Shown: in pieces, positions 1 to 64,000 of the stretch
How positions within the stretch are numbered: the stretch's first letter is position 1
Layout: each line of letters starts with the position of its first letter
DNA from: a virus
Length of the DNA stretch: 64,000 nucleotides
Virus record (IMG/VR): IMGVR_UViG_3300046777_001606
Span: 1 to 64,000 of that record
Direction: 5' to 3' (one strand)
Program-made: the position numbers and the translations under genes
The notes under the pieces: model-generated
What the model was told of the DNA's origin: nothing
Database searches by the model: none
What the model saw: only the letters and a program-made list of their open reading frames with translations

Positions 1-207
1 GTTCAATTTCTATTTACAGACTGTTGGGCACTCTTTCAAGGATCTGTAAGTTGGAATGAGTATCCTTCTTGGCCCTATATTCAAATTCAATCTGGTGGTA
101 ATGGTCTGCTGAGCATTCTCTTCTGGGCATATAAGTTTGGGTTTGATATTGATTTGCTTTCCCGTACTTGGAGATGGAATCATCTGGAGAACACGGATGA
201 AAACTAA
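1..207 (+). CDS. Hypothetical protein, 5'-truncated by window edge
   Basis: Reading frame 1 is open from the first base to a TAA at 205-207, giving the last 68 residues of a protein whose start lies outside the window. It is rich in Trp and aromatic residues. The next gene starts inside its 3' end at 197 (11-nt overlap), the packing seen through the rest of this cluster. I do not recognise the family. Confidence 0.7.
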   Translation, partial: VQFLFTDCWALFQGSVSWNEYPSWPYIQIQSGGNGLLSILFWAYKFGFDIDLLSRTWRWNHLENTDEN

Positions 208-544
208 ATTAAACTGGTGGGAATACTGGATCGGTCATTGCTTGATGACAGGATGGCAGAGTATGCGAATGACATTTCGCATCTGGGCTGACCTGATGAC
301 TTCCAACTATGATCACTATGCTCTCCCCAGAACAGTAGAAGATCCCGAAGAAGAATGTAGAGATTGGTTCTGGGCATCACTGAATGAAGATGATGTTTAT
401 GATAAAGAGTTCTTGGAATATCTGCTACAAATGGTGGAGGATATTGAACTCGGTAAAGTAGAAACATATTCTATGGATGAAGTGATGGAAAGAGTGAAAG
501 ACACTTTAGAAACTGGTACACCAGAAGACACCGAAGAGTCTTGA
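197..544 (+). CDS. Hypothetical small acidic protein (115 aa)
   Basis: I chose the ATG at 197, which overlaps the preceding gene, over in-frame starts further upstream that would overlap it more. The N-terminal 35 residues are Trp- and Met-rich. The remainder is strongly acidic and ends in a Glu/Asp/Ser tail. No signal peptide or catalytic motif is visible. A TATAAT box follows the stop, so this is probably the last gene of the upstream transcription unit. Function unknown. Confidence 0.75.
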   Translation: MKTKLNWWEYWIGHCLMTGWQSMRMTFRIWADLMTSNYDHYALPRTVEDPEEECRDWFWASLNEDDVYDKEFLEYLLQMVEDIELGKVETYSMDEVMERVKDTLETGTPEDTEES

Positions 545-549
545 TGCTC

Positions 550-555
550 TATAAT
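550..555 (+). promoter_or_regulatory. Putative -10 box (TATAAT)
   Basis: A perfect TATAAT lies 22 nt upstream of the ATG at 577, in the short gap after the preceding stop codon. No convincing -35 is seen at 17 bp. It may be an early or middle promoter for the overlapping cluster that begins at 577. Confidence 0.45.
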
Positions 556-576
556 ATCTTTATCTGAAACACCCCG

Positions 577-834
577 ATGACTCTCAAAGAGAAGAAGGCA
601 CTCCTCAAACGACTTGAGCAGGCAGGCACTACCTGTATGGATTGTGGGCAAAAGTATGGTGTCTATTCAGTCGGTTGTTCATCTGTCTGGAATGGTAAGT
701 GTGGTGTATGTGGTGAGGAAAAACGGGTGACTGAATCCCGTGACTTTGCTTACTTTATTACTGGTATTCGCAAACTGAAACTGGAGATTCAAAATGAGAA
801 GAGTAACAGTCAGACCCAAAAGCAAGAAGGCTAA
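577..834 (+). CDS. Small zinc-ribbon-like protein (85 aa)
   Basis: A Lys-rich N-terminal helix is followed by Cys20-x2-Cys23, Cys34 and Cys42-x2-Cys45, a spacing expected of a zinc ribbon or zinc knuckle. The C-terminus is Gln/Lys rich. It is the first gene after the TATAAT at 550 and overlaps the next gene by 41 nt. Zinc binding is inferred from the cysteines. A nucleic-acid or protein-binding role is plausible but not shown. Confidence 0.75.
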   Translation: MTLKEKKALLKRLEQAGTTCMDCGQKYGVYSVGCSSVWNGKCGVCGEEKRVTESRDFAYFITGIRKLKLEIQNEKSNSQTQKQEG

Positions 835-994
835 GAACCGCCTTGCAAATATGATGGACAACAACCCTATCTGTATTGTAGAGCAGGACAAAGGTGATGG
901 TATGCTGTTTCTCGCATCAGAGAACCAGAAATACTTTTTCTGGGTGAATGTAAGCAACGATTGTCATTGGGAATGTGATTGGGAGGTGCTCTAA
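794..994 (+). CDS. Small basic hypothetical protein (66 aa)
   Basis: The first 18 residues are very basic (Arg and Lys repeats) and the rest is neutral with a Trp-rich C-terminus. The long overlap with the preceding gene and the TAATG junction with the next indicate translational coupling. I recall similar short proteins in cyanomyoviruses, with no function assigned. Confidence 0.8.
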   Translation: MRRVTVRPKSKKAKNRLANMMDNNPICIVEQDKGDGMLFLASENQKYFFWVNVSNDCHWECDWEVL

Positions 995-1167
995 TGAACT
1001 ACTTATGCCTTGTTGATGGTGTCGTAGAATACGGCAGCACATCTGAAAGTGATTTCTTTCTCTATCAACTGATGTATGCCGAAGAGCACCAAGATGCTGA
1101 TGTAGAGTATCTGACTCTGACTGACGAAGAGTATGCTACAATGTTCTCTGTGGAGGAAGAAGAATGA
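994..1167 (+). CDS. Small acidic hypothetical protein (57 aa)
   Basis: The ATG at 994 is coupled to the previous stop (TAATG), so I preferred it to a start 15 nt further upstream. The protein is acidic, ends in a run of Glu, and has no membrane segment or recognisable motif. The ATG of the next gene overlaps its stop. Confidence 0.78.
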   Translation: MNYLCLVDGVVEYGSTSESDFFLYQLMYAEEHQDADVEYLTLTDEEYATMFSVEEEE

Positions 1168-1424
1168 GGTTTCGTAACATAGAGTTTCGTTGGTGCGAAC
1201 TCAACAACAAGTATGAACTCGTTAGGTGGCATCGTGATAATGGTTCTCAAAAAGAATATTGTTATGTAATTGCCTTCTTCAATAAAGGTAAAGAGTATTA
1301 TGATATGTGGACTATTGGTGATCGGTTCTTTGAGGATAAAGATGCTTGGGTCGTGGGTAAGTATGCTCTGGAATTTCTAAATGCTATCTTTCAGATTGAA
1401 CAACAAGAAGAGGAACTGAAATGA
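1164..1424 (+). CDS. Hypothetical protein (86 aa)
   Basis: It starts at an ATGA overlap with the preceding stop and ends at another ATGA overlap. The aromatic-rich beta-type sequence (many Trp, Tyr and Phe) ends in a Gln/Glu-rich helix. No known domain is recognised. Its place in a run of coupled small genes suggests a shared early mRNA. Confidence 0.78.
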   Translation: MRFRNIEFRWCELNNKYELVRWHRDNGSQKEYCYVIAFFNKGKEYYDMWTIGDRFFEDKDAWVVGKYALEFLNAIFQIEQQEEELK

Positions 1425-1615
1425 CTGAATTCTATGTGATTATGTTGAAGAGGCAGGATGGTAAGGTCTATGCTGATTTACACAAGACCAATCAAGTCAT
1501 TTACCTTACAATAGAAGATGCCTATGAGGAATTCAATAACACAGAGCATTTCAAAGAAAACTATCACATCGTAAAACTTATTGCTTGTTTGGATGGGGAG
1601 ATTGAAAAACTATGA
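1421..1615 (+). CDS. Hypothetical protein (64 aa)
   Basis: An ATGA-coupled gene. The alternating hydrophobic and charged sequence looks like a compact alpha/beta fold. There are no cysteine pairs and no membrane helix. It is followed by another ATGA overlap. Function unknown. Confidence 0.78.
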   Translation: MTEFYVIMLKRQDGKVYADLHKTNQVIYLTIEDAYEEFNNTEHFKENYHIVKLIACLDGEIEKL

Positions 1616-1887
1616 CTGACTATCAACCAACTCCACAAACACCAGAGCAAGTAGATGAAGGTCTGCGTGAGGCTATGAAACAATCAAAGAAAGATGGTGT
1701 ATTTGATTGGGATCGTTTAAATGAAATGAACATTCAACCAATAGTAAAATACATTTGTACCTGTGATTTCTTTGGTGGAGGACAATTTTGTATTCACTTT
1801 ACCGAGAAAAATATAATTCCCAATCGTTGGATTAGATTTTGGACACGAGTATTCTTCAATAGTAAATGGGAGTTTCTAAATGAATGA
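1612..1887 (+). CDS. Hypothetical protein (91 aa)
   Basis: Starts at the ATGA overlap. The N-terminal 45 residues are polar with Gln and Pro. The C-terminal half is more hydrophobic and contains a Gly-Gly-Gly turn and several Trp. There is no transmembrane segment. It overlaps the next gene by 8 nt. Family not recognised. Confidence 0.75.
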   Translation: MTDYQPTPQTPEQVDEGLREAMKQSKKDGVFDWDRLNEMNIQPIVKYICTCDFFGGGQFCIHFTEKNIIPNRWIRFWTRVFFNSKWEFLNE

Positions 1888-2368
1888 AGATATGCCGTGG
1901 GTCAATCTCACCCAAGAAGAAGTAGAAGAACTCCGCAATAAAAAACACGAACTGACTGAATACGGCAAACAGAAGTTGAGAGAACTTATGAATAAGGATA
2001 AGGACTTAATCTTCTATACAAACGGTAAGGAAACATCCCGTATGCCTTCTCCAACTCTTGGAAATCTTACTCTTGGAACCAAAACACCCAAAACCAAACT
2101 TGAAATAAAAAAAACAATGGATTGTGAACCATACCCCGATGAGATGTTTGAGGAAGCTGAGCGTCGTGAGAAACTGAATGCAGGTTTCAAACAAGATGAG
2201 AATGGAAACTGGTATCGTCCTACACTACAAGAACTCACCAGAAATGAGAGAATTGAACTTGCCGAAAAAGAGATTGCTTATATTGTAATGGGTGGGCAAG
2301 ATGGACGAGAGTATGCTAACTCCATTGCTTTTATTCTTCAAGTGTTGGATAGTTTGAGAGATGACTAA
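1880..2368 (+). CDS. Hypothetical protein, charged and probably helical (162 aa)
   Basis: The longest gene in this first small-gene cluster. It has a charged helical N-terminus, a Lys/Thr/Pro-rich central linker near residues 50-80, and a second helical segment ending in a short hydrophobic stretch. This suggests two helical parts joined by a flexible linker. It overlaps both neighbours by 8 nt. I do not recognise a family. Confidence 0.75.
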   Translation: MNEDMPWVNLTQEEVEELRNKKHELTEYGKQKLRELMNKDKDLIFYTNGKETSRMPSPTLGNLTLGTKTPKTKLEIKKTMDCEPYPDEMFEEAERREKLNAGFKQDENGNWYRPTLQELTRNERIELAEKEIAYIVMGGQDGREYANSIAFILQVLDSLRDD

Positions 2369-2573
2369 ACTAGTAAGGTGGGAAGAAAATCCTGACGAAA
2401 TTGTGCTGGAAGAGGTGGAAATGTTTCACCTGGAAAGTATGAACGAAAGAACCCTGTGGATTGGGTGTTATACTCAAGATGGTAAAATCTACCACTTGAA
2501 TATTTCTGCTAATGGTGATAAACTGAGATACTACTGGAGCGATGAAACCTGTGAACCTCCTACAACGGTATAA
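2361..2573 (+). CDS. Small acidic hypothetical protein (70 aa)
   Basis: Begins 8 nt inside the preceding gene and ends 32 nt inside the next. It is acidic with alternating hydrophobic residues of beta character and several Trp and Tyr. No motif is recognised. Gene overlap is the main support. Confidence 0.72.
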   Translation: MTKLVRWEENPDEIVLEEVEMFHLESMNERTLWIGCYTQDGKIYHLNISANGDKLRYYWSDETCEPPTTV

Positions 2574-2877
2574 AAACTGGACTCGTAAGCAGTATAACAA
2601 ACACTACTTTGAGTATGACTTCAAACCTCATTTCAAATGGAACCCATTTGATACTAATAATGACTGGGTATATGACCTTGAGAAGTGGAGAAACTTTATC
2701 TGGGGATGGCAGAGTGTAGGATATGCTTGGGAAGCTTGGTCTTATTGGATGAGAGATAAGAAGTATTCTTATAAACTTCCTTATGCGATGTGGAGTGAGT
2801 TGAATGATGGTTGGATGCATATGTATTCTTATTCTTGGGTGAAGAACAGAACACAAGAAAATTGTGATAGAGTATGA
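2542..2877 (+). CDS. Trp/Tyr-rich hypothetical protein (111 aa)
   Basis: More than a dozen Trp and many Tyr residues occur across 111 residues, with a basic N-terminus. No signal peptide or continuous hydrophobic helix is seen, so it is probably soluble. The next gene starts at the ATGA overlap. An unusual composition, but I cannot assign a function. Confidence 0.75.
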   Translation: MKPVNLLQRYKNWTRKQYNKHYFEYDFKPHFKWNPFDTNNDWVYDLEKWRNFIWGWQSVGYAWEAWSYWMRDKKYSYKLPYAMWSELNDGWMHMYSYSWVKNRTQENCDRV

Positions 2878-3059
2878 CTTTAACAGAAAAAGATAAAATC
2901 TATCATAATGTTTGGTGTTGTGCTTATCAACGCAGACACAACGCAAAAATTAAACAAGACTGGGAACTGTATAACCGTGAACACCAAACTTTGCTAATGT
3001 GCCTTAAAATAGCAAAGTGGACAACGTTTGATACTGAAAAAACCAATTATCTAAAATGA
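2874..3059 (+). CDS. Small basic hypothetical protein (61 aa)
   Basis: ATGA-coupled to the previous gene and to the next. The basic helical N-terminal half carries an adjacent Cys-Cys pair. No known motif. Support comes from overlap architecture and codon use like its neighbours. Confidence 0.7.
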   Translation: MTLTEKDKIYHNVWCCAYQRRHNAKIKQDWELYNREHQTLLMCLKIAKWTTFDTEKTNYLK

Positions 3060-3229
3060 AAGTCACCGAGCACAACCTTACCAATTGGAATCTAAACGAA
3101 GAAGAACTTAATGCACTTATTTCTCTCTCAAAAGAGAAAATGAAGTCTTGTGAAGACAAAATGTGTGAGATGTTTTATGGAATTCTTGCAGGCAAACTCA
3201 TCATTATGAAAAATGACTCCAACGTTTAA
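3056..3229 (+). CDS. Small hypothetical protein (57 aa)
   Basis: The ATG at 3056 overlaps the preceding stop. The frame reads 57 residues to TAA at 3227-3229. It has a polar N-terminus, then a helix with two Cys and a mildly hydrophobic C-terminal part too short to be a confident membrane span. The next gene starts inside it at 3213. Function unknown. Confidence 0.65.
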   Translation: MKVTEHNLTNWNLNEEELNALISLSKEKMKSCEDKMCEMFYGILAGKLIIMKNDSNV

Positions 3230-3404
3230 ACAAACTTGTGATAAACCTTATGATCGCCACGATTATAAGGTTATCTTTGAAGATGGTAAAGAGGTCATCT
3301 TTGATAATTATGAAGATGTCCAACTCACTTGGTTTCAACATGATGGAAACTTTTTGAGTCATATTGAAGTATTGGACAAAAAGAAAAGCAAGGGGTTCAA
3401 ATGA
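3213..3404 (+). CDS. Small hypothetical protein (63 aa)
   Basis: Starts 17 nt inside the preceding gene and ends at an ATGA overlap. The beta-rich sequence with a basic C-terminus resembles small single-domain phage peptides in general. I recognise no specific family. Confidence 0.72.
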   Translation: MTPTFKQTCDKPYDRHDYKVIFEDGKEVIFDNYEDVQLTWFQHDGNFLSHIEVLDKKKSKGFK

Positions 3405-3595
3405 TCTCAATTTTCGATTTGATGCACGATGAGCGTCGTTATGGTTGGGTAGTGGATAGTCGCTATCAATGGATTAACCTGTTAACTAAAATGGAACAAA
3501 ACAATCCACAACGATTTGAAGAGTTTAAGTATTCTAAAGCAACAATTTATCATCATATAGATAGATTGAATCAGGAGCAAAACACCTACGACTAA
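3401..3595 (+). CDS. Small hypothetical protein (64 aa)
   Basis: ATGA start and TAATG stop/start junction with the next gene. It is helical and charged, with aromatic residues in the first half. No cofactor or membrane motif is visible. Function unknown. Confidence 0.72.
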   Translation: MISIFDLMHDERRYGWVVDSRYQWINLLTKMEQNNPQRFEEFKYSKATIYHHIDRLNQEQNTYD

Positions 3596-4068
3596 TGAGC
3601 GAAGTAACTTTTAAGAAACACAGAGTATTCCGTGAGACTGAAGCAGTTGTCTTCTACGATATCTCTGTAGATGGTTCTAACGCACAAGATCTTGTGTGTC
3701 ACACTGGTGCTGCTATCAGCCCTCCCGATGATATTGTAGGAGCAAAGCAGTTCTATATTCACTACCACCAGATTGACCACAACCGTGTTCTGTCTGGTCT
3801 CCGAACCTTTGAATTGGTGAATCCTGAATGGAGATACCCATATCACATCGTTCACCTGAATCGTTCTTCTGGTGCTCTAGTGATTCCTAAGATGACCTTC
3901 CATCGTTCATATTCTGGTGCCGATGGGTCTATCGTTATCAACCAGGCAATCCGTGATGAAGAGTTTGACCCTGAGACAGAGTTTATTCCTGTATCAGCAG
4001 CAAAGAACCCAGATCTTTATCACATTCTTGCCCACGAAAAACCTGTTATTCATACTCTTGGAGAATAA
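3595..4068 (+). CDS. Conserved cyanophage hypothetical protein (157 aa)
   Basis: The first sizeable, clearly globular protein of the cluster. It is rich in His and Tyr, with an N-terminal beta-rich half and a His-x-Tyr-His segment near residue 55. I remember close relatives in several cyanomyoviruses annotated only as hypothetical. The TAATG start couples it to the preceding gene. The next gene follows after 2 nt. The His cluster could bind metal, but no catalytic pattern is clear. Confidence 0.85.
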   Translation: MSEVTFKKHRVFRETEAVVFYDISVDGSNAQDLVCHTGAAISPPDDIVGAKQFYIHYHQIDHNRVLSGLRTFELVNPEWRYPYHIVHLNRSSGALVIPKMTFHRSYSGADGSIVINQAIRDEEFDPETEFIPVSAAKNPDLYHILAHEKPVIHTLGE

Positions 4069-4070
4069 TT

Positions 4071-4469
4071 ATGGGCATGTTTGATTACATTAGATCTTCA
4101 TATGATCTAGGACCACAATTTACAAAAGTAGAATGTCAAACTAAGGATATTGAAGAATATGGTATTGGCGGCACGATGTCAAACTATTGGATAGATCCAC
4201 AAGGATATTTGTATTATGTTGATTACTCACACACCGCAGACTTTGTAGAAATCAAAGAAGGTGATGAGGGCTATAATGATACACATAAGTGGTGCAATTT
4301 TCAATGGGTTCCGAATGGTAACAATGGTAAAGTCTCTCCTTGGTATTTGACGAAATACATTGAGGTTTATCCATCAACTTGGGAAGGATCGTGGGAAACT
4401 TGGCCACGTTGTAGATTGCACTTTAAATGTGGTAAACTCATGGACTATGAAACCATCACAGGAAAATGA
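4071..4469 (+). CDS. Conserved hypothetical protein, 'MGMFDYI' family (132 aa)
   Basis: The N-terminus Met-Gly-Met-Phe-Asp-Tyr-Ile and the aromatic, beta-rich body match a family I have seen in many phages and bacteria without a function. There is no signal peptide. It starts 2 nt after the preceding stop, and the ATG at 4466 of the next gene overlaps its stop. Confidence 0.85.
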   Translation: MGMFDYIRSSYDLGPQFTKVECQTKDIEEYGIGGTMSNYWIDPQGYLYYVDYSHTADFVEIKEGDEGYNDTHKWCNFQWVPNGNNGKVSPWYLTKYIEVYPSTWEGSWETWPRCRLHFKCGKLMDYETITGK

Positions 4470-4594
4470 GTGATAAAACAAAAATAACCATTATGTTGTG
4501 TGTTTTTTTCGCACTTGACTTATTAATCATAGGTGGTATACTATGGAAGGGACACGCAAACTTTGCCGAACTTTATAAACATTTAAGAACATGA
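4466..4594 (+). CDS. Single-span membrane peptide (42 aa)
   Basis: An ATGA-coupled short gene. After a basic N-terminus (Lys4, Lys6) there is a hydrophobic segment at about residues 7-26, then a Trp-Lys anchor and a basic C-terminus, typical of a small inner-membrane peptide. Its stop overlaps the next ATG. It could be a holin-like or accessory membrane peptide. Only membrane insertion is supported. Confidence 0.65.
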   Translation: MSDKTKITIMLCVFFALDLLIIGGILWKGHANFAELYKHLRT

Positions 4595-4767
4595 CGACAC
4601 GTAACTTTGTTGATAAAAATGGAAATTCTTGGGAGTGGGAAGAAACTCCTGAGACTGTTGAGGCACTTAAACAACTTCATCAAACAGAAGTTAAGTTTGC
4701 TGGTAATTATGAAGGTCCACTCTATGCTCCCCATCCCGATTTGAAGAATGGAAAAGAAACTAATTGA
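4591..4767 (+). CDS. Small hypothetical protein (58 aa)
   Basis: ATGA-coupled start; reads 58 residues to TGA at 4765-4767. Polar, acidic, with Trp and Pro residues. The next gene starts inside it at 4748. No motif recognised. Confidence 0.65.
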   Translation: MTTRNFVDKNGNSWEWEETPETVEALKQLHQTEVKFAGNYEGPLYAPHPDLKNGKETN

Positions 4768-4954
4768 CGACGCATTTTACGTTGATGAAAGAAAATATGG
4801 ACTCTGGTATTCCACTGATAAGGATGGAAAAGGATTGGTCACATCTCTCACTGAAGAGTCATGTATATCAGCAACCCGTTTTATACTTAAAGGACGGCAG
4901 GAAGGTTTCTCTACGTCCAGAACTTATGAAGGCGAAGTAGGTGGAAAACTCTGA
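4748..4954 (+). CDS. Conserved cyanophage hypothetical protein (68 aa)
   Basis: A 68-residue protein whose N-terminus (Met-Glu-Lys-Lys-Leu-Ile-Asp-Asp) and body resemble a small conserved cyanomyovirus protein from memory. It has a predicted alpha/beta fold and no membrane segment. It overlaps both neighbours, consistent with coupled translation. Function unknown. Confidence 0.8.
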   Translation: MEKKLIDDAFYVDERKYGLWYSTDKDGKGLVTSLTEESCISATRFILKGRQEGFSTSRTYEGEVGGKL

Positions 4955-5105
4955 TTATCCCTATCACGTATTAGATCCTACAACTCCTTGGTATGAGTGG
5001 TTGTGCTACTGTGAAATCTGTTATCAATTAGATATTCAAGGACAGCCAAATTGGAATCGTTTTATGCGATATAGAAATTATTTGAAAGAGGTTGGGGTTC
5101 TATGA
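4941..5105 (+). CDS. Hypothetical protein with GTG start (54 aa)
   Basis: The frame opens directly after an in-frame TAG at 4938-4940, and the first codon is GTG at 4941. No ATG is available before residue 42, so GTG is the likely start. The product is Trp/Tyr-rich with a Cys-Tyr-Cys-x2-Cys cluster near residues 22-27. It overlaps the previous gene by 14 nt and the next ATG by 4 nt. The overlaps make it credible. Confidence 0.6.
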   Translation: MENSDYPYHVLDPTTPWYEWLCYCEICYQLDIQGQPNWNRFMRYRNYLKEVGVL

Positions 5106-5326
5106 TTAAATTGATTAAATGGTTTTTTAAACCATCCAAAAAACCAATTGTAGAAGATATTGATCTATATGCAAAGATTGTTGAGTTAGAAAATCGTATC
5201 ATAAAACTAGAAGAAGAAAACATAGAAACTACAAACGTTCTTTATGAATTGAGTAATTCTTTAGATGCTGTAGATGCTCGCATAGATATATTGACTTTAG
5301 AAAAATGGTCTAACAAAAATGTATGA
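5102..5326 (+). CDS. Coiled-coil small protein (74 aa)
   Basis: A basic, Trp/Phe-containing N-terminus of about 15 residues precedes heptad-like Leu/Ile/Val spacing over residues 22-65, consistent with a dimeric coiled coil. It starts at an ATGA overlap and its 3' end overlaps the next gene by 8 nt. It is probably a structural or adaptor peptide. No enzymatic motif. Confidence 0.78.
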   Translation: MIKLIKWFFKPSKKPIVEDIDLYAKIVELENRIIKLEEENIETTNVLYELSNSLDAVDARIDILTLEKWSNKNV

Positions 5327-5492
5327 ACTTGATGATTTTGAAAAGGCACTTGCACATTTCGGAACGAGGGTTGATATTATCATTGCGCTGGAAATGGGTG
5401 GAAAAATTGATGGACCTGCTGCCTATAAAGAAATTAAAGCAGAACTCAAAGAACTCAAAAGAGCAAAGAAACAATACGGTAAGGACATGTAG
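5319..5492 (+). CDS. Conserved cyanophage small protein (57 aa)
   Basis: ATG at 5319, TAG at 5490-5492. The N-terminus (Met-Tyr-Glu-Leu-Asp-Asp-Phe-Glu) and the Lys/Glu-rich helical C-terminus match a small protein I remember from many T4-like cyanophages. It lies in a different frame from the overlapping cysteine-rich gene that extends to 5607. Function unknown. Confidence 0.8.
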   Translation: MYELDDFEKALAHFGTRVDIIIALEMGGKIDGPAAYKEIKAELKELKRAKKQYGKDM

Positions 5493-5607
5493 TAAGTGTG
5501 GTGAGACTAAACCACTTGATGAACAGCACTACCAACGTGTAAAATACTTTCGTAGCGGATTATCTTACTACTGTAATGAGTGCAACAAACCGAAACCAAA
5601 AGACTAA
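5410..5607 (+). CDS. Small zinc-binding-type protein, start uncertain (65 aa)
   Basis: The C-terminal 40 residues carry Cys-x2-Cys, then about 25 residues later another Cys-x2-Cys, a zinc-finger layout common in phage HNH-associated or recombination-endonuclease-type peptides. The start is unclear: ATG at 5410 lies inside the preceding gene (83-nt overlap), and an earlier ATG at 5323 would overlap almost entirely. The stop overlaps the next ATG (TAATG). There is no nuclease motif, so I call only zinc binding. Confidence 0.6.
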   Translation: MDLLPIKKLKQNSKNSKEQRNNTVRTCSKCGETKPLDEQHYQRVKYFRSGLSYYCNECNKPKPKD

Positions 5608-6155
5608 TGGAATTATATAATCTATTCTCTACTCCAATAGCAGGATCTTCATTAACTGATATAGATAATCAAACGTTAGAAAATTTTTGCAAAAAGAAAT
5701 CAAATGAATTGAACGGGCAAAGTTTTTTATTAGATTTAGATAAGACACCAGAATTGCATGATTTATCAAAAAAAGTATTAAATCAGGTTAATTGGCTGCA
5801 CAAAGAATGTGGATTAAAATATAAGCAAAAAATATCAGACGTTTGGTGTAATGTTGGTAATCCATCTTTTATTATTAAACCTCATACTCATCCTTCTTTT
5901 TTTACAAGTGTATACTATGTTACTAATGGAAAAGATAAATTAAATATCTTAAATCCAATTAGTTCTATAGAAAATCTAATACCAGAAGATGTTATAGAAA
6001 ATTATAATTCTTTTAATCAATTGGTTTATTTTGTAACTCCCGTTATGGGGCTTTTAATCACTCATCCATCTTGGTTATTACATTATGTGGATAATCAGAC
6101 AGACAAAAACAGAGTATCTATTGTTTTTGACACCATTATCGACTATAATCACTAA
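5607..6155 (+). CDS. 2OG-Fe(II) oxygenase, HxH type (182 aa)
   Basis: Iron-ligand residues His93-x-His95 are followed by distal His159 and an Arg169-x-Ser that would hold 2-oxoglutarate. The order and the 'H.HP...S.VYYV' context match the PF13759/TIGR02466-like oxygenases common in cyanophages. Expected reaction: 2-oxoglutarate- and O2-dependent hydroxylation of an unknown substrate. I chose ATG 5607, coupled by TAATG, over a GTG 27 nt upstream. Base composition is more AT-rich than its neighbours, which hints at separate acquisition. Confidence 0.82.
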   Translation: MELYNLFSTPIAGSSLTDIDNQTLENFCKKKSNELNGQSFLLDLDKTPELHDLSKKVLNQVNWLHKECGLKYKQKISDVWCNVGNPSFIIKPHTHPSFFTSVYYVTNGKDKLNILNPISSIENLIPEDVIENYNSFNQLVYFVTPVMGLLITHPSWLLHYVDNQTDKNRVSIVFDTIIDYNH

Positions 6156-6172
6156 CATCCGACAGTACTAAA

Positions 6173-6835
6173 ATGACCTCTGACCCTTATAATGCTAATT
6201 TTGATTACAAAGATTATTCTCTTGAAAAACTCCAAGAGTGGGTTCACGATGCGATGAATAGTGATGCTTCACCACACGAAATCTACTCTGCGATTCGTGA
6301 AGCAGTTCGTGAAGACTATTATTACCATAAAGATTGTATTAGTCGTGCTTCTGGACTTCTGGAACTGTTGAGTGGTCATCGTCCTGCAAAAGATAAAGAA
6401 CTTTTTGAAGCAGCACTTGCAGAGAGGGAATATTATGAGGGAGTAAAGGATGATGGTATGCGTCCTTGGGGACATAGCGATTTAGAATATCAAATTGCGA
6501 ATCAAAAAGATGAGAAATTTGATTACACCGCAACTGGTGAAAAGTTTCCTATTGTTTGCGATAAAGATGATTCTTCACCAGAATGTAAAGAGGCTTGGAA
6601 CGATTTTTGGGAAGAAAACTATTATCCTGAAGAGTATAAAAAAAATAAAGTAAAAAGATGGGTTCTTCCTGTTAATGTTGATGGTTTGACTGGAGATTGT
6701 TTTGTTAATTTCCCCGATGATCTTCTGGAAGCAGCAAATCTGAAAGAAGGTGATGAAGTTGAGTGGGTGGATCAATGTGATGGTTCTTGTTTAATCAAGA
6801 AAGTAACACAACCTCTTGGAATGGATGAGTGCTGA
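6173..6835 (+). CDS. Protein with AbrB-like C-terminal domain (220 aa)
   Basis: Residues 1-110 are helical and charged. The C-terminal ~50 residues have the swapped-hairpin AbrB/MazE pattern: beta strand, an 'FP.DLL..A.L.EGD.VEW' segment, then a closing strand. AbrB-like domains bind DNA as dimers or act as antitoxins. No cognate toxin is adjacent, so transcriptional or structural DNA binding is the better inference. The next gene starts at a TGATG overlap. Confidence 0.8.
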   Translation: MTSDPYNANFDYKDYSLEKLQEWVHDAMNSDASPHEIYSAIREAVREDYYYHKDCISRASGLLELLSGHRPAKDKELFEAALAEREYYEGVKDDGMRPWGHSDLEYQIANQKDEKFDYTATGEKFPIVCDKDDSSPECKEAWNDFWEENYYPEEYKKNKVKRWVLPVNVDGLTGDCFVNFPDDLLEAANLKEGDEVEWVDQCDGSCLIKKVTQPLGMDEC

Positions 6836-7080
6836 TGGCAGACCTTTGGTTATGGCAACTATCTTTAGTTGCTCCTTTTGTTGGTGGTCTATGTCTTGAT
6901 AATTTTTTAAAAATGCAGGGAGAACTCTGCAATATTAGACAACCACCTGATATTGTAGTAAAATACGACAAAAAAGACCCCAAAGATGCTTGTTATAAGG
7001 ATGGTATCTATTATCCCCGTTGTAAAGACCTAGAGAACCCAGAGATTCTTTATTATCACAACTTGTTATACAAACAATGA
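6835..7080 (+). CDS. Putative membrane-anchored small protein (81 aa)
   Basis: ATG 6835 overlaps the previous stop (TGATG); a GTG 6 nt upstream is less likely. Residues 3-24 are hydrophobic with Trp and Gly and could be an N-terminal anchor or signal. The remainder is polar with four Cys, which could form disulfides if exported. It couples to the next gene by ATGA. Function unknown. Confidence 0.72.
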   Translation: MADLWLWQLSLVAPFVGGLCLDNFLKMQGELCNIRQPPDIVVKYDKKDPKDACYKDGIYYPRCKDLENPEILYYHNLLYKQ

Positions 7081-7595
7081 TTCCAATTTATAATAAAAAA
7101 AATTTCTTTGTTCCAAAAGAAAAAAATAAAATTATAGATGTAGTTTTGTATAATCAAAAATATTTCCAAAAAGAACTTGGAGGATACAATTACCCGATAT
7201 TAGAGGATAACAATAATTTTTTTAATCAATTGTATTCACTTTACTATGAATTTTGCGAAAGTAAGTTCAAATTTACTGTCCATCCAAACAATAATAAAAC
7301 TTGTTGGGCTTATGTTAGTGATAAGTTAAATTTTGCTGAGGTGTGGCATAATCACATTGAAACATCGACAATTAATGGAGTGTACTATTTAAATATTCCA
7401 GATAAAACAAGTATTGATTTTGAATGTAATGAAGAATATTCAAATTATGAACCTTCAGAGTTTGAATTAATTATTTTTCCAAACTATTTGAATCATAAAC
7501 CAAATCGCTGTAGTGGTGATGGATATAGAATTGCAATTAATATGGAAATAATTTGCTATGAGTCTGCAGATGAAATTTTTTCAAAATTAATTTAA
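7077..7595 (+). CDS. 2OG-Fe(II) oxygenase-like protein, HxH type (172 aa)
   Basis: Contains Trp90-His91-x-His93, a following 'NGVYYL' strand, 'FPNYLNH' with distal His140, and Arg151 in a final strand, the same order as the oxygenase at 5.6 kb. Sequence identity between the two looks low, so this is a separate lineage, not a recent duplicate. Substrate unknown. Start is the ATGA-coupled ATG. A second AT-rich island among moderately AT-rich genes. Confidence 0.78.
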   Translation: MIPIYNKKNFFVPKEKNKIIDVVLYNQKYFQKELGGYNYPILEDNNNFFNQLYSLYYEFCESKFKFTVHPNNNKTCWAYVSDKLNFAEVWHNHIETSTINGVYYLNIPDKTSIDFECNEEYSNYEPSEFELIIFPNYLNHKPNRCSGDGYRIAINMEIICYESADEIFSKLI

Positions 7596-7626
7596 CGTAA
7601 TTTACTCAAAAAGGAGAAAATAAGTA

Positions 7627-7857
7627 ATGGCTTTATCACAATCTGTTGAAGAATCAATGAGAGAAGCGGAGGCAGCACTTCGTAATGCACTGGCTTATGC
7701 AGCACGTCAGGAAAAACCTTTTGTAGCTAAACATATTGCAGATATGATTATGCAAATTGATAATCTTATTGCTGCAGATCAGTTAATGGATAAACTAGAA
7801 AATAGAAAAGAAGGGGATTCTGGTTTCTTTGGAACATTTTTTGGTAAGGATGATTGA
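7627..7857 (+). CDS. Conserved cyanophage helical protein (76 aa)
   Basis: An AGGAG Shine-Dalgarno lies in the 31-nt gap upstream, so translation starts independently here. The protein is almost entirely helical (Ala/Glu-rich) with a short Gly/Phe-rich C-terminus ending in Asp-Asp. I recall a close relative in other T4-like cyanophages without a function. The next gene starts at the overlapping TGATG. Confidence 0.8.
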   Translation: MALSQSVEESMREAEAALRNALAYAARQEKPFVAKHIADMIMQIDNLIAADQLMDKLENRKEGDSGFFGTFFGKDD

Positions 7858-8117
7858 TGGCTACCCCAAAAGATTTTAATGGAATAATTAAATTCAATAA
7901 AAATTCTTCGTTTAGGTTTCTAGAAACACTAGAAGATCAAACTGAAGAACCATTTACTATTTTCTTTTATCGTAGAGAAACGGATAAGTATTCCATAGGA
8001 GAATTCATTGATTCTATTGGTAATCAAAATATTGGTTGGGATGCTCCAACTAAACAACTTTTTTATAAAGATGCAAAGGGTGTTACATATAAACTAAATT
8101 TTCAGAGATTAAAATAG
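7857..8117 (+). CDS. Hypothetical protein (86 aa)
   Basis: ATG 7857 overlaps the preceding TGA; a TTG 3 nt upstream is less likely. The beta-rich sequence with many Phe and Tyr has no membrane span or metal motif. The stop is followed by a 94-nt gap carrying a TATAAT, so it probably ends the transcription unit. Confidence 0.72.
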   Translation: MATPKDFNGIIKFNKNSSFRFLETLEDQTEEPFTIFFYRRETDKYSIGEFIDSIGNQNIGWDAPTKQLFYKDAKGVTYKLNFQRLK

Positions 8118-8168
8118 TTAAGAACTGTAACGCGATCCCAAAGAAAATATTAAATTTATAGATACTAA

Positions 8169-8174
8169 TATAAT
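8169..8174 (+). promoter_or_regulatory. Putative -10 box (TATAAT)
   Basis: TATAAT lies 38 nt upstream of the ATG at 8212 in a non-coding gap. A good -35 is not apparent at 16-18 bp. Probable early promoter for 8212-8418. Confidence 0.45.
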
Positions 8175-8211
8175 GGAATGCTAACATTGTGGGACACATC
8201 GCAAAAACACT

Positions 8212-8418
8212 ATGACTCTTGCAAAAACTGGAACCGAAGTTCTTACTCAAGAAGAATGGGATGAACTTGTAGCTTTAAAAGACGCAATTACGTATCGTCC
8301 AGCATCAGTTTCTGCAGAGAAAATGGAAAAGTTTGCTGAGTTAATGGTTCGTTCTCTTGAAGGTAAGTGTGATCCACCGCCGCCGAAAAACTGGAGGGGT
8401 GGTCCTCTAAGTGAATAG
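8212..8418 (+). CDS. Conserved small hypothetical protein (68 aa)
   Basis: A monocistronic-looking gene between a TATAAT (8169) and a strong terminator (8449). The N-terminal 50 residues are helical, with a Glu-Glu-Trp-Asp-Glu segment. The C-terminus has a Pro-Pro-Pro-Pro stretch and is flexible. Similar peptides occur in cyanomyoviruses from memory. Function unknown. Confidence 0.78.
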   Translation: MTLAKTGTEVLTQEEWDELVALKDAITYRPASVSAEKMEKFAELMVRSLEGKCDPPPPKNWRGGPLSE

Positions 8419-8423
8419 TCTAG

Positions 8424-8446
8424 TGGACACTAAGATAACTGTCACA
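8424..8446 (+). repeat. Copy 1 of a repeated pre-terminator element
   Basis: The blocks TGGACA, AGATAAC and GTCACA occur in the same order and spacing here and at 10376-10398. In both places the element lies between a stop codon and a terminator followed by a TATAAT box. This suggests duplication of a whole intergenic cassette, not chance. Confidence 0.6.
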
Positions 8447-8448
8447 CT

Positions 8449-8474
8449 CCACCTCTAAAGAGGTGGATTTTTTT
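8449..8474 (+). terminator. Rho-independent terminator
   Basis: A hairpin of seven to eight pairs (8449-8456 with 8459-8466, loop of two to four bases) is followed by A and seven T (8468-8474). It ends the 8212 gene and is followed two bases later by the TATAAT of the next promoter. Confidence 0.88.
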
Positions 8475-8475
8475 G

Positions 8476-8481
8476 TATAAT
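8476..8481 (+). promoter_or_regulatory. -10 box (TATAAT) directly after terminator
   Basis: A perfect TATAAT starts 2 nt after the terminator T run and 27 nt before the ATG at 8503. The -35 position would fall in the terminator hairpin but does not match TTGACA, so this promoter may depend on -10 strength or an activator. Confidence 0.6.
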
Positions 8482-8502
8482 ACGTTCATACGCAACAAGG
8501 CA

Positions 8503-8958
8503 ATGACCACCACCTTCGCTGACTACGCCGCTGCTGCTGAGGCACGGAAAGACATCGCTGCTGCTGTTCTGGGGCACACCTATGCTCTGTGTGAGGCACT
8601 GCGCCAGAACTACATTGATTACAGTATCAAGATGCATCAGCGTTCGCTTGAGCGTCTGGAGGGTAATACTGATACTGGTATTGCCTATCATCAGGAACAG
8701 ATTGCTAAACTGAAGCAAGGTACTTGTGATTATGACTTTTACCCTGAGACTGGTCGTAAGTATCACAAAATCATTATGAACGCTGCTGGTTCTCGCTCTG
8801 TTCATGCTTTTGTGGACAAAAAGACTGGTCAAGTGTATAAGTCTGCATCTTGGAAGTCTCCTGCTAAAGGTGTTCGTTACGATCTTCGCATTATTGAGCA
8901 GCGTGAATGGTTGCTTCAACACGCTGACTGGGCAGGTGCTTACCTGTACGCTCGCTGA
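8503..8958 (+). CDS. Hypothetical protein (152 aa)
   Basis: I chose ATG 8503, downstream of the TATAAT at 8476, because an upstream in-frame start would overlap the promoter. The N-terminal third is Ala-rich helix. The middle is Gln/Lys-rich and helical. The C-terminal part is basic and beta-rich, with Gly-Ser turns. No enzymatic motif is evident. Followed after 8 nt by a membrane protein gene. Confidence 0.8.
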   Translation: MTTTFADYAAAAEARKDIAAAVLGHTYALCEALRQNYIDYSIKMHQRSLERLEGNTDTGIAYHQEQIAKLKQGTCDYDFYPETGRKYHKIIMNAAGSRSVHAFVDKKTGQVYKSASWKSPAKGVRYDLRIIEQREWLLQHADWAGAYLYAR

Positions 8959-8966
8959 GATTTATT

Positions 8967-9260
8967 ATGGCTACCTGGAAAGCAACTTGTTGGCTTGGAT
9001 CTTCATCTGGTTATCAAGAACTTGAAGTTCATGCTAACACCTATCATGGTGCAAAAGAACAACTCATGAACATTTATGGGGCAGAACAAGTCATTAACTT
9101 ACGAGAAGTAAATTCGCATAGTGGATCTTCTGATTCTGGTGATAGTTTATTTTGGTTAGGTGCTATAGCAATTCTAGTTGCAATTTATTATCTTTGGCCA
9201 ATTCTTTTGGGTGGATTGATTATTTGGATTGGGTATTCTGCATGGAAAGCATTTAGGTAA
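8967..9260 (+). CDS. Small membrane protein (97 aa)
   Basis: The soluble N-terminal ~50 residues are followed by a Ser/Asp/Gly linker, then one long or two short hydrophobic segments at about residues 55-92 with Trp and Tyr at the boundaries. The topology suggests an inner-membrane protein with a cytoplasmic N-domain. The gene ends 10 nt before a terminator. Function unknown. Confidence 0.78.
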   Translation: MATWKATCWLGSSSGYQELEVHANTYHGAKEQLMNIYGAEQVINLREVNSHSGSSDSGDSLFWLGAIAILVAIYYLWPILLGGLIIWIGYSAWKAFR

Positions 9261-9270
9261 TATTTCTTAA

Positions 9271-9295
9271 GGGGGCTTGACGCCCCCTCTTTTTT
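9271..9295 (+). terminator. Rho-independent terminator with promoter in its loop
   Basis: GGGGGC (9271-9276) pairs with GCCCCC (9282-9287) around a five-base TTGAC loop, followed by six T (9290-9295). The loop bases also form the -35 of the next promoter. Confidence 0.9.
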
Positions 9296-9305
9296 GCCCT
9301 ATACT
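9277..9305 (+). promoter_or_regulatory. Early sigma70-type promoter overlapping a terminator
   Basis: TTGACG (9277-9282), 17-bp spacer, TATACT (9300-9305). The -35 occupies the loop of the terminator hairpin, so one 35-bp element ends the upstream unit and starts the 9350 gene. The 5' leader carries a five-pair CCGCC/GGCGG hairpin at 9323-9339, close to the start codon, which might affect translation. Confidence 0.8.
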
Positions 9306-9349
9306 ACCTGAGTAGTTGAAACCCGCCAAGTTAGGGCGGTATTCATTTA

Positions 9350-10375
9350 ATGGATTCTATTCTTGTAAATACTCTTCCTGGGCGTATTGCTTATGAAGAC
9401 TTGAAAAATGCTTCTGCAGAGGATTTTGTTTATGAATTTCGTGGTGGTGAGGGTGTAGTTCACGAAACCCGAAAGTTTATTGAATATTCCGACATTTATT
9501 GGGGAGAAACTGAAGATAACCCCGCTCGTGCTAAAGGATCTTCCAAGAAAAACATCAAGGGTCTTGCTAGTTCCCGAAAAGTTGGTATTGATGTTACTGC
9601 ACCTCTTCCTGCTGTAAGTTCTTGTATTATTACCGATTCTAGTGGTAAAGCCTATCGCTACAAGGCTGAGAACGGTATTACTCGCAAAAAAGCAGATTAC
9701 TATAATGACTATAAAGAAGGTGCTTGGTTTGATGTAGTTTCTTTTGTTCCTACTAAAGAACGTTCTGCAGAATATAACCGTGAGATTTGGCTGCAACTGG
9801 AAAACGATGGTCTTCCTCAAGAATCTCATACTATTGATGATTTGGTGTCCTCTTGCTCTCGTATGATTGCTCGTGGAGATCTTGCTAAGGAAGAAAGTGC
9901 AATTCGTAATTTTGTATATGAGGCTGCCCCTAACATGGCTACTCAAGAAAAAAACGAAGCTGTTCGCCAAGTTCTTAAGAATGAAGATGTTCCGACTGTA
10001 ACTATTGCCTGGCGTGATACTGAATGTCGTGAATGGCTTGAAGAAAAATGTCTTGATGAAGTTGAGATTGATTACTGTTTCCCCTTCCACTACTTCCAAG
10101 ATCGTATCTATCCAGTTCTTAAACAATATTATGAAACTGGAAAGATTCAAGAAGTTGCTCAACACTTCGAAAATACTGGAGATAACGATGAGATTGTTCT
10201 TGCTCGTCGGGAAAACTCCGAAAAGAAATGGGAAGAATGTAGAAAAGTAATGGAATCTGTTGCTAAGTACATGGTTCTGAACAACTGGGAGCTTCCTATC
10301 AGCAGAAGGTATGCTTTCCCCCAAATCAAAACGGGTGATAATAAAGAGGATCCGAACCGCCTGGTGGATCTCTGA
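9350..10375 (+). CDS. ParB-like N-terminal domain protein (341 aa)
   Basis: Residues ~65-125 resemble a ParB/sulfiredoxin-type fold: a helix with a Gly-Ile-Asp segment, a hydrophobic strand, and 'Tyr-Lys-Ala-Glu-Asn-Gly-x-x-Arg-Lys-x-Ala' in the place of the ParB 'GxxR' motif. The remaining ~210 residues are helical with no domain I recognise. ParB-like phage proteins can bind DNA, cut it, or hydrolyse nucleotides. It has its own promoter and is followed by the helicase gene. The assignment is motif-level only. Confidence 0.65.
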   Translation: MDSILVNTLPGRIAYEDLKNASAEDFVYEFRGGEGVVHETRKFIEYSDIYWGETEDNPARAKGSSKKNIKGLASSRKVGIDVTAPLPAVSSCIITDSSGKAYRYKAENGITRKKADYYNDYKEGAWFDVVSFVPTKERSAEYNREIWLQLENDGLPQESHTIDDLVSSCSRMIARGDLAKEESAIRNFVYEAAPNMATQEKNEAVRQVLKNEDVPTVTIAWRDTECREWLEEKCLDEVEIDYCFPFHYFQDRIYPVLKQYYETGKIQEVAQHFENTGDNDEIVLARRENSEKKWEECRKVMESVAKYMVLNNWELPISRRYAFPQIKTGDNKEDPNRLVDL

Positions 10376-10397
10376 TGGACAGTTAGATAACCGTCAC

Positions 10398-10424
10398 AGG
10401 GGGGCTTCAGTCCCCCTGCTTTTT
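10398..10424 (+). terminator. Rho-independent terminator
   Basis: A10398 and five G pair with five C and T10417 (10412-10417) around an eight-base loop. TTTTT at 10420-10424 follows. The next promoter overlaps it. Confidence 0.88.
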
Positions 10425-10434
10425 GCTGTATAAT
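10406..10434 (+). promoter_or_regulatory. Promoter overlapping terminator (weak -35, TATAAT)
   Basis: TTCAGT in the hairpin loop (10406-10411) lies 17 bp from a perfect TATAAT (10429-10434). The -35 match is only partial. Layout is the same as at 9277. The helicase start codon lies only about 20 nt downstream, giving a very short leader. Confidence 0.6.
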
Positions 10435-10453
10435 ATCTGTATTGAAACGCCTG

Positions 10454-11686
10454 ATGATGATTCAACTCCGCCCCCACCAAGAACGCGCATTGCATCAACT
10501 GCAACTTCATACAAAAGGTCAGGTAATCATCCCCACTGGCGGCGGCAAGACTAACGTTGCTATTTTTGATGCGAAACTGCAATTTCACTGTGGATATTCT
10601 GAGAGAACCATTGTAGTCGTGGCGCCGCGCATCCTTCTGGCAGAGCAGTTGTCTAGTGAGTTTCTTGAGTTTATCACTAATGCTTCTGTTCTGCATGTTC
10701 ACAGTGGCGAGACTCATCACCAGAGCACGACTCGTCCTAATGAGATTCACAACTGGGTGAATCAAACTAAAGGTCATAAACTGATCTTCACCACCTACAA
10801 CTCCCTGCAGCGCCTGCAGCAGGCAGATATTCATGTCGATACCATTTACTTCGATGAAGCACACAATTCCGTTCAGCGTCACTTTTTCCCTGCTACGGAG
10901 CACTTCGCTGCTAATGCTGACCGCTGCTATTTCTTCACTGCTACTCCTAAGCATTCTGCTACTGTTTCCAAGCCTGGGATGAATAATGGTACAGTGTATG
11001 GTCAGGTGATTTGTAATGTTCCTGCTCCTGAACTTGTTGAGGGTGGTTTCATCGTTCCTCCTAAGGTTGTGGTGCAGCAGTTTGAGATGCTGGGTAAAGG
11101 TCAGATTGTCGCTGATGTTGACTGTGAGAATCTGATTCAGACCATTGATGCTCAGGATGTGAGCAAGGTTCTGATTTGCTCCAAGGCAACCAAACAAATT
11201 GTTTCTCTGGTTTCTCAGACTGACTTCTGCAAGCAACTGGAAGATCGTGGTTTCTCTTGGATGTATATCACTTCCAAGACTGGTGCTGTGATTGATGGTC
11301 AGAAAGTCAATCGTGAGGTGTTCTTCGACACTCTCTCTGCTTGGGGTAAAGATGACGATAAGAAGTTCGTTGTTCTTCATCACAGCATTCTGTCTGAAGG
11401 CATCAATGTGTCTGGTCTGGAGGCAGTTCTGTTTATGCGGTCTATGGATTACATTGGTATTTCTCAAACTATCGGTAGGGTGATTCGCCTGCACAAGAAC
11501 GATGCAGAGGGTCTCAGAAGCGGCAGGATCGCCCCTGGGCGCCTTGTAGACTACACTAAGTCCTTTGGGTTGGTTTGCATCCCTGTTTACTCTTCTGTGG
11601 GCATCAGCACCGCTAAGAAAGTGCAGGCAGTGGTTGATACTGTGTTTAACCAAGGTCAGCCCGCGATTAGTGTTGTGAAGCGTTGA
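10454..11686 (+). CDS. SF2 DEAH helicase (410 aa)
   Basis: Superfamily 2 motifs appear in order: the Q-like 'LRPHQ' at the N-terminus, Walker A Gly-Gly-Gly-Lys-Thr at residues 29-33, DEAH at 134-137, 'TATP' motif III, and C-terminal motif VI 'QTIGRVIRL'. It should be an ATP-dependent DNA or RNA translocase/helicase, similar in layout to T4 UvsW and type III restriction-like helicases but shorter. Two ATGs (10454, 10457) lie just after the TATAAT at 10429, and a TTG at 10442 seems too close to the promoter. Role in recombination or repair is inferred. Confidence 0.88.
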   Translation: MMIQLRPHQERALHQLQLHTKGQVIIPTGGGKTNVAIFDAKLQFHCGYSERTIVVVAPRILLAEQLSSEFLEFITNASVLHVHSGETHHQSTTRPNEIHNWVNQTKGHKLIFTTYNSLQRLQQADIHVDTIYFDEAHNSVQRHFFPATEHFAANADRCYFFTATPKHSATVSKPGMNNGTVYGQVICNVPAPELVEGGFIVPPKVVVQQFEMLGKGQIVADVDCENLIQTIDAQDVSKVLICSKATKQIVSLVSQTDFCKQLEDRGFSWMYITSKTGAVIDGQKVNREVFFDTLSAWGKDDDKKFVVLHHSILSEGINVSGLEAVLFMRSMDYIGISQTIGRVIRLHKNDAEGLRSGRIAPGRLVDYTKSFGLVCIPVYSSVGISTAKKVQAVVDTVFNQGQPAISVVKR

Positions 11687-11701
11687 TTTTTCTGATATAA
11701 T
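11673..11701 (+). promoter_or_regulatory. Early promoter (TTGTGA-17-TATAAT)
   Basis: TTGTGA (11673-11678) lies 17 bp before TATAAT (11696-11701), which also has an extended TG at -14/-15. The -35 lies within the last codons of the helicase gene. It drives the 11726-13067 set that includes the methyltransferase. Confidence 0.7.
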
Positions 11702-11725
11702 ACAAGAATATAGAGGAAATTTTCA

Positions 11726-11869
11726 ATGCGCTGCAAAGTTCAACTTTATGTTGCTGGTAAAGTGTTTGATGAACTGGTAGAAGCAAGAGATTATCAAGAA
11801 GCACGACAAGTAGCTCTTGCTCGTAACCCAAATGCTAAAGTTATTGGTGTAACCGCTGTATTCAAATGA
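11726..11869 (+). CDS. Conserved cyanophage small protein (47 aa)
   Basis: ATG 11726 follows an AGAGGA ribosome-binding site. The 47-residue product (beta strand, helix 'EARDYQEARQVALARNP', strand) matches a small protein I remember from many T4-like cyanophages. It couples to the next gene by ATGA. Function unknown. Confidence 0.82.
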   Translation: MRCKVQLYVAGKVFDELVEARDYQEARQVALARNPNAKVIGVTAVFK

Positions 11870-12093
11870 ACATTGAGAACTCTGGTATTCTAAATCCCAT
11901 TCCTGGATTTCCAAATGGTTATGTAACAAAGGATCAGATGTGGGCAGCAGTTCCATGGGGTAAAAAGTTTGTGATTATTCACAATGGACAGCAAGTTCAT
12001 ACTGCGAACAATTACAATACTGCGAAGACATATATTCAAAAACAAGTTAAAATGTCTAAGAAGAAGACAGCATCTCTGGAGAAATTTCTATGA
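11866..12093 (+). CDS. Small basic hypothetical protein (75 aa)
   Basis: ATGA start and ATGA stop overlap with the methyltransferase gene. The N-terminal Pro/Gly-rich part is followed by a Trp-containing beta region and a strongly basic C-terminus. Its coupling to the methyltransferase could mean shared function, but no motif supports this. Confidence 0.75.
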   Translation: MNIENSGILNPIPGFPNGYVTKDQMWAAVPWGKKFVIIHNGQQVHTANNYNTAKTYIQKQVKMSKKKTASLEKFL

Positions 12094-13067
12094 GCAAAGT
12101 TTCGATTCTGCATAAACCAGTTGAAGAATTGAATACCATTGACCAAACTTTTGATTTGGTCTATATGGATCCACCATTTGGATTGCAGCGAGACTTTACC
12201 ATGCAAGAAGAAGATGGTCAAGAAAAAGGATTTAGTGATACTTGGAAGTCATTCGATGATTATATTGATTGGTATGCTGAAGTCATCAATAATTGTTTTG
12301 CAAAACTGAATAAAGATGGTTGGCTTTATGCACACAATAATTTCATTGGAAATGCTTTAGTATTGTCTAAGGTTGATCCTAAAGTCCGCGATGCATTCTA
12401 TACCAACATTTCTTGGAAGAGGAGCGGTCCTAAGAATAATTTAAAGAATGGTTGGGGAAACATTGTAGACAGCATTCTTGTGTTGCAAAAGGGTAAACCA
12501 TACTTCGAAGTTGAGTATACTTCATTGGATCCAGTTTATGCTGAAAATAGCTTCAAGAATAAGGATGAAGTTGGTTACTATGCTCTCGCAAAGGTAACTG
12601 GTGAAAAGAGTCGTCCCTGTGCTCGATTTGAATACAAAGGATACAATCCTCAGTATGGGTTTCGTATAACAAAGGAAAAACTGGAATTTCTGGACGCTCA
12701 GGGTCTATTGCACTACGGCAACAACAATATCTACAAAAAAATCTATTCTCATGAGTCCAAGGGTGTTCCCGTACAAAATCTGTGGGATGATGTATACTTT
12801 ATCAGCAGAAGTGAGCAGAATAAGCGTAAATATCCCACACAAAAGCCCCTAAAACTGTTAGAACGTATCATAAAGTCGTCTTGTCCTGTCGATGGATGGG
12901 TGCTGGACCCCTTCTGTGGATCTGGAACCACTGCTATTTCTGCTTTTGGTTTGGGTCGGAATTGTATCACGATGGATGTGAACCCAGACGCAATCCGCAT
13001 CGCCCAGGAGACAGTTGATGAACTGGCACAGCAACAGTCAAATGCCCTGATAGATGCCCTATACTAA
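12090..13067 (+). CDS. DNA methyltransferase, N4-cytosine/N6-adenine type (325 aa)
   Basis: Catalytic motif IV Asp-Pro-Pro-Phe (residues 27-30) precedes AdoMet-binding motif I Asp-Pro-Phe-Cys-Gly-Ser-Gly-Thr-Thr (273-281), the circularly ordered beta-class arrangement. The middle (~100-210) would contain target recognition. It should transfer a methyl group from S-adenosylmethionine to an exocyclic amino group of A or C. No restriction endonuclease is adjacent, so it is probably an orphan enzyme protecting phage DNA or controlling expression. Target site cannot be read from the sequence. Confidence 0.92.
   Translation: MSKVSILHKPVEELNTIDQTFDLVYMDPPFGLQRDFTMQEEDGQEKGFSDTWKSFDDYIDWYAEVINNCFAKLNKDGWLYAHNNFIGNALVLSKVDPKVRDAFYTNISWKRSGPKNNLKNGWGNIVDSILVLQKGKPYFEVEYTSLDPVYAENSFKNKDEVGYYALAKVTGEKSRPCARFEYKGYNPQYGFRITKEKLEFLDAQGLLHYGNNNIYKKIYSHESKGVPVQNLWDDVYFISRSEQNKRKYPTQKPLKLLERIIKSSCPVDGWVLDPFCGSGTTAISAFGLGRNCITMDVNPDAIRIAQETVDELAQQQSNALIDALY
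13060..13065 (+). promoter_or_regulatory. -10 box (TATACT) with duplicated leader
   Basis: TATACT lies at the end of the methyltransferase gene. The leader that follows (block ACAAGGTAATCAAG) recurs after the TATAAT at 14331, suggesting copying of a promoter-leader cassette. No clear -35. Confidence 0.55.
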
Positions 13068-13090
13068 CAAGGTAATCAAGAAAACCACTG

Positions 13091-13507
13091 ATGGCTACCC
13101 GTTCTCGCATCGGTCTTGAACTTAAAGACGGTTCTGTGCTCTCTGTTTATCACCACTGGGACGGTTATCCTGAGTGGTTGGGTCGTATTCTGAAGACTCA
13201 TTACAATGGTAAGTCTCTTGCTGAAGAACTGATTGATGGTGGTGATATGTCTTGTGCTTGGACTGATGAGCGTTGGGATGATACTGGTGTGAAGGGTGTT
13301 TATGGTCCTCAATACTACTCTCAGCGTGGTGAAGATACTCCTCCTCGCCTTGATGTAGATCTTTTGGGTTATCTGCATCCTGATAAGAGTGAAGAGTACG
13401 CTTATCTCTTCCGCAATGGTGAATGGGTGTGCTATAATATGCATCAGTTTGATGCTAGCAAACTGCCTGAAATTGTTGAAATTCCTTCTGCTGCTCTTGC
13501 CGTTTGA
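13091..13507 (+). CDS. Conserved phage/bacterial hypothetical protein, 'MATRSRIG' family (138 aa)
   Basis: The N-terminus Met-Ala-Thr-Arg-Ser-Arg-Ile-Gly and the 'HHWDGYPEWLG' segment near residues 21-31 match a widespread family found in phages and bacteria, with no assigned activity that I know. It is rich in Trp, Asp and Tyr and soluble. It has its own TATACT promoter and is followed after 3 nt by the secreted protein gene. Confidence 0.85.
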   Translation: MATRSRIGLELKDGSVLSVYHHWDGYPEWLGRILKTHYNGKSLAEELIDGGDMSCAWTDERWDDTGVKGVYGPQYYSQRGEDTPPRLDVDLLGYLHPDKSEEYAYLFRNGEWVCYNMHQFDASKLPEIVEIPSAALAV

Positions 13508-13510
13508 TTT

Positions 13511-13900
13511 ATGAAAAAACTTGTATTGCTAATTACTTTTCTATTTGTTTCTCCTGCATTTGCACAGACAGCGCCAACTGTTGCTAAACCAAAAGTTTAT
13601 CGTCCATTTACCTATGAAACTCCTTGTGCTTTGGATGCAGGTCTGCAGGCTCAGTTTGATACATGTAAGGTGGTAGAAACCCGTGAGACTGGTGGAGCAC
13701 TGCGAACCCGTAACATTTACTCTAATCGGTTTGGTCTGACCATCAAATCCTGGTTTGATAAACAAAAAGGTTTTATGACTTGGGATAGTCATAATAAGTT
13801 TGCTTATAAGTGGGAGTACAAAGTTACTGGTGCTGGTGAGCAAGGTGCTTGGTCAATGGTGATGCCTGGCTTTCTACTTCAAAATGTATCTTGGGATTGA
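13511..13900 (+). CDS. Sec-exported hypothetical protein (129 aa)
   Basis: A classic signal peptide is visible: Met-Lys-Lys, hydrophobic core to about residue 14, then Ser-Pro-Ala-Phe-Ala with predicted cleavage after Ala19. The mature ~110 residues are beta-rich with two Cys that could form a disulfide in the periplasm. A strictly lytic phage exporting a protein suggests action at the host envelope. Partner unknown. Followed by another small envelope protein gene. Confidence 0.8.
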   Translation: MKKLVLLITFLFVSPAFAQTAPTVAKPKVYRPFTYETPCALDAGLQAQFDTCKVVETRETGGALRTRNIYSNRFGLTIKSWFDKQKGFMTWDSHNKFAYKWEYKVTGAGEQGAWSMVMPGFLLQNVSWD

Positions 13901-13903
13901 ATC

Positions 13904-14128
13904 ATGAAAGAAATTGTTTTGTACCCTAGTTTTGTACTCACTGCAATTCTTGGTTTTATTACTGGTGGTGGTTTTTATTCGCAATCATCACATAACGACA
14001 CACTTAAAATGTGCAATCAAAAACCACTTGAATGTAAGTTCAAGTATGATATACTGATGTATAATGAAACTGGTAGGGTTCCTTACACTGCCGCATCTAA
14101 TACAACTAAACCTGTGGAGAAAAAATGA
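13904..14128 (+). CDS. Membrane-anchored or exported small protein (74 aa)
   Basis: A hydrophobic segment with Gly residues occupies residues ~8-24 and is followed by a hydrophilic domain with two Cys, so the C-terminal part is probably periplasmic. It starts 3 nt after the exported protein gene, which suggests joint function. The next gene overlaps by ATGA. Confidence 0.75.
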   Translation: MKEIVLYPSFVLTAILGFITGGGFYSQSSHNDTLKMCNQKPLECKFKYDILMYNETGRVPYTAASNTTKPVEKK

Positions 14129-14328
14129 CTGAAACACAAGTAAATTTAAATGTTCACGAAATTGGTGTGATTCTATCTGCATTGCAGGAACTCAACCTCC
14201 GTGAGGAAAATAGAATCGCACGGGAATTTGGAAGTGTTTCTGCACTGTATAATAAACTTTACAGTGTCTGGGAACGGATGGACACTTCGCAAACTGGCCT
14301 ACGCAACGACGTGGTGCCGTCCTTCTGA
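14125..14328 (+). CDS. Small helical hypothetical protein (67 aa)
   Basis: ATGA start. Predominantly helical: a Leu-rich segment followed by Arg/Glu and ending in a short polar tail. No membrane span or metal motif. Its stop precedes the next TATAAT by 2 nt, so it ends the unit. Confidence 0.72.
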   Translation: MTETQVNLNVHEIGVILSALQELNLREENRIAREFGSVSALYNKLYSVWERMDTSQTGLRNDVVPSF

Positions 14329-14330
14329 CC

Positions 14331-14336
14331 TATAAT
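14331..14336 (+). promoter_or_regulatory. -10 box (TATAAT) with duplicated leader
   Basis: TATAAT lies 25 nt upstream of the ATG at 14361. The following leader shares ACAAGGTAATCAAG with the one after 13060. No convincing -35. Confidence 0.55.
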
Positions 14337-14360
14337 TACAAGGTAATCAAGGGAACCGCA

Positions 14361-14741
14361 ATGGTCACCGACACTACCACCGACGCCCAACTGCGCCGCA
14401 CCATTCAGAAAAAAATTGAAAATGAAATGCCGCTGCAACTTCTGAAGCGCATTGTTTATGAGGTGCGCTGTGAAGAGATGGGCATTCGTCCTGATGGTTG
14501 GAAACTCTATCCCGATAAAACTGATACGATCGATCCCATTTTGATGTCCGATTTCTATCATTATGTTCTCTCATTTTATGGTGAGAATGGTATCTACAAC
14601 ATGGGAGCTACGTTGGACATGGTGATGGAAGCCACACGGAAATACATTAACTCTAGCGATGAGTTTTGTGGTGATAGTTTCGACCGTGAAGCAGTTCGTG
14701 ATATTTTGATTGATACCTATCAACTCAAGTTTCCAAACTGA
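14361..14741 (+). CDS. Hypothetical helical protein (126 aa)
   Basis: The ATG at 14361 follows the TATAAT/leader cassette. The protein is helical, with charged N-terminal helices, a central Pro/Gly/Trp turn and an acidic C-terminus. No enzymatic motif is recognised. The next gene starts at the overlapping TGATG. Confidence 0.78.
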   Translation: MVTDTTTDAQLRRTIQKKIENEMPLQLLKRIVYEVRCEEMGIRPDGWKLYPDKTDTIDPILMSDFYHYVLSFYGENGIYNMGATLDMVMEATRKYINSSDEFCGDSFDREAVRDILIDTYQLKFPN

Positions 14742-14902
14742 TGAAAAACTATCGCATCCAAGTCACCACCTTTGATGGACTTCGCACCGTCTGGTATGAG
14801 AAGTCCAAAGCAAAGAAAGCAACCGACATCATCTGCAAGCGTGTGTATGATCAACTCTGTGGTCTGAATATCAAAGAAATTGATGTGAGCCTTTCCGTAT
14901 GA
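14741..14902 (+). CDS. Small hypothetical protein (53 aa)
   Basis: ATG 14741 overlaps the preceding TGA. The beta-beta-alpha-beta-like pattern (basic helix in the middle, residues 21-38) recalls small DNA/RNA-binding phage peptides, but no specific family is recognised. Its stop overlaps the next ATG. Confidence 0.72.
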   Translation: MKNYRIQVTTFDGLRTVWYEKSKAKKATDIICKRVYDQLCGLNIKEIDVSLSV

Positions 14903-15075
14903 AACCCTATCCTCTTGGTTTAGACAATCCCTATGTGATTCGCGGTATTATTGGTACGTCACGTTGGGGATTGTATCACCGCGAAACCTATCAAAAAGTT
15001 GCTGAATTTTCCAATGAATTTTTAGCTTATGATGCTCGCCGTGCAATTCTAAAAATTCAGGGGTATGATGCATGA
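14899..15075 (+). CDS. Small hypothetical protein (58 aa)
   Basis: ATGA-coupled start at 14899; reads 58 residues to TGA at 15073-15075. It is Tyr/Arg rich and neutral, with no membrane span. The overlap on both sides is the main evidence. Confidence 0.7.
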   Translation: MKPYPLGLDNPYVIRGIIGTSRWGLYHRETYQKVAEFSNEFLAYDARRAILKIQGYDA

Positions 15076-15254
15076 TGACGAAGAAAAACATTGCTTATCT
15101 TGTTCTTGTCGTTTTGAGTCTAATCGGTTATAATGCATGGTTGATTCAACGTGATGGTAAGATGTTTGATGCATACTATCGTCAGACTGCAAAAGAAAAC
15201 CTATGCAGTTCGTTGTCTCCTTCACACTTTCATCCTGATTGTAATGTAAAATGA
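15072..15254 (+). CDS. Single-span membrane peptide (60 aa)
   Basis: After Met-Met-Thr-Lys-Lys, a hydrophobic stretch at residues 7-24 is followed by a polar tail with two Cys. Either a type-II anchor with a periplasmic tail or an uncleaved signal. ATGA overlaps on both sides. Confidence 0.75.
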   Translation: MMTKKNIAYLVLVVLSLIGYNAWLIQRDGKMFDAYYRQTAKENLCSSLSPSHFHPDCNVK

Positions 15255-15409
15255 AGAGCACTATGATTCACAATCTCCTCTATGAGGAATCTGTTCTTTT
15301 ACAGAACATTATGTGGTATGTAAACAATCATACCGATTTCATCAGCACTCTTGATGTAGAAAATCAAGAGATTTTTGATGACTTGTATAATAAAATCATG
15401 CAATCCTAA
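15251..15409 (+). CDS. Small hypothetical protein (52 aa)
   Basis: ATGA start at 15251. The predicted mostly helical, acidic peptide has no metal-binding or membrane motif. Ends 4 nt before the next ATG. Confidence 0.68.
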   Translation: MKSTMIHNLLYEESVLLQNIMWYVNNHTDFISTLDVENQEIFDDLYNKIMQS

Positions 15410-15413
15410 GACA

Positions 15414-15596
15414 ATGAACGACTCAGACATTTTAGAATTCATTTCTGCATTTGACGATTTCATGAAGCATTCTGAAGAACAAATTGATGCTTATCACAAG
15501 AGAGAAGAAGCGAAGAAATATACAGAGAAGTTTTATAAGAAAAAAGCTGCAAAACTTGGTGTGACTGTGGATTATTACATTTCGGAGTTTGTCTAA
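15414..15596 (+). CDS. Small helical hypothetical protein (60 aa)
   Basis: I chose ATG 15414, just after the previous stop, over a start 39 nt upstream that would overlap it. The charged Lys/Glu-rich helix is likely a coiled coil at residues 15-45. The stop/start junction with the next gene is TAATG. Confidence 0.72.
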   Translation: MNDSDILEFISAFDDFMKHSEEQIDAYHKREEAKKYTEKFYKKKAAKLGVTVDYYISEFV

Positions 15597-15706
15597 TGTT
15601 TACTTCACTGACGATTGCTGCTGCATGGTTTGCCTTTGGTTATTCTGTGACTAGTTTGCTGTTGATGATTGCTAGAAACAATCGCAATCGAAACTATGAT
15701 GAATGA
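15596..15706 (+). CDS. Single-span membrane peptide (36 aa)
   Basis: ATG 15596 is coupled to the preceding stop. Hydrophobic residues 3-25 are followed by a basic Arg/Asn-rich tail, as in small phage membrane peptides. The tail's end overlaps the next gene. Only membrane insertion is supported. Confidence 0.65.
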   Translation: MFTSLTIAAAWFAFGYSVTSLLLMIARNNRNRNYDE

Positions 15707-15851
15707 TAAAAGCAAATTGATTCTCGCATTGCAACAGATTAATAATCTTACATCTTTGTTGCATGAGAATGAATATGAAAAGTTCTTGTATTCTCATTTA
15801 ATTTCAATTGAGGTTGAATTAAAAAGACAATTGACAAATCTTACACGTTGA
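15696..15851 (+). CDS. Small helical hypothetical protein (51 aa)
   Basis: Two ATGs (15696 and 15699) lie inside the preceding gene; I used the first. Leu/Ile heptads over residues 8-45 suggest a coiled coil. Followed by a 31-nt gap with a weak TACAAT and an AAGGAG ribosome site for the next gene. Confidence 0.68.
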   Translation: MMNDKSKLILALQQINNLTSLLHENEYEKFLYSHLISIEVELKRQLTNLTR

Positions 15852-15882
15852 TTTACAATTAAGGAGTCATTTACACATAACA

Positions 15883-16116
15883 ATGAAATTTCTTTATCTG
15901 GTTGATTATTGGGTTCCGTTTCCTTCTTCTGAATATGGTGGTGTTCTGAGCGTCATCGCAGAGAATGATAATGAATGTCATGATCTATTGTTGAATTGGC
16001 GTGATGAATACAACTCTGAGTATGATTCGCGCATTATGGAACGTGTCGTCAATGCTAATAGATATGCTCTTGCAAATGACGAAGAATCTGAAATTGTTGA
16101 CATTTTTACGACTTGA
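15883..16116 (+). CDS. Conserved cyanophage hypothetical protein (77 aa)
   Basis: Its own AAGGAG lies upstream. The N-terminal strand 'KFLYLVDYWVPFP' and acidic helices match a small protein I remember from several T4-like cyanophages. The next gene begins at the overlapping TGATG. Function unknown. Confidence 0.8.
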   Translation: MKFLYLVDYWVPFPSSEYGGVLSVIAENDNECHDLLLNWRDEYNSEYDSRIMERVVNANRYALANDEESEIVDIFTT

Positions 16117-16391
16117 TGGAATTTCCACACAAAGCTCCAAAAGGAATGTATTATGAGCAGACAGAGTTTAAACGCAATGTTGTTGCTATCTGGATTCATT
16201 ATCAGCGTCGGTTTGATTACAATCTTGGTGATCCCGTCCGTTGTATCTGGGGATTCTACAACACCAAAACAAGAACTTACTATTCCCCCATCAACTCCAA
16301 AAGTATTGGACAATCGGTGGACATAGAGAATACGACTCCGTATTCTGCAATGGTGCCGAAACAAACTCCACTTGAATCTGCATTTGTATGA
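16116..16391 (+). CDS. Conserved cyanophage hypothetical protein (91 aa)
   Basis: ATG 16116 overlaps the previous TGA; a TTG at 16113 is also possible. The beta-rich sequence has 'CIWGFYNTKTRTYYSPINS', a segment I recall as conserved in cyanomyovirus homologues. ATGA overlap with the next gene. Function unknown. Confidence 0.82.
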   Translation: MEFPHKAPKGMYYEQTEFKRNVVAIWIHYQRRFDYNLGDPVRCIWGFYNTKTRTYYSPINSKSIGQSVDIENTTPYSAMVPKQTPLESAFV

Positions 16392-16651
16392 GTTACATTC
16401 CACAAGTCAATGATTATGTCCAATGGACAAAAGGTGTTGAAGGATGGGTGTATTTTAAGGATAAGGAGTACATTACGATTGAGCAATCCGTCAAACCCAA
16501 AGATTGTGAAAACTATCAAGCCTGTTGTCTTCACCGTAATGAACGTTTGTTGGTTTTGTGTTATAATAATCAATGGAATGAATTAACCTATATAAGGTCA
16601 AGAACATCAGTTTATGAAGAAGAAAAAAACAGTTTGGAGATTATGGGCTAA
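16388..16651 (+). CDS. Conserved cyanophage hypothetical protein (87 aa)
   Basis: ATGA start. The first 60 residues look like a small beta barrel ('DYVQW..GVEGWVYF' then 'YITIE' and 'CLHRNERLLVLC'), which I associate with conserved cyanomyovirus proteins of unknown role. The Glu-rich C-terminus is overlapped by the next gene by 38 nt. Confidence 0.82.
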   Translation: MSYIPQVNDYVQWTKGVEGWVYFKDKEYITIEQSVKPKDCENYQACCLHRNERLLVLCYNNQWNELTYIRSRTSVYEEEKNSLEIMG

Positions 16652-16823
16652 AGCACTTGGAGAAAAAGCCTCCAAATGTGATAGAGAATCCGATCGTATT
16701 GCAGTCATTCGATCTGTTATTTTCATTACCTATTTGATCACAAATCTGTTTATTGTTGCAGGAGTCATTCGCCATTGGAATAGTAATCAACCACAAATGA
16801 ATCATGAGTACAGAAGTTTATAA
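16614..16823 (+). CDS. Conserved single-span membrane protein (69 aa)
   Basis: The very basic N-terminus (Lys-Lys-Lys-Lys) precedes an amphipathic part and a hydrophobic segment at residues ~31-50, then a short tail. It resembles a conserved cyanophage membrane peptide from memory. It overlaps both neighbours, including 20 nt of the downstream oxygenase gene. Confidence 0.8.
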   Translation: MKKKKTVWRLWAKALGEKASKCDRESDRIAVIRSVIFITYLITNLFIVAGVIRHWNSNQPQMNHEYRSL

Positions 16824-17394
16824 TTTATTTCCATCCAGAGTTGTTTTTCATGATTGTGAATTGTTTGAGGACTATCAATCCAAGCTGATTGATTATTGCT
16901 ATGAACAACAACGTAAAGAAGACGATGATCGTTATACAATTAGAGGTAATGCATGGCAATATGTAGACTCTGATTTTCCCTTTTCGGATTTTTTGAATTT
17001 GAATATTCAGCAATCTCTGCAACACTATGGTTTTGATACGAATCAAATCACATCCATAAGTAGGAAGATGGTTGTTCTGAATATCGGATCTCCTCAAAGT
17101 TATCATATCGCACACACTCATGGTGAATGTACTCTTTCTGGAGTCTTATGGGTTAGCATACCTGAAAACTCTGGGAAATTCATCTTTCATAATGATCAAA
17201 CATATGAACAATGCGATTTGTTTAATTATCTCAGTGCTGATACCAAAGACTTAAACTTCATTGCCCCATCTTATCACTATCAACCAAAAGAAGGACGGAT
17301 GGTGATCTTTCCGCCTAATCTTAGACATTCTGTTGGATCAAATGAATCGACAAAAGATAGAATTAGTATCACATTCAATCTTAAAATCTCATGA
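16804..17394 (+). CDS. 2OG-Fe(II) oxygenase, HxH type, copy 1 of tandem pair (196 aa)
   Basis: His104-x-His106 iron ligands lie before 'LSGVLWV', distal His175 in 'FPPNLRHSVG' and Arg186 in 'RISITFN', matching the PF13759-like layout. It is expected to hydroxylate an unknown small molecule, protein or base using 2-oxoglutarate and O2. The next gene is a paralogue with matching N-terminal and C-terminal signatures, so the pair arose by tandem duplication and diverged. Confidence 0.87.
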   Translation: MSTEVYNLFPSRVVFHDCELFEDYQSKLIDYCYEQQRKEDDDRYTIRGNAWQYVDSDFPFSDFLNLNIQQSLQHYGFDTNQITSISRKMVVLNIGSPQSYHIAHTHGECTLSGVLWVSIPENSGKFIFHNDQTYEQCDLFNYLSADTKDLNFIAPSYHYQPKEGRMVIFPPNLRHSVGSNESTKDRISITFNLKIS

Positions 17395-17987
17395 ACCATT
17401 ATCTGTTTCCACAAACAATAGCTTCTCATGATTGTGATATGTTTCATGCATATGAACGACGATTGATTCGTTATTGTTATGAACTTCATCAATCTGATAC
17501 TGGTAAAGAATATACAGTACCAAGAAATGGATGGCAATCTCATAATTTAGATCTAAGAGAAGATTTTAATCAATTTCAATTTTTCTTAAATTGGAATGTT
17601 CGCAAGTGTATGGTCAAGTATGGATTTGATATGAGTCTAATACCTGATCATAAGTATGAGATTATTGTGATGAATCTTGGTTATCCTGGTAGTTATCATA
17701 ATTACCATGTTCATCCTGGTGCTCATCTTTCTGGTGTCTTATGGATTCATGTTCCTGAGAACTCTGGTAATATAACATTTAGAAATAAAGAGGCATTTTC
17801 TCAGGCTTGTATTATCAATCGTTTATCACTTAAGGAGATGGAAGATCATAATATTATGCTTGCTTATGATTATAAACCAAAACAAGGGCAAATGATTCTC
17901 TTTCCACCCAATCTTGGACATGATGTATCTACTAATGATTCTAACTTAGATCGTATTTCATTAGTGTTTAATATTCGTTTTGAATGA
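17391..17987 (+). CDS. 2OG-Fe(II) oxygenase, HxH type, copy 2 of tandem pair (198 aa)
   Basis: His106-x-His108, 'LSGVLWIHVPENSG', His177 in 'FPPNLGHDVS' and Arg188 repeat the layout of the preceding gene, including 'YCYE' near the N-terminus and the 'YKPKQGQM' strand. All predicted iron and co-substrate ligands are present in both copies, so both should be active. ATGA overlap with copy 1. It is the last gene before the long non-coding region. Confidence 0.87.
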   Translation: MNHYLFPQTIASHDCDMFHAYERRLIRYCYELHQSDTGKEYTVPRNGWQSHNLDLREDFNQFQFFLNWNVRKCMVKYGFDMSLIPDHKYEIIVMNLGYPGSYHNYHVHPGAHLSGVLWIHVPENSGNITFRNKEAFSQACIINRLSLKEMEDHNIMLAYDYKPKQGQMILFPPNLGHDVSTNDSNLDRISLVFNIRFE

Positions 17988-18250
17988 TTTAATGATTAAT
18001 TTTATATTAAAAATGTATTAAAAAATATATGTGAGTGTTTTATCTCTGTTTATGTTTGTATGCTTATTAAGTCTTTATGCGTATACAAGCATAGAAGAAT
18101 AGAAGCATAAATGTGCTGGGGATGATGATTTAGAGTCTTATAAATGTGCTGGGTTCTTGTGATCTTAGCGTGCAAGCTACCATAAGACCGAAAAAAAGTC
18201 AAGCGCCCCGAAAAAATATCAGAATCCCCACACATAAAACTCAGAGGGAC
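17988..18250. other. Gene-free segment upstream of the promoter at 18251
   Basis: No convincing gene on either strand. The first ~70 bp are very AT-rich. Then come the 14-bp direct repeat (see 18106-18153) and two purine-rich CCGAAAAAA-like tracts near 18188 and 18208. TATGCTT (18059-18065) can pair with AAGCATA (18087-18093). Nothing resembles a tRNA. Confidence 0.5.
18106..18153 (+). repeat. 14-bp direct repeat pair (ATAAATGTGCTGGG)
   Basis: Copies end at 18120 and 18153, 33 bp apart. Each begins with an ATAAAT that resembles a phage late-promoter core, so the pair could be tandem late start sites or a protein-binding repeat. Confidence 0.6.
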
Positions 18251-18279
18251 TTGACGTTTTTGCACCGATGCCTTATAGT
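18251..18279 (+). promoter_or_regulatory. Strong early promoter (TTGACG-17-TATAGT)
   Basis: TTGACG at 18251-18256, exactly 17 bp, TATAGT at 18274-18279. One of the best sigma70-type matches in the window, yet no gene starts within the next 390 bp. Confidence 0.8.
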
Positions 18280-18285
18280 ATATGA

Positions 18286-18346
18286 GTGGTGGGTCACCTA
18301 TAAGATCTCGTCGAGACTCTGCAACACTTCGAGATCTTATACTTTT
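18286..18346 (+). ncRNA. Putative small RNA with 12-bp hairpin
   Basis: Transcription from 18251-18279 would start near 18286. TATAAGATCTCG (18299-18310) pairs perfectly with 18330-18341, enclosing a 19-nt loop, and CTTTT (18342-18346) follows. This could be a ~60-nt RNA ended at its own hairpin, or a leader hairpin of a longer transcript covering the CTAG array. The T run is short and the stem's outer end is AT-rich, so termination may be partial. Confidence 0.5.
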
Positions 18347-18349
18347 CAA

Positions 18350-18639
18350 CTAGATTCACATCACACATCTAGATCAACTAGATTCACATCATTCATCATA
18401 CAACTAGATTCAACTAGATTCTCATAATCACAACTAGACATCATCATATCATCATATAACACATCTAGATTCAACTAGATTCTCATAACTAGATTGCGCG
18501 TCATTATGAGCATTTCACAACTAGATGTGTACATTTCATCGAGATTCGCATATATACTCATAACATCATCTAGATACACATCGAGACCTTATGTGCCACT
18601 AGATCATGTGTCTATGAACACTTGACCGTGCATCTAGAT
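18350..18639 (+). repeat. Array of CTAGAT(T) motifs, non-coding
   Basis: Thirteen CTAG tetramers occur in ~290 bp, mostly as (A)ACTAGATTCA or TCTAGAT, with start spacings of 19, 9, 26, 10, 20, 31, 10, 14, 32, 49, 29 and 35 bp from the first site. CGAGAT/CGAGAC variants near 18540 and 18582 fill part of the larger gaps. Motifs are separated by CATCAT/CACA-rich, G-poor filler on the + strand. No translatable gene is credible here. Confidence 0.75.
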
Positions 18640-18650
18640 TCATGTATACT
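18622..18650 (+). promoter_or_regulatory. Strong early promoter (TTGACC-17-TATACT)
   Basis: TTGACC at 18622-18627, 17 bp, TATACT at 18645-18650, 25 nt before the ATG at 18676. The last CTAGATT of the array lies in the spacer, so a protein bound to the array could control it. Confidence 0.82.
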
Positions 18651-18675
18651 ATACACAGTTACTCAAACGAAACTC

Positions 18676-18837
18676 ATGGTTTACGCGCAGAAGAACAAGT
18701 ATCGTATTACGCTCGAGCTCGATGTACTTGAAGACTTCAATCCACGCGATATCGATTGGGATAAACTCTTTGATCTAGGTGGTGATGAGCGGGTTAATGC
18801 TTATATCGAGGACCTGAACACTGATAGACTTTGGTGA
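18676..18837 (+). CDS. Small acidic hypothetical protein (53 aa)
   Basis: ATG 18676 is the first start after a strong promoter; an in-frame TTG at 18622 is in the -35 and is rejected. A basic N-terminal strand is followed by an acidic region (many Asp). Expression early in infection is implied by the promoter. Possibly connected to the adjacent CTAG array, but there is no DNA-binding motif. Confidence 0.75.
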   Translation: MVYAQKNKYRITLELDVLEDFNPRDIDWDKLFDLGGDERVNAYIEDLNTDRLW

Positions 18838-18899
18838 TCAATATTACCAAAAAATACTCAGGATATCAGTGTGAGTAGACAGTTTCGAAACTGACCACT

Positions 18900-18934
18900 A
18901 ACCCCTGGACAGGAGCGGCCGCAGGGGTTATATT
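18900..18934 (+). promoter_or_regulatory. Hairpin with embedded promoter (TGGACA-17-TATATT)
   Basis: Eight pairs (18900-18907 with 18922-18929) enclose a 14-nt loop. TGGACA (18906-18911) straddles the 5' stem/loop border and TATATT (18929-18934) starts at the last stem base, 17 bp apart. There is no T run after the hairpin. It also follows a TTTCGAAA-centred palindrome near 18881-18892. Drives the gene at 18963. Confidence 0.65.
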
Positions 18935-18962
18935 ACCTTCGTTGACGCAATTTCACCACCAA

Positions 18963-19151
18963 ATGTATACCTACACCGCAGAGGATGTGTTGCAGTCTCT
19001 CGCAATTGATTCTGATGTTTATGAGAATCAAGAGGAGTGGGATAAGCTAGATCGAGTGGTGGAACTTTTCAAGTTCGTGAAACAGAATGCTGCGGATGGG
19101 TTGGTAGATCTTACCGAACAGCAGCGTGATGTATACTGGGGTATGATCTGA
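18963..19151 (+). CDS. Small acidic hypothetical protein (62 aa)
   Basis: ATG 18963 is 28 nt after the -10 at 18934; an in-frame TTG at 18942 is less likely. Helical and acidic with Trp/Tyr, ending in Trp-Gly-Met-Ile. No known motif. Probably early. Confidence 0.75.
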   Translation: MYTYTAEDVLQSLAIDSDVYENQEEWDKLDRVVELFKFVKQNAADGLVDLTEQQRDVYWGMI

Positions 19152-19185
19152 ATTCGTTACGTAAACCTTCTGGAGATTAATGATC

Positions 19186-19320
19186 ATGTGTGGTCCTGCT
19201 TTTGAATATACTCGGGAAGATTTCCTGAATGATGCTTCCCCTGAAGAATGGGATGCGTGGGAACAGAAAGCGGCTGAACTTGAGCTGCCTTTGGATTACT
19301 ATCTCGCGGAGTTCGTGTGA
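19186..19320 (+). CDS. Conserved small acidic protein, 'MCGPAFEYTRE' (44 aa)
   Basis: ATG 19186 follows a CTGGAGA ribosome site. The 44-residue acidic helical peptide with its Cys2-Gly-Pro N-terminus matches one I recall from several cyanomyoviruses. Function unknown. Ends just before the promoter at 19347. Confidence 0.75.
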   Translation: MCGPAFEYTREDFLNDASPEEWDAWEQKAAELELPLDYYLAEFV

Positions 19321-19346
19321 CGGTCGAGAGAGTGGCACACACCCCC

Positions 19347-19375
19347 TTGCGGTTTGCCTGAATCCGTTCTACATT
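19347..19375 (+). promoter_or_regulatory. Early promoter (TTGCGG-17-TACATT)
   Basis: TTGCGG (19347-19352), 17 bp, TACATT (19370-19375), preceded by TGGCACA (19333-19339) and a run of five C. It drives the four-gene run 19400-20092. Confidence 0.65.
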
Positions 19376-19399
19376 ACATTCGTTCCTGAGAAACACACC

Positions 19400-19525
19400 A
19401 TGTTTGATGAACTCTGGTCCGAAATCCAAGACGCTCCTGGTGAGATTTTTGACCTCGACATTCCTGAACTTGAGAATGAAAAGTTCGATGTGAATGAGTA
19501 CCTGAACGCTAACTACGACTACTGA
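19400..19525 (+). CDS. Small very acidic protein (41 aa)
   Basis: ATG 19400 lies 24 nt after the -10 box. The product is dominated by Asp/Glu and ends Asn-Tyr-Asp-Tyr. Such acidic phage peptides may mimic DNA or RNA, but nothing specific supports this here. The next gene starts 4 nt later. Confidence 0.7.
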   Translation: MFDELWSEIQDAPGEIFDLDIPELENEKFDVNEYLNANYDY

Positions 19526-19528
19526 ATC

Positions 19529-19678
19529 ATGGCAGAAGTTCTTGAACTGAATCAGGCAGACATTCGTGCTCTGTTGGATCTCATTGAGTTTCATGATGAT
19601 TGGGATGAAGTGAGTGAAATCGTGGGTGTAGATGTTGCTGCTCTTTATGATAAAATCTCTGCACTCGTGACCTACTGA
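19529..19678 (+). CDS. Small acidic helical protein (49 aa)
   Basis: ATG 19529 to TGA 19676-19678. Two or three short helices (Leu-rich, acidic) with a Gly-Val-Asp-Val-Ala turn give a helix-turn-helix-like outline, but no positive surface. TGATG overlap with the next gene. Confidence 0.7.
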   Translation: MAEVLELNQADIRALLDLIEFHDDWDEVSEIVGVDVAALYDKISALVTY

Positions 19679-19872
19679 TGCAGTTCCAAATCACCGAAAT
19701 TGAGTTTGATTTTGATGATGAAGACCTCACAGATGATGAGCGTGATGACATCATTGGTGACACCGTTGGTCAAATCTGGGAGGCAGATGATGAGGAAGAC
19801 CTTGTAGAAGAAATCACCTGTGCTACAGGTTGGTGTATCAAATCCATTGATTATCGTCACATTCTGAACTGA
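19678..19872 (+). CDS. Highly acidic small protein (64 aa)
   Basis: ATG 19678 overlaps the preceding TGA. About 25 of 64 residues are Asp or Glu, concentrated at residues 7-50, with a Cys-Ala-Thr-Gly-Trp-Cys C-terminal segment. A DNA-mimic type role is conceivable but unproven. Confidence 0.72.
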   Translation: MQFQITEIEFDFDDEDLTDDERDDIIGDTVGQIWEADDEEDLVEEITCATGWCIKSIDYRHILN

Positions 19873-19876
19873 AACC

Positions 19877-20092
19877 ATGACTCTTACTTCCCAACAACTT
19901 GACAAACTCGTTGAAAACTACGCCGAGCGTATTGTTGATGAGATGGACGTTAAGTGTTTGATTCAATTTGCGTATGATACGATTGTGGAAAATTTATCTC
20001 ACATGAATGAGGAAGATGTTCTCAATGAGATCGCCAATGTGTATGATGAAGATGTGATTCAAGAACTGGTGGAGAGTGTGACGGTTGAGTAA
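19877..20092 (+). CDS. Small acidic helical protein (71 aa)
   Basis: Starts 4 nt after the preceding stop. A long acidic amphipathic helix bundle (Leu/Val/Ile spaced, many Glu/Asp). Last gene of the unit; a strong terminator follows 8 nt after its stop. Confidence 0.75.
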   Translation: MTLTSQQLDKLVENYAERIVDEMDVKCLIQFAYDTIVENLSHMNEEDVLNEIANVYDEDVIQELVESVTVE

Positions 20093-20100
20093 GTGGCACA

Positions 20101-20125
20101 AGGGGGGTTGCGACTCCCCTTTTTT
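20101..20125 (+). terminator. Rho-independent terminator with UGCG tetraloop
   Basis: Eight pairs (20101-20108 with 20113-20120, one G-U wobble) close a TGCG tetraloop of the UNCG class. T20120-20125 follow. Preceded by TGGCACA (20094-20100). A promoter is embedded in it. Confidence 0.9.
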
Positions 20126-20136
20126 CGTGCAATACT
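20108..20136 (+). promoter_or_regulatory. Promoter embedded in terminator (TTGCGA-17-AATACT)
   Basis: TTGCGA (20108-20113) covers the hairpin tip, 17 bp, AATACT (20131-20136), only 7 nt before the ATG at 20143. Transcription from it would give a nearly leaderless mRNA for the ligase-like gene. Confidence 0.65.
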
Positions 20137-20142
20137 AACAGT

Positions 20143-21039
20143 ATGAAAAACACACACCTCGAACACCCCGAAGATTCCATCCTGACGGGAGATCTTTCGT
20201 GCCTTGATTGGTTCACTGCTCCTGGTAAGTTGAGCGTTAAGGTAGACGGAGCTCCTGCAATTGTGTGGGGTATTGATCCTGCATGTGGCGAATTCTTCGT
20301 GGGCACTAAAGCAGTGTTCAACAAGAAAAAGATTCGTATTGCTCACAATCACGATGAGATTGATCAATTCTATCAAGGTGAAGTCGCAAACATTCTTCAC
20401 GCTTGTTTTGATTGGTTGCCTCGTTTCGAATGTATCTATCAAGGTGATTTTATTGGGTTTGGTGGTACTGATGAGTATACCCCTAATACGATCACTTATA
20501 AATTTCCTGAGGTAGTTTCTCAGAAAATTATCATCGCTCCTCATACTTGCTATTATGCAAAGAGCGATCTTCGTGATGCTGAAGCGTTCCCTGATCGTAG
20601 CATCTGGACTGATACTGAGACGGTGAAGTTCGTGCAACCTGATGCATACATCCTCTACAATCAGGAGTCCTTCGCTGATGTGAAAGAGGTTGTAGATTTC
20701 GCTCGTCAAATGTCTACTGCCTGTGAGTTCGTTTCTGATAAAGAAGCGGCAAAGATCAAACAGCAGATTAACGCTTGCATTCGTGCTGGTGAGCAGATCA
20801 AAGTGGAGGACTTTGATTGTGATGCTAACCTGATTCGTTTGTGGGCGCTTGTGAAGTCGATCAAAGATGATTGTCTGTTCCTGTGCCGTAACTACGGTCC
20901 TGCTGCTTACATCGGATACAACCGAATTGATGCTGAGGGTTATGTTCTCTCCAATGAGTTTGGTATGTTCAAACTGGTGAATCGTGAGGTCTTTGCTTAT
21001 CATAACTTCAACAGCGGGAGGTTCAACGTTGCAGCGTAG
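20143..21039 (+). CDS. Nucleotidyltransferase/ligase-superfamily-like protein (298 aa)
   Basis: Motif I Lys33-Val-Asp-Gly36-Ala-Pro matches the KxDG nucleotidylation site of ATP-dependent ligases. A hydrophobic 'IYQGDFIGF' (residues 98-106) fits motif III, Glu265-Gly in 'AEGYVLS' fits motif IV, and Lys277 in 'MFKLVN' fits motif V. The expected chemistry is enzyme-AMP formation on Lys33, then joining of DNA or RNA ends, but the small size leaves no OB-fold. I favour an RNA-ligase-like or repurposed nucleotidyltransferase. The next gene encodes a possible nuclease. Confidence 0.7.
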   Translation: MKNTHLEHPEDSILTGDLSCLDWFTAPGKLSVKVDGAPAIVWGIDPACGEFFVGTKAVFNKKKIRIAHNHDEIDQFYQGEVANILHACFDWLPRFECIYQGDFIGFGGTDEYTPNTITYKFPEVVSQKIIIAPHTCYYAKSDLRDAEAFPDRSIWTDTETVKFVQPDAYILYNQESFADVKEVVDFARQMSTACEFVSDKEAAKIKQQINACIRAGEQIKVEDFDCDANLIRLWALVKSIKDDCLFLCRNYGPAAYIGYNRIDAEGYVLSNEFGMFKLVNREVFAYHNFNSGRFNVAA

Positions 21040-21098
21040 GAGTTAGGTATACTCAGGTCGGCTGCCCATGTGCCAGTCGCTGAACTGTCCACACCCCC

Positions 21099-21127
21099 TT
21101 GACTTTCGTTTCAATCCGCGCCATACT
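21099..21127 (+). promoter_or_regulatory. Early promoter (TTGACT-17-CATACT)
   Basis: TTGACT (21099-21104), 17 bp, CATACT (21122-21127), 29 nt before the ATG at 21156. Preceded by a GTCCACA and five-C motif, as at 19333. Confidence 0.75.
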
Positions 21128-21155
21128 ACGTTTGTTCAATCAATTTGTCGATCAA

Positions 21156-21908
21156 ATGACTTACAAAACTGACGGTTCTGTTCACCATGGTGGTGTGAAG
21201 AATGAGGACCTCACGGTTCGTATTCTGAATGAGAAAAAGATTTACTCTCACCCTGTAGAGAAGCGTGGTGGCACTAAAGTGAAAGAAGATGCCGTCGCTG
21301 GTTATCAACGTATCAGCATCAAGCGCAAGGAAGGTATCACTAACGGTTCCTTCGATTGGTTCAACACCAGCAGCTACAATGATGTGCTGGGTGATACTTT
21401 TACCCACTTTCTTTCTAACATGAAAGAGTTGCGGCAGATGCCTCAATCGCTGCGCTCTGATGAAGATTTTGTCCTGAAGATTCGGGATAGTTTCAATGCT
21501 CTCTGTGAGTTGGCGTTGGATAGTCTTACCTCCGATCAGGTTGTTGAGATCCTGAAGCGTGGTCTGATTGATGCTAACTCTGGTTTTGATGTTGTGATCA
21601 ACGACACCAAGACTTCGGAGATTTATGTGTTCTCTGCGGACCAACATCCTGCTCACGATTACATCGCCAAGGGTTACACTGCTATTCTCAAAGGCAATGG
21701 TAAATCGTCCCGTATGATCTACTTTGTAGATGCTGCTGGGAATGTGTATGATTGTGGTCTGCGTTTGCGGGTGACCAGCAACAACGGCATCAACGCTTTC
21801 CTGGGCACCAGTAAAGCAAACTCCAACAGTCAAGTTGTCATCAAACTGCAGCAGGATAAAGTGAAGCAACTCCTGCAGCAGATCGGCACCGAGGCGACCA
21901 GTTACTGA
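21156..21908 (+). CDS. Possible PD-(D/E)XK-like nuclease-fold protein (250 aa)
   Basis: I chose ATG 21156, after the promoter, over a TTG that lies in the -35. An N-terminal helix with 'HHGGVKNED' (Glu17), then Asp45 in 'KEDAV' and the strand 'ISIKRK' with Lys56, resembles the E...D...xK layout of restriction-endonuclease-like folds, though the usual acidic residue two before Lys is Ser54. The rest (helical middle, C-terminal beta part with a Lys/Gln-rich helix) is not recognised. It follows the ligase-like gene but has its own promoter. Function is an inference. Confidence 0.5.
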   Translation: MTYKTDGSVHHGGVKNEDLTVRILNEKKIYSHPVEKRGGTKVKEDAVAGYQRISIKRKEGITNGSFDWFNTSSYNDVLGDTFTHFLSNMKELRQMPQSLRSDEDFVLKIRDSFNALCELALDSLTSDQVVEILKRGLIDANSGFDVVINDTKTSEIYVFSADQHPAHDYIAKGYTAILKGNGKSSRMIYFVDAAGNVYDCGLRLRVTSNNGINAFLGTSKANSNSQVVIKLQQDKVKQLLQQIGTEATSY

Positions 21909-21919
21909 ACTGGCACACA

Positions 21920-21939
21920 GGGGGGCGACACTGCCCCCT
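21920..21939 (+). terminator. GC hairpin after the 21156 gene (no T run)
   Basis: GGGGGC (21921-21926) pairs with GCCCCC (21933-21938) around a six-base loop. It follows TGGCACA (21911-21917). No T run, so termination may be weak or factor dependent. Confidence 0.6.
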
Positions 21940-21954
21940 CCGACCCCTTATACT
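21925..21954 (+). promoter_or_regulatory. Promoter in hairpin (GCGACA-18-TATACT)
   Basis: GCGACA in the hairpin stem/loop (21925-21930) is 18 bp from TATACT (21949-21954), 23 nt before the ATG at 21977. Same layout as 9277 and 20108. The leader contains a CAGTTCAA block shared with other leaders in this region. Confidence 0.55.
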
Positions 21955-21976
21955 GACATCAGTTCAAAGGAACCCC

Positions 21977-22228
21977 ATGAAAGTCCAGCAAGTCGGCAGC
22001 AACCAAACCGAGGTGACCCTGGCTGACGGGACCTGCGTCCTGTTCTCCTATCAGACTCCCGTTGCCGCGATCGTCCCTGGCAAAGGATGGATGCGGACCG
22101 CTTACAAGTGGAGCGCCACCACCACCAAGCATGTCAACGCTTGGATCCGTAAGAATCGCGGCTCCTATGTGATCGATGAGGTCGCCAGTGTGCCACAGTG
22201 GGATCTGGACCAACTGGTGGCATTCTGA
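21977..22228 (+). CDS. Conserved hypothetical protein (83 aa)
   Basis: A beta-rich 83-residue protein: 'TEVTLADGTCVLFSYQTPVAA' followed by a basic 'KWSATTTKHVNAWIRKN' helix and a short C-terminus. I recall the pattern from other phages (a small family of unknown function). Rising GC content begins here. Own promoter upstream. Confidence 0.78.
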   Translation: MKVQQVGSNQTEVTLADGTCVLFSYQTPVAAIVPGKGWMRTAYKWSATTTKHVNAWIRKNRGSYVIDEVASVPQWDLDQLVAF

Positions 22229-22241
22229 CCTCCTGACCCTT

Positions 22242-22247
22242 TACAAT
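22242..22247 (+). promoter_or_regulatory. Possible -10 box (TACAAT)
   Basis: TACAAT, 21 nt before the ATG at 22269, followed by the CTCAGTTCAA leader block that recurs near 22770 and 23747. No clear -35. Confidence 0.4.
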
Positions 22248-22268
22248 ACTCTCAGTTCAATCGACACC

Positions 22269-22517
22269 ATGCTGAACTTCCTCCTGGATCACCTGCCCGT
22301 CTTCCTTAACGTAGACTGCCAGGGCAGCTCCGCTTGTGATGCCATCATCCTGTCGCCCCTGACCCGTACCGCGATCGTTAAGTGGCAGTCGGGCAGTGTG
22401 AGCGGGCATCCCTGCCGCCGCCGTGACATGCTGCCCCTGCTGTTCAACCGCGACCTGAGCCGTGGACAGTGGGCAAACCGCACCCTCCTGCAGGATCATC
22501 GGACGGTGACCCTGTAA
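22269..22517 (+). CDS. Small protein, possibly KTSC-domain-like (82 aa)
   Basis: ATG 22269 follows the CAGTTCAA leader. The order of a beta strand, 'SPLTRTAIVKWQSGS', a basic region, then a helix with 'SRGQWANRTLL' vaguely matches small KTSC-like domains (a strand-rich domain ending in an S.G.(F/W)(N).. helix). The match is weak. GC-rich codons set it apart from upstream genes. Confidence 0.6.
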   Translation: MLNFLLDHLPVFLNVDCQGSSACDAIILSPLTRTAIVKWQSGSVSGHPCRRRDMLPLLFNRDLSRGQWANRTLLQDHRTVTL

Positions 22518-22544
22518 AATTATTCCATACCAAACGAACCGACC

Positions 22545-22721
22545 ATGACCTACGCTCAGATCACTGCCTCCGAACTCTCTGCCTCTGAGGCACGTTGTGC
22601 CATCTTTGACCTGGCAGACGACTTCTCCTGGGAGACCGTCGCCCGTGAGATGATCGCCCGCATGAGTGGCGATGAGGCACGGGAGTTTGTGGACGACTTC
22701 ATCCGCCTCTATGCCGATTGA
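22545..22721 (+). CDS. Small acidic helical protein (58 aa)
   Basis: ATG 22545 follows an ACGAACC leader also seen before other genes here. Two amphipathic acidic helices (residues 8-30 and 33-57). GC-rich codons. Terminated by the hairpin at 22735. Family unknown. Confidence 0.7.
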   Translation: MTYAQITASELSASEARCAIFDLADDFSWETVAREMIARMSGDEAREFVDDFIRLYAD

Positions 22722-22734
22722 GGCACTGGCACAA

Positions 22735-22769
22735 GGGGGGCTCTGACCCCCCACCCCTGGCTCTATACT
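22735..22769 (+). promoter_or_regulatory. GC hairpin with promoter (CTGACC-15-TATACT)
   Basis: GGGGGG (22735-22740) pairs with CCCCCC (22747-22752); CTGACC overlaps its loop; TATACT is at 22764-22769. The 15-bp spacing is short, so the -35 is doubtful. Preceded by TGGCACA (22727-22733) and followed by the CAGTTCAAACAACGAACCC leader. Confidence 0.5.
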
Positions 22770-22793
22770 GATCTCAGTTCAAACAACGAACCC

Positions 22794-22970
22794 ATGCGCT
22801 ACAACCCCGCCACCGACCGCGCCATCTCCATCGATGAGATCGCTGAGCAGTGCCGCCGCGCTATTATGAAAGCCCACACCCCTGTGGAGGCTGCTATCGC
22901 TGCCCAACCGATCTACGATGAGGTTCTGACCTTCTCCCGTTGGGAGGATGATATGCTGGTGGCTGCCTGA
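22794..22970 (+). CDS. Small hypothetical protein (58 aa)
   Basis: ATG 22794 directly follows the CGAACCC leader. A helical Ala-rich sequence with one Cys. No motif. The TGATG junction couples it to the next gene. Confidence 0.7.
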   Translation: MRYNPATDRAISIDEIAEQCRRAIMKAHTPVEAAIAAQPIYDEVLTFSRWEDDMLVAA

Positions 22971-23143
22971 TGCTCGCCATTCAACCCGCCAGCTGGGGCA
23001 ACCTTGACGAATGGGGTTGCCTCTGGGCTGAGACGATGGAGGAAGCCAAACGCGCTGCCCAATCCCTCCGCGAACCTGCTATGATATGGAAGGTTGGCGC
23101 CGCTGCTGCCTTCCCCCTGACCCTTCACCTTCCGATCCGATGA
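22970..23143 (+). CDS. Small hypothetical protein (57 aa)
   Basis: ATG 22970 overlaps the previous TGA; stop overlaps the next ATG. Trp-rich N-terminus, an Ala/Glu/Arg helix, then a Pro/Leu tail. GC-rich codons. Function unknown. Confidence 0.65.
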   Translation: MLAIQPASWGNLDEWGCLWAETMEEAKRAAQSLREPAMIWKVGAAAAFPLTLHLPIR

Positions 23144-23280
23144 TCCGCTACGAAGTCCGTTACCAGGTCCCCTACAATGCCTGTGAGTGGCGCTCGCAAT
23201 GGTTCCCCACCTTGGCTGAAGCCGAGCGCATGATTGCCTTCTATCGCAGCTGTGGGTCGCCTGCTCACTTGGCTGCCTGA
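23140..23280 (+). CDS. Small hypothetical protein (46 aa)
   Basis: ATG 23140 overlaps the preceding stop; a longer in-frame form upstream lies inside the previous gene and is rejected. A beta strand with Arg/Tyr followed by an Ala-rich helix, ending in Ala-Ala. Function unknown. Confidence 0.65.
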   Translation: MIRYEVRYQVPYNACEWRSQWFPTLAEAERMIAFYRSCGSPAHLAA

Positions 23281-23286
23281 TACAAT
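23281..23286 (+). promoter_or_regulatory. Possible -10 box (TACAAT)
   Basis: TACAAT preceded by TG (TGATACAAT), an extended -10, 57 nt before the ATG at 23343. Overlaps the stop of the previous gene. No -35 seen. Confidence 0.35.
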
Positions 23287-23342
23287 GGGAACGGGTGCGC
23301 CCTTAAAGACGCCCACCAAACCACACTGATACAAACGAACTC

Positions 23343-23486
23343 ATGACCAGCAACCTTGCCGTTTCCCTGCTCCGCCGTGGGCGCAATGGGGATGAGATCC
23401 TGCAGATCCTGGAGACGATCGCCAACGATGAGGCAGACGCAAACATCGCTGATGCCGCTGCCCACTTCGAAGCGATCCAATTCTGA
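23343..23486 (+). CDS. Small helical protein (47 aa)
   Basis: ATG 23343 follows an ACAAACGAACTC leader like those at other genes here. Arg/Leu N-terminus, then an Asp/Ala-rich helix. Followed 12 nt later by the UUCG hairpin terminator. Confidence 0.68.
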   Translation: MTSNLAVSLLRRGRNGDEILQILETIANDEADANIADAAAHFEAIQF

Positions 23487-23498
23487 ATCTGACCACTG

Positions 23499-23523
23499 CC
23501 CCCCACGGTTCGCCGCTGGGGGG
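23499..23523 (+). terminator. GC-rich hairpin with UUCG tetraloop
   Basis: CCCCCCA (23499-23505) pairs with TGGGGGG (23517-23523) and inner CGG with CCG, closing TTCG (23509-23512), with one bulged C at 23516. Very stable. No T run after it. A TATACT follows 4 bases later. Confidence 0.7.
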
Positions 23524-23526
23524 TCT

Positions 23527-23532
23527 TATACT
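23527..23532 (+). promoter_or_regulatory. -10 box (TATACT) after hairpin
   Basis: TATACT 4 nt after the hairpin at 23523 and 24 nt before the ATG at 23556. No -35 found at 17 bp. Confidence 0.45.
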
Positions 23533-23555
23533 ATGGGGACACAAGCAAACGACCC

Positions 23556-23723
23556 ATGACCCGCTACGACGTGATCTGCCCCTCCGCTCCCTGGGAGAAC
23601 ACCACCACCGATGAGGACCGTGCCTGGGACCTCTGCTACTCCCTGTCCGAGGAGTACGGTTACGCCCAGGTCCGCCACAATGAGACGGGCATCATCATCG
23701 GGGAGTACACCAACGGGCAGTGA
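23556..23723 (+). CDS. Small acidic hypothetical protein (55 aa)
   Basis: ATG 23556 is preceded by an AAACGACCC leader. Mixed alpha/beta acidic peptide with a central 'DRAWDLCYSLSEEYGYAQVR' helix-turn. GC-rich codons. Function unknown. Confidence 0.7.
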   Translation: MTRYDVICPSAPWENTTTDEDRAWDLCYSLSEEYGYAQVRHNETGIIIGEYTNGQ

Positions 23724-23740
23724 GCCCCCCCGATCCGTGC

Positions 23741-23746
23741 TACAAT
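23741..23746 (+). promoter_or_regulatory. Possible -10 box (TACAAT)
   Basis: TACAAT with upstream TGC (extended -10 type), 24 nt before the ATG at 23770; the leader again has CTCAGTTCA. No clear -35. Confidence 0.4.
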
Positions 23747-23769
23747 TCTCTCAGTTCACCACCCGACCG

Positions 23770-23946
23770 ATGCGCCTCTCCCCCGCTACCCGCCTCACCG
23801 ATCGCCAGATGATCTGGGTGGCATACCGCAACGACGGCACCAACTTCAACCGCCTGACCCCTCCCTGGGGGACGACTGCTAGCATGTGGGCGGCACAGTT
23901 CGCTGAGCTCCATGCCGATGATGTGAAGGAGCCCACCTTCGGGTGA
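23770..23946 (+). CDS. Small hypothetical protein (58 aa)
   Basis: I chose ATG 23770 after the leader over an upstream in-frame start inside the previous gene. Helical Trp-containing peptide ending 'EPTFG'. GC-rich codons. No motif recognised. Confidence 0.7.
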   Translation: MRLSPATRLTDRQMIWVAYRNDGTNFNRLTPPWGTTASMWAAQFAELHADDVKEPTFG

Positions 23947-23958
23947 CCCTTCACCTGC

Positions 23959-23964
23959 TACAAT
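23959..23964 (+). promoter_or_regulatory. Possible -10 box (TACAAT)
   Basis: TACAAT 41 nt before the ATG at 24006, with a CTGC upstream. No -35 match. The leader contains an inverted CGTG/CACG pair near 23983-23992. Confidence 0.35.
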
Positions 23965-24005
23965 ATTCTCAACCACATCGCCCCGTGTCGATCACGGGTC
24001 ACCCC

Positions 24006-24215
24006 ATGTCCCCCATCCGCATCAAAGACGCTCGCCGCCAGCTGGACCGTTTGGATCTTGTCTGCCGTGAGGGCGGCAAGCATCGGGTTTACACCTGCCC
24101 CCGTCGCCCTGAGTTGCGCCTGACCCTACCCCATCGCGGCTCAGGTTCGCGTCCTACCCTGTCGATCGGCATGACCCACACCTTCCATAAGTTTGTGGAG
24201 GCAGTCGCTGCCTGA
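24006..24215 (+). CDS. Small basic protein, HicA-like outline (69 aa)
   Basis: ATG 24006. A helix ('DARRQLDRLDL'), 'GGKHRVYTC', a strand 'LRLTLPHRG', then 'THTFHKFVEA' resembles the short HicA dsRBD-like fold, where a helix is followed by a Gly-x-His and two strands. No HicB-like antitoxin is adjacent, so a working toxin-antitoxin pair is unlikely. It could equally be a generic small RNA-binding protein. Last gene of the GC-rich block. Confidence 0.6.
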   Translation: MSPIRIKDARRQLDRLDLVCREGGKHRVYTCPRRPELRLTLPHRGSGSRPTLSIGMTHTFHKFVEAVAA

Positions 24216-24254
24216 TTCGTTCGTGACCCTCTGAGGGCACAGAGGGCAGTTAAT

Positions 24255-24281
24255 CCGCCGCGCCCCCCGTAAGGGCGGCGG
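24255..24281 (+). terminator. GC-rich hairpin closing the GC-rich block
   Basis: CCGCCG (24255-24260) pairs with CGGCGG (24276-24281), with more pairs inside broken by one bulge. No T run. Lies at the junction between the GC-rich early genes and the AT-rich late genes, 20 nt before a late promoter octamer. Confidence 0.6.
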
Positions 24282-24300
24282 GCCGTGTCGATCCCCGATA

Positions 24301-24308
24301 TATAAATC
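24301..24308 (+). promoter_or_regulatory. Putative T4-type late promoter (TATAAATC)
   Basis: TATAAATC differs from the T4 late consensus TATAAATA at one base, without a -35. It lies 32 nt before the ATG at 24340, where base composition drops from GC-rich to AT-rich. Confidence 0.55.
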
Positions 24309-24339
24309 GCTAACTACCCTAACCTACAGAGGTGACAAA

Positions 24340-24480
24340 ATGCGAGAGAGATATCATAAAAATAAAAAAATTTCCGGAGGTGAAATAAACTTCATAGAGG
24401 AACTCAAATATATCTTTTTGTGCCTCAAAGAAACTCTAAAAATCCTTATATATAAAGGAAGTTACGAACCAAAAAAGTAA
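24340..24480 (+). CDS. Small basic protein (46 aa)
   Basis: ATG 24340 follows GAGGTGAC, a good ribosome site. Basic N-terminus, then a hydrophobic amphipathic helix at residues 17-38 with one Cys. Near the gene's start an internal CCGGAGGTGA resembles another ribosome site, but no second start is nearby. Function unknown. Confidence 0.6.
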   Translation: MRERYHKNKKISGGEINFIEELKYIFLCLKETLKILIYKGSYEPKK

Positions 24481-24504
24481 CAAAAAATTCCGGCAAAATT
24501 TTTT

Positions 24505-24702
24505 ATGCGTGAAAGAAAAATATATAACATCTACTTAAAAGATCATTGCATCTATCACAATCTTTCACAAGAGGAATTTGATAAGGTATGGAGTAGTCTT
24601 GAACACATGGTAGACTTATTAGATACTAAAACACATAAAGAAGAATTAAGATATACGGAAGTATCTGAGGGAGAGGAAACCTCACTAAACCCTATACATT
24701 GA
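24505..24702 (+). CDS. Conserved small cyanophage protein (65 aa)
   Basis: A strand 'YNIYLKDHCIYHNLS' then 'EEFDKVWSSLEHMVDLL', a strand-helix layout shared with the short protein at 25521 ('FNILLKGYKIHENLTHEECSDILMNL'). I recall such peptides close to the baseplate genes of cyanomyoviruses. The C-terminus is acidic. Function unknown. Confidence 0.78.
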   Translation: MRERKIYNIYLKDHCIYHNLSQEEFDKVWSSLEHMVDLLDTKTHKEELRYTEVSEGEETSLNPIH

Positions 24703-24727
24703 CAATTACTAAATAGCACGATAGAAT
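24699..24727 (+). promoter_or_regulatory. Promoter TTGACA-17-TAGAAT containing CTAAATAG
   Basis: TTGACA (24699-24704, full consensus), 17 bp, TAGAAT (24722-24727). The spacer contains CTAAATAG (24709-24716), a late-type octamer, so the glycosyltransferase gene could be read both early and late. Confidence 0.6.
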
Positions 24728-24750
24728 TGAACTGAAGGTTATTCAAACTT

Positions 24751-25521
24751 ATGGCAAAAGGATTTACTGTTAAGACTGTTGCTCCCAAATCTAAGCCACA
24801 GGAAGATTGGGACTATGCAGCAATTAAGCAAAGAATGCAAGGAAAATCAATTGTATTCTGTTTACCTGGGAGAGGATGTTCGTACATCTTTTTGAAAGCT
24901 TTTGTACAACTTTGTTTTGATCTTGTACAAAATGGTATGAGTATTCAGATCTCTCAAGATTATTCATCCATGGTAAACTTTGCACGTTGTAAGGTTCTTG
25001 GAGCGAATGTTCTGAGAGGACCTAAGCAAGTTCCCTGGGATGGAAAACTGGAATATGATTATCAGCTTTGGATTGATAATGATATTGTATTTGATACAAA
25101 TAAGTTCTGGCAACTCTGCGATTTAGCACTTCCAGAAGAAGGTGAAGAAAAAGAAATCACTGCTGGTTGGTATGCAACAGAAGATGGATTTACAACATCA
25201 GTTGCACATTGGCTCGAAGAAGATGATTTCCGTAAGAATGGTGGAGTGATGAATCACGAAACCGTAGAAACCATGAGTAAGCGTCGTAAGCCTTTTACGG
25301 TTGATTACACTGGTTTCGGTTGGGTTATGATTAAGAGAGGTGTATTCGAAAATCTTGAATACCCTTGGTTTGCTCCTAAGATGCAAGTCTTTGAATCTGG
25401 TGCAGTTCAAGATATGTGTGGCGAAGACGTTTCATTCTGTCTTGATGCTAAAGATGCTGGATTTGAAATCTGGTGCGATCCACGCATTCGTGTTGGACAT
25501 GAGAAGACTCGTGTAATCTGA
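24751..25521 (+). CDS. Glycosyltransferase, GT-A type (256 aa)
   Basis: A Rossmann-like N-terminal part is followed by the metal-binding Asp109-Asn-Asp111 (DxD) and a C-terminal 'GEDVSFC...DAGFEIWCDPRIRVGH' with Glu225-Asp226 and His250, the usual GT-A acceptor/metal end motif. It should move a sugar from a nucleotide-sugar to an acceptor in the host cytoplasm. Acceptor might be a virion protein, modified base or lipid. Placed directly before baseplate genes, so a virion protein is my first guess. The next gene starts at a TGATG overlap. Confidence 0.82.
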   Translation: MAKGFTVKTVAPKSKPQEDWDYAAIKQRMQGKSIVFCLPGRGCSYIFLKAFVQLCFDLVQNGMSIQISQDYSSMVNFARCKVLGANVLRGPKQVPWDGKLEYDYQLWIDNDIVFDTNKFWQLCDLALPEEGEEKEITAGWYATEDGFTTSVAHWLEEDDFRKNGGVMNHETVETMSKRRKPFTVDYTGFGWVMIKRGVFENLEYPWFAPKMQVFESGAVQDMCGEDVSFCLDAKDAGFEIWCDPRIRVGHEKTRVI

Positions 25522-25682
25522 TGAAATTTAATATCTTACTTAAAGGATATAAAATTCATGAGAATCTCACACATGAAGAATGTTCTGATATTCTCATGAA
25601 TCTTTCAGAAAGGTATTATGATAAGTATGATTTTGAAGCAGAAGATCTTGAAGTTGAACCAATTTTGGAGGAAAGTGATTAA
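25521..25682 (+). CDS. Small acidic protein, paralogous to 24505 (53 aa)
   Basis: ATG 25521 overlaps the glycosyltransferase stop. The 'FNILLKGYKIHENLTHEE' start matches the strand-helix layout of the 24505 product. The C-terminus is Glu-rich. Stop overlaps the next ATG. Function unknown. Confidence 0.75.
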   Translation: MKFNILLKGYKIHENLTHEECSDILMNLSERYYDKYDFEAEDLEVEPILEESD

Positions 25683-25828
25683 TGGCTGGTAGTAGAAAAT
25701 CTCTGTCGAATAAAGTAATTATTGAATCAAAACCCAAAAAAACCCGACAGGGTGCTGGGAAGCACACAAAGTATGCTTCAACAAGCAGAAACGGTGCTAG
25801 GAAGCGTTATCGCGGTCAGGGGAATTGA
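25682..25828 (+). CDS. Small basic conserved cyanophage protein (48 aa)
   Basis: TAATG start. Very basic (Lys/Arg), with 'RQGAGKHTKY' and 'ARKRYRGQGN' segments, like a ribosomal or nucleoid peptide. I recall a near-identical one in other T4-like cyanophages at this place. RNA or DNA binding is likely from charge alone. Confidence 0.8.
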   Translation: MAGSRKSLSNKVIIESKPKKTRQGAGKHTKYASTSRNGARKRYRGQGN

Positions 25829-26043
25829 TTCAATTAAACCCACAAATCCCAGTTGTTACCCCCAAAGGTAATGGCTGGGCATTTTTTTGTATTGACCGTT
25901 CTCAAGAACATGACTTAGAATGGGTAGTCTTTCTTAATACAACTGGAGAGTGTTGGACATTTAAGAATTCTGATATTCGTATTCAGAAAAACTACACATT
26001 GCATAGATATAATATATCAGGCATTGGTACATGTACCATCTAG
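25825..26043 (+). CDS. Conserved hypothetical protein, TTG start (72 aa)
   Basis: The only plausible start is TTG at 25825, overlapping the preceding TGA and preceded by AGGGGA. The beta-rich sequence 'LNPQIPVVTPKGNGWAFF' and 'DLEWVVFLNTTGECWTF' recalls a cyanomyovirus family of unknown function. Its 3' end overlaps the next gene. Confidence 0.7.
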   Translation: MIQLNPQIPVVTPKGNGWAFFCIDRSQEHDLEWVVFLNTTGECWTFKNSDIRIQKNYTLHRYNISGIGTCTI

Positions 26044-26705
26044 ACTCGCAGGAAGAATGGAACGCAATTCATCCAGACGATCTGTGGGTTTATAATAAAT
26101 TGTTTTTGAGCCAAAAATTAGGGTATCTTTGCGGTCCAGTTGGAGTTCCTGTGCCTCATCCAGATACTTATATTGTGCGTCCGATGTTCAATTTGTTGGG
26201 TATGGGGCGCTTTGCTCGATTAGAATGGATAGACAAGACAACAGATCACTTTCATCCCTCAGAGTTTTGGTGTGAGGTCTTTGAAGGTGATCATATAAGT
26301 GTAGATTTCTATCAAAAATCACCAATTTTGACTGTTTTAGGTATGAGAGAACCGGAAAATCCTCTATATAAATGGTCAAGATGGGAAAAAATTGAAAAGA
26401 ACATTGAATTTCCCAAAATATTAACCAATCTATCTGGTAATTATGACTATATTAATTGTGAATTTATTGGAAATCGTCTAATTGAAGTGCATTTTAGACA
26501 AAATCCAGACTTTAGATACGATAATGATGTTGCTATACCAGTGTGGGATGATGATAAAAAGCAAAACTATGAAAATTTAAAGTTTATAGAGGACAAAGAC
26601 TACTTAAGAAAAGGATTTTTTATTGAAAAACGGGATAGCAACCCCGTTAAAAGTTCTGATTTAACCAAATCAGGAGAGCAAAATGGGAAAACCCTCAGAT
26701 CGTAA
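26031..26705 (+). CDS. Conserved cyanophage protein, possibly ATP-grasp-like (224 aa)
   Basis: Conserved-looking globular protein. 'YIVRPMFNLLGMGRFARLEWI' (middle) and 'GNYDYINCEFIGNRLIEVHFRQNPDF' (C-terminal) recall the metal/ATP-contacting strands of ATP-grasp enzymes, in which an E-V-(N/H) strand precedes an Arg-Pro/Asn-Pro. The Gly-rich loop of that fold is not clearly seen. It is not gp53 by sequence. Adjacent to baseplate gene 25. Function unknown. Confidence 0.75.
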   Translation: MYHLDSQEEWNAIHPDDLWVYNKLFLSQKLGYLCGPVGVPVPHPDTYIVRPMFNLLGMGRFARLEWIDKTTDHFHPSEFWCEVFEGDHISVDFYQKSPILTVLGMREPENPLYKWSRWEKIEKNIEFPKILTNLSGNYDYINCEFIGNRLIEVHFRQNPDFRYDNDVAIPVWDDDKKQNYENLKFIEDKDYLRKGFFIEKRDSNPVKSSDLTKSGEQNGKTLRS

Positions 26706-26928
26706 CTCAGATTACATGTATCAAATGTGGGGAACAGACAAATTAGTCACAGATTATGATTTAAATAAAAAATCTAAGATGCTTCGTGAGATTAATCATG
26801 ATGATATGACTCCCAAAAAGCATGATTTTATTCATCAGAATGAAATTCATGAAAAAATTCGAAATGATGAAGATTATGATGATTGGGAATATGGAACTGA
26901 GCCCATTCCTTCATCTAAATGGCTATAA
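26683..26928 (+). CDS. Small acidic protein before gene 25 (81 aa)
   Basis: Starts 23 nt inside the previous gene. Highly acidic, His/Asn/Asp rich, without hydrophobic core, suggesting a disordered peptide. Its stop overlaps the TATAAATA late promoter of gene 25. Function unknown. Confidence 0.72.
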   Translation: MGKPSDRNSDYMYQMWGTDKLVTDYDLNKKSKMLREINHDDMTPKKHDFIHQNEIHEKIRNDEDYDDWEYGTEPIPSSKWL

Positions 26929-26931
26929 ATA
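26924..26931 (+). promoter_or_regulatory. T4-type late promoter (TATAAATA)
   Basis: A perfect TATAAATA, 31 nt before the gene 25 ATG at 26962, without a -35. Late transcription in T4-like phages uses this octamer with gp55/gp33-type sigma factors. Confidence 0.8.
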
Positions 26932-26961
26932 AGATAGATTTATAATAACTTTCAACATATT

Positions 26962-27363
26962 ATGCCTCTAGAAAGGGTAAGTAAGGCATTTAAAGATATT
27001 GGGTCATCATTACAGATTAATCCAATCAATCGTGATGTGATTACGATTCAAAATGAAACTGCGATTGCCCGTTCTATACGCAATTTAGTATTTACGGAAC
27101 CAGGAGAAAGATTTTTTAATCCCAATCTTGGTTCCAGAGTAACAAAAATCATTTTTGAAAATTTTGATGAAATTTCTGCTCAACTCATAAAGACAGAAAT
27201 TGAAGAAACAATTAATAATTATGAACCAAGAGTTGATCTCATCGACGTAAGTGTAAATCCAAATTATGATAATAATGAATTTAATATAACGATAAGATAT
27301 AAAATTGTTGGAATTGATGTTTCTCCGCAACAGTTAGCATTTGCACTCCAGCCCACACGATAA
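26962..27363 (+). CDS. gp25: Baseplate wedge subunit, gp25-like (133 aa)
   Basis: Matches the gp25 family: 'AIARSIRNLVFTEPGERFFNP..GS' and 'I.ETINNYEPRVDLIDVSV', length 133 like T4 gp25 (132 aa). It belongs to the baseplate wedge, joining the central hub region and wedges. Driven by the perfect late octamer at 26924. Gene 6 starts immediately after the stop, as in T4-like cyanophages. Confidence 0.93.
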   Translation: MPLERVSKAFKDIGSSLQINPINRDVITIQNETAIARSIRNLVFTEPGERFFNPNLGSRVTKIIFENFDEISAQLIKTEIEETINNYEPRVDLIDVSVNPNYDNNEFNITIRYKIVGIDVSPQQLAFALQPTR

Positions 27364-29277
27364 ATGTCTTTAGTTAATTTTGCTAATTTAGACTTCGATC
27401 AAATCAAGAACTCTATTAAGGATTACCTTAGAGCGAATTCAAATTTTACTGACTATGATTTTGAAGGTTCTAATCTGTCAGTTTTAATCGATGTTTTAGC
27501 ATATAATACATACATTACTTCATACAATGCTAACATGGTTAGCAATGAAGTGTTTATTGATGCAGCAACTCTCAGAGAAAATGTAGTTTCTCTTGCCAGA
27601 AACATAGGTTATATTCCAAGATCAAAAAAATGTGCTACTGCTAATATTTCATTTTTTGTTGACGTATCTGCTTTAAATAATAATCCGATTTCTTTGACTC
27701 TAAAAAAAGGAGTAGTATGCACTACTGCTACAACATTTGGTACTCAGAACTATTCATTTGCAATTGTAAATGATGTTACTGCACCTATTGTAAATCAAAT
27801 CGCAAATTTTACAGTAGATGTATGTGAAGGAACTTATATTACAACAACATTTACAGTAGATTCAAATGATCCAAATCAAAGGTTTATTTTACCCAATACT
27901 GGAATTGATACTGCTACCATTCGAGTTCTTGTGCGAGATACTGAGACAAATACAACCGCAAGAACATTTAATTTAGCTGATAGTTTATTTAAGGTTAACT
28001 CAACTTCAAACATATTTTTCTTACAAGAAATTGAAGATGAAAGATATGAAATTATTTTTGGTGATGGTATTTTTGGCGAAAAACTTCAAAATTTAAATTA
28101 TATTGAAGTTTCCTATATTGTAACAAATGGAAAAGATGCAAACGGAATTGATTCTTTTACCTTTAATGGTAGATTACTTGATAACAATGGTAATGCTGTT
28201 ACTTCAGAAATATCTCTCGTAACCACAAATTCTCCAGCAGGAGAAGGTAAAGATATTGAATCAGTATCCTCTATTAAAAAATTTGCTCCAAGAATTTATG
28301 CATCTCAAAATAGAGCAGTTACATCTGCAGACTATGAAGCAATTGTACCGCTAGTTTATCCAGAAGCAGAATCAGTTGCCGTTTTTGGTGGAGAAACTTT
28401 AGATCCACCAAAGTATGGTAGAGTTTTTATATCAATCAAACCCTTTAATGGTGATTTTGTTCCTGAAACAATTAAAGATAATGTAAAAGATTTATTGAGA
28501 AAGTATAATGTAGCGGGAACAGTTGTTGAAATAGTTGACTTAAAATATCTGTATGTAGAATACCAAGCGAATGCATACTTTAATGTAAACAAAGCTCCAA
28601 GTGCAGATTACGTCAAAGCAATTATAGATGAAAATATTGCAAGTTATGCAGATTCTGTGGAGTTAAATAAGTATGGTGCAAGATTTAAATATAGTCGATT
28701 TTTAAATATAATCGATACCAGTCACGATTCAGTAACATCAAACATTACTCGAATACAAATCAGAAGAGATTTGAGACCCGTTTTAAATCAATTTGCCCAA
28801 TACGAAATTTGTTATGGAAATGAATTTTATGTGAAAAATCCAAATGGATACAACATTAAAACATCTGGATTTTTATCGAGTGGAATTACTGATACTGTCT
28901 ATATTTCCGATTTACCAAATTCTGATCTTAAAACAGGATCTCTGTTTTTATTTAAACTTGGGGGAACTGGAAATAATATAGAACCAACTATTGTGAAGAA
29001 AAATATTGGAACAATTGATTATGTTAAGGGTGAACTGAGATTATTACCAATTAATATTATTTCAACATCAAAGACAAAAAATCAACCAATTATTGAAATA
29101 TCTGCTATACCAAAATCTAATGATGTTATCGGATTGCAAGATCTTTATCTTCAACTAGATACTACAGAAAGTTCATTAAATATGGTATCTGACCAAGTAA
29201 GTTCTGGATCTGACCCATCCGGTTCAACATACATTTTTTCATCAAGCTACATTAACGGAGACCTAGTAAGACTGTAA
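27364..29277 (+). CDS. gp6: Baseplate wedge subunit, gp6-like (637 aa)
   Basis: N-terminal 'FANLDFDQIKNSIKDYLRANSNFTDYDFEGSNLSVLIDVLAYNT' is a gp6 signature, with the long C-terminal beta region as in T4 gp6 (660 aa). Gp6 dimers form the inner ring connecting the wedges. It starts directly after gene 25 and is followed by the giant gene after 4 nt, consistent with one late operon. Confidence 0.93.
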   Translation: MSLVNFANLDFDQIKNSIKDYLRANSNFTDYDFEGSNLSVLIDVLAYNTYITSYNANMVSNEVFIDAATLRENVVSLARNIGYIPRSKKCATANISFFVDVSALNNNPISLTLKKGVVCTTATTFGTQNYSFAIVNDVTAPIVNQIANFTVDVCEGTYITTTFTVDSNDPNQRFILPNTGIDTATIRVLVRDTETNTTARTFNLADSLFKVNSTSNIFFLQEIEDERYEIIFGDGIFGEKLQNLNYIEVSYIVTNGKDANGIDSFTFNGRLLDNNGNAVTSEISLVTTNSPAGEGKDIESVSSIKKFAPRIYASQNRAVTSADYEAIVPLVYPEAESVAVFGGETLDPPKYGRVFISIKPFNGDFVPETIKDNVKDLLRKYNVAGTVVEIVDLKYLYVEYQANAYFNVNKAPSADYVKAIIDENIASYADSVELNKYGARFKYSRFLNIIDTSHDSVTSNITRIQIRRDLRPVLNQFAQYEICYGNEFYVKNPNGYNIKTSGFLSSGITDTVYISDLPNSDLKTGSLFLFKLGGTGNNIEPTIVKKNIGTIDYVKGELRLLPINIISTSKTKNQPIIEISAIPKSNDVIGLQDLYLQLDTTESSLNMVSDQVSSGSDPSGSTYIFSSSYINGDLVRL

Positions 29278-29281
29278 TAAC

Positions 29282-32200
29282 ATGAGAGATACAAGAGTAA
29301 AAATTAGTTCTATCGTAGAAAATCAACTTCCCGCATATGTTAGGGAAGAGTTCCCACTAGTTAATGATCTATTATCTCAATATTACATATCTTTAGAGTC
29401 TCAAACCTTACCTGCAGATATCTTACAAAATATTGATCAATACGTTAAACTTGATAATATATCATCATTGGTTGAATCGACTAATTTAATCGACACTGTA
29501 GAATTATATGATGATACAATAACTGTTAATTCTAATGCCGGATTTCCAGAGGAATATGGATTAATAAAAATTGATAATGAAATCATCACTTATACTGGAA
29601 AAGAACAAAATAGTCTTACCGATACTTGCACAATTTCAATAGGATCATCTATAGCATATTTGTCGGGTATCAGCACATTATATACGGGACGACCTTTTGT
29701 TCTTAATTCTTTAAGTGCTTCTCCAACAATTACTTCTGTTGGGTCAACTTTTGTCATCTTATCAAGTATTGTAGTAGATTCTGAAAATACTTCCGGATAC
29801 ACCACGACAAATAATTATACATTCAAAATTGATAGACCACAATTTACAGGATGTGTAAGAGGATTTAGTGGAATAACCTCATATATTAGTAATAGTGCTA
29901 TATCTGATCTAGTTTTTACATCAACTAATGCAGATTCTCATGTCAATGGATCTCAAGTTGATAATTTAAGTATTCTTCTTTTTAAACAATTTCTAAAAAA
30001 AGTCAAAGCTCAAGCTTCACCGGGATTTGAAAATAGAGATTTTGATGCAGACTTAAATGAAAATATTTTTATAAAGCAATCAAAAGACTTTTATTCATCT
30101 AAAGGAACTGATCCTTCTTTTAAAATACTATTTAATGTATTGTATGGAGAAGATGCAAAAATTATAAAACCCAGAGACTATGTAATTGAACCATCAAATG
30201 CACAGTATAGAATAACAAGAGATATAGTTGTTGAACCAATAGAAGGATCTATTGATAATATTGTTAACAGAACAATCTTTCAGGACTCGTCCACTATTTC
30301 AGAGCAAGCAAGAGCAAGTGTTAATGGTGTAGAGAAGTTTTTAAGAAACGGAAAAGAATATTATATTGTAAGTTTAGATAAAGATTCTATATTTGGTTCT
30401 TTTGTTATTAATCCTAAAACAAAAGTAGTAACTAATGTATCTATTGGTGCAACTCATATTGATGTTGATACAACTGCTGGATTTCCAGAGACAGGCGGAA
30501 GTTTACTTATAGAACTTACTGATGGAACAACTTTTTATATTACATATGAATCTAAAACATTAACCCAGTTTTTTGGATGTTCTGGCATTGATCGAGTTAT
30601 TCCAGACACTTCAAATATAATTTTTGAAAATTTTGCTTATTCCTATTCTGATATCGAAAGACAAAACAAAATTCAATTTAGAATAACTGGAGTTTTATCA
30701 GATCTAATAGTTCCGCAGGAAACAGATTCATTTGTTAAAGATGATGTTGTTTTTGCAAAGACTTTGGGAACAGAAATTGAAGGATTAAAAGCAAATAATT
30801 GGTTTTTTAATCTATCAACTACGTATAATGTTCAATCTGTTTCTCTTGTCGGTTTAAGTCCATTTATATACAATCTTACTTTATATGACAACCATATTTT
30901 TAGATTGGGTGATGCTATTGAGGTCTACGGATCAGATGGAACAGAAATATCTGGAGAAGTAAGTTCACTTATAAGCGAAAGAGCAATTAGTGTACTCGTT
31001 CAGGGACAATTAAGCACTTCATCAACTATAAGATATAGGATCAAGAGAAGTCTATCAAGAGTAAATGCTGTTGGATATCCCGAGTTAACTGCATACACTG
31101 CAAACGTTCAAAATGTATATTCTGATTTAAAAGGAAATTACTTTGTTGCATCACCTTCACTTCCGTCTTATGGAAGCCAAACTATAACAATTAGAGATTT
31201 AGTTAAAACTTGGTCATCTGATTTTTATGGAACTTCTGTAGAAATTGGTCAACACGGTTTTTATACTGGAGATGCTGTTTATTATACTCCAGGAATTGGT
31301 GCAGATACTGAAGCAGGAATATATTTCATTCAAAAAAATAGCCCAACATCAATTAGTTTAGCAAAAAGTAGACAAAATCTTTTTAGTGGCAAATTAGTTA
31401 CTTTATTTGGAGTTGCTTCTGCAGAAAATAAAATTGAATTACTTGAGTTTGCGGGGCAAAAATTAGAACCTCAAAAACTAATTAGAAAATTTTCTGATCC
31501 AGAGTATGTTACGGGAGATGATTATAAAACTGCGGCAGGAATGATCGGAATGCTTGTGAATGGTGTAGAAATTTTAAATTATAAGTCCAGAGATGTAATA
31601 TACTTTGGTCCCCTAGAAAAAATATATCCATTATCTCCAGGAAGAGGATATGATGTTATTAATCCACCAAATCTAAGAATCAATGATGTAACTGGATATG
31701 GAGCTACAGCGTTCCCCGCAGTAACAGGAAGTCTTGAGAGGATAGATATTTTAGATTCTGGATTCGATTATACTGATATTCCAAAAATTTCAATAACTGG
31801 TGGAAATGGAAATTCTGCAATTGCAGAATGTAATATGATTTCTTTTGAACATGATGTACCATTTTACCCAACATCTGGTGCAGCACCTTTACAAGTAGAT
31901 CTTTCTAATAATACAGTTGCGTTCACGACATATCATAAATTTAGATCTGGAGAAGAAATAATCTATTTGACTGGTGGAGATGTTGCAGTTGGTGGTTTGT
32001 CTACTAATGCCTCGTACTATGTTTCATTAGTTAATGCATATGCAGTAAAATTTCATAAGAGTTTTGAAGATGCTAACGCAGGAATTAATACAATTTCATT
32101 AACTTCTTATGGAACTGGATCTCATAGAGTTAAATCCAAATTCAAAAAGAAAAAAATTGGAAGTATAAGTGTTAAAGATTCTGGATTTGGATATGAAAAT

Positions 32201-35200
32201 AAAAAGATTATCGTAAATTCCTCAGGTATTAGTACTTTTAAAAATACATTATATGCGGAAAATCATGGATATTCGACTGGAGAATTAGTCAGATATTTTT
32301 CAACAGATTCTACAGTAATTGGTGGATTATCAACATCAACTTCATATTATGTGACTGTAGTTGATGATAATAATTTTAAATTATCTCAGGTTGGTTCTGG
32401 ACAAACCACAATTGATTTTTACCAAAAAACAAATCAATTTATAGATCTAACAGACACTGGAACGGGAAATCATATATTTAATTATCCACCTATAGAAGTT
32501 TCAATTAAAGGAACTATTGGAGTAACAACTTTCTCTGGACAAAACTTTGAGGCAGTAATTAATCCAGTCTTTAGGGGAGAAATAAAATCTGTATTTGTTC
32601 AGAATAAAGGTATTTCGTATGGATCCCAAAGTATTATCAATGATAACCGACAACCAGAATTTATTTTAGATTCTGGTTCGGGAGCTGAAGTTCTACCTGT
32701 TATATTAAACGGAGCAATAATCAATGTTATTATTAGATCACCAGGGTCAAATTATAATTCTCCACCAAACTTAGTTGTAACTGGTAAAGGAACTGGTGCG
32801 ATTTTAAGCCCAATACTCATTGATGGTAAATTAAAAGGAGTTTATGTTGTATATGGTGGATATGGATACGAAAATGGGTCAACTTTTATCAATGTTACTC
32901 CATCAGGAACAGGATGTGAACTGGAAGCACAAATAAAAACATGGACTATTAATAAAGTACAAAGAAATATTACAACCAATCAAATTAGTGATGATGATGG
33001 ATTTATTGATAATGGAACCAATACTGACTATGGTCTCCAATATAGTCATGCATATGCACCAAGAACTTTAAGAAGACGTATTCTTTCTTCCAAAATCCAA
33101 AATGGTCAGTATGTTTTTTCACCAGATTTACAATTATCATCTGGTATTGAAATAGCATCATCTTCACACTCGCCAATTATTGGATACGCTTATGATGGAA
33201 ATCCAATATATGGTCCATATGGATATGATACTCCAGAGGGTGGAACAATTAGATCAATGATATCTAGTTATGAGCAATCTCTAAGTATTGAAAGACCAGA
33301 TACCAATTTATATCCTGCGGGGTTCTTTATTGAAGATTTTGTTTATACTGGTTCGGGTGATTTAGATGAACATAATGGAAGATATTGCGTAACTCCAGAA
33401 TATCCAAATGGTGTTTATGCTTATTTTGCAACTATATTTAATGGATCGCCAGATGGTTCTGGAATATTTGTAAGATACAAGAGACCTGTATTCCCATATT
33501 TTATTGGAGATTCTTATAAGTCAAAGCCAATTGATTTTAACTTTGATTATAGATCAAACCAAGATTTAACAGATATTAATGCTACAGGATGGGTACGAAA
33601 TACAACACCATATGGACTTTTAAAGTCAAAAACATCTTATGAATATGTAATTAACCCAACTAAAATAAAACAGCAGAAGACATACATCCAAGGTACTTCA
33701 AGAGGATCTGTAGATAGTATCGGTATTCTTACTGCTGGAAATTTATATCAGGTTAATGATAAAATTGTATTTGATCCCACCGTTCAGTCCAATATCAAAG
33801 CATCCGCAAAGGTATCTAAAGTTAAAGGTTCTTTTGTAACAACAGTTAGTTTAGCATCGTCGGTAACTAACGCGGAATTTATTTTATATAACTCAGGAAC
33901 AAATCTCATTGGTTTTACATCTTCACCTCATGGATTTTCTAACAATGATATTGTTAATGTTGTTATAAACGACAAAGAACAAAAAACTGGAAATATTAAA
34001 ACATCAACAAATAATCTGTACTTAACTGCAGGAGTTCCTATTCCTAGTGTAACAGGAGCAGTAACTTATTTCAAAGTAACTGGTAATTTAAATTATCCAA
34101 ACATAAAAGAAAATGATATTTACATTATCAATAATAAAGAACAAGTAAAAGTTTTAGAAATAGATGCAAAATCTTCTAGAATTAAAGTTCTGAGAAATAT
34201 TACTTCAGCTGGTGGTATAACATCATATTCATCTTCTCAAAGATTGATTGAAAAAACAAGAAGACTTCAAATTGATTTGGGAATTTCAACTACTTATCAG
34301 TATAATTTAAATAAAGAAATTTATTTTAACCCCAGAGAAGCACTGGGAATCGGAACAACATCCGGAGTAGGGATTACAACTACATTGCAATTTAGTGACC
34401 CTGGTGTTGGAATTGCTAGTATTACAATACCAACAAGAGCAATCTATCTTCCAAATCATGGATTGGAGACAAATACTGAACTAATTTATTCCGCTAATAG
34501 TGGAACTCCAATTTCAATATCTACAAATGGATCTGTTTCCTATCAAATTCCAGATAACTCAATAGTTTACTGTGCAAAATTTTCCAACGATTTGATCGGA
34601 ATTTCTACAACAAAATTGGGTATTGGTAGTACGGGGTCTTTTGTTGGGTTAGGATCAGAAGTTTCATATTTGATGTATTTTATTGCTACAGGTGTTGGAA
34701 ACACTCATAGCTTTAAAACTAATTATCCTAATGTATTAAAAGGAAAAATTACAAGAAATGTTGTTACAGTATCAACAGCATCTTCGCACGGATTGAGTAT
34801 AGACGATAAAATTGATTTAACTTGTATTGCAGGAATAACCACAAACGTTAAGATTGTATATAATGATTTTAATAGAAGACTTTTAGTAAATCCAAGAAAT
34901 TTTGTTGCATCTGATATTGACGTACAAAACGATATTATCACAATTCCAAACCATCAATATACGATGGGACAAAAAATTATTCACACATCAACTTCGCCAG
35001 CTAGTGGACTGTCAAATAATAAAATTTATTATGCAATTGTAGTTGATAAAGATAGAATAAAGTTGGCAGATACTTATTATGACTCTACAAATAAAATTCC
35101 AGCAACTGTAGGAATTGCTTCAACTTCTTTTGGAACAATTGCTGCTGTTAACCCACCAATAAAAATTGCAAGAAATCAAAATATTGTATTTGATGTTTCA

Positions 35201-38200
35201 GATTCTTCGTTATCTTTCATTAAAGATAATTTACAGTATTCTGCATTTGATCTGAATTTTTACGAAGACAGTAATTTTAGAAATCCATATCTTAAGAGTC
35301 CATCATCTGCAACTTTTGATGTTATAAAATCTGGAAATATTGGTATTGACTCTACGGCAAAAGTAACTCTTAATATTAAGCAAGATACTCCACAAAATCT
35401 TTATTATCAGTTAGAAGTAGTCAATAAAAATATTAATACTCAGATTAAAAAGGACTTATTTATTGATAACGAACTTGTTAATAATAACAATACATTAATT
35501 TTAGTTGATAGTAAGTATAATGGAACTCATACTGTAAGTGGAGTAACGTCAACTGCATTCACATTTAATATCGCAGAAACTCCAGAAGTTGGAAGTTATT
35601 CTTATATACAATCTAATTTATCGTACATTACGTCATCAGAAACTGCCTTTGGATCTATTGAAAAGATAACTATTTTAGATAGTGGATTTGGTTATGAAAT
35701 CGTTCCTAAAGTTTCTGAAATTATTTCGGATTATGGATTCGGGGCTCTTTTATATCCAAAGAGCGAGACAATAGGAAATATTAAAACTTCTAAAATTGCA
35801 GATATTGGATTTGATTATTCTGCAGATCTAACAATTAGACCATCTAGTAAGTTTCCAGATCTAATTAAAATTTCTCCATTAACTTCGTTTGAATCAATCG
35901 GAGTTACTACATCTGGTAGAAGATATTCAACGGTTCCAGATTTAATTGTTTTAGATGGATATACTGGAGAACTTGTAGATGATGTTGAATTATCATATGA
36001 TATTCGTAATAAAAAAGTCGAAATTATTACAAATACAAAATCTCTTTATAATGTTGAGCCTAGAATTATACCTATTAATAATTCTAATGGTGTTGGTATC
36101 AGTTCCGTATTTTTTGATACATCTTCAAAAGATGTAATTGTAACCTTGGGTTCTAGTTTCAGCAATGCCGCAGATTTCCCATTTGATATAGGCAGTAAAG
36201 TATTTGTTGAGGGTATTAGTGTTGGTGTAAATTCAACCGGTAAAGGATATAATTCTGATGGATATCAATATCAACTTTTTACAGTTACAAATACTGATCC
36301 AAATATTGGAGGAGCGGATCCTACTGTAACATACAACCTTACCGAATTCTTAGGGGTCGGAGAATTACCCGGAAGATATGATAGGGTTAATTCTGTAGGT
36401 AGAATTATACCAGAATTCCAATTAGCTAAATTTAATTCTGTTCTTGTTGATCCAAAAGAAATTGTTTATTTTGTTGGTGAAGAAATTTCTTCCACAGACA
36501 ATACAGGAATTGTAAACTCTATTGATACTAGGACTGATTTAATTAAGGTAACTTCAGGTGGAAATTTCTATATTGGAGATTTGCTTGAAGGTAAAACATC
36601 TGGAACTTTGGGTTATATTATTGATATTAAAAAATTTGAATCGAATTATGATGTTTTCCCAACAAGTTTAGTTAGAAAAGGTTGGAAAAAAGAAACTGGA
36701 ACTTTAAATAACTCATTCCAAAGAATCCATGATAGTGATTATCATCAGTATTTTTCGTATTCAGTAAAATCTCCAATTCCATACGATACTTGGAATGACG
36801 CGGTTAGCGCATTAAATCATACATCAGGATTTAAAAAGTTTAGTGATTTGATTATTGAAACAAATAACTTTGTGGGAATTGATACCAATCAAGATAATGC
36901 AACATTTGTTAGAATTGACTTTATTTCCGAAATGGACTTGAATTGTGTGACGGATTTTGATCTAGCTACAGAAAATAGTCTTCTTGTTAAAAATAAATAT
37001 GTTTCCAATGAAATAAGACCAATATCAAGAATTTTACTTGATTATCAACAGTCAATTAATAACAGAGTTTTAACAATTGATGATATTGGACCACAATTTA
37101 ATTCTGCAGAAAGATTTAATAAGTACACTATAATTGATAGCTTTGATTTATTTACTAATAATACATATAGAGCTAGAAAATACCTTGCATTTATAAGAGA
37201 TAAGAGATTTGTAAACGATAGGGAAGTTTTATTAATTTCTACACTTCATAATTCATTTGAAGGATATGTAACACAATATGGAAGAACAGAAACATCTTAT
37301 GATTTAGGATTTTTTGATTTTCTTGTTTTTGGTACGGTTGGTAATCTTGCATTTTATCCAAGAAAGTTTGCAGTTAATGATTTTGATGTTAATTTACTAA
37401 CCTATGATCTAAGAGACTCATTTGCTGGAATAGCGAGTACAAGTGTTGGAACAATTGCTAATATTAACTCTTCAACTGTTCAAATTGCATCTGGGGTTTC
37501 CACTGCGACTACTATTGTTAGTATTGCATCATCCTATAGATCTGCAAAACTTATTGTAGAGATTTCGGGAATTAATCCAGGAATTTCAAGTACGACTCCA
37601 TATTATTTCAGCGAAATAAGTTTACTTCATGATGGAACAAATGTTTATCAAAGTGAATACGGTAATTTGAGTAATGAACCATTCACTGCATCAGTTGGAG
37701 TTGGAATTTGTACTTTTAATGCATATCTTAGCGGATCTGATATCAAACTAGATTTAATACCAAATGCCGGGTTATCTACAACTATTAACGTTAATACTCT
37801 AGCTGTTTCAATAGGAAATAGCGCATTTACTGGTGTTGGAACTTTTGTCGTAGCAACATCAGAGATTAGTTCAAAATACACTTCAATTGCATCATCAACA
37901 TCACCAATTCAAAATAGCGTAGCTTCTTATTCGTATGATGCATATAGTGGTGGATATTTCATCTTTAGTATTGAAGATACAACAAATAACTCTTATGAGA
38001 TGTGTGAAGTTGTTGTGTGTAATGATAATACAGAAGCATATATTAATGACTTTGGAAATGTCCAATCAAGTGTTGGTCTTGGAACTTTTGGAGTAGGATT
38101 TAGTACATCACTTATAAACGTTTACTTTACTCCAAATCCAAATATTAACGTTCAAGTAAGAGCATATCAAAACGCTTTAGGGAATTATGACGATCAATAC

Positions 38201-41200
38201 CCAACGGAAATTGGATTTACAAATTCATCAATTACTGCAGATTCTGGTGTTTATGTTGGAACAAAACGAGATATTCAAAGAACTTTTAATTTAACTTATA
38301 AAAATAATGATATTTTCCAAAGAGCATTTAGTGGAGAAAGTTCTACAGTTGTTGATCTTACAAAAGATCAAATAAGACTTCCAAATCATTATTTTGTTAC
38401 TGGAGAAGAAGTTACTTATGTTCCTAGAGGAAAAGGAACTGTTGCTCCAATTGGAATTGCAACCACATCAATTCCTGGAATCGGGACTACCGACAAGTTA
38501 CCTTCAACTCTTTACATTGTTAAAGTTGATGAGTTAAACGTTAAAGTTGCAACATCAGCTAGCAATGCACTTAAGACAACTCCAGAGGTTCTTGATTTAA
38601 CTTCAGTTGGAATCGGAACCTCTCATATATTCATATGCAAAAATCAAAATGCTAGGGTTTTAATATCAATTGATAATGTTATTCAATCGCCAATTGTAGC
38701 AGCTGCCATTACTGCTTCATTATCTCAAAGAATAACTCCCGTCGATAATGTTATACAGGTTGTTTCTGGAATTTCATCTTATGCATCTGGAGAATTATTA
38801 AAGATTGATGATGAAATTATGTTGATTGAATCTCTTGGATTTGGTGCAACAAACGCAATACTTGTCCAAAGACCTTGGTTAGGAACTGTTCTTGCTACAC
38901 ACGAAGCAAATTCAGTAATTACTAAAATAACTGGAGATTATAATATTACAAATAATGCTATTAACTTTGTTGATGCTCCATATGGTCTAACACCACTTTC
39001 ATCAACAACCAATATAGCTCCAGAAAGAGATTGGATTGGTATCTCCACAAGATCTTCTTTTAATGGAAGATCTTTCATGAGATCTGGATTTCCAAATGGA
39101 ACTAACACTCCATATGCATTAAATTATGTTTTTGATAACATTTCAGATCAATTTAATGGGTTCTCAACATCATTTATTCTGAAAAATAACAAACAAAATA
39201 TTGCTGGTATTCAAACTAGCAACGCAATAATTCTACTTAAAGACGTATTTCAAGGACCAAATAGGATTGGTGGAGGAACAGTTGATGTAGTTTCAAATTA
39301 TGCGTTAACAGAAAATTCTGGAATTACAACAATAATTTTTAACGCCAGCGCATCACCAACAACTTATGATATTAATAACTCTAACATTCCAGTAGGTGGT
39401 GTTATTATATCTTTGGGATCATCAAGTATTGGGTGGAATGATTATCAAGCTCCTATGGGAGCTGGTGGTACAGCAATTGTCTCTGCTGCAGGAACTATTT
39501 CTGCGGTTCGCATCAATAATGCTGGTGGTGGATACAGAACTGGAATTCAAACCTTTGTTAGGGTTGGCGTTAGAACAAATGCCGAAGCAGGAAAGATTAC
39601 TTATGTTGGATTTGCATCAATTTCGGGAGGAAGAGTTCTTGGTGTAGCAATTACTAATGGTGGTGTTGGATTTGCATCAACCAATCCACCACAAGTAGTT
39701 ATAGAAAAACCTGTTCCCTATTCTAATATTCCATTAATATATTCATCTTCCAATCCTGGTGGTGCAGCGGCTGGAGTTGGAACAGGCGCTAAGATTGATC
39801 TTTATATAAGTCAAGAGGGAGAAGCAAAAGATTGGACTCTCATCAATCTTGGATATGGTTATAAACCTGGGGAAATATTAACTGTAGGTTTAGATACCAG
39901 TGGAGTTTTTGGAATTCCTAAAGAATATCTTGGGCGTTTTGCAGATGGTGGAAATCTTCTTTCTAAGAATAGAGCTTTTGTTCAGGAAGAAGTTGTAGCA
40001 TATGTGGAATTTAACTTCCCAGGAATTTCAACAAGTCCGACTTATGATCGTGCAAAATGTAAGAGAGATGTTGGTTATATTGTTGATGCAATTACATTTG
40101 ACTTAGCTTTTGGTGGAAATTCAGAATCAATTAGCGCAGGATTAGCATATTGGAATGCGGGTGCATCTTATGTTGCAAATGAAAGAGCAGAAACTATTTT
40201 TGCATATGATTATGTTAAGTTCATTGGTCAATATATTATCAACAACCAATCTCCACCAACACTTTATCAATTCCCAATTGTAGAGAATCAGGTTTTTGAT
40301 TTTACATTAATTCAAGATTATGAAAATAATAATGCAAATTATTTTCATAGAAGAAAAGATGCAAGAAATCTTATTGTTGGAAATAGACAGGAAATTATAG
40401 ATAGATCTCTTGCTGCAGTCGCAGTTGGATATACCAATTTCTACTTCCCAGGAGAAGCACAGACTACTCCAAGATCAAGATATTATGATGCACACAGATT
40501 AATTCAACTTAATAAGCAAGAAGTTATTGATAGATCTCTTGCATCCGTAGCAATTGGATATTCTGATTTCTACTTCCCAGGAGATGCTCAAACAACAAAT
40601 AGATCAAGATACTATGATGCATATAGATTAATTCAAAATAATAGATCTGAAATTGTTGGTAGCGCATGGACAGCAGTTTCTACTGCATATCCTGGAGTTA
40701 CAACAACGGCATCAAAATGCCAACGAGATCTTGGATATTTTGTTGATGCAGTTTCTACTGACGTATTTACTGGTGGTAACAATTATGCTAGAGAATTTAC
40801 ATTGCAATATTTTAGCAATGGAAGTTTGATTCCAAATGGAGTTCTTGGCGTTCAAACCGAATCCATTTTTGCTTTCCATTCTGCTCGTGATTTCATGAGA
40901 TTGGCTGTAAGAAATCAATTAACTTACACGGATCTCGGTATTAGTTCTGGTCCTCCAACATATGGAATTGGATCAACCGTTGGAATTGCTAGCACTGCAG
41001 CTTGTTATGATGTACAGTTGAACATTATCAGTTTGACTGGTATTGTTACAACTGTTCTCGGAGCTGCCTCGACAGCAAGCTTACCTGCTAGAAATCTTGG
41101 TAATTTCAATGTTACAGTTGGAGTTGGTAGTACAGTTGGATTTGGATCAACTTCATCTCCTGGCGGTCTTAAGTGTGCCCGAGATCTTGGATATTTTGTT

Positions 41201-43783
41201 GATGCAGTTTCTACTGACGTATTTACTGGAGGTAATAATTATTCTAGAAGCTTTACACTCAAATACTTTAGCAATGGAGCTCCACTTTCGCAAGGATTGA
41301 TTGGAGAAGAAGGTCCATCAATATTTGCCTTTAGATATGCTGGCGGATACATGAAGGATGCACTGACAAATCAACTTTATGTTAAGAATCTTGGAATTAG
41401 CTCTGGTCCAGCACTATACAATGGTGCTGGCGGAAATATTGGAGTTGGTAGCACTGCATCATGTAGAGATGTACAGAGCAATGTCGATAATCTTGTAGGA
41501 CTTGTTACTTCTATTATTGGCGCTGGTTCTAGTGTAGGAATTGCATCTACAAACTTTGGATATTTTAGAGTCAATTCACAAACAAACGTCACTAATGCAA
41601 CTATTGTTGGATTTGGAACTACAGTCGGAATTGGTTCCACCAATGTTGTTGGTGGACGTAAGTGTGCCCGCGATTTGGGTTATATTGTTGATGCAGTTGC
41701 ACAGGATGTTTCTTATGGATCTAATCAGCACATAGTTTATGCAACTAAGAAATATTTTAATGGCGCTGGTGTAGCAATTACTAATGGTCTTGTTGGAGAA
41801 ACACAACAATCTATCACGGCTTTCCATGCATTGCGAGATTATGCAAAACTTGCAATAACCAATCAACTTTATAACCAAGATTATAGTATAATCGCGGATC
41901 CAGTTAGCGGTATTAATAGTTCTCTATTATCTTGTGCGAATATAAGATCTAATATTGATACTCTTGTTGGTATTTTAACCGTCGCTATTGGAAGCAGTAG
42001 TTTGTCTGCAGTTCCAGCAGAAACTCTTGGTACTACTGATTGTGCTGACGTAAGATCTGCTCTTGCATCATATGTCGGAATTATTACCACAATTATTGGT
42101 ATCGGTACTTCTGCATGTCCAAGGGTCAGCAATCCATTGTCTAATCCAGTTTCCTTACCAACAACTTTAGGTGCAGCATCATCCACTAGCCCATTCCCAG
42201 AACTTCAAATCGAAGTTACTAAAACACAAAATACAAAATTTGCTGGATGGTCAATTGGAGATCTTGAAGTTTTTGATCCTCTAGATGATCTATTTGATGG
42301 AATAACTAAAAAATTCCCATTATTCTTAGGTGGTACTAGACAAGATATCAGAACCAAAAAAGGATCTACATTGGATATTCAGTCTAACTTACTAATATTC
42401 ATTAATGATATTCTCCAAGTTCCAGGACAAGCATATACATTTACTGGAGGAAGTGTAATCACCTTCTCAGAGGCACCAAGAAGTGGAGATACTTGTAAAA
42501 TCTTGTTCTATAAAGGAACAGGAACCATTGATGTTAGACTTGTAGATATTCTGGAAACAGTTAAAAAGGGTGATGATGTTCAGTTAGTCTCAGATCAATT
42601 CTATGAAACTGAGGATGAGAGAATTGTAAGTTTTATCAATTCTTCAGATAGCATCCAAACTGTAAACTATCGTGGTCTTGGAATATCCAATGATGATACT
42701 TTCAGAAGATCTTTAACTTGGTGCAGACAAACTGAAGATAGAGTGGTTGATGGTGAAGATGTTACAAAGGATAGAATTCTATACGAACCACTAATTAATC
42801 CATCAACAAATATTATAAGAAACGTTGGTATCGGATCTACAGTCATTTTTGTAGATAGCGTTCAACCATTCTTCAATGCAAATAATGAAAATACAACGGC
42901 AGAATATAGATCGAAACTCATTATGGTTTCACAAGATGTTAATCGTAAAGCAATTGCAGAAGCAGTAGTAAGTGTTGGTGGGACTGTAGAGTCTATTACT
43001 ATGATTGAGGGTGGAGCTGGATATATAACACCACCAGAAGTAAGTATTGCAACTCCTATTGGATTCGGAACCACTGCTAGAGCATATGCTACTGCAGTAC
43101 TATCTGGAGATACTGTAGGATCAATTATCGTTTCTAATGGAGGATTTGGATATATTGCAACATTTACTCCACCAGTAGTACATATTGCACCACCAGAAAT
43201 AATAAAAGAAACAATTTCTAATGTAACTTATCTTGGTGATTTTGGTATTATTGTGGGAATCGCAACAACTTCTGTTGGAGTAGCATCAACTGGTATAATA
43301 TTCGATTTTCTAATACCAAATGGTTCTGCAATTAGAGAGATTCTTTATACTGGAGTTGGAGCAACTGATATTAGTGGGATCCAAACTGGATATTATTTCA
43401 CTGTTAAGAATTCTAATATTGGATCTCCTGGATCGGGGTTAATATCATATGATAGAAGTAATAACTTTATTTCTGTTGGATCATCATACTTAGACAATAT
43501 CTATGAAGCATGTAACGTGGTTTTAGCAACAAAAACAATTGTTGGTCTAGGAACAACTACAATTGCTAGAGTGACTGTTAGTGTTAATGACAATTCTGGT
43601 TTATCTGGTCTTTCGTCTGGTTTTTATGGGGATTTTAGTTGGGGTAGAATCTCTGCAACTGAAAGACCAGTTCCACAATCCTTTAATGCATATACATCAT
43701 ATGGAATTGGTGGTATTTCTACCTCTGCTGTTATTAGAAGAGTTAATCCTCTTAGATATATTGGTTATACAACCACAGTATAA
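29282..43783 (+). CDS. Giant baseplate wedge-position structural protein (4833 aa)
   Basis: Placed between gp6-like and gp8-like genes, i.e. where T4 has gp7 (1032 aa), but almost five times longer. N-terminal ~300 residues look gp7-like or wedge-initiator-like. A YHYH-type domain lies near residues 1300-1390 (Tyr-Asp-Gly-Asn-Pro-Ile-Tyr-Gly-Pro and Asp-Glu-His-Asn-Gly-Arg-Tyr). Many 'GxGYxxxP' modules and, from ~3590 to 4200, four related ~150-residue cysteine-containing repeats ('KC.RD(L/V)GY.VDA') occur. It is probably a baseplate or tail-fibre-bearing scaffold. Single intact frame, no frameshift. Confidence 0.88.
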   Translation: MRDTRVKISSIVENQLPAYVREEFPLVNDLLSQYYISLESQTLPADILQNIDQYVKLDNISSLVESTNLIDTVELYDDTITVNSNAGFPEEYGLIKIDNEIITYTGKEQNSLTDTCTISIGSSIAYLSGISTLYTGRPFVLNSLSASPTITSVGSTFVILSSIVVDSENTSGYTTTNNYTFKIDRPQFTGCVRGFSGITSYISNSAISDLVFTSTNADSHVNGSQVDNLSILLFKQFLKKVKAQASPGFENRDFDADLNENIFIKQSKDFYSSKGTDPSFKILFNVLYGEDAKIIKPRDYVIEPSNAQYRITRDIVVEPIEGSIDNIVNRTIFQDSSTISEQARASVNGVEKFLRNGKEYYIVSLDKDSIFGSFVINPKTKVVTNVSIGATHIDVDTTAGFPETGGSLLIELTDGTTFYITYESKTLTQFFGCSGIDRVIPDTSNIIFENFAYSYSDIERQNKIQFRITGVLSDLIVPQETDSFVKDDVVFAKTLGTEIEGLKANNWFFNLSTTYNVQSVSLVGLSPFIYNLTLYDNHIFRLGDAIEVYGSDGTEISGEVSSLISERAISVLVQGQLSTSSTIRYRIKRSLSRVNAVGYPELTAYTANVQNVYSDLKGNYFVASPSLPSYGSQTITIRDLVKTWSSDFYGTSVEIGQHGFYTGDAVYYTPGIGADTEAGIYFIQKNSPTSISLAKSRQNLFSGKLVTLFGVASAENKIELLEFAGQKLEPQKLIRKFSDPEYVTGDDYKTAAGMIGMLVNGVEILNYKSRDVIYFGPLEKIYPLSPGRGYDVINPPNLRINDVTGYGATAFPAVTGSLERIDILDSGFDYTDIPKISITGGNGNSAIAECNMISFEHDVPFYPTSGAAPLQVDLSNNTVAFTTYHKFRSGEEIIYLTGGDVAVGGLSTNASYYVSLVNAYAVKFHKSFEDANAGINTISLTSYGTGSHRVKSKFKKKKIGSISVKDSGFGYENKKIIVNSSGISTFKNTLYAENHGYSTGELVRYFSTDSTVIGGLSTSTSYYVTVVDDNNFKLSQVGSGQTTIDFYQKTNQFIDLTDTGTGNHIFNYPPIEVSIKGTIGVTTFSGQNFEAVINPVFRGEIKSVFVQNKGISYGSQSIINDNRQPEFILDSGSGAEVLPVILNGAIINVIIRSPGSNYNSPPNLVVTGKGTGAILSPILIDGKLKGVYVVYGGYGYENGSTFINVTPSGTGCELEAQIKTWTINKVQRNITTNQISDDDGFIDNGTNTDYGLQYSHAYAPRTLRRRILSSKIQNGQYVFSPDLQLSSGIEIASSSHSPIIGYAYDGNPIYGPYGYDTPEGGTIRSMISSYEQSLSIERPDTNLYPAGFFIEDFVYTGSGDLDEHNGRYCVTPEYPNGVYAYFATIFNGSPDGSGIFVRYKRPVFPYFIGDSYKSKPIDFNFDYRSNQDLTDINATGWVRNTTPYGLLKSKTSYEYVINPTKIKQQKTYIQGTSRGSVDSIGILTAGNLYQVNDKIVFDPTVQSNIKASAKVSKVKGSFVTTVSLASSVTNAEFILYNSGTNLIGFTSSPHGFSNNDIVNVVINDKEQKTGNIKTSTNNLYLTAGVPIPSVTGAVTYFKVTGNLNYPNIKENDIYIINNKEQVKVLEIDAKSSRIKVLRNITSAGGITSYSSSQRLIEKTRRLQIDLGISTTYQYNLNKEIYFNPREALGIGTTSGVGITTTLQFSDPGVGIASITIPTRAIYLPNHGLETNTELIYSANSGTPISISTNGSVSYQIPDNSIVYCAKFSNDLIGISTTKLGIGSTGSFVGLGSEVSYLMYFIATGVGNTHSFKTNYPNVLKGKITRNVVTVSTASSHGLSIDDKIDLTCIAGITTNVKIVYNDFNRRLLVNPRNFVASDIDVQNDIITIPNHQYTMGQKIIHTSTSPASGLSNNKIYYAIVVDKDRIKLADTYYDSTNKIPATVGIASTSFGTIAAVNPPIKIARNQNIVFDVSDSSLSFIKDNLQYSAFDLNFYEDSNFRNPYLKSPSSATFDVIKSGNIGIDSTAKVTLNIKQDTPQNLYYQLEVVNKNINTQIKKDLFIDNELVNNNNTLILVDSKYNGTHTVSGVTSTAFTFNIAETPEVGSYSYIQSNLSYITSSETAFGSIEKITILDSGFGYEIVPKVSEIISDYGFGALLYPKSETIGNIKTSKIADIGFDYSADLTIRPSSKFPDLIKISPLTSFESIGVTTSGRRYSTVPDLIVLDGYTGELVDDVELSYDIRNKKVEIITNTKSLYNVEPRIIPINNSNGVGISSVFFDTSSKDVIVTLGSSFSNAADFPFDIGSKVFVEGISVGVNSTGKGYNSDGYQYQLFTVTNTDPNIGGADPTVTYNLTEFLGVGELPGRYDRVNSVGRIIPEFQLAKFNSVLVDPKEIVYFVGEEISSTDNTGIVNSIDTRTDLIKVTSGGNFYIGDLLEGKTSGTLGYIIDIKKFESNYDVFPTSLVRKGWKKETGTLNNSFQRIHDSDYHQYFSYSVKSPIPYDTWNDAVSALNHTSGFKKFSDLIIETNNFVGIDTNQDNATFVRIDFISEMDLNCVTDFDLATENSLLVKNKYVSNEIRPISRILLDYQQSINNRVLTIDDIGPQFNSAERFNKYTIIDSFDLFTNNTYRARKYLAFIRDKRFVNDREVLLISTLHNSFEGYVTQYGRTETSYDLGFFDFLVFGTVGNLAFYPRKFAVNDFDVNLLTYDLRDSFAGIASTSVGTIANINSSTVQIASGVSTATTIVSIASSYRSAKLIVEISGINPGISSTTPYYFSEISLLHDGTNVYQSEYGNLSNEPFTASVGVGICTFNAYLSGSDIKLDLIPNAGLSTTINVNTLAVSIGNSAFTGVGTFVVATSEISSKYTSIASSTSPIQNSVASYSYDAYSGGYFIFSIEDTTNNSYEMCEVVVCNDNTEAYINDFGNVQSSVGLGTFGVGFSTSLINVYFTPNPNINVQVRAYQNALGNYDDQYPTEIGFTNSSITADSGVYVGTKRDIQRTFNLTYKNNDIFQRAFSGESSTVVDLTKDQIRLPNHYFVTGEEVTYVPRGKGTVAPIGIATTSIPGIGTTDKLPSTLYIVKVDELNVKVATSASNALKTTPEVLDLTSVGIGTSHIFICKNQNARVLISIDNVIQSPIVAAAITASLSQRITPVDNVIQVVSGISSYASGELLKIDDEIMLIESLGFGATNAILVQRPWLGTVLATHEANSVITKITGDYNITNNAINFVDAPYGLTPLSSTTNIAPERDWIGISTRSSFNGRSFMRSGFPNGTNTPYALNYVFDNISDQFNGFSTSFILKNNKQNIAGIQTSNAIILLKDVFQGPNRIGGGTVDVVSNYALTENSGITTIIFNASASPTTYDINNSNIPVGGVIISLGSSSIGWNDYQAPMGAGGTAIVSAAGTISAVRINNAGGGYRTGIQTFVRVGVRTNAEAGKITYVGFASISGGRVLGVAITNGGVGFASTNPPQVVIEKPVPYSNIPLIYSSSNPGGAAAGVGTGAKIDLYISQEGEAKDWTLINLGYGYKPGEILTVGLDTSGVFGIPKEYLGRFADGGNLLSKNRAFVQEEVVAYVEFNFPGISTSPTYDRAKCKRDVGYIVDAITFDLAFGGNSESISAGLAYWNAGASYVANERAETIFAYDYVKFIGQYIINNQSPPTLYQFPIVENQVFDFTLIQDYENNNANYFHRRKDARNLIVGNRQEIIDRSLAAVAVGYTNFYFPGEAQTTPRSRYYDAHRLIQLNKQEVIDRSLASVAIGYSDFYFPGDAQTTNRSRYYDAYRLIQNNRSEIVGSAWTAVSTAYPGVTTTASKCQRDLGYFVDAVSTDVFTGGNNYAREFTLQYFSNGSLIPNGVLGVQTESIFAFHSARDFMRLAVRNQLTYTDLGISSGPPTYGIGSTVGIASTAACYDVQLNIISLTGIVTTVLGAASTASLPARNLGNFNVTVGVGSTVGFGSTSSPGGLKCARDLGYFVDAVSTDVFTGGNNYSRSFTLKYFSNGAPLSQGLIGEEGPSIFAFRYAGGYMKDALTNQLYVKNLGISSGPALYNGAGGNIGVGSTASCRDVQSNVDNLVGLVTSIIGAGSSVGIASTNFGYFRVNSQTNVTNATIVGFGTTVGIGSTNVVGGRKCARDLGYIVDAVAQDVSYGSNQHIVYATKKYFNGAGVAITNGLVGETQQSITAFHALRDYAKLAITNQLYNQDYSIIADPVSGINSSLLSCANIRSNIDTLVGILTVAIGSSSLSAVPAETLGTTDCADVRSALASYVGIITTIIGIGTSACPRVSNPLSNPVSLPTTLGAASSTSPFPELQIEVTKTQNTKFAGWSIGDLEVFDPLDDLFDGITKKFPLFLGGTRQDIRTKKGSTLDIQSNLLIFINDILQVPGQAYTFTGGSVITFSEAPRSGDTCKILFYKGTGTIDVRLVDILETVKKGDDVQLVSDQFYETEDERIVSFINSSDSIQTVNYRGLGISNDDTFRRSLTWCRQTEDRVVDGEDVTKDRILYEPLINPSTNIIRNVGIGSTVIFVDSVQPFFNANNENTTAEYRSKLIMVSQDVNRKAIAEAVVSVGGTVESITMIEGGAGYITPPEVSIATPIGFGTTARAYATAVLSGDTVGSIIVSNGGFGYIATFTPPVVHIAPPEIIKETISNVTYLGDFGIIVGIATTSVGVASTGIIFDFLIPNGSAIREILYTGVGATDISGIQTGYYFTVKNSNIGSPGSGLISYDRSNNFISVGSSYLDNIYEACNVVLATKTIVGLGTTTIARVTVSVNDNSGLSGLSSGFYGDFSWGRISATERPVPQSFNAYTSYGIGGISTSAVIRRVNPLRYIGYTTTV
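40724..41229 (+). repeat. Two 50-bp identical copies within the giant gene
   Basis: Positions 40724-40773 and 41180-41229 are identical over 50 bp and 456 bp (152 codons) apart, in frame. They encode the start of two of the four 'KC.RDLGY' repeats. The exact match inside otherwise diverged repeats indicates recent duplication or gene conversion. Confidence 0.85.
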
Positions 43784-43786
43784 ATA
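43779..43786 (+). promoter_or_regulatory. T4-type late promoter (TATAAATA)
   Basis: Perfect TATAAATA overlapping the stop codon of the giant gene, 18 nt before the ATG at 43804. Could boost expression of the gp8-like gene and the following structural genes. Confidence 0.7.
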
Positions 43787-43803
43787 AATAAAAAACTGCA
43801 AAA

Positions 43804-45357
43804 ATGGCTGCAATTATAACTGATCAACTTAGAATATTTAATGCATCGAACTTTGTTTCTGTTGCAAATTCTACCGACACTTCATTATATGCCTTTGTTG
43901 GTTTACCAAACCCAATTGATTATAAATCTGATTGGGACTTTAGTCCGCCAGTTCCAAAAGATTCCTTCGAGCAAGAAGATGATTATTGGGACACTATAAT
44001 TGCATTGAAAAGAATTACTAGCGGTGATATTCGTCAGGTTATTAGAAAAATAACTTGGACCTCTGGAGATACTTATGATATGTATCGCCATGATGTTAGT
44101 AGGACTAATACTTCTAAACCTTCTGGAAGTACAAGCTTGTATGGGGCAAATTATTATGTTCTTACTGAAGATTATAGGGTTTATATTTGTATACAAAATG
44201 GAACTGATCCAGAAAATCCAGAAGGCAGACCATCTCTTGACGAGCCGACTTTTACGGACTTAGAACCAAAATCGGCAGGTACAAGTAATGATGGATATAT
44301 TTGGAAATATCTTTTTACTGTAAAACCTGCCGATATTATTAAATACGACTCTGTTGAATTTATTCCTGTTCCATTAAACTGGGAAACAAACACTGAAAAT
44401 GCAGAAGTAAGAGATAACGCTGCAACTAGTGGTCAAATCAAAATCGCAACTATTACAAATAGAGGTGTTGCCCTCGGAGCTCCAAACCAAACATATACCA
44501 ATGTTCCAATTAAAGGAGATGGTACTGGAGCAGAATGCACTATCGTTGTAAATAATGATTCAAAAGTAGATTCAATTACCATTTCCAATGGTGGTTCTGG
44601 ATATACTCATGGTAGAATTGATTTAGTTGCTGGAGGAGTTCCAACAGGATCTACAACTCCAACTTTTGATGTTATTATTCCACCAAGAGGTGGTCATGGA
44701 GCTAACATTTATAGGGAACTTGGTGCTTATTATGTTTCGTTATATGCAAGAATTGAAAATGATAATCAAAATCCAGATTTTATAACAGGAAACCAGGTTG
44801 CTAGAATTGGTATCATTGAAAACCCATTAGCGTATTCTTCAGAAAGTGTGCTTTCTATTGAAAAGGCGAGTAATGTTTATGCTCTGAAATTGATCGGGGC
44901 AGGATATAGTTCCGCAATATTTCTTCCAGATGCAAGAATTACTCAAACAATTGGTGTTGGATCTACTGCTGTTGGAAGAGTTGTTTCTTATGACGAAAAC
45001 ACTGGAGTATTGAAATACTGGCAAGATAAAAGTCTTGTTGGATTTAATTCTGATGGATCACAAAAACAATCGCCTCCATACGGATTAAATATAAATCGTT
45101 TTACTGCAGAGCCAGATGTTGGGGGATCCGTAAATGTTCTTGGTGGAAATATAACTTTGGGTATTGATACTTCTTATACTGGTATATCTACAGTAATAAA
45201 TAATAGAACATACTACCTTGGTCAGTCATTTACAAGAGGAGTTTCTAATCCAGAAGTTAAAAAATACTCTGGAAATATAATTTACGTGGATAATAGACCT
45301 GCCATTACTAGGTCTGCAAATCAAAAAGAAGATATTAAAGTTATTTTGCAGTTCTAA
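43804..45357 (+). CDS. gp8: Baseplate wedge subunit, gp8-like (517 aa)
   Basis: N-terminal 'ITDQLRIFNASNFV' and the 'WDTIIALKRITSGDIRQVIRKITWTSGDTYDMY' region match the T4-like gp8 family. T4 gp8 has 334 residues; this one carries an additional ~180 residues, including one 'ITISNGGSGY' module and Thr/Gly-rich parts. It is a wedge component next to gp7. Own late promoter at 43779. Confidence 0.88.
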   Translation: MAAIITDQLRIFNASNFVSVANSTDTSLYAFVGLPNPIDYKSDWDFSPPVPKDSFEQEDDYWDTIIALKRITSGDIRQVIRKITWTSGDTYDMYRHDVSRTNTSKPSGSTSLYGANYYVLTEDYRVYICIQNGTDPENPEGRPSLDEPTFTDLEPKSAGTSNDGYIWKYLFTVKPADIIKYDSVEFIPVPLNWETNTENAEVRDNAATSGQIKIATITNRGVALGAPNQTYTNVPIKGDGTGAECTIVVNNDSKVDSITISNGGSGYTHGRIDLVAGGVPTGSTTPTFDVIIPPRGGHGANIYRELGAYYVSLYARIENDNQNPDFITGNQVARIGIIENPLAYSSESVLSIEKASNVYALKLIGAGYSSAIFLPDARITQTIGVGSTAVGRVVSYDENTGVLKYWQDKSLVGFNSDGSQKQSPPYGLNINRFTAEPDVGGSVNVLGGNITLGIDTSYTGISTVINNRTYYLGQSFTRGVSNPEVKKYSGNIIYVDNRPAITRSANQKEDIKVILQF

Positions 45358-45363
45358 AGAATC

Positions 45364-48300
45364 ATGCCCCAAAAAACAAACCTCAATGTTTCTCCATATT
45401 TTGATGATTTTGATCCGAGAGATAATTACTATAAAGTCCTTTTTAAGCCAGGATATCCTGTTCAGGCTAGAGAATTAACAACGTTACAATCAATTCTTCT
45501 CAACCAATCAGAATCCTTTGGTAAGCATATATTTAAGGAAGGATCTGTAGTAATTCCTGGACAAGTAAGATACGACAATCCAATATACGCAGTTGAAATT
45601 GAATCAGAATTTAATGGAATTCCTATTTCATTATATTTTGATGAGATGCTCAACAAAACTGTTATTGGGGCAGATAGTGGAGTTAAAGCAACTATTTTTT
45701 ATTTACTAAAGAATACCGAATCTGAAAGAGGAAATTATACAATTTATGTAAAATATATTTCTGCAGGTGGGACAGACTTTACTAATAAAAAGTTCTTTGA
45801 TAATGAAAATTTAATCTTAGATACTGATTTAACTTATAGTGGGATTACAATTCCAAGTGGACAAGAATTTGTAAAAACAATCCAAACAAATGCTACCTCC
45901 GAAGGATCTTCTGCAACTGTAGCAGATGGTGTATATTTTATCAGAGGTATTTTCGCAAACGTCAATACTCAAACTATTCTTTTAGATCAGTACGGAACTT
46001 CACCTTCATATAGAGTTGGATTTACTGTTGTTGAGTCCATAGTTACTTCAGATGATGATCCAGATTTATATGATAATGCACAAGGATTTTCAAATTTCTC
46101 TGCTCCTGGAGCAGATAGATTTAAATTAGACTTAATTTTCTCTAAAAAAGAAATCACAGATACTGATACAGATTCTTTTGTTGAAATATTAAGAGTAACA
46201 AACGGAGTACCTGAGTATTTAAATTTAAACCCACAATATAATATTCTCAGAGAAGAAATTGCAAGAAGAGTTTATGATCAATCTGGTGATTTCTTTGTAA
46301 AACCATTTACTCTTTATTTAAGAGACAGTTTAAATAATAGAACAACAACAGATGGTCTTTATTATGATGATCAGATTACGATCAATGGTAATAAACCATC
46401 TGACAATTTAATGATTTATGAAATTGGTCCAGGAAAAGCATACGTTAATGGATTTGATATTGAAACCAGATCAAAAAGATTTTTAGACGTAGAAAAACCA
46501 AGAACAACAAATACAATACAAGCAAATAATGTAACATATAATGCAGGGTTACTTTTCCCTGTAAATAATGGATATGGAGCTCCTCCCATAGGATTGGGAA
46601 CAGATGTAACATTAAGTTTGATGAATTCTAGAAAGAATTCTGATCCATCTGTTGCGGCAGGAACTACTATCGGATTAGCTCGTATATATGATTTTGTTCC
46701 CGAATCAAATTATGAAAATGCATCTAGTAGATTATCATTGAGATTATTTGATGTTCAAACTTACACTGTGATTGGTCTAACAACATCTATAACTCAATCA
46801 ACTCCAGCTGTTATAAAAGGTTCCAGAAGTAAAGCAACTGGATATTTGAGATCCAGCGTTACTGGTTCAAGTTCTTTAACTCTATATGACGTATCTGGAT
46901 CATTTATAGAAAATGAAGCGATTTCTATAAATGGCATTTCAAATGGAAGATTAATTAAAACAGTAACTGATTATGATATCTCAGATGTAAGATCTGTATA
47001 CGGAAAAGTTGGAACAACTACTTTTACTGCAGATACTATCTTAGAAAATAAGCAACTAATAGCTCCTGCAGGATCGACATTTCAAATTACCGCAAGATTT
47101 AGTGGTATAAGCACGGTATCCTGTGGATTAAACACCACTTTTATTAATAGTGTAAAAGTAAATGATATTATCACATATTCAAGTCCAAATCCAACTTCAG
47201 TACCAATTTATAATAGAGTAGCAAGTATTGGTGCTGGCGGTACATTTTTTACAATTGCTGGTCTCACCACCGTATCTGGTATTTGTGATGGAACTTTACC
47301 AGCATCTTCGGTTACAGTTTCAAATATTACAAAACTTTATGGTTCTGTTTATAATCAATCAGATGCCTCTTTATTAACTTTACTCCCACAATCAGTAATT
47401 TCTAATATTTCTTTAGAAAATAATATTTTACGCCAAAGAATTGACTTCAAAACGGTAACTATTACTGCATCTTCACTAACTATTCAAATTACTGAACCAG
47501 ATTTATATTTCGAGTCATTTGATGAAGATAGATTTGTTATTAGTTATAGTGATGGAACTATTGAACCATTAAGAAGAGATAAGTATAGTTTAGATGTCAC
47601 AGGAAAAATACTAACCTTCAATGGGTTATCTAAAACAACAGGAACAGCAAACGTAATTGCAACGGTTAAGAATTTAAAACCTAACTCCAAAAATAAAAAG
47701 TTCAATAAAGTTTCAACATTAGTCATTGATAGATCAAGATTAACATCGTCCGGTATTGGATCAACAACATTAAACGATGGATTAACCTATAGTCAAGTCT
47801 ATGGTACTAGAGTACAAGATGAAGATATTTGTCTTAACGTTCCCGATGTTGTAAGAGTTTTAGCTGTATATGAATCGGATTCCACATCAGATCCATCAAT
47901 TCCAAAATTAGAATTATCTTCATTTACAGGTCAAACAAACTCTACAGCAGATTTTAACTTAGGTGAAGAACTTTTAGGAAAAACTAGTGGATCTGTTGCT
48001 TTAGTTGTTAATAAAGTTAATGCAACTAATATAGAAGTTGTGTATTTAAATGCATTTGAATTTGTTGAGGGTGAAGAAATAGTTTCGAAAGAAACTGCTG
48101 TAACTGCAAAAATAACAACGAAATATACAGTAAGTAAAAATATAACACAAAATTATAATTTCGATAACGGGCAAAGAGCTACATTATATGATTATGGTAG
48201 AATTATTAGAAAAACTAATGTTGCTGCACCAACTAAAAAGATAGAAATAATATTCCAATACTATAGTATTGATAGCAATGATACTGGCGAATTTATAACT

Positions 48301-51300
48301 GTAAACAGTTATCCAGAAAGTTCATATAATATGGATATTCCATATTATGAAAACAATAGAGTAACTGATTATATTGATATAAGACCAAGAGTAGATGTTT
48401 ATAATCCATCAACAGCAACATTGTCTCCATTTGAATTTTCAACAAGAAGATTTGACGGAGCAGGAACATATTCAAAATATATTCTTGCACCTGATGAGAA
48501 TTTAAGTCTCAGTTATTCTTATTACCTGGGAAGAATTGATAGGTTGCTTTTGAATCCAGATGGAACATTTGAAGTTGCACAGGGAATTCCTGCAGATGAT
48601 CCAATTCCACCACTATTAAAGGCAAATACATTAGATATTGCGAAGATTAATATTCCACCATACTTGTTTAATATTAAAAACGCACAAGTAGACATGTCTG
48701 TACATAAGAGATACAGAATGTCTGATATTTCAATTCTTGAAGATAGAATTAGAAGAGTAGAAGAATATACGACGCTTTCTATGTTAGAAAGCAAAACAGA
48801 GAATTTAAAAATTAAAGATGCAGCTACGGGATTAGATAGATTTAAGTCAGGATTTTTTGTTGATAATTTTAGCACTCACGATTATCTCGATTTGAAAAAT
48901 ATCTTATTTAGATCTTCTATTGATAAGAGTACAAATACTTTAAGACCAACAAATTATACATCTTCTTTAGATTTACAACTTGGATCAGAAGCTATTCTTG
49001 GAGTAACGACTTCATTTTCGTCAACAGCTGATCATGGATTTGTTTCAGACTTGGGTTCAATTGGAGTCAAAAAAACAGGAGATCTTGTAACTCTAGCATA
49101 TACTGAAAAATTATATTTCCAACAAATATATGCAACAAGAACCGAAAATGTTACGCCTTTCTTAGTCAAATATTGGACCGGAGCCATTACATTAAATCCA
49201 CCAATGGATAACTGGGTAGATGAAGCTGCAGTTAGATCGACTAGTTTTAGAGAAGTAACAGAAATTACTCCACTTCCAGACATTAATATAACAAATGTAA
49301 ACAACATCACAGAAAATAGAGATGTATTTATCGATAATACTAATTTAACAGTTAATCCATCAGCGTCTTTTGATTGGATTGGAAATGCTAACACCTTAAT
49401 TCAACAAAGGGTAGGAAGCGGTAGAGTCTCAATTAATACGAGTGCAAGCAATATTCGCTTAGAAATTAGAGGGCGTATTAATGGAGCAGAAGCAGAATTT
49501 GTACGTAGAGTTCTTCCACCAGATGCCGCTAGAGATTTTATTAATAGATCTAGTAGCAATGGTATTGCATTTATCAATTTTAATCCAAGAAGAGGTCAAT
49601 TTACAAATATTAGAGAAACAACAAATGTATCTACATCTGTAAATACAACCTCAAATACTGTTACTACGGTTATTCCACCGGTTGTAACAACAAATGATGT
49701 CATTACGGAATCAGTATCGCATTATACTCAAATAATAAGATTTTTAAGAAGTAGAAATATTGAATTTGATGTTAAAGGATTAAAACAAAGAACGATTTTT
49801 TATCCATTCTTTGATTCAATAGACATATCAAGATATATCACACCAAAACTTCTAGAGATAAGAATGGTATCTGGTAAATTTGTTGCTGGAGAAACAGTAG
49901 AAAGTGATCCATTATTCACAAGAAGAAAAGCCAGATTTAGATTGTGTAGTCCAAATCATGAATATGGTCCATCGACAAATCCAACAAGTACTTTTGCATT
50001 AAATCCTTATGATCAACAGGTTTTCCCATCAAATTATACTGAGTCTTCAACTGTACTTAATGTAGATACCCACTCATTACAACTTCCATCAGAAACCGAA
50101 TTCTATGGATGTGTTGATGTTAATATGCCTTTGATAGGACAATCATCTGGAGCAAGAGCTGTTGTAACAAGAGTAAGACTACTTTCATCAAATAATGGAA
50201 GATTAGTCGGATCATTCTTTGTTCCTGATCCAAATTCTCCAGGTAATCCACAATTTATTAATGGGACAAATACATTTACATTAATTGACACTCCGACACT
50301 AAATCCTGCTGCTACTGCAGCTGGAACAGAAGTTGTTTCCTCTGAAAGTAGTGCTGAAGAAGACTTTACTTCTAGTGGACAACTTAATATAACTGAAACT
50401 AATGTATTAACTACAAGAAATATTAGAATTACTCCAGCTAGAAATGTTAACACAACAACGATAACAAACACTACAACAAACACTACAACAAGAACTAGAG
50501 CTGGAACACAAATATCTCCAGTATGGGAGGTTTGGGACCCGCTCGCACAATCATTCTATGTTCCCGATGAAAGTGGAATATTCTTAACTTCTGTAGAGGT
50601 TTTCTTTGAAACTAAGGATAATAATGGAATCCCCGTAACATTACAAATTAGACCAATGGTTAATGGTCTTCCAAGTGATATGGTTGTTCCATTTTCTGAA
50701 GTAACCCTGACTCCAGATCAAATAAGACTTTCTGGAAATGGAACTGTAGCTACTAAATTTACTTTCCCAAGTCCGGTATACTTATCGGGACCTCAACAAC
50801 AGGAGATAAGACAAGCTCCTATTGGTAGTCAACAATCTTCCCAATTCTGTGTAGTTTTATTATCTCTTAGTGCAGAATATAGAGTCTTTATTGCTAGACT
50901 TACAGAAAATGATATTATTAGTGGTGTTAAGATAACTAAACAACCAACTCTTGGAAGTCTGTTTAAATCGCAAAATGGATCTACGTGGTCTCCAAGTCAA
51001 CTAGAAGATTTGAAATATAATTTATACAGAGCAGAATTTGTAAATGAAGGTCTCCTCAGATTCTATAATCCAAAATTATCTGCTAAAAATAAAAAAGTTA
51101 CTGTTTTACCAGCAAATGGTGTTGTTCCATTATCCAAAAAAATTATTGTTGGATTAGGATCCACTGGATATAGTGCAACAAATATAGTTCCAGGAGTAAC
51201 TTTGATTCAGGGATCTGCAACGGGAACTTTAACTGCTATTGGCGGAAGTATTACCGCAGGAACAGGAGTAACAGTTACAAATCCAGGGACTGGATATACA

Positions 51301-53007
51301 AATGGAACTTTTACAGGTGTTACTTTAACTACAGAAACTGGTTTTGGAAAAGATGCAACAGCAGATATTGTTGTATCTTCGAATCAAATTTCTAGTGTTA
51401 CTATCATTAATGGTGGTTCTGGATATGCAATTGGAGATTCATTACTTGTTCCAGATATAGGACAAAATGTTGGTTTTGGTGGAAGAGTTGTTGTTACAGC
51501 AATTACATCCAACAATTCATTTGTAATATCAGACGTTCAAGGCAAATTTACTTCTGGAGTATCAACTACACTCAGCTACATTACTTCAACTGGAGTTACA
51601 ACATCGATTGGCGCTGGAGTTACTATTAGTAGTATAGTAGAAGATCAATATAATGATGGTCTTCATATGAAGGTTTATCAACCAAATCATGCAATGCATT
51701 CTACTCAAAATTATGTAACTATTAGTAAAGTTAGACCATCAAGTGATGCAACAAGAACAACATTAACATCTACATTAAGTGCTTCAGAGCTTACAACAAT
51801 TAATGTTGCATCTTCTTCAGGATTTGGTACTTTTGAAGGCAAACCAATTAGTGGATCAAATATTGGTTATGCAATAATTGGTGAAGAAATTATATCATAC
51901 GTTACAGTTTCTACTGGAGTAATTTCTATTCTTGCGCGAGGAATTGACGGAACCAAGTCAATTTCATATCCTTCAGGAACTCCAGTAAGAAAATATGAAT
52001 TTAATGGCGTATCACTAAGAAGAATTAATAAAAATCATACTTTAGCATTAGTAGATAATCTTACAAAACATCCAATTGATGTTAATAGTTATTTTATTAA
52101 GATTGATATGACTTCTTCTGGTGCAGATAGATCAAATGATTTATATTTCAAATCTACAGAATCTATGGGTAATCCGGGTATTAATTTATCCCAAAATCTT
52201 CAGTTCGAAGCACTGACTCCAAATATTAAGCATATTGTTGCTCCAGGAACGAATATAACCGCACGAGTTAGAACATTTTCTGGAACAAGTGTTAGTGGAG
52301 ATGAAGTTTCGTTTGTAGATCAAGGATTTGAAAATATTTCTCTAACGAATGCAAATTACTTTAAAACTCCAAGAATCGTTTGTTCTGCAATAAATGAGTC
52401 TACATTTATCAATGAAGCTCCTGGAAATAGATCTTTAACTTTAGAAACACTATTAACATCAAATGATTCTAGAGTATCTCCAGTTATTGATCTTATGGGA
52501 GCTTCGGTAATTCTAACCACTAACATTTTAAATGCTCCTGTCTCAGATTGGGCTAATGACGAGCGAGTTAGAGATCCTCTGTCTGATCCACATGCTGCTA
52601 TTTACATTTCCAAAACAGTAAAACTGTCGATTCCAGCAAATTCCCTAAAAGTCATGTTGGCGGCAAAGCGAAGATCGCATAATGATGTAAGAGTTTATTA
52701 TCAGCTCGTTAGAGATGATAGTGCAGATACCGCATCTAATTGGGAACCATTCCCTGGATATTCAAACTTTAGGGTTGATGGAATTGGAATCAAGAGAGTT
52801 ATTGATGCATCCAAAAATGATGGATCTGCAGATGTGAGGGTTTCTATTGATGATAATTCAGCAACTCAAGATTTTGAATATACTGTCGATGATCTTCCAC
52901 CATTCACAGGATTTGCAATTAAAATTATTTTATCAGGTACTAATCAAGCTGAACCCCCTATTATTTCCGATTTAAGAGCAATCGCAACGGTAAAACCAAA
53001 TTCGTAA
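45364..53007 (+). CDS. Giant DUF4815-type virion structural protein (2547 aa)
   Basis: N-terminal 'TNLNVSPYFDDFDPRDNYYKVLFKPGYPVQARELTTLQSILLNQ' is the DUF4815 signature of cyanomyovirus structural proteins. It occupies the T4 gp9-gp12 position (baseplate/tail-fibre attachment). The long beta-rich body has a Thr/Asn-rich stretch at ~1650-1720 and two 'GxGY' modules near 1970-2030. C-terminal part has 'ARGIDGTKS'. Probably contains baseplate-to-fibre connector functions. Start ATG 45364, 6 nt after the preceding gene. Confidence 0.85.
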   Translation: MPQKTNLNVSPYFDDFDPRDNYYKVLFKPGYPVQARELTTLQSILLNQSESFGKHIFKEGSVVIPGQVRYDNPIYAVEIESEFNGIPISLYFDEMLNKTVIGADSGVKATIFYLLKNTESERGNYTIYVKYISAGGTDFTNKKFFDNENLILDTDLTYSGITIPSGQEFVKTIQTNATSEGSSATVADGVYFIRGIFANVNTQTILLDQYGTSPSYRVGFTVVESIVTSDDDPDLYDNAQGFSNFSAPGADRFKLDLIFSKKEITDTDTDSFVEILRVTNGVPEYLNLNPQYNILREEIARRVYDQSGDFFVKPFTLYLRDSLNNRTTTDGLYYDDQITINGNKPSDNLMIYEIGPGKAYVNGFDIETRSKRFLDVEKPRTTNTIQANNVTYNAGLLFPVNNGYGAPPIGLGTDVTLSLMNSRKNSDPSVAAGTTIGLARIYDFVPESNYENASSRLSLRLFDVQTYTVIGLTTSITQSTPAVIKGSRSKATGYLRSSVTGSSSLTLYDVSGSFIENEAISINGISNGRLIKTVTDYDISDVRSVYGKVGTTTFTADTILENKQLIAPAGSTFQITARFSGISTVSCGLNTTFINSVKVNDIITYSSPNPTSVPIYNRVASIGAGGTFFTIAGLTTVSGICDGTLPASSVTVSNITKLYGSVYNQSDASLLTLLPQSVISNISLENNILRQRIDFKTVTITASSLTIQITEPDLYFESFDEDRFVISYSDGTIEPLRRDKYSLDVTGKILTFNGLSKTTGTANVIATVKNLKPNSKNKKFNKVSTLVIDRSRLTSSGIGSTTLNDGLTYSQVYGTRVQDEDICLNVPDVVRVLAVYESDSTSDPSIPKLELSSFTGQTNSTADFNLGEELLGKTSGSVALVVNKVNATNIEVVYLNAFEFVEGEEIVSKETAVTAKITTKYTVSKNITQNYNFDNGQRATLYDYGRIIRKTNVAAPTKKIEIIFQYYSIDSNDTGEFITVNSYPESSYNMDIPYYENNRVTDYIDIRPRVDVYNPSTATLSPFEFSTRRFDGAGTYSKYILAPDENLSLSYSYYLGRIDRLLLNPDGTFEVAQGIPADDPIPPLLKANTLDIAKINIPPYLFNIKNAQVDMSVHKRYRMSDISILEDRIRRVEEYTTLSMLESKTENLKIKDAATGLDRFKSGFFVDNFSTHDYLDLKNILFRSSIDKSTNTLRPTNYTSSLDLQLGSEAILGVTTSFSSTADHGFVSDLGSIGVKKTGDLVTLAYTEKLYFQQIYATRTENVTPFLVKYWTGAITLNPPMDNWVDEAAVRSTSFREVTEITPLPDINITNVNNITENRDVFIDNTNLTVNPSASFDWIGNANTLIQQRVGSGRVSINTSASNIRLEIRGRINGAEAEFVRRVLPPDAARDFINRSSSNGIAFINFNPRRGQFTNIRETTNVSTSVNTTSNTVTTVIPPVVTTNDVITESVSHYTQIIRFLRSRNIEFDVKGLKQRTIFYPFFDSIDISRYITPKLLEIRMVSGKFVAGETVESDPLFTRRKARFRLCSPNHEYGPSTNPTSTFALNPYDQQVFPSNYTESSTVLNVDTHSLQLPSETEFYGCVDVNMPLIGQSSGARAVVTRVRLLSSNNGRLVGSFFVPDPNSPGNPQFINGTNTFTLIDTPTLNPAATAAGTEVVSSESSAEEDFTSSGQLNITETNVLTTRNIRITPARNVNTTTITNTTTNTTTRTRAGTQISPVWEVWDPLAQSFYVPDESGIFLTSVEVFFETKDNNGIPVTLQIRPMVNGLPSDMVVPFSEVTLTPDQIRLSGNGTVATKFTFPSPVYLSGPQQQEIRQAPIGSQQSSQFCVVLLSLSAEYRVFIARLTENDIISGVKITKQPTLGSLFKSQNGSTWSPSQLEDLKYNLYRAEFVNEGLLRFYNPKLSAKNKKVTVLPANGVVPLSKKIIVGLGSTGYSATNIVPGVTLIQGSATGTLTAIGGSITAGTGVTVTNPGTGYTNGTFTGVTLTTETGFGKDATADIVVSSNQISSVTIINGGSGYAIGDSLLVPDIGQNVGFGGRVVVTAITSNNSFVISDVQGKFTSGVSTTLSYITSTGVTTSIGAGVTISSIVEDQYNDGLHMKVYQPNHAMHSTQNYVTISKVRPSSDATRTTLTSTLSASELTTINVASSSGFGTFEGKPISGSNIGYAIIGEEIISYVTVSTGVISILARGIDGTKSISYPSGTPVRKYEFNGVSLRRINKNHTLALVDNLTKHPIDVNSYFIKIDMTSSGADRSNDLYFKSTESMGNPGINLSQNLQFEALTPNIKHIVAPGTNITARVRTFSGTSVSGDEVSFVDQGFENISLTNANYFKTPRIVCSAINESTFINEAPGNRSLTLETLLTSNDSRVSPVIDLMGASVILTTNILNAPVSDWANDERVRDPLSDPHAAIYISKTVKLSIPANSLKVMLAAKRRSHNDVRVYYQLVRDDSADTASNWEPFPGYSNFRVDGIGIKRVIDASKNDGSADVRVSIDDNSATQDFEYTVDDLPPFTGFAIKIILSGTNQAEPPIISDLRAIATVKPNS

Positions 53008-53008
53008 C

Positions 53009-53230
53009 ATGGACAATTATATAAAAGTAAAAGATAGAGAAAAACTAGCAAGAGATAGAGAATCAAATGCAATAGTTAATCTTGATTATGATGATTACGC
53101 TGCTTATGTTGAAAACTACAATAGAGTTCTTTCTGAGAAACAACGAATACAAAATTTAGAATCAAATGTTGCTAATATGCAAAATGATCTAAATGAAATA
53201 AAAGATCTTTTGAGGAGATTAACAAAATGA
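53009..53230 (+). CDS. Small coiled-coil protein (73 aa)
   Basis: Basic/acidic N-terminus followed by a heptad repeat (residues 38-70) typical of a coiled coil. It starts 1 nt after the giant gene and its stop overlaps the next ATG, so it is part of the late structural operon. Might be a small trimerising or chaperone peptide. Confidence 0.8.
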   Translation: MDNYIKVKDREKLARDRESNAIVNLDYDDYAAYVENYNRVLSEKQRIQNLESNVANMQNDLNEIKDLLRRLTK

Positions 53231-53391
53231 ACCCAGATGATATAACTTTGGATAATATGACTAAATTATTTGAATATGAAAAAATTTCTAGAGAGATAGA
53301 TAGTATAGATGATATTGAAAAATTAAAAATAGTGACCAAATCATATGTTAAATTATTTTTTAAGCATCAAGAAGTAGTTGCTAACCTGTAG
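53227..53391 (+). CDS. Conserved small cyanophage protein (54 aa)
   Basis: ATGA start at 53227. 'MNPDDITLDNMTKLFEYEKISREID' matches a conserved short cyanomyovirus protein from memory, placed just before gene 13. Helical, acidic N-terminus, mildly basic C-terminus. Function unknown. Confidence 0.82.
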   Translation: MNPDDITLDNMTKLFEYEKISREIDSIDDIEKLKIVTKSYVKLFFKHQEVVANL

Positions 53392-53396
53392 AGAAA

Positions 53397-54251
53397 ATGG
53401 CTCAACCATCCACAAGACAAGAATTAATTGATTATTGCAAAAGAAAACTGGGTTATCCAGTTTTAGAAATCAACGTTGCAGATGAGCAAATTGATGATTT
53501 AGTGGATGATGCTATACAATTTTTTCAGGAAAGGCATTTTGATGGCGTTTATCAAACATATTTTAAATATAAAATAACTCAAAATGATATTGATAGGGGG
53601 AGATCACCAGGTCCAAAAGGAGCAGAATCTCAAGTAGGAATAGCAACTACATCAGCAACTGCAAATATTGTTGGCACTGCGACAACATTTACTTACTATG
53701 AATCTAGTAATTATTTGCAAGTTCCTCCGAATGTTATTGGTGTAAATAAAATATTCCATTTTGATGGAACAAATTCCATTACACATAACATGTTTAGCGT
53801 TAAATATCAATTATTTTTAAATGATATTTATTATTGGGGAACGACTGAGTTATTAAGTTATGCGATGGTTAAAACATATCTTGAGGATATTGATTGGCTT
53901 CTAACCACCCAAAAACAAATACGTTTTAATAAAAGACAGGATAGATTGTACTTAGATATTGACTGGGGTAGTGTATCTAAGGATAATTATTTTGTAATTG
54001 ATTGCTATTCAACATTGGATCCAAACGATTATTCTAGAGTTTGGAATGATTCATTTTTAAAACCATATCTAACAGCATTGATTAAGCGCCAATGGGGGCA
54101 AAACTTGATTAAATTCCAGGGAGTAAAACTACCTGGTGGCGTAGAATTAAATGGAAGACAACTTTATGATGATGGGCAAAGAGAATTGGATATGATTTTA
54201 GAAAAGATGTCTTCGACATACGAATTACCACCATTAGATATGATCGGATAA
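53397..54251 (+). CDS. gp13: Neck protein, gp13-like (284 aa)
   Basis: 'STRQELIDYCKRKLGYPVLEINVADEQIDDLVDDAIQFFQERHFDG' is typical of T4-like cyanophage gp13 (T4 gp13: 309 aa). Gp13 forms the head-completion neck ring with gp14. It lies immediately before gene 14, as expected. Confidence 0.92.
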   Translation: MAQPSTRQELIDYCKRKLGYPVLEINVADEQIDDLVDDAIQFFQERHFDGVYQTYFKYKITQNDIDRGRSPGPKGAESQVGIATTSATANIVGTATTFTYYESSNYLQVPPNVIGVNKIFHFDGTNSITHNMFSVKYQLFLNDIYYWGTTELLSYAMVKTYLEDIDWLLTTQKQIRFNKRQDRLYLDIDWGSVSKDNYFVIDCYSTLDPNDYSRVWNDSFLKPYLTALIKRQWGQNLIKFQGVKLPGGVELNGRQLYDDGQRELDMILEKMSSTYELPPLDMIG

Positions 54252-54255
54252 TAAA

Positions 54256-55665
54256 ATGCTTAATCCATTTTTTCTTCAAGGATCTCAATCGGAACAAGGT
54301 TTAATTCAGGACCTTGTAAATGAGCAATTGAGAATGTATGGAGTTGAAGTTTATTATATACCAAGAAAAATAGCAACAATATCTAAGGTAATTAGAGAGG
54401 TTATACGATCAAAATTTGATAGTGCATATCCAATCGAAGCTTATGTAGAAAATTATGATGGGTATGATGGATCAACAACAATATTATCAAAGTTTGGTAT
54501 TCAGGCAACAAATGAATTAACATTGATTATATCAAGAGAAAGATTTGAGTATTACATTACACCATTAATTGAAGGTTTTGCTGATGTTTTGATATCAACA
54601 AGACCAAAAGAGGGAGATCTAATTTATTTTCCTTTGGGAGATAGAGTATTTGAAATTAAATTTGTTGAGCACGAAAAACCATTCTATCAATTACAAAAAA
54701 ACTATGTTTATGAGTTGAGGTGCGAGCTATTTCAATATGAAGATGAAGATATTTCTACTGGTATTTCTGAAATTGATGATACAACTAGTGCAATAGGATC
54801 TGAAGGGTATACTGAAATATTAAATTTAATTGGTGTAGGTATTGCATCCACTGCTACAGCGACATCACATATTGTAAGTGGTGGTGTTAGATTAATTCAA
54901 ATAACTAATCGTGGTGAAGGTTATTCTTCAACGCCAATTGTAGCAATTTCTTCCGCCCCAACTGGAGGACTAACAGCATCAGGAATTGCTACAATGATTG
55001 GTGGTATTATTGCATGTGATGGGTCAAAAGATGGGTTAAAAGTTCAAGGAGTTCAAATTACAAACGCTGGTTATGGATATACTGTTGCACCTGGAGTAGC
55101 TTTTATAGGTGGTGGTGGGTCTGGCGTTGCTGCAACAACATATATTGGTAATGGTGTTGTTGGCGTGATTACCGTTACTAATGGCGGTGGTGGGTACTTT
55201 ACTGCACCTACAGTAACATTTAGTGCTCCAACTGGAATTGGATCAACTGTTACAGCTCAAGGTGTAGCAGTTATTAGTGTTGATGGTGTAGTCACATCCA
55301 TTAAACTTACAAATGCTGGTGTTGGATATACACAAACACCAACAATAACAATTTCTGCACCAAATGCAAGTGGAGTTGGATTAGGAACTTACTTGGTTGG
55401 GGAGACTGTAACAGGAAGTGCAAGCAGTGTAACTGCTAGAGTTAAGTCTTGGGATCTAACAACAAATGAGCTCAGGGTTTCCAATTTAACAGGCAAATTT
55501 GTTGCAGGAGAAAATATTGTTGGAAGCGAATCTGGCGCATCTTATAAGTTAAGATTGCTTAACCAAAATGCGGATATTAATCCCTATGCACAAAACTTTG
55601 AAATAGAAACTGAAGGTGATGCTATATTTGATTTTACCGAGTCAAATCCTTTTGGAGACCCTTGA
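54256..55665 (+). CDS. gp14: Neck protein, gp14-like with repeat extension (469 aa)
   Basis: Residues 1-170 match gp14 ('NPFFLQGSQSEQGLIQDLVNEQLRMYGVEVYYIPRK'). T4 gp14 has 256 residues. The C-terminal ~300 residues here add several 'ITN.G.GY...P.V.I' repeats followed by a segment like those in the giant proteins. The extension may decorate the neck. Gene 13 precedes by 4 nt. Confidence 0.88.
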   Translation: MLNPFFLQGSQSEQGLIQDLVNEQLRMYGVEVYYIPRKIATISKVIREVIRSKFDSAYPIEAYVENYDGYDGSTTILSKFGIQATNELTLIISRERFEYYITPLIEGFADVLISTRPKEGDLIYFPLGDRVFEIKFVEHEKPFYQLQKNYVYELRCELFQYEDEDISTGISEIDDTTSAIGSEGYTEILNLIGVGIASTATATSHIVSGGVRLIQITNRGEGYSSTPIVAISSAPTGGLTASGIATMIGGIIACDGSKDGLKVQGVQITNAGYGYTVAPGVAFIGGGGSGVAATTYIGNGVVGVITVTNGGGGYFTAPTVTFSAPTGIGSTVTAQGVAVISVDGVVTSIKLTNAGVGYTQTPTITISAPNASGVGLGTYLVGETVTGSASSVTARVKSWDLTTNELRVSNLTGKFVAGENIVGSESGASYKLRLLNQNADINPYAQNFEIETEGDAIFDFTESNPFGDP

Positions 55666-55677
55666 TTCTATTTTTTG

Positions 55678-55685
55678 TTAAATAG
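55678..55685 (+). promoter_or_regulatory. Possible late promoter (TTAAATAG)
   Basis: TTAAATAG, 24 nt before the ATG at 55709, in the intergenic gap after gene 14. A one- or two-base variant of the late octamer. Confidence 0.45.
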
Positions 55686-55708
55686 ATATACAATACAATT
55701 TTATTAAT

Positions 55709-56713
55709 ATGTTTGAATATTTTTATCACGAAATTTTAAGAAAAACAATCATTTCTTTTGGTAATCTGTTTAATAATATTACTATTAAGCACAAAGATGA
55801 GGATGATGATGTTTTCAGTACGCTAAAAGTTCCTCTAGCGTATGGTCCTACGCAGAAATTTTTAGCTCGCTTAGAGCAGTCTCGTGATTTAAATAAACCA
55901 GTTCAAATTACATTGCCCAGAATGTCTTTTGAATTTGTTGGATTAACATATGATGGGTCCAGGAAAGTTACAACAACTCAATCTTTTATTGCACCAACAA
56001 CAACAGATAAAACAGACATAAGAAGAACATACATGCCTGTTCCATACAATATGGAATTTGAACTTAGCATCATGGCAAAATTAAATGATGATATGCTTCA
56101 AATAGTTGAGCAAATTTTACCGTACTTTCAACCAACTTACAATTTAACGGTTGATCTAGTATCAACAATTGGAGAAAAAAGAGATATTCCTGTGGTATTT
56201 GAAGGAATAACAATGCAAGATGATTATGAGGGGGACTTTAGTACTAGAAGAGTACTAATGTATACTTTACGATTTGTTGCTAAAACATATTTGTTTGGAC
56301 CAATTTCTGGATCTTCTATTTCTTCGGATATTATCAAAAAAGTTTCTATTGGATATGTTTCGGGAGATCTTACAAAGACACCAACAAGAGAACTCACTTA
56401 TACAGTAGAGCCAAGAGCAACAAAAAGTTACACGGGAAATACTGTTACTACTCTTTCTAACGATATTAGCGAAACTACCACTACAATTACAGTAGCCAGT
56501 TCTTCAGGAATTTCTGCAAACTCATATATTGTTATTGATGAAGAAGAAATGCAGGTCATTTCAGTAACTGGAAATAATTTAAAAGTATCCAGGGGTGCTG
56601 ATAATACATCAATATCATCTCATGTATCGGGATCTGGAGTAAAACTCATAACTACTGCAGATAACGATTTAATTGAAGCTGGAGATGATTTTGGATTTAG
56701 CGGATCACTATGA
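55709..56713 (+). CDS. gp15: Tail sheath stabiliser/completion protein, gp15-like (334 aa)
   Basis: 'MFEYFYHEILRKTIISFGNLFNNITIKH' and 'VPLAYGPTQKFLARLEQ' are recognisable from T4-like gp15, which caps the tail tube and sheath (T4 gp15: 272 aa). The last ~70 residues form an additional 'TITVAS..GI..NSYIVIDEE' module shared with other virion proteins here. ATGA overlap with gene 16. Confidence 0.92.
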   Translation: MFEYFYHEILRKTIISFGNLFNNITIKHKDEDDDVFSTLKVPLAYGPTQKFLARLEQSRDLNKPVQITLPRMSFEFVGLTYDGSRKVTTTQSFIAPTTTDKTDIRRTYMPVPYNMEFELSIMAKLNDDMLQIVEQILPYFQPTYNLTVDLVSTIGEKRDIPVVFEGITMQDDYEGDFSTRRVLMYTLRFVAKTYLFGPISGSSISSDIIKKVSIGYVSGDLTKTPTRELTYTVEPRATKSYTGNTVTTLSNDISETTTTITVASSSGISANSYIVIDEEEMQVISVTGNNLKVSRGADNTSISSHVSGSGVKLITTADNDLIEAGDDFGFSGSL

Positions 56714-57162
56714 AAATGACTAAAAAATATAAAAATTTAGATGATTCTTTCAACGTAGAAACTGAGATTGTATTGGAAGAAAAAAATGGGATTGATTTGA
56801 TTCAAAACCAAACACAAAATAATATAAATTTAAATACAAACTCAGATGATATTAAAAAAGATTATGAATATACCAGAGGAAATTTATATTCAATTATAGA
56901 AAAAGGTCAAGAAGCAATTAATGGGGTCTTAGAGTTAGCACAAGAAAGTGAAATGCCTAGAGCATATGAAGTGGTAGGTCAATTAATTAAAAATGTTGCA
57001 GATGCTACAGACAAATTAATGGATCTACAAAAAAAATTAAAAGATATCGAAGAAACAAAAACGCAAAAAGGACCAACAAATGTTACAAATGCATTGTTTG
57101 TTGGATCAACTGCTGAGTTATCAAAATTATTGAAAGATGGATTAAACTCTCAAGATAAATAA
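56710..57162 (+). CDS. gp16: Terminase small subunit, gp16-like (150 aa)
   Basis: Position directly after gp15, size close to T4 gp16 (164 aa), and 'PRAYEVVGQLIKNVADATDKLMDLQKKLKDIEE' as the oligomerisation helix pair support the assignment. Gp16 rings bind DNA for packaging and stimulate the gp17 ATPase/nuclease. ATG 56710 overlaps gene 15's stop; ATG 56716 is an alternative. Gene 17 does not follow in the window. Confidence 0.85.
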   Translation: MKMTKKYKNLDDSFNVETEIVLEEKNGIDLIQNQTQNNINLNTNSDDIKKDYEYTRGNLYSIIEKGQEAINGVLELAQESEMPRAYEVVGQLIKNVADATDKLMDLQKKLKDIEETKTQKGPTNVTNALFVGSTAELSKLLKDGLNSQDK

Positions 57163-57174
57163 TTAAAAAAACCG

Positions 57175-57510
57175 ATGGCAGTTCCAACAGTAAATATAAC
57201 AATAGAAAAAGGTGCAGATTATGCATCAACTTTTACAATTTCGAATTCGGATGGAACACCATTTGATTTGACAAATCAAAGCGCAGTTGCAAAACTAAAG
57301 AAATTTCCATCCACAACAACATCATATTCTTTTACCCCAAATTTAATCATAGCAACTGGTAAAGTAACTATTTCTATGGGAAATACGGTAACAAATTCCA
57401 TTGAACCTGGTAGATATTATTACGATATAATTTTAACAAATAATATAACATCCAAAAAAGCAAGAGTTATTCAAGGCATGGCTATTGTTACACCATCAAT
57501 TTCTACATAA
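57175..57510 (+). CDS. Small virion protein, Ig-like/BppU-like beta protein (111 aa)
   Basis: An all-beta 'PTVNITIEKGADYASTFTISNSDGTPFDLTN' pattern with repeated short strands and a Thr-rich loop, like baseplate upper-protein-type or Ig-like domains that attach to tail parts. Located after gene 16 in the late block. No catalytic motif. Confidence 0.75.
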   Translation: MAVPTVNITIEKGADYASTFTISNSDGTPFDLTNQSAVAKLKKFPSTTTSYSFTPNLIIATGKVTISMGNTVTNSIEPGRYYYDIILTNNITSKKARVIQGMAIVTPSIST

Positions 57511-57513
57511 ATA
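57506..57513 (+). promoter_or_regulatory. Late promoter (CATAAATA)
   Basis: CATAAATA fits the NATAAATA late consensus and overlaps the stop of the preceding gene, 23 nt before the ATG at 57536. Confidence 0.6.
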
Positions 57514-57535
57514 ATTAATATGGTTTTTAGTCTTT

Positions 57536-57865
57536 ATGGCGGAATATAACGTAAGACTTGATGACCAAGGAGCATTGTTCACCCCAGAACAATATTCAAT
57601 ATCTGTAGCACGAGGAGCTGTGGCAGAAAATCTTTCAAATCTCAATGATGTTTTAGTTTCTGATCTTGGAAATAAAGATCAGTATGTTTTAGTTTATGAT
57701 GCTTCTTTACAAAAATATAAATTAGTAAATCCTGATGTTATTTTAAATTCCGCAGCTTCTACAGAAACGAATCAACCAGGATTAGTTGGTTACGCAACGG
57801 CATTTATTAATAGACTTGATACAGATCTTGATGATAAAATTGATATTGATGCTGGAACTTTTTAA
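57536..57865 (+). CDS. Small virion structural protein (109 aa)
   Basis: 'MAEYNVRLDDQGALFTPEQYSISVARG' and 'LDTDLDDKIDIDAGTF' resemble small cyanomyovirus tail proteins. The C-terminal 'DIDAGTF' also resembles the 'DAGSF' end of the next protein, so they may share a common attachment end. Late promoter upstream at 57506. Confidence 0.78.
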   Translation: MAEYNVRLDDQGALFTPEQYSISVARGAVAENLSNLNDVLVSDLGNKDQYVLVYDASLQKYKLVNPDVILNSAASTETNQPGLVGYATAFINRLDTDLDDKIDIDAGTF

Positions 57866-57867
57866 AA

Positions 57868-57875
57868 CTAAATAT
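57868..57875 (+). promoter_or_regulatory. Late promoter-like octamer (CTAAATAT)
   Basis: CTAAATAT, 27 nt before the ATG at 57902. The same CTAAATA core occurs at 24709 and 59566, always just before a late gene. Confidence 0.5.
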
Positions 57876-57901
57876 TAATAACGGAATATAGAGAAAGGAA
57901 A

Positions 57902-59392
57902 ATGCCTTCACCAGTTATTCAGTTTAAAAGAGGATTATTTGCAAACTTACCTGGATTGCAAGCTGGTGAACCTGGATTTACAACAGATAAATATGATCTT
58001 TATATTGGATTAACATCAGAGACTTCCACAAATAAATTTTTTGGATCCCATAGATATTGGAGCAAAGAAACAACTTCTACAGGTAGTGGTGTAAATCTTG
58101 TAGAAGGAAGCGTCAATGGTACAAGTTTTATTACACTTGCATCTCCAGCATCTCTTGTAGGAATTGTTACATATTATTTTCCAGGAACACAGGGAACTAC
58201 AAGCACAGTTCTCACAAATGACGGAAATGGTAATTTAAGTTGGTCTAGTGGATCTTTAAATCCAGTATTTACTGGAATTTCAACATTTATGGGACTTGTT
58301 GATGCTAATGGTGGTGCTACGATTGATAATATTCAAATTGGAATTGTAAATGATAACACAATTGATACATCTACAGGAAATCTAACAATTGATTCTGCAG
58401 GTGGAACAATTACTGTAAATGATCAATTAGTTGTAACTGGAATATCTACATTCAATGGTAATGTTGATGTTGATCAATCTCTAAATGTTGATGGAAATGT
58501 AAATGTAACTGGAATTTCTACATTTACCGGAATTACTACCGTTACTGGACCAACATTATTTACTACTCAATTTAGTTCTTCTGGAGTTTCATCATTTAAG
58601 AATAGTACAGATAATACTTTAGGAAATGCAGATACTGGTGCAGTTCAAATTGATGGTGGAGTTGGCATCAATAAAAACGTAACCATTGGGCAAAATCTTT
58701 ATGTTGGTGGATATTCTGAGTTTGTTGGTGTTGTAACATTTAAAGGTGGAACCATTAGTCTTGGCGATGAAGATACTGATAGTATAACGATCGGTGCAGA
58801 ATTTGCTTCAGATTTAATTCCAAATGCTGATGCCGGTTACAATTTAGGTAACTTTAATAAGAGATGGAAAAACGCCATTTTTTCTGGAATTGTAACAAGT
58901 AACACTTTTGTTGGTGAAGTTAATTCGCCAACATTCGATACCAATCAATCTGGTGTTGTTGTTACAGGTATTGTTACCGCAACTACTGGAAATATTACTG
59001 GAAATTTAACAGTTGGTGGTAATCTTTTTGTTAATGGATCAACAACTCAAGTCAATACACAAACATTAACTGTTGAAGATGCTTTGATTGAAGTTGGTCT
59101 TGTAAATGGATCAGCACCATCAACAGATCTTGATCTGGATCTCGGTTTACTTTTAAACTATTTTGACGGATCTGCTAAAAAAGCGGCTGTTTATTGGGAT
59201 GATAGCGCATCAAGAATTGTTCTTGCTTCACAAGTTTCTGAGTCTTCTGGAGTATTGGCTGCCTCTGGATATGCAGGATTGGAAATTGGATCACTCTATG
59301 TCAACGATTGTGCAGGTCAAACTCAGGTTATTTCTTGCACGGGATCAACAAGAAATCTAATTAATATAACAATAGATGCTGGTTCTTTCTGA
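57902..59392 (+). CDS. Tail fibre/adhesin-like protein (496 aa)
   Basis: The N-terminus 'IQFKRGLFANLPGLQAGEPGFTTDKYDLYIG' resembles the Mtd-type/tail fibre N-domain. The middle has many repeated 'VTGISTF.G' strands typical of phage fibre beta-prisms. The C-terminal 150 residues (from 'GNLFVNGSTTQVNTQTLTVEDALIEVG') match the C-terminal region of the 59645 protein. Probably receptor-binding or fibre connector. Confidence 0.82.
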   Translation: MPSPVIQFKRGLFANLPGLQAGEPGFTTDKYDLYIGLTSETSTNKFFGSHRYWSKETTSTGSGVNLVEGSVNGTSFITLASPASLVGIVTYYFPGTQGTTSTVLTNDGNGNLSWSSGSLNPVFTGISTFMGLVDANGGATIDNIQIGIVNDNTIDTSTGNLTIDSAGGTITVNDQLVVTGISTFNGNVDVDQSLNVDGNVNVTGISTFTGITTVTGPTLFTTQFSSSGVSSFKNSTDNTLGNADTGAVQIDGGVGINKNVTIGQNLYVGGYSEFVGVVTFKGGTISLGDEDTDSITIGAEFASDLIPNADAGYNLGNFNKRWKNAIFSGIVTSNTFVGEVNSPTFDTNQSGVVVTGIVTATTGNITGNLTVGGNLFVNGSTTQVNTQTLTVEDALIEVGLVNGSAPSTDLDLDLGLLLNYFDGSAKKAAVYWDDSASRIVLASQVSESSGVLAASGYAGLEIGSLYVNDCAGQTQVISCTGSTRNLINITIDAGSF

Positions 59393-59559
59393 TGGCAACT
59401 GAAACTGATTTAAAATATTTGTTAAATTCATATCAAAAAAAATCTATTGACTTATTAACTCAACTTGTTGTAGTCGAAACAAAATTAGAACAGTCTCTTG
59501 TAAAAATTCAAGAATTAGAGCAAAAAATAAAAAAATATGAAGAAGATTCTTCATATTGA
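59392..59559 (+). CDS. Small coiled-coil protein (55 aa)
   Basis: ATG 59392 overlaps the previous TGA (TGATG). Heptads of Leu/Ile/Val over residues 8-50 and Lys/Glu-rich flanks show a coiled coil. I recall the same short protein next to cyanophage fibre genes. Maybe a fibre chaperone or trimer clasp. Confidence 0.78.
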   Translation: MATETDLKYLLNSYQKKSIDLLTQLVVVETKLEQSLVKIQELEQKIKKYEEDSSY

Positions 59560-59565
59560 AATTAA

Positions 59566-59573
59566 CTAAATAT
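59566..59573 (+). promoter_or_regulatory. Late promoter-like octamer (CTAAATAT)
   Basis: CTAAATAT, 72 nt before the ATG at 59645; followed by a palindromic terminator-like hairpin at 59590. If active, its transcript would begin with that hairpin. Confidence 0.4.
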
Positions 59574-59589
59574 TTTTAATGCTAATGAG

Positions 59590-59612
59590 AGTTCAATATA
59601 TATTGAACTTTT
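59590..59612 (+). terminator. Palindromic hairpin with short T run
   Basis: A perfect 20-bp palindrome (59590-59609, AGTTCAATAT and its complement) with TTTT at 59609-59612. AT-rich stem, so a weak intrinsic terminator or an mRNA-end stabiliser for the 57902-59559 unit. Confidence 0.6.
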
Positions 59613-59644
59613 AAGGTATATACCAAAAATTTTAATTCGATTCA

Positions 59645-62600
59645 ATGGCAGATCCAAACATTAAGATTAAACGATCATCCGTTCCGGGGAAAAGGCCAAC
59701 GCTTGATCAAATATCTTTGGGTGAGTTAGGATTAAATACATATGATGGACAATTATTTACGCAGGTTGATACCTCTGGTGTTGGAATTGCAACTACAATT
59801 GCATCACTTACTCCTTGGAAAGAGAATTATGGTGGCGCATCAATTTTTTATGCAAATTCCGTTGGTGTAGGGACCACAAATCCATTAGGAACTTTTCAAG
59901 TTGGAACTGGCATCACAATGTATGGTGCCACAGGAATTATTAGTGCAACAAGATTTGATGGTGGATTGAATCCTTTAGGAAAATCATATTATGTTGCCAC
60001 AAATGGAAGTGATAATAATACGGGAAATAATATTAATGAGCCATATTCAACACTTAAACATGCTTTGAGTGTTGCAACTTCTGGAGATACAATTTTTGTT
60101 CAGTCAGGTACATTTACAGAAGTTTTTCCCCTAACAGTTCCTGTGGGAGTAACTGTTAGAGGCGTTAGTCTTCGTGGAACTTTTATTCAACCAACGTCTG
60201 GCACACAACAAAATGATGGTTTCTTATTGAATGGTGAAACTACAGTTGAAGATCTAACGATTGGTAATATTTACGAACCTGGATATGCGTTTAAATTTGC
60301 AAATAATGCAAAAACTACAACTCGTTCTCCATACGTTCAGAGAGTTACTGTATTAAACAGAGGATCAGTAACTTCTGCAACAGATCCATATGGATTTGAT
60401 ACTGCACACTCTCCACCGACCTCATATAAAGCAGGACGTGGTGTTCTGATTGATGGTAGTGTTCAAGACCCAACAACTCTTGAACCCGCAATGTTGTTTA
60501 ATGAGTGTACTTTCATCACTCCAAATAATACTGCGTTGGAGATGACTAATGGCGCAAGAACAGAGTGGGTCAATTGTTTTGCGTATCTTGCAGATAAAGG
60601 AGTCTATGCATATGACGGAAATGTTGGTCTTGCAAGTGCTGGATATGTAAGAATTAAAACTTCTGGATTTTCTGGAACAACTCCTGCAGCAAATGATGAA
60701 CTCTATTATCTTGAAGCAAATTCTCAATCGGGTACTTATGCTCAGGTTGGAACTGCTCTCACGATCACAAGAGTTGGTCATGGATTGACTGTTGGTGATA
60801 GAATTTTTGCAGATTTTACATCTGGAACAGCAACGGATGGATTTTATCGTGTTACTGGATATGTAGGAGTCAATACATTTTCAGTTACAATGGTTGGGTC
60901 AGCCACTACTAGTGGAAATGTATCTTATAAAGAAGCCTTAGGATTTGGTACAGTTAGAAGTTATACATCGGCAACTGGTTTATCTTCGATTACCGCAAAA
61001 GGTGAAGGTTTGTTTGAAATACCTTCATCAAGACTTGGTAAGACTGTCACTGGTTATGGTAATGCTTCATTATCATCCTCTCAAGAGAAGTTTGGAACTG
61101 CTTCGTTAGTTTTAGATGGAACTGGTGATTATATTAGATGTGAAGGTGGAACTGATTTTGCATTTGCTGGAAACTTTACAGCAGAAACCTGGATTTATCC
61201 AACAAGTGTTGCTGGAAATAGATATCTTTTTTCACTTGGATCAGAAGCAGCAGGTAGATATAATCTTTTTCTAGTAAGTGGTGTTCTAACTGGTAATTTT
61301 TATGGCGCTTCTTCCACGACTTTTGGTGGATCTATTTCCACTAATACTTGGACACATATTGCATTAGTTCGTTCTGGTTCAACCATTACTGTATATGTAG
61401 ATGGAACTGCACTTGGAACAACCGAAACAAACTCTTCTGCAATTGGTAACACCGGACAATTAACAATTGGTGCTGATACCAGTGGTGTTAACACCTTTGT
61501 TGGATATATTGATGAATTAAGAATTTCAAATACCGCAAGATATACTGGTAACTTTAGTACAGCAACATCTCAATTCAATTCTGATGGAAGTGATAAATTA
61601 CTTCTTCACTTTGATGGCGTAACAGGAAGCACATCATTTACTGATAGTTCAATTCCAACTCAGGATATACGTTGGGTTCGTTCTGGAGTAGGAATTGCAA
61701 CTGCAACCAAGATTACACTTGCCGATTATCAGCAGTTTGGTGCTGAAATGAGATCGATTGGATCTGCTGTAGTCTTCGGTAATACTGGCATCAGTGCAAG
61801 TGGACCTGGCGTTGGACTAAGAATGTTTGCCTTTAACTTTGGGCATATTGGATCTGGTAAAGATTTTAGTCAGGATGTATCTCTTGTTAATCAGGCAGCA
61901 GAAGTTGTTAAGACTAACAATGCTAATGTTTATTTTGTATCGATTGATCAATCTGGCGATTTTAGAGTTGGTGATGCTTTCTACGTTAACCAAGAAGCAG
62001 GAACTGTAAACTTTGGTGGACAGAATTTTACACTGAATAGTCTATCGGATCTTAATATTACTGATGGTGTAAACACAAATACAATTACACCAACAACGGC
62101 AACGATTGGTAATATTCAAATTTCTGGAAATGAGATTACCTCAACTTCAGGTAACATTAATATTAATCCATCTGGAACCTCAGAAACTAATGTTGATGGT
62201 AATTTAAATGTTAGTGGTATTTTAACTGCCTCTGTATTACAGACTGGTGCCTTGCAATTAGGAGATACTTCCATTGCTCTTGATGATACTGGTTCTAATG
62301 GGACCATCAGACTTAATACTGATAATGTAGAAGCATTAAGAGTTACAAATAATCAAAGAGTTGGTATTGCTAGCATTGCACCAACGTCAAGATTAGATGT
62401 TGGTGGCGATGTTAAAATTAGTGGTGTTATTACAGCTACAACATTTAGTGGTCAGGTTAATTCTGGTGTAGCTACTATTACAACACTTAATACTACAACC
62501 GGAAATATTGTTACTGGTGTCGTAACAACCTTAACAAGCACTAATGCTAGTTTAACCAATATTAACTCTACTGGAATCAGTACTCTTGGAATTACCAGTA

Positions 62601-63265
62601 CCACTAATCTAACAACACAACAATTAGTCGTTTCTGGAGTTTCTACTTTTGTTAGTAATGTTAATTTAAGTGGTGAATTGAGAGGTCCTGCAGAATTCAT
62701 CATTGATCCAGCAGCAGTCGGTGATAATACTGGTGCGGTTAGAATCAAAGGTGATCTTTATGTTGACGGTACAACCACACAAATTAATTCGGCATCTTTA
62801 GAAATTGCAGATTTTATAGTTGGAATAGCTTCTACTGCAACAACTGATTTACTTGCTGATGGGGCTGGTATCAGAATTGGACCTGACAATACATTACTTT
62901 ATGATCATTCTAATACTGCATTAAAGTCTAGTGAAAACTTTAATCTTGTTTCTGACAAAACTTATAAGATCAATGGAATTGATGTCCTCAGTTCAACTTC
63001 TCTTGGAACGGGAGTCACCAATTCATCACTGACTTCTGTCGGCACTTTACTAACATTAAATGTAACTGGTGACTTGGCAGTTGATACCAATGTTCTTAAA
63101 GTTGACACTACTAACAATAGAATTGGGGTAAATAAAACTTCTCCCACCTATCCTTTGGATGTTGTGGGCGATATAAATAGTTCAACCGCAGTTAAGGTTA
63201 ATGGAGTTAGTGTTGTTCAATCTGCAGTCGATGAAGCACTAGCATTAGCAATTGCATTAGGATAA
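59645..63265 (+). CDS. Large adhesin: beta-helix, LamG-like and fibre repeats (1206 aa)
   Basis: N-terminal 'IKIKRSSVPGKRPTLDQISLGELGLNTYDGQLF' is a tail-fibre connector. Residues ~110-330 look like a right-handed beta-helix ('YYVATNGSDNNTGNNINEPYSTLKHAL', DUF1565/pectate-lyase type). Residues ~480-640 resemble a LamG/concanavalin A-like domain ('AETWIYPT' to 'GYIDELRISNTARY'), which binds carbohydrate. The C-terminal third repeats 'VSGI.T..F', ending like the C-terminus of the 57902 protein. Likely binds host-surface glycan. Confidence 0.85.
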   Translation: MADPNIKIKRSSVPGKRPTLDQISLGELGLNTYDGQLFTQVDTSGVGIATTIASLTPWKENYGGASIFYANSVGVGTTNPLGTFQVGTGITMYGATGIISATRFDGGLNPLGKSYYVATNGSDNNTGNNINEPYSTLKHALSVATSGDTIFVQSGTFTEVFPLTVPVGVTVRGVSLRGTFIQPTSGTQQNDGFLLNGETTVEDLTIGNIYEPGYAFKFANNAKTTTRSPYVQRVTVLNRGSVTSATDPYGFDTAHSPPTSYKAGRGVLIDGSVQDPTTLEPAMLFNECTFITPNNTALEMTNGARTEWVNCFAYLADKGVYAYDGNVGLASAGYVRIKTSGFSGTTPAANDELYYLEANSQSGTYAQVGTALTITRVGHGLTVGDRIFADFTSGTATDGFYRVTGYVGVNTFSVTMVGSATTSGNVSYKEALGFGTVRSYTSATGLSSITAKGEGLFEIPSSRLGKTVTGYGNASLSSSQEKFGTASLVLDGTGDYIRCEGGTDFAFAGNFTAETWIYPTSVAGNRYLFSLGSEAAGRYNLFLVSGVLTGNFYGASSTTFGGSISTNTWTHIALVRSGSTITVYVDGTALGTTETNSSAIGNTGQLTIGADTSGVNTFVGYIDELRISNTARYTGNFSTATSQFNSDGSDKLLLHFDGVTGSTSFTDSSIPTQDIRWVRSGVGIATATKITLADYQQFGAEMRSIGSAVVFGNTGISASGPGVGLRMFAFNFGHIGSGKDFSQDVSLVNQAAEVVKTNNANVYFVSIDQSGDFRVGDAFYVNQEAGTVNFGGQNFTLNSLSDLNITDGVNTNTITPTTATIGNIQISGNEITSTSGNININPSGTSETNVDGNLNVSGILTASVLQTGALQLGDTSIALDDTGSNGTIRLNTDNVEALRVTNNQRVGIASIAPTSRLDVGGDVKISGVITATTFSGQVNSGVATITTLNTTTGNIVTGVVTTLTSTNASLTNINSTGISTLGITSTTNLTTQQLVVSGVSTFVSNVNLSGELRGPAEFIIDPAAVGDNTGAVRIKGDLYVDGTTTQINSASLEIADFIVGIASTATTDLLADGAGIRIGPDNTLLYDHSNTALKSSENFNLVSDKTYKINGIDVLSSTSLGTGVTNSSLTSVGTLLTLNVTGDLAVDTNVLKVDTTNNRIGVNKTSPTYPLDVVGDINSSTAVKVNGVSVVQSAVDEALALAIALG

Positions 63266-63269
63266 AGAA

Positions 63270-63599
63270 ATGGCAAATACTTTTAAAAGTTATACTAAAG
63301 CAAGTATTGGAACAGTTACTCAAGATGTGTATACTGTTCCTGCTGCAACCACTTCTGTAGTAATTGGTTTTTGTCTGACAAATAGAACTGCGAGTACTGT
63401 AACTGCAGATGTCTATATTAATAAATCTGCGGCAGTCGATGATGTTTATATTGTAAAGGGAATTGAAATACCGACTGGTACGCTATATGATTTTAATGCA
63501 GGAAATAAAATAATTTTAGAAACTGGAGATAAAATACAAATTACTTCAAATACATCCACTTCTGTTGATGCGATAGTAAGTGTACTTGAGCAAACATAA
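63270..63599 (+). CDS. Small virion structural beta protein (109 aa)
   Basis: Starts 4 nt after the adhesin gene. An all-beta, Thr/Val-rich peptide ('DVYTVPAATTSVVIGFCLTNRTASTVTADVYINKS') that looks like a fibre or capsid-decoration beta-sandwich. I recall it as a small cyanophage structural protein. No catalytic motif. Confidence 0.8.
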   Translation: MANTFKSYTKASIGTVTQDVYTVPAATTSVVIGFCLTNRTASTVTADVYINKSAAVDDVYIVKGIEIPTGTLYDFNAGNKIILETGDKIQITSNTSTSVDAIVSVLEQT

Positions 63600-63618
63600 G
63601 TAAGGAGTAAGTAATAAA

Positions 63619-64000
63619 ATGGGATATTTAGGAAAACAGGTAACAAGATTAACTGGTCCACTTTATGACTCAACTAATAAAGTAGGAACTGCAACTTCTG
63701 TTCTTGTTGGATCGTCTAGTGGAAGTGTCGAATGGCAAGCAATATCTCAAGCTTCTTTACAAGGAATTCAGGGTACACAAGGTTTACAAGGAGTTCAAGG
63801 TTTACAAGGCACTCAAGGTACTCAAGGACTTCAAGGTGTACAAGGACTTAATGGTATTCAAGGTGTTCAAGGAACTTTAGGTCCTCAAGGACTTCAAGGT
63901 GTACAAGGACTTAATGGTATTCAAGGTGTTCAAGGACTTCAAGGTGTACAAGGACTTAATGGTATTCAAGGTGTTCAAGGAACTTTAGGTCCTCAAGGTT
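63619..64000 (+). CDS. Collagen-like tail fibre protein, 3'-truncated by window edge
   Basis: ATG 63619 follows TAAGGAG. After a 45-residue N-domain ('GYLGKQVTRLTGPLYDSTNK'), the protein becomes an unbroken collagen-like Gly-X-Gln triplet series to the window edge, with occasional Gly-Leu-Asn and Gly-Pro-Gln. Such trimeric repeats make long rigid fibres. The frame stays open at position 64000, so the C-terminus is unknown. Confidence 0.85.
   Translation, partial: MGYLGKQVTRLTGPLYDSTNKVGTATSVLVGSSSGSVEWQAISQASLQGIQGTQGLQGVQGLQGTQGTQGLQGVQGLNGIQGVQGTLGPQGLQGVQGLNGIQGVQGLQGVQGLNGIQGVQGTLGPQG
63826..64000 (+). repeat. Tandem collagen-type DNA repeats (63- and 45-bp units)
   Basis: A unit starting GGACTTCAAGG recurs at 63826 (63 bp long), 63889 (45 bp) and 63934 (at least 67 bp, to the edge). 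Units are multiples of 9 bp (three Gly-X-Y triplets), so they change fibre length without frameshift. Confidence 0.8.

Follow-up and report, generated by a model that had tools for sequence, protein, structure and literature searches.

The 64,000-nucleotide stretch analysed here (the window) belongs to a cyanophage record of 107,801 bp, from a virus of freshwater cyanobacteria with T4-like genes. In it, a gene-free region holds a dense run of CTAG tetramers, which raises the question of what this run is for. The initial annotation described it as a CTAG-rich array between two near-consensus promoters in the only long gene-free stretch, and these observations held. No two plausible genes of the window are further apart than those flanking 17988-18675, both promoters are present by sequence, and we counted 13 CTAG tetramers in 288 bp where about one is expected. 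Dinucleotide-shuffled versions of the array contained a mean of 0.97 and a maximum of 5 (5000 shuffles), and the densest other 290-bp stretch in the window contained no more than 3. Since CTAG is depleted over the whole 64 kb (110 versus 155 expected), the concern that it might be equally frequent elsewhere does not apply. The + strand of the array is G-poor, as had been noted (11% G). No tRNA was found in the window. The features discussed below are collected in Table 1.

Table 1. Features of the control region and related genes, in window coordinates.
Feature	Position	Strand	Description or evidence
Candidate regulator of 220 aa, AbrB/MazE-like domain at the C-terminus	6173..6835	+	PF04014, E 7e-4, below the curated Pfam cut-off
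Two 2OG-Fe(II) oxygenase genes	16804-17394, 17391-17987	+	Pfam PF13759, PHROG 81; upstream of the control region
Leftward sigma-70-type promoter, TTGACT-N17-TAGCTT	18174..18202	-	Sequence; TTGACA-N17-TATAAT-like in relatives
Upstream rightward promoter, TTGACG-N17-TATAGT	18251..18279	+	Sequence
Inverted repeat, TATAAGATCTCG / CGAGATCTTATA	18299-18310 / 18330-18341		Sequence, fold, palindrome scan
Array	18350..18637	+	13 CTAGA and, at 18540 and 18582, CGAG variants; G-poor CAT/CACA filler
Rightward promoter of the PHROG 12516 gene, TTGACC-N17-TATACT	18622..18650	+	Sequence
Promoter-embedded copy, CTAGATTC	18634..18641	+	Register TTGACN-N6-CTAGATTC-N3-TANNNT
53-aa acidic early protein, PHROG 12516	18676..18837	+	E 1.1e-21; first in a run of small genes

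The leftward promoter is followed by a conserved initial transcript, GCWCGCTWAGATCAC. Together with its first ~20 transcribed bases (GCWCGCTWAGATCACWA; 18141-18202, - strand), this promoter is kept in about 30 of 73 relatives, and the isolates S-8S55, S-PRM1 and S-CAM9 likewise have a match to the upstream element. The conserved start faces away from the operon and may mark a small RNA or an operator; its sequence GCTAAGATCACA agrees with the array motif CTAGATTCACA at 8 of 11 bases, which by a rough count is not significant. Further along the window, a 2.5-kb segment (21750-24250) stands out by its 54-63% GC, against 35-40% for the genome, and by its negative GC skew. It encodes a HicA-like small protein at 24006-24215 and has the look of recently acquired DNA or of a chimeric join. 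The structural block contains very large open frames, 29282-43783 (4833 aa) and 45364-53007 (2547 aa), which are shared with the 215-kb genome G001 at 44-54% identity.

All 13 CTAG copies read CTAGA on the + strand; 12 continue as CTAGAT and 8 as CTAGATT, in agreement with the original description of mostly CTAGAT(T). What the initial annotation had missed was that the motif is wider than CTAG, that it keeps a single strict orientation, and that it is conserved elsewhere. Alignment of 163 sites gave the consensus CA(A/T)-CTAGAT-T-C-(A/G)-C-A, an oriented motif C(T/G)AGATTC inside CAW-CTAGATTC-RCA, and eleven arrays together held 156 forward versus 8 reverse-only sites. CGAG-type copies occur within the array itself, CGAGATTC at 18540 and CGAGAC at 18582. 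In locus L159 CGAGATTC alternates with CTAGATTC, in L231 it is used throughout the array, and one aligned site reads CTAGATTC in L159 and CGAGATTC in L185. Judged from these substitutions, CGAGATTC is an equivalent of CTAGATTC, and since it can replace the CTAG form, to the point of filling the whole L231 array, the earlier emphasis on CTAG as such was misplaced.

The copies had also been described as lying at steps of about 10, 20 or 30 bp, which is only roughly so, the actual steps being 19, 9, 26, 10, 20, 31, 10, 14, 32, 49, 29 and 35 bp. A claim of helical phasing was dropped, as phasing at 10.5 bp is weak (R, p ~0.04) and longer periods fit equally well. Copy number and spacing shift fast among relatives. 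Between close relatives, 1 of 226 motif columns is mismatched versus 68 of 1006 filler columns (Fisher p 1.7e-5; p 0.003 under the reciprocal definition). Dyad forms of the motif, among them ATCTCG-A-CGAGAT and AATCTAG-T-CTAGATT, were found in other phages, and the inverted repeat next to the array contains the half-site CGAGAT together with ATCTCG-T-CGAGAC, a partial dyad (at 18305).

The last CTAG does lie within the spacer of the 18622 promoter, as first proposed, and its register is identical in 11 distinct arrays, TTGACA-N6-C(T/G)AGATTC-N3-TATAAT, such that the site overlaps the core promoter. The form TTGACA-N6-CTAGATTC-N3-TATACT, or one near it, was found in the window and at nine further loci (L008, L009, L011, L012, L014, L015, L033, L159 and L191), and CGAGATTC takes the same register in L231, upstream of PHROG 12516, and in L132, ahead of another gene. 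Since the remaining spacer bases vary among the promoters that share this register, the position of the copy appears to be under constraint and to be read as DNA together with RNA polymerase. Two arrays (L013 and L022) are exceptions, with no register copy in the nearest promoter.

Scanning IMG/VR for exact matches to the pattern gave 29 loci, and most of the dense ones carry 7-18 CTAGA copies in one orientation directly upstream of PHROG 12516 homologues. Dense oriented arrays at this place occur in at least ten divergent T4-like cyanophages; these lineages are well separated, as their PHROG 12516 proteins span 45-92% pairwise identity to that of the window. In a gene-based search all seven closest relatives (at least 76% identity) had the array, whereas those further removed, most of them marine, keep the gene and promoter, often with the leftward promoter, but lack the CTAG array. 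A wider scan added L132, L154, L159/L185/L203, L187, L191/L217, L201 and L231 with related motifs. Many matches of this second scan were set aside as coding Ser/Leu/Asp-rich repeats (CTA GAT TCA codons), as was L029, a 12-bp repeat whose coding status is unproven. Related phages thus keep the array in the same genomic position, and two further objections raised at the outset, unrelated filler in relatives and an assembly error, do not hold.

Within individual genomes the sites are largely confined to the early region. In G000, all 7 forward sites lie there, and no + strand copy of the 8-mer CTAGATTC falls outside the array, while the other strand has one copy. In G001, 11 of 12 sites are in the early region, and all 11 forward copies fall in three clusters within a 5-kb stretch. 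A second array of G001 immediately precedes an ATG and has no promoter of its own, the third cluster is inside an open frame, and some copies are far from promoters, in transcribed or coding stretches (114.5 and 115.7 kb). Two isolates, S-SRM01 from a reservoir in Singapore and DSL-LC03 from Dishui Lake, concentrate CTCGACGAG and AATCTAGTT sites, respectively, in this same early region upstream of gp25/gp6; their clusters have the same or a related form and lie upstream of early genes, with some S-SRM01 copies again far from promoters in transcribed or coding stretches. As a separate observation, the motif runs into a small acidic open frame (MYDDYDxxYTY...AYRHYA) in S-SRM01 (L256 ~30640-30780), L187 and L154, where ATCTCGACGAG or GATCTAGAT encodes DLDE or DLD, a possible repeat-born gene. 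Similarly, CTAGATTCAATCGAGAATCTAAAAACCCAA repeats in an open frame at L235 4924-5000 (G001 ~115.7 kb) would encode coiled-coil-like LDSIENLKTQ repeats.

Other array types occupy the same place. A second group of phages (L062, L071, L083, L091, L095, L109 and L112) carries TTCGT motifs, 5-11 forward versus 0-1 reverse, with a long unit, TTCGTGATTAGATAA, every 69-72 bp in unrelated filler. The regular spacing of these units is striking; written as TTCATTCGTGATTAGATAA-n-TTCGTAT, they number 2-5 per phage, 200-500 bp upstream of the PHROG 12516 gene. Kanaloavirus isolates have 5-9 CCTGCG copies there, for which the evidence is weaker. The PHROG 12516 control region seems prone to lineage-specific arrays.

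We consider that the array is probably a multi-site operator for a phage-encoded DNA-binding protein that would control the early operon, most likely as a repressor. Arrays ahead of the same gene, the fixed register, the single orientation, confinement to the early region and conservation of the motif above filler all count towards this reading; what the sequences themselves show is that place, orientation, motif and promoter register are conserved. Positions 18250-18675 would then be the control region of the early operon headed by the PHROG 12516 gene, and C(T/G)AGATTC the half-site of the putative phage protein. Bound at the spacer copy, whose position and register between the -35 and -10 are observed, this protein would compete with host RNA polymerase, while the 12-20 upstream copies may gather it beside the promoter to make a steep switch, or buffer it until it is abundant. 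Host polymerase would transcribe the operon early, and repression would follow as the regulator accumulates. Since the -35 and -10 boxes and their 17-bp spacing remain close to consensus, we infer that repression is appreciably more likely than activation. Operator and regulator would be expected to co-evolve, in line with the differences in motif and array between lineages. Counting against an operator are the exceptions L013 and L022, the copies far from promoters, the weak phasing, and a strict single orientation, which dimeric proteins that bind a dyad seldom require.

Among known systems, the array can be compared with repressor operators within the -35/-10 spacer and with tandem operator arrays such as MetJ boxes and omega-repressor heptads. 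It resembles these systems in having many short sites with one over the core promoter, and differs from them in its ~15 sites, wide irregular spacing and one strict orientation.

The main rival to an operator, and a serious one, is a replication origin of the iteron type, comparable to T4 oriE, in which an initiator would bind the direct repeats, an early transcript would prime replication, and the promoter copy would autoregulate as in iteron plasmids. Oriented direct repeats beside divergent early promoters and an AT-rich block are compatible with this, as is the combination of direct repeats with two inverted half-sites close to the upstream promoter (18299-18341). T4 oriE, in a T4-like phage, likewise has clustered 12-nt direct repeats, themselves of no proven role, with an early promoter and syntenic conservation in relatives (PMC3016281). 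The array differs from oriE in that its spacing is irregular (9-49 bp) rather than even, a promoter spacer holds one copy at a fixed position, and further copies recur at other early loci. The extra clusters that G001, S-SRM01 and DSL-LC03 carry at several early loci fit a regulon better, array-less marine relatives replicate, and the GC skew of G001, a genome with nearly all genes in one direction, has no switch at the array. We regard an origin as considerably less likely than an operator. The partition and packaging readings that had also been suggested are unsupported.

The initial annotation further proposed that the array is the body of an unusual repeat RNA. Here the array would act as an unstructured, G-poor leader or sponge whose repeated CUAGAUUC binds a protein or small RNA; the G-poor + strand, transcription possible from the upstream promoter, and the promoterless G001 array just before an ATG would all suit such a role. 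However, this is improbable because the most constrained copy sits in a promoter spacer, upstream of that promoter's transcript. The sites of L022 also keep one orientation on either side of the leftward promoter, the swap of CUAG to CGAG is tolerated, and a search of Rfam gave no match.

The initial proposal that the array binds a protein, of the phage or of its host, stands for the phage, a phage protein being the best-supported reading. That the phage has borrowed the sites of a host transcription factor might be suspected from the fact that the clearest arrays occur in freshwater-type phages, including the two lake and reservoir isolates. Yet among 300 host-family genomes the promoter form and the array pattern were each matched in only one, no more than the reversed-pattern control. 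The site-binding factor is for this reason probably a phage protein, and a host factor very unlikely. Eleven matches in the genome collection were single loose ones, and two read at the sequence level (L121 and L127) were ascribed to chance. Neutral repeat expansion or an assembly artefact, suggested by the rapid change of copy number and spacing between relatives, can be dismissed, as many independent assemblies and complete isolate genomes share the gene, orientation and register, with the motif conserved above filler.

If the array is an operator for a phage protein, a candidate for that protein is the AbrB-like product of 6173-6835. Its AbrB/MazE-like domain is annotated as such in the S-SRM01 (QPX48095.1) and DSL-LC03 homologues, and a protein of this two-part (N- and C-terminal) build is present in five near-complete array genomes (G000, G001, G306, S-SRM01 and DSL-LC03) and in none of 12 isolates without arrays, a count that is not a clean test because the genomes are related. 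An array phage (G002) lacks the gene and has a different one in the syntenic slot, which also counts against the operator reading and leaves the AbrB-like protein a candidate only, and a doubtful one. Compared with AbrB-type regulons, the likeness lies in the AbrB/MazE-domain protein of most array phages tested; the array motif is unlike AbrB sites, G002 lacks the gene, and the regulator is only a candidate. A winged-helix protein near the G001 arrays was rejected, being present in G001 alone.

The T4 MotA-box middle promoters offer a further comparison, as they too place a short phage-specific motif at a fixed position in a phage promoter. In those promoters the motif lies near -30 and replaces the -35, whereas here the -35 TTGACA is intact and the motif is mid-spacer, which sets the array apart from MotA boxes. 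T4-like cyanophages have no T4-like middle promoters and lack motA and/or asiA (PMC5780444). Tentatively, the orientation-locked, lineage-specific arrays before the PHROG 12516 operon, C(T/G)AGATTC here, ATCTCGACGAG in S-SRM01 and TTCGTGATTAGATAA at ~70-bp steps in a third group, could form a class of control region not described before. A rapidly evolving phage protein would read them and stand in for the absent MotA/AsiA system as early-gene switch, and the arrays might double as a replication origin.

We found no description of such an array in the literature. With its binding protein and activity putative, it is best filed under multi-site operator or iteron arrays rather than as a new category. 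The modelled fold of PHROG 12516 (pLDDT 84) had no PDB match; this conserved early protein would be placed in a regulatory context. With motif, promoter and candidate protein all defined, a phage-specific operator array lends itself directly to testing, and two phages carrying the sites, S-SRM01 and DSL-LC03, have already been isolated on hosts.
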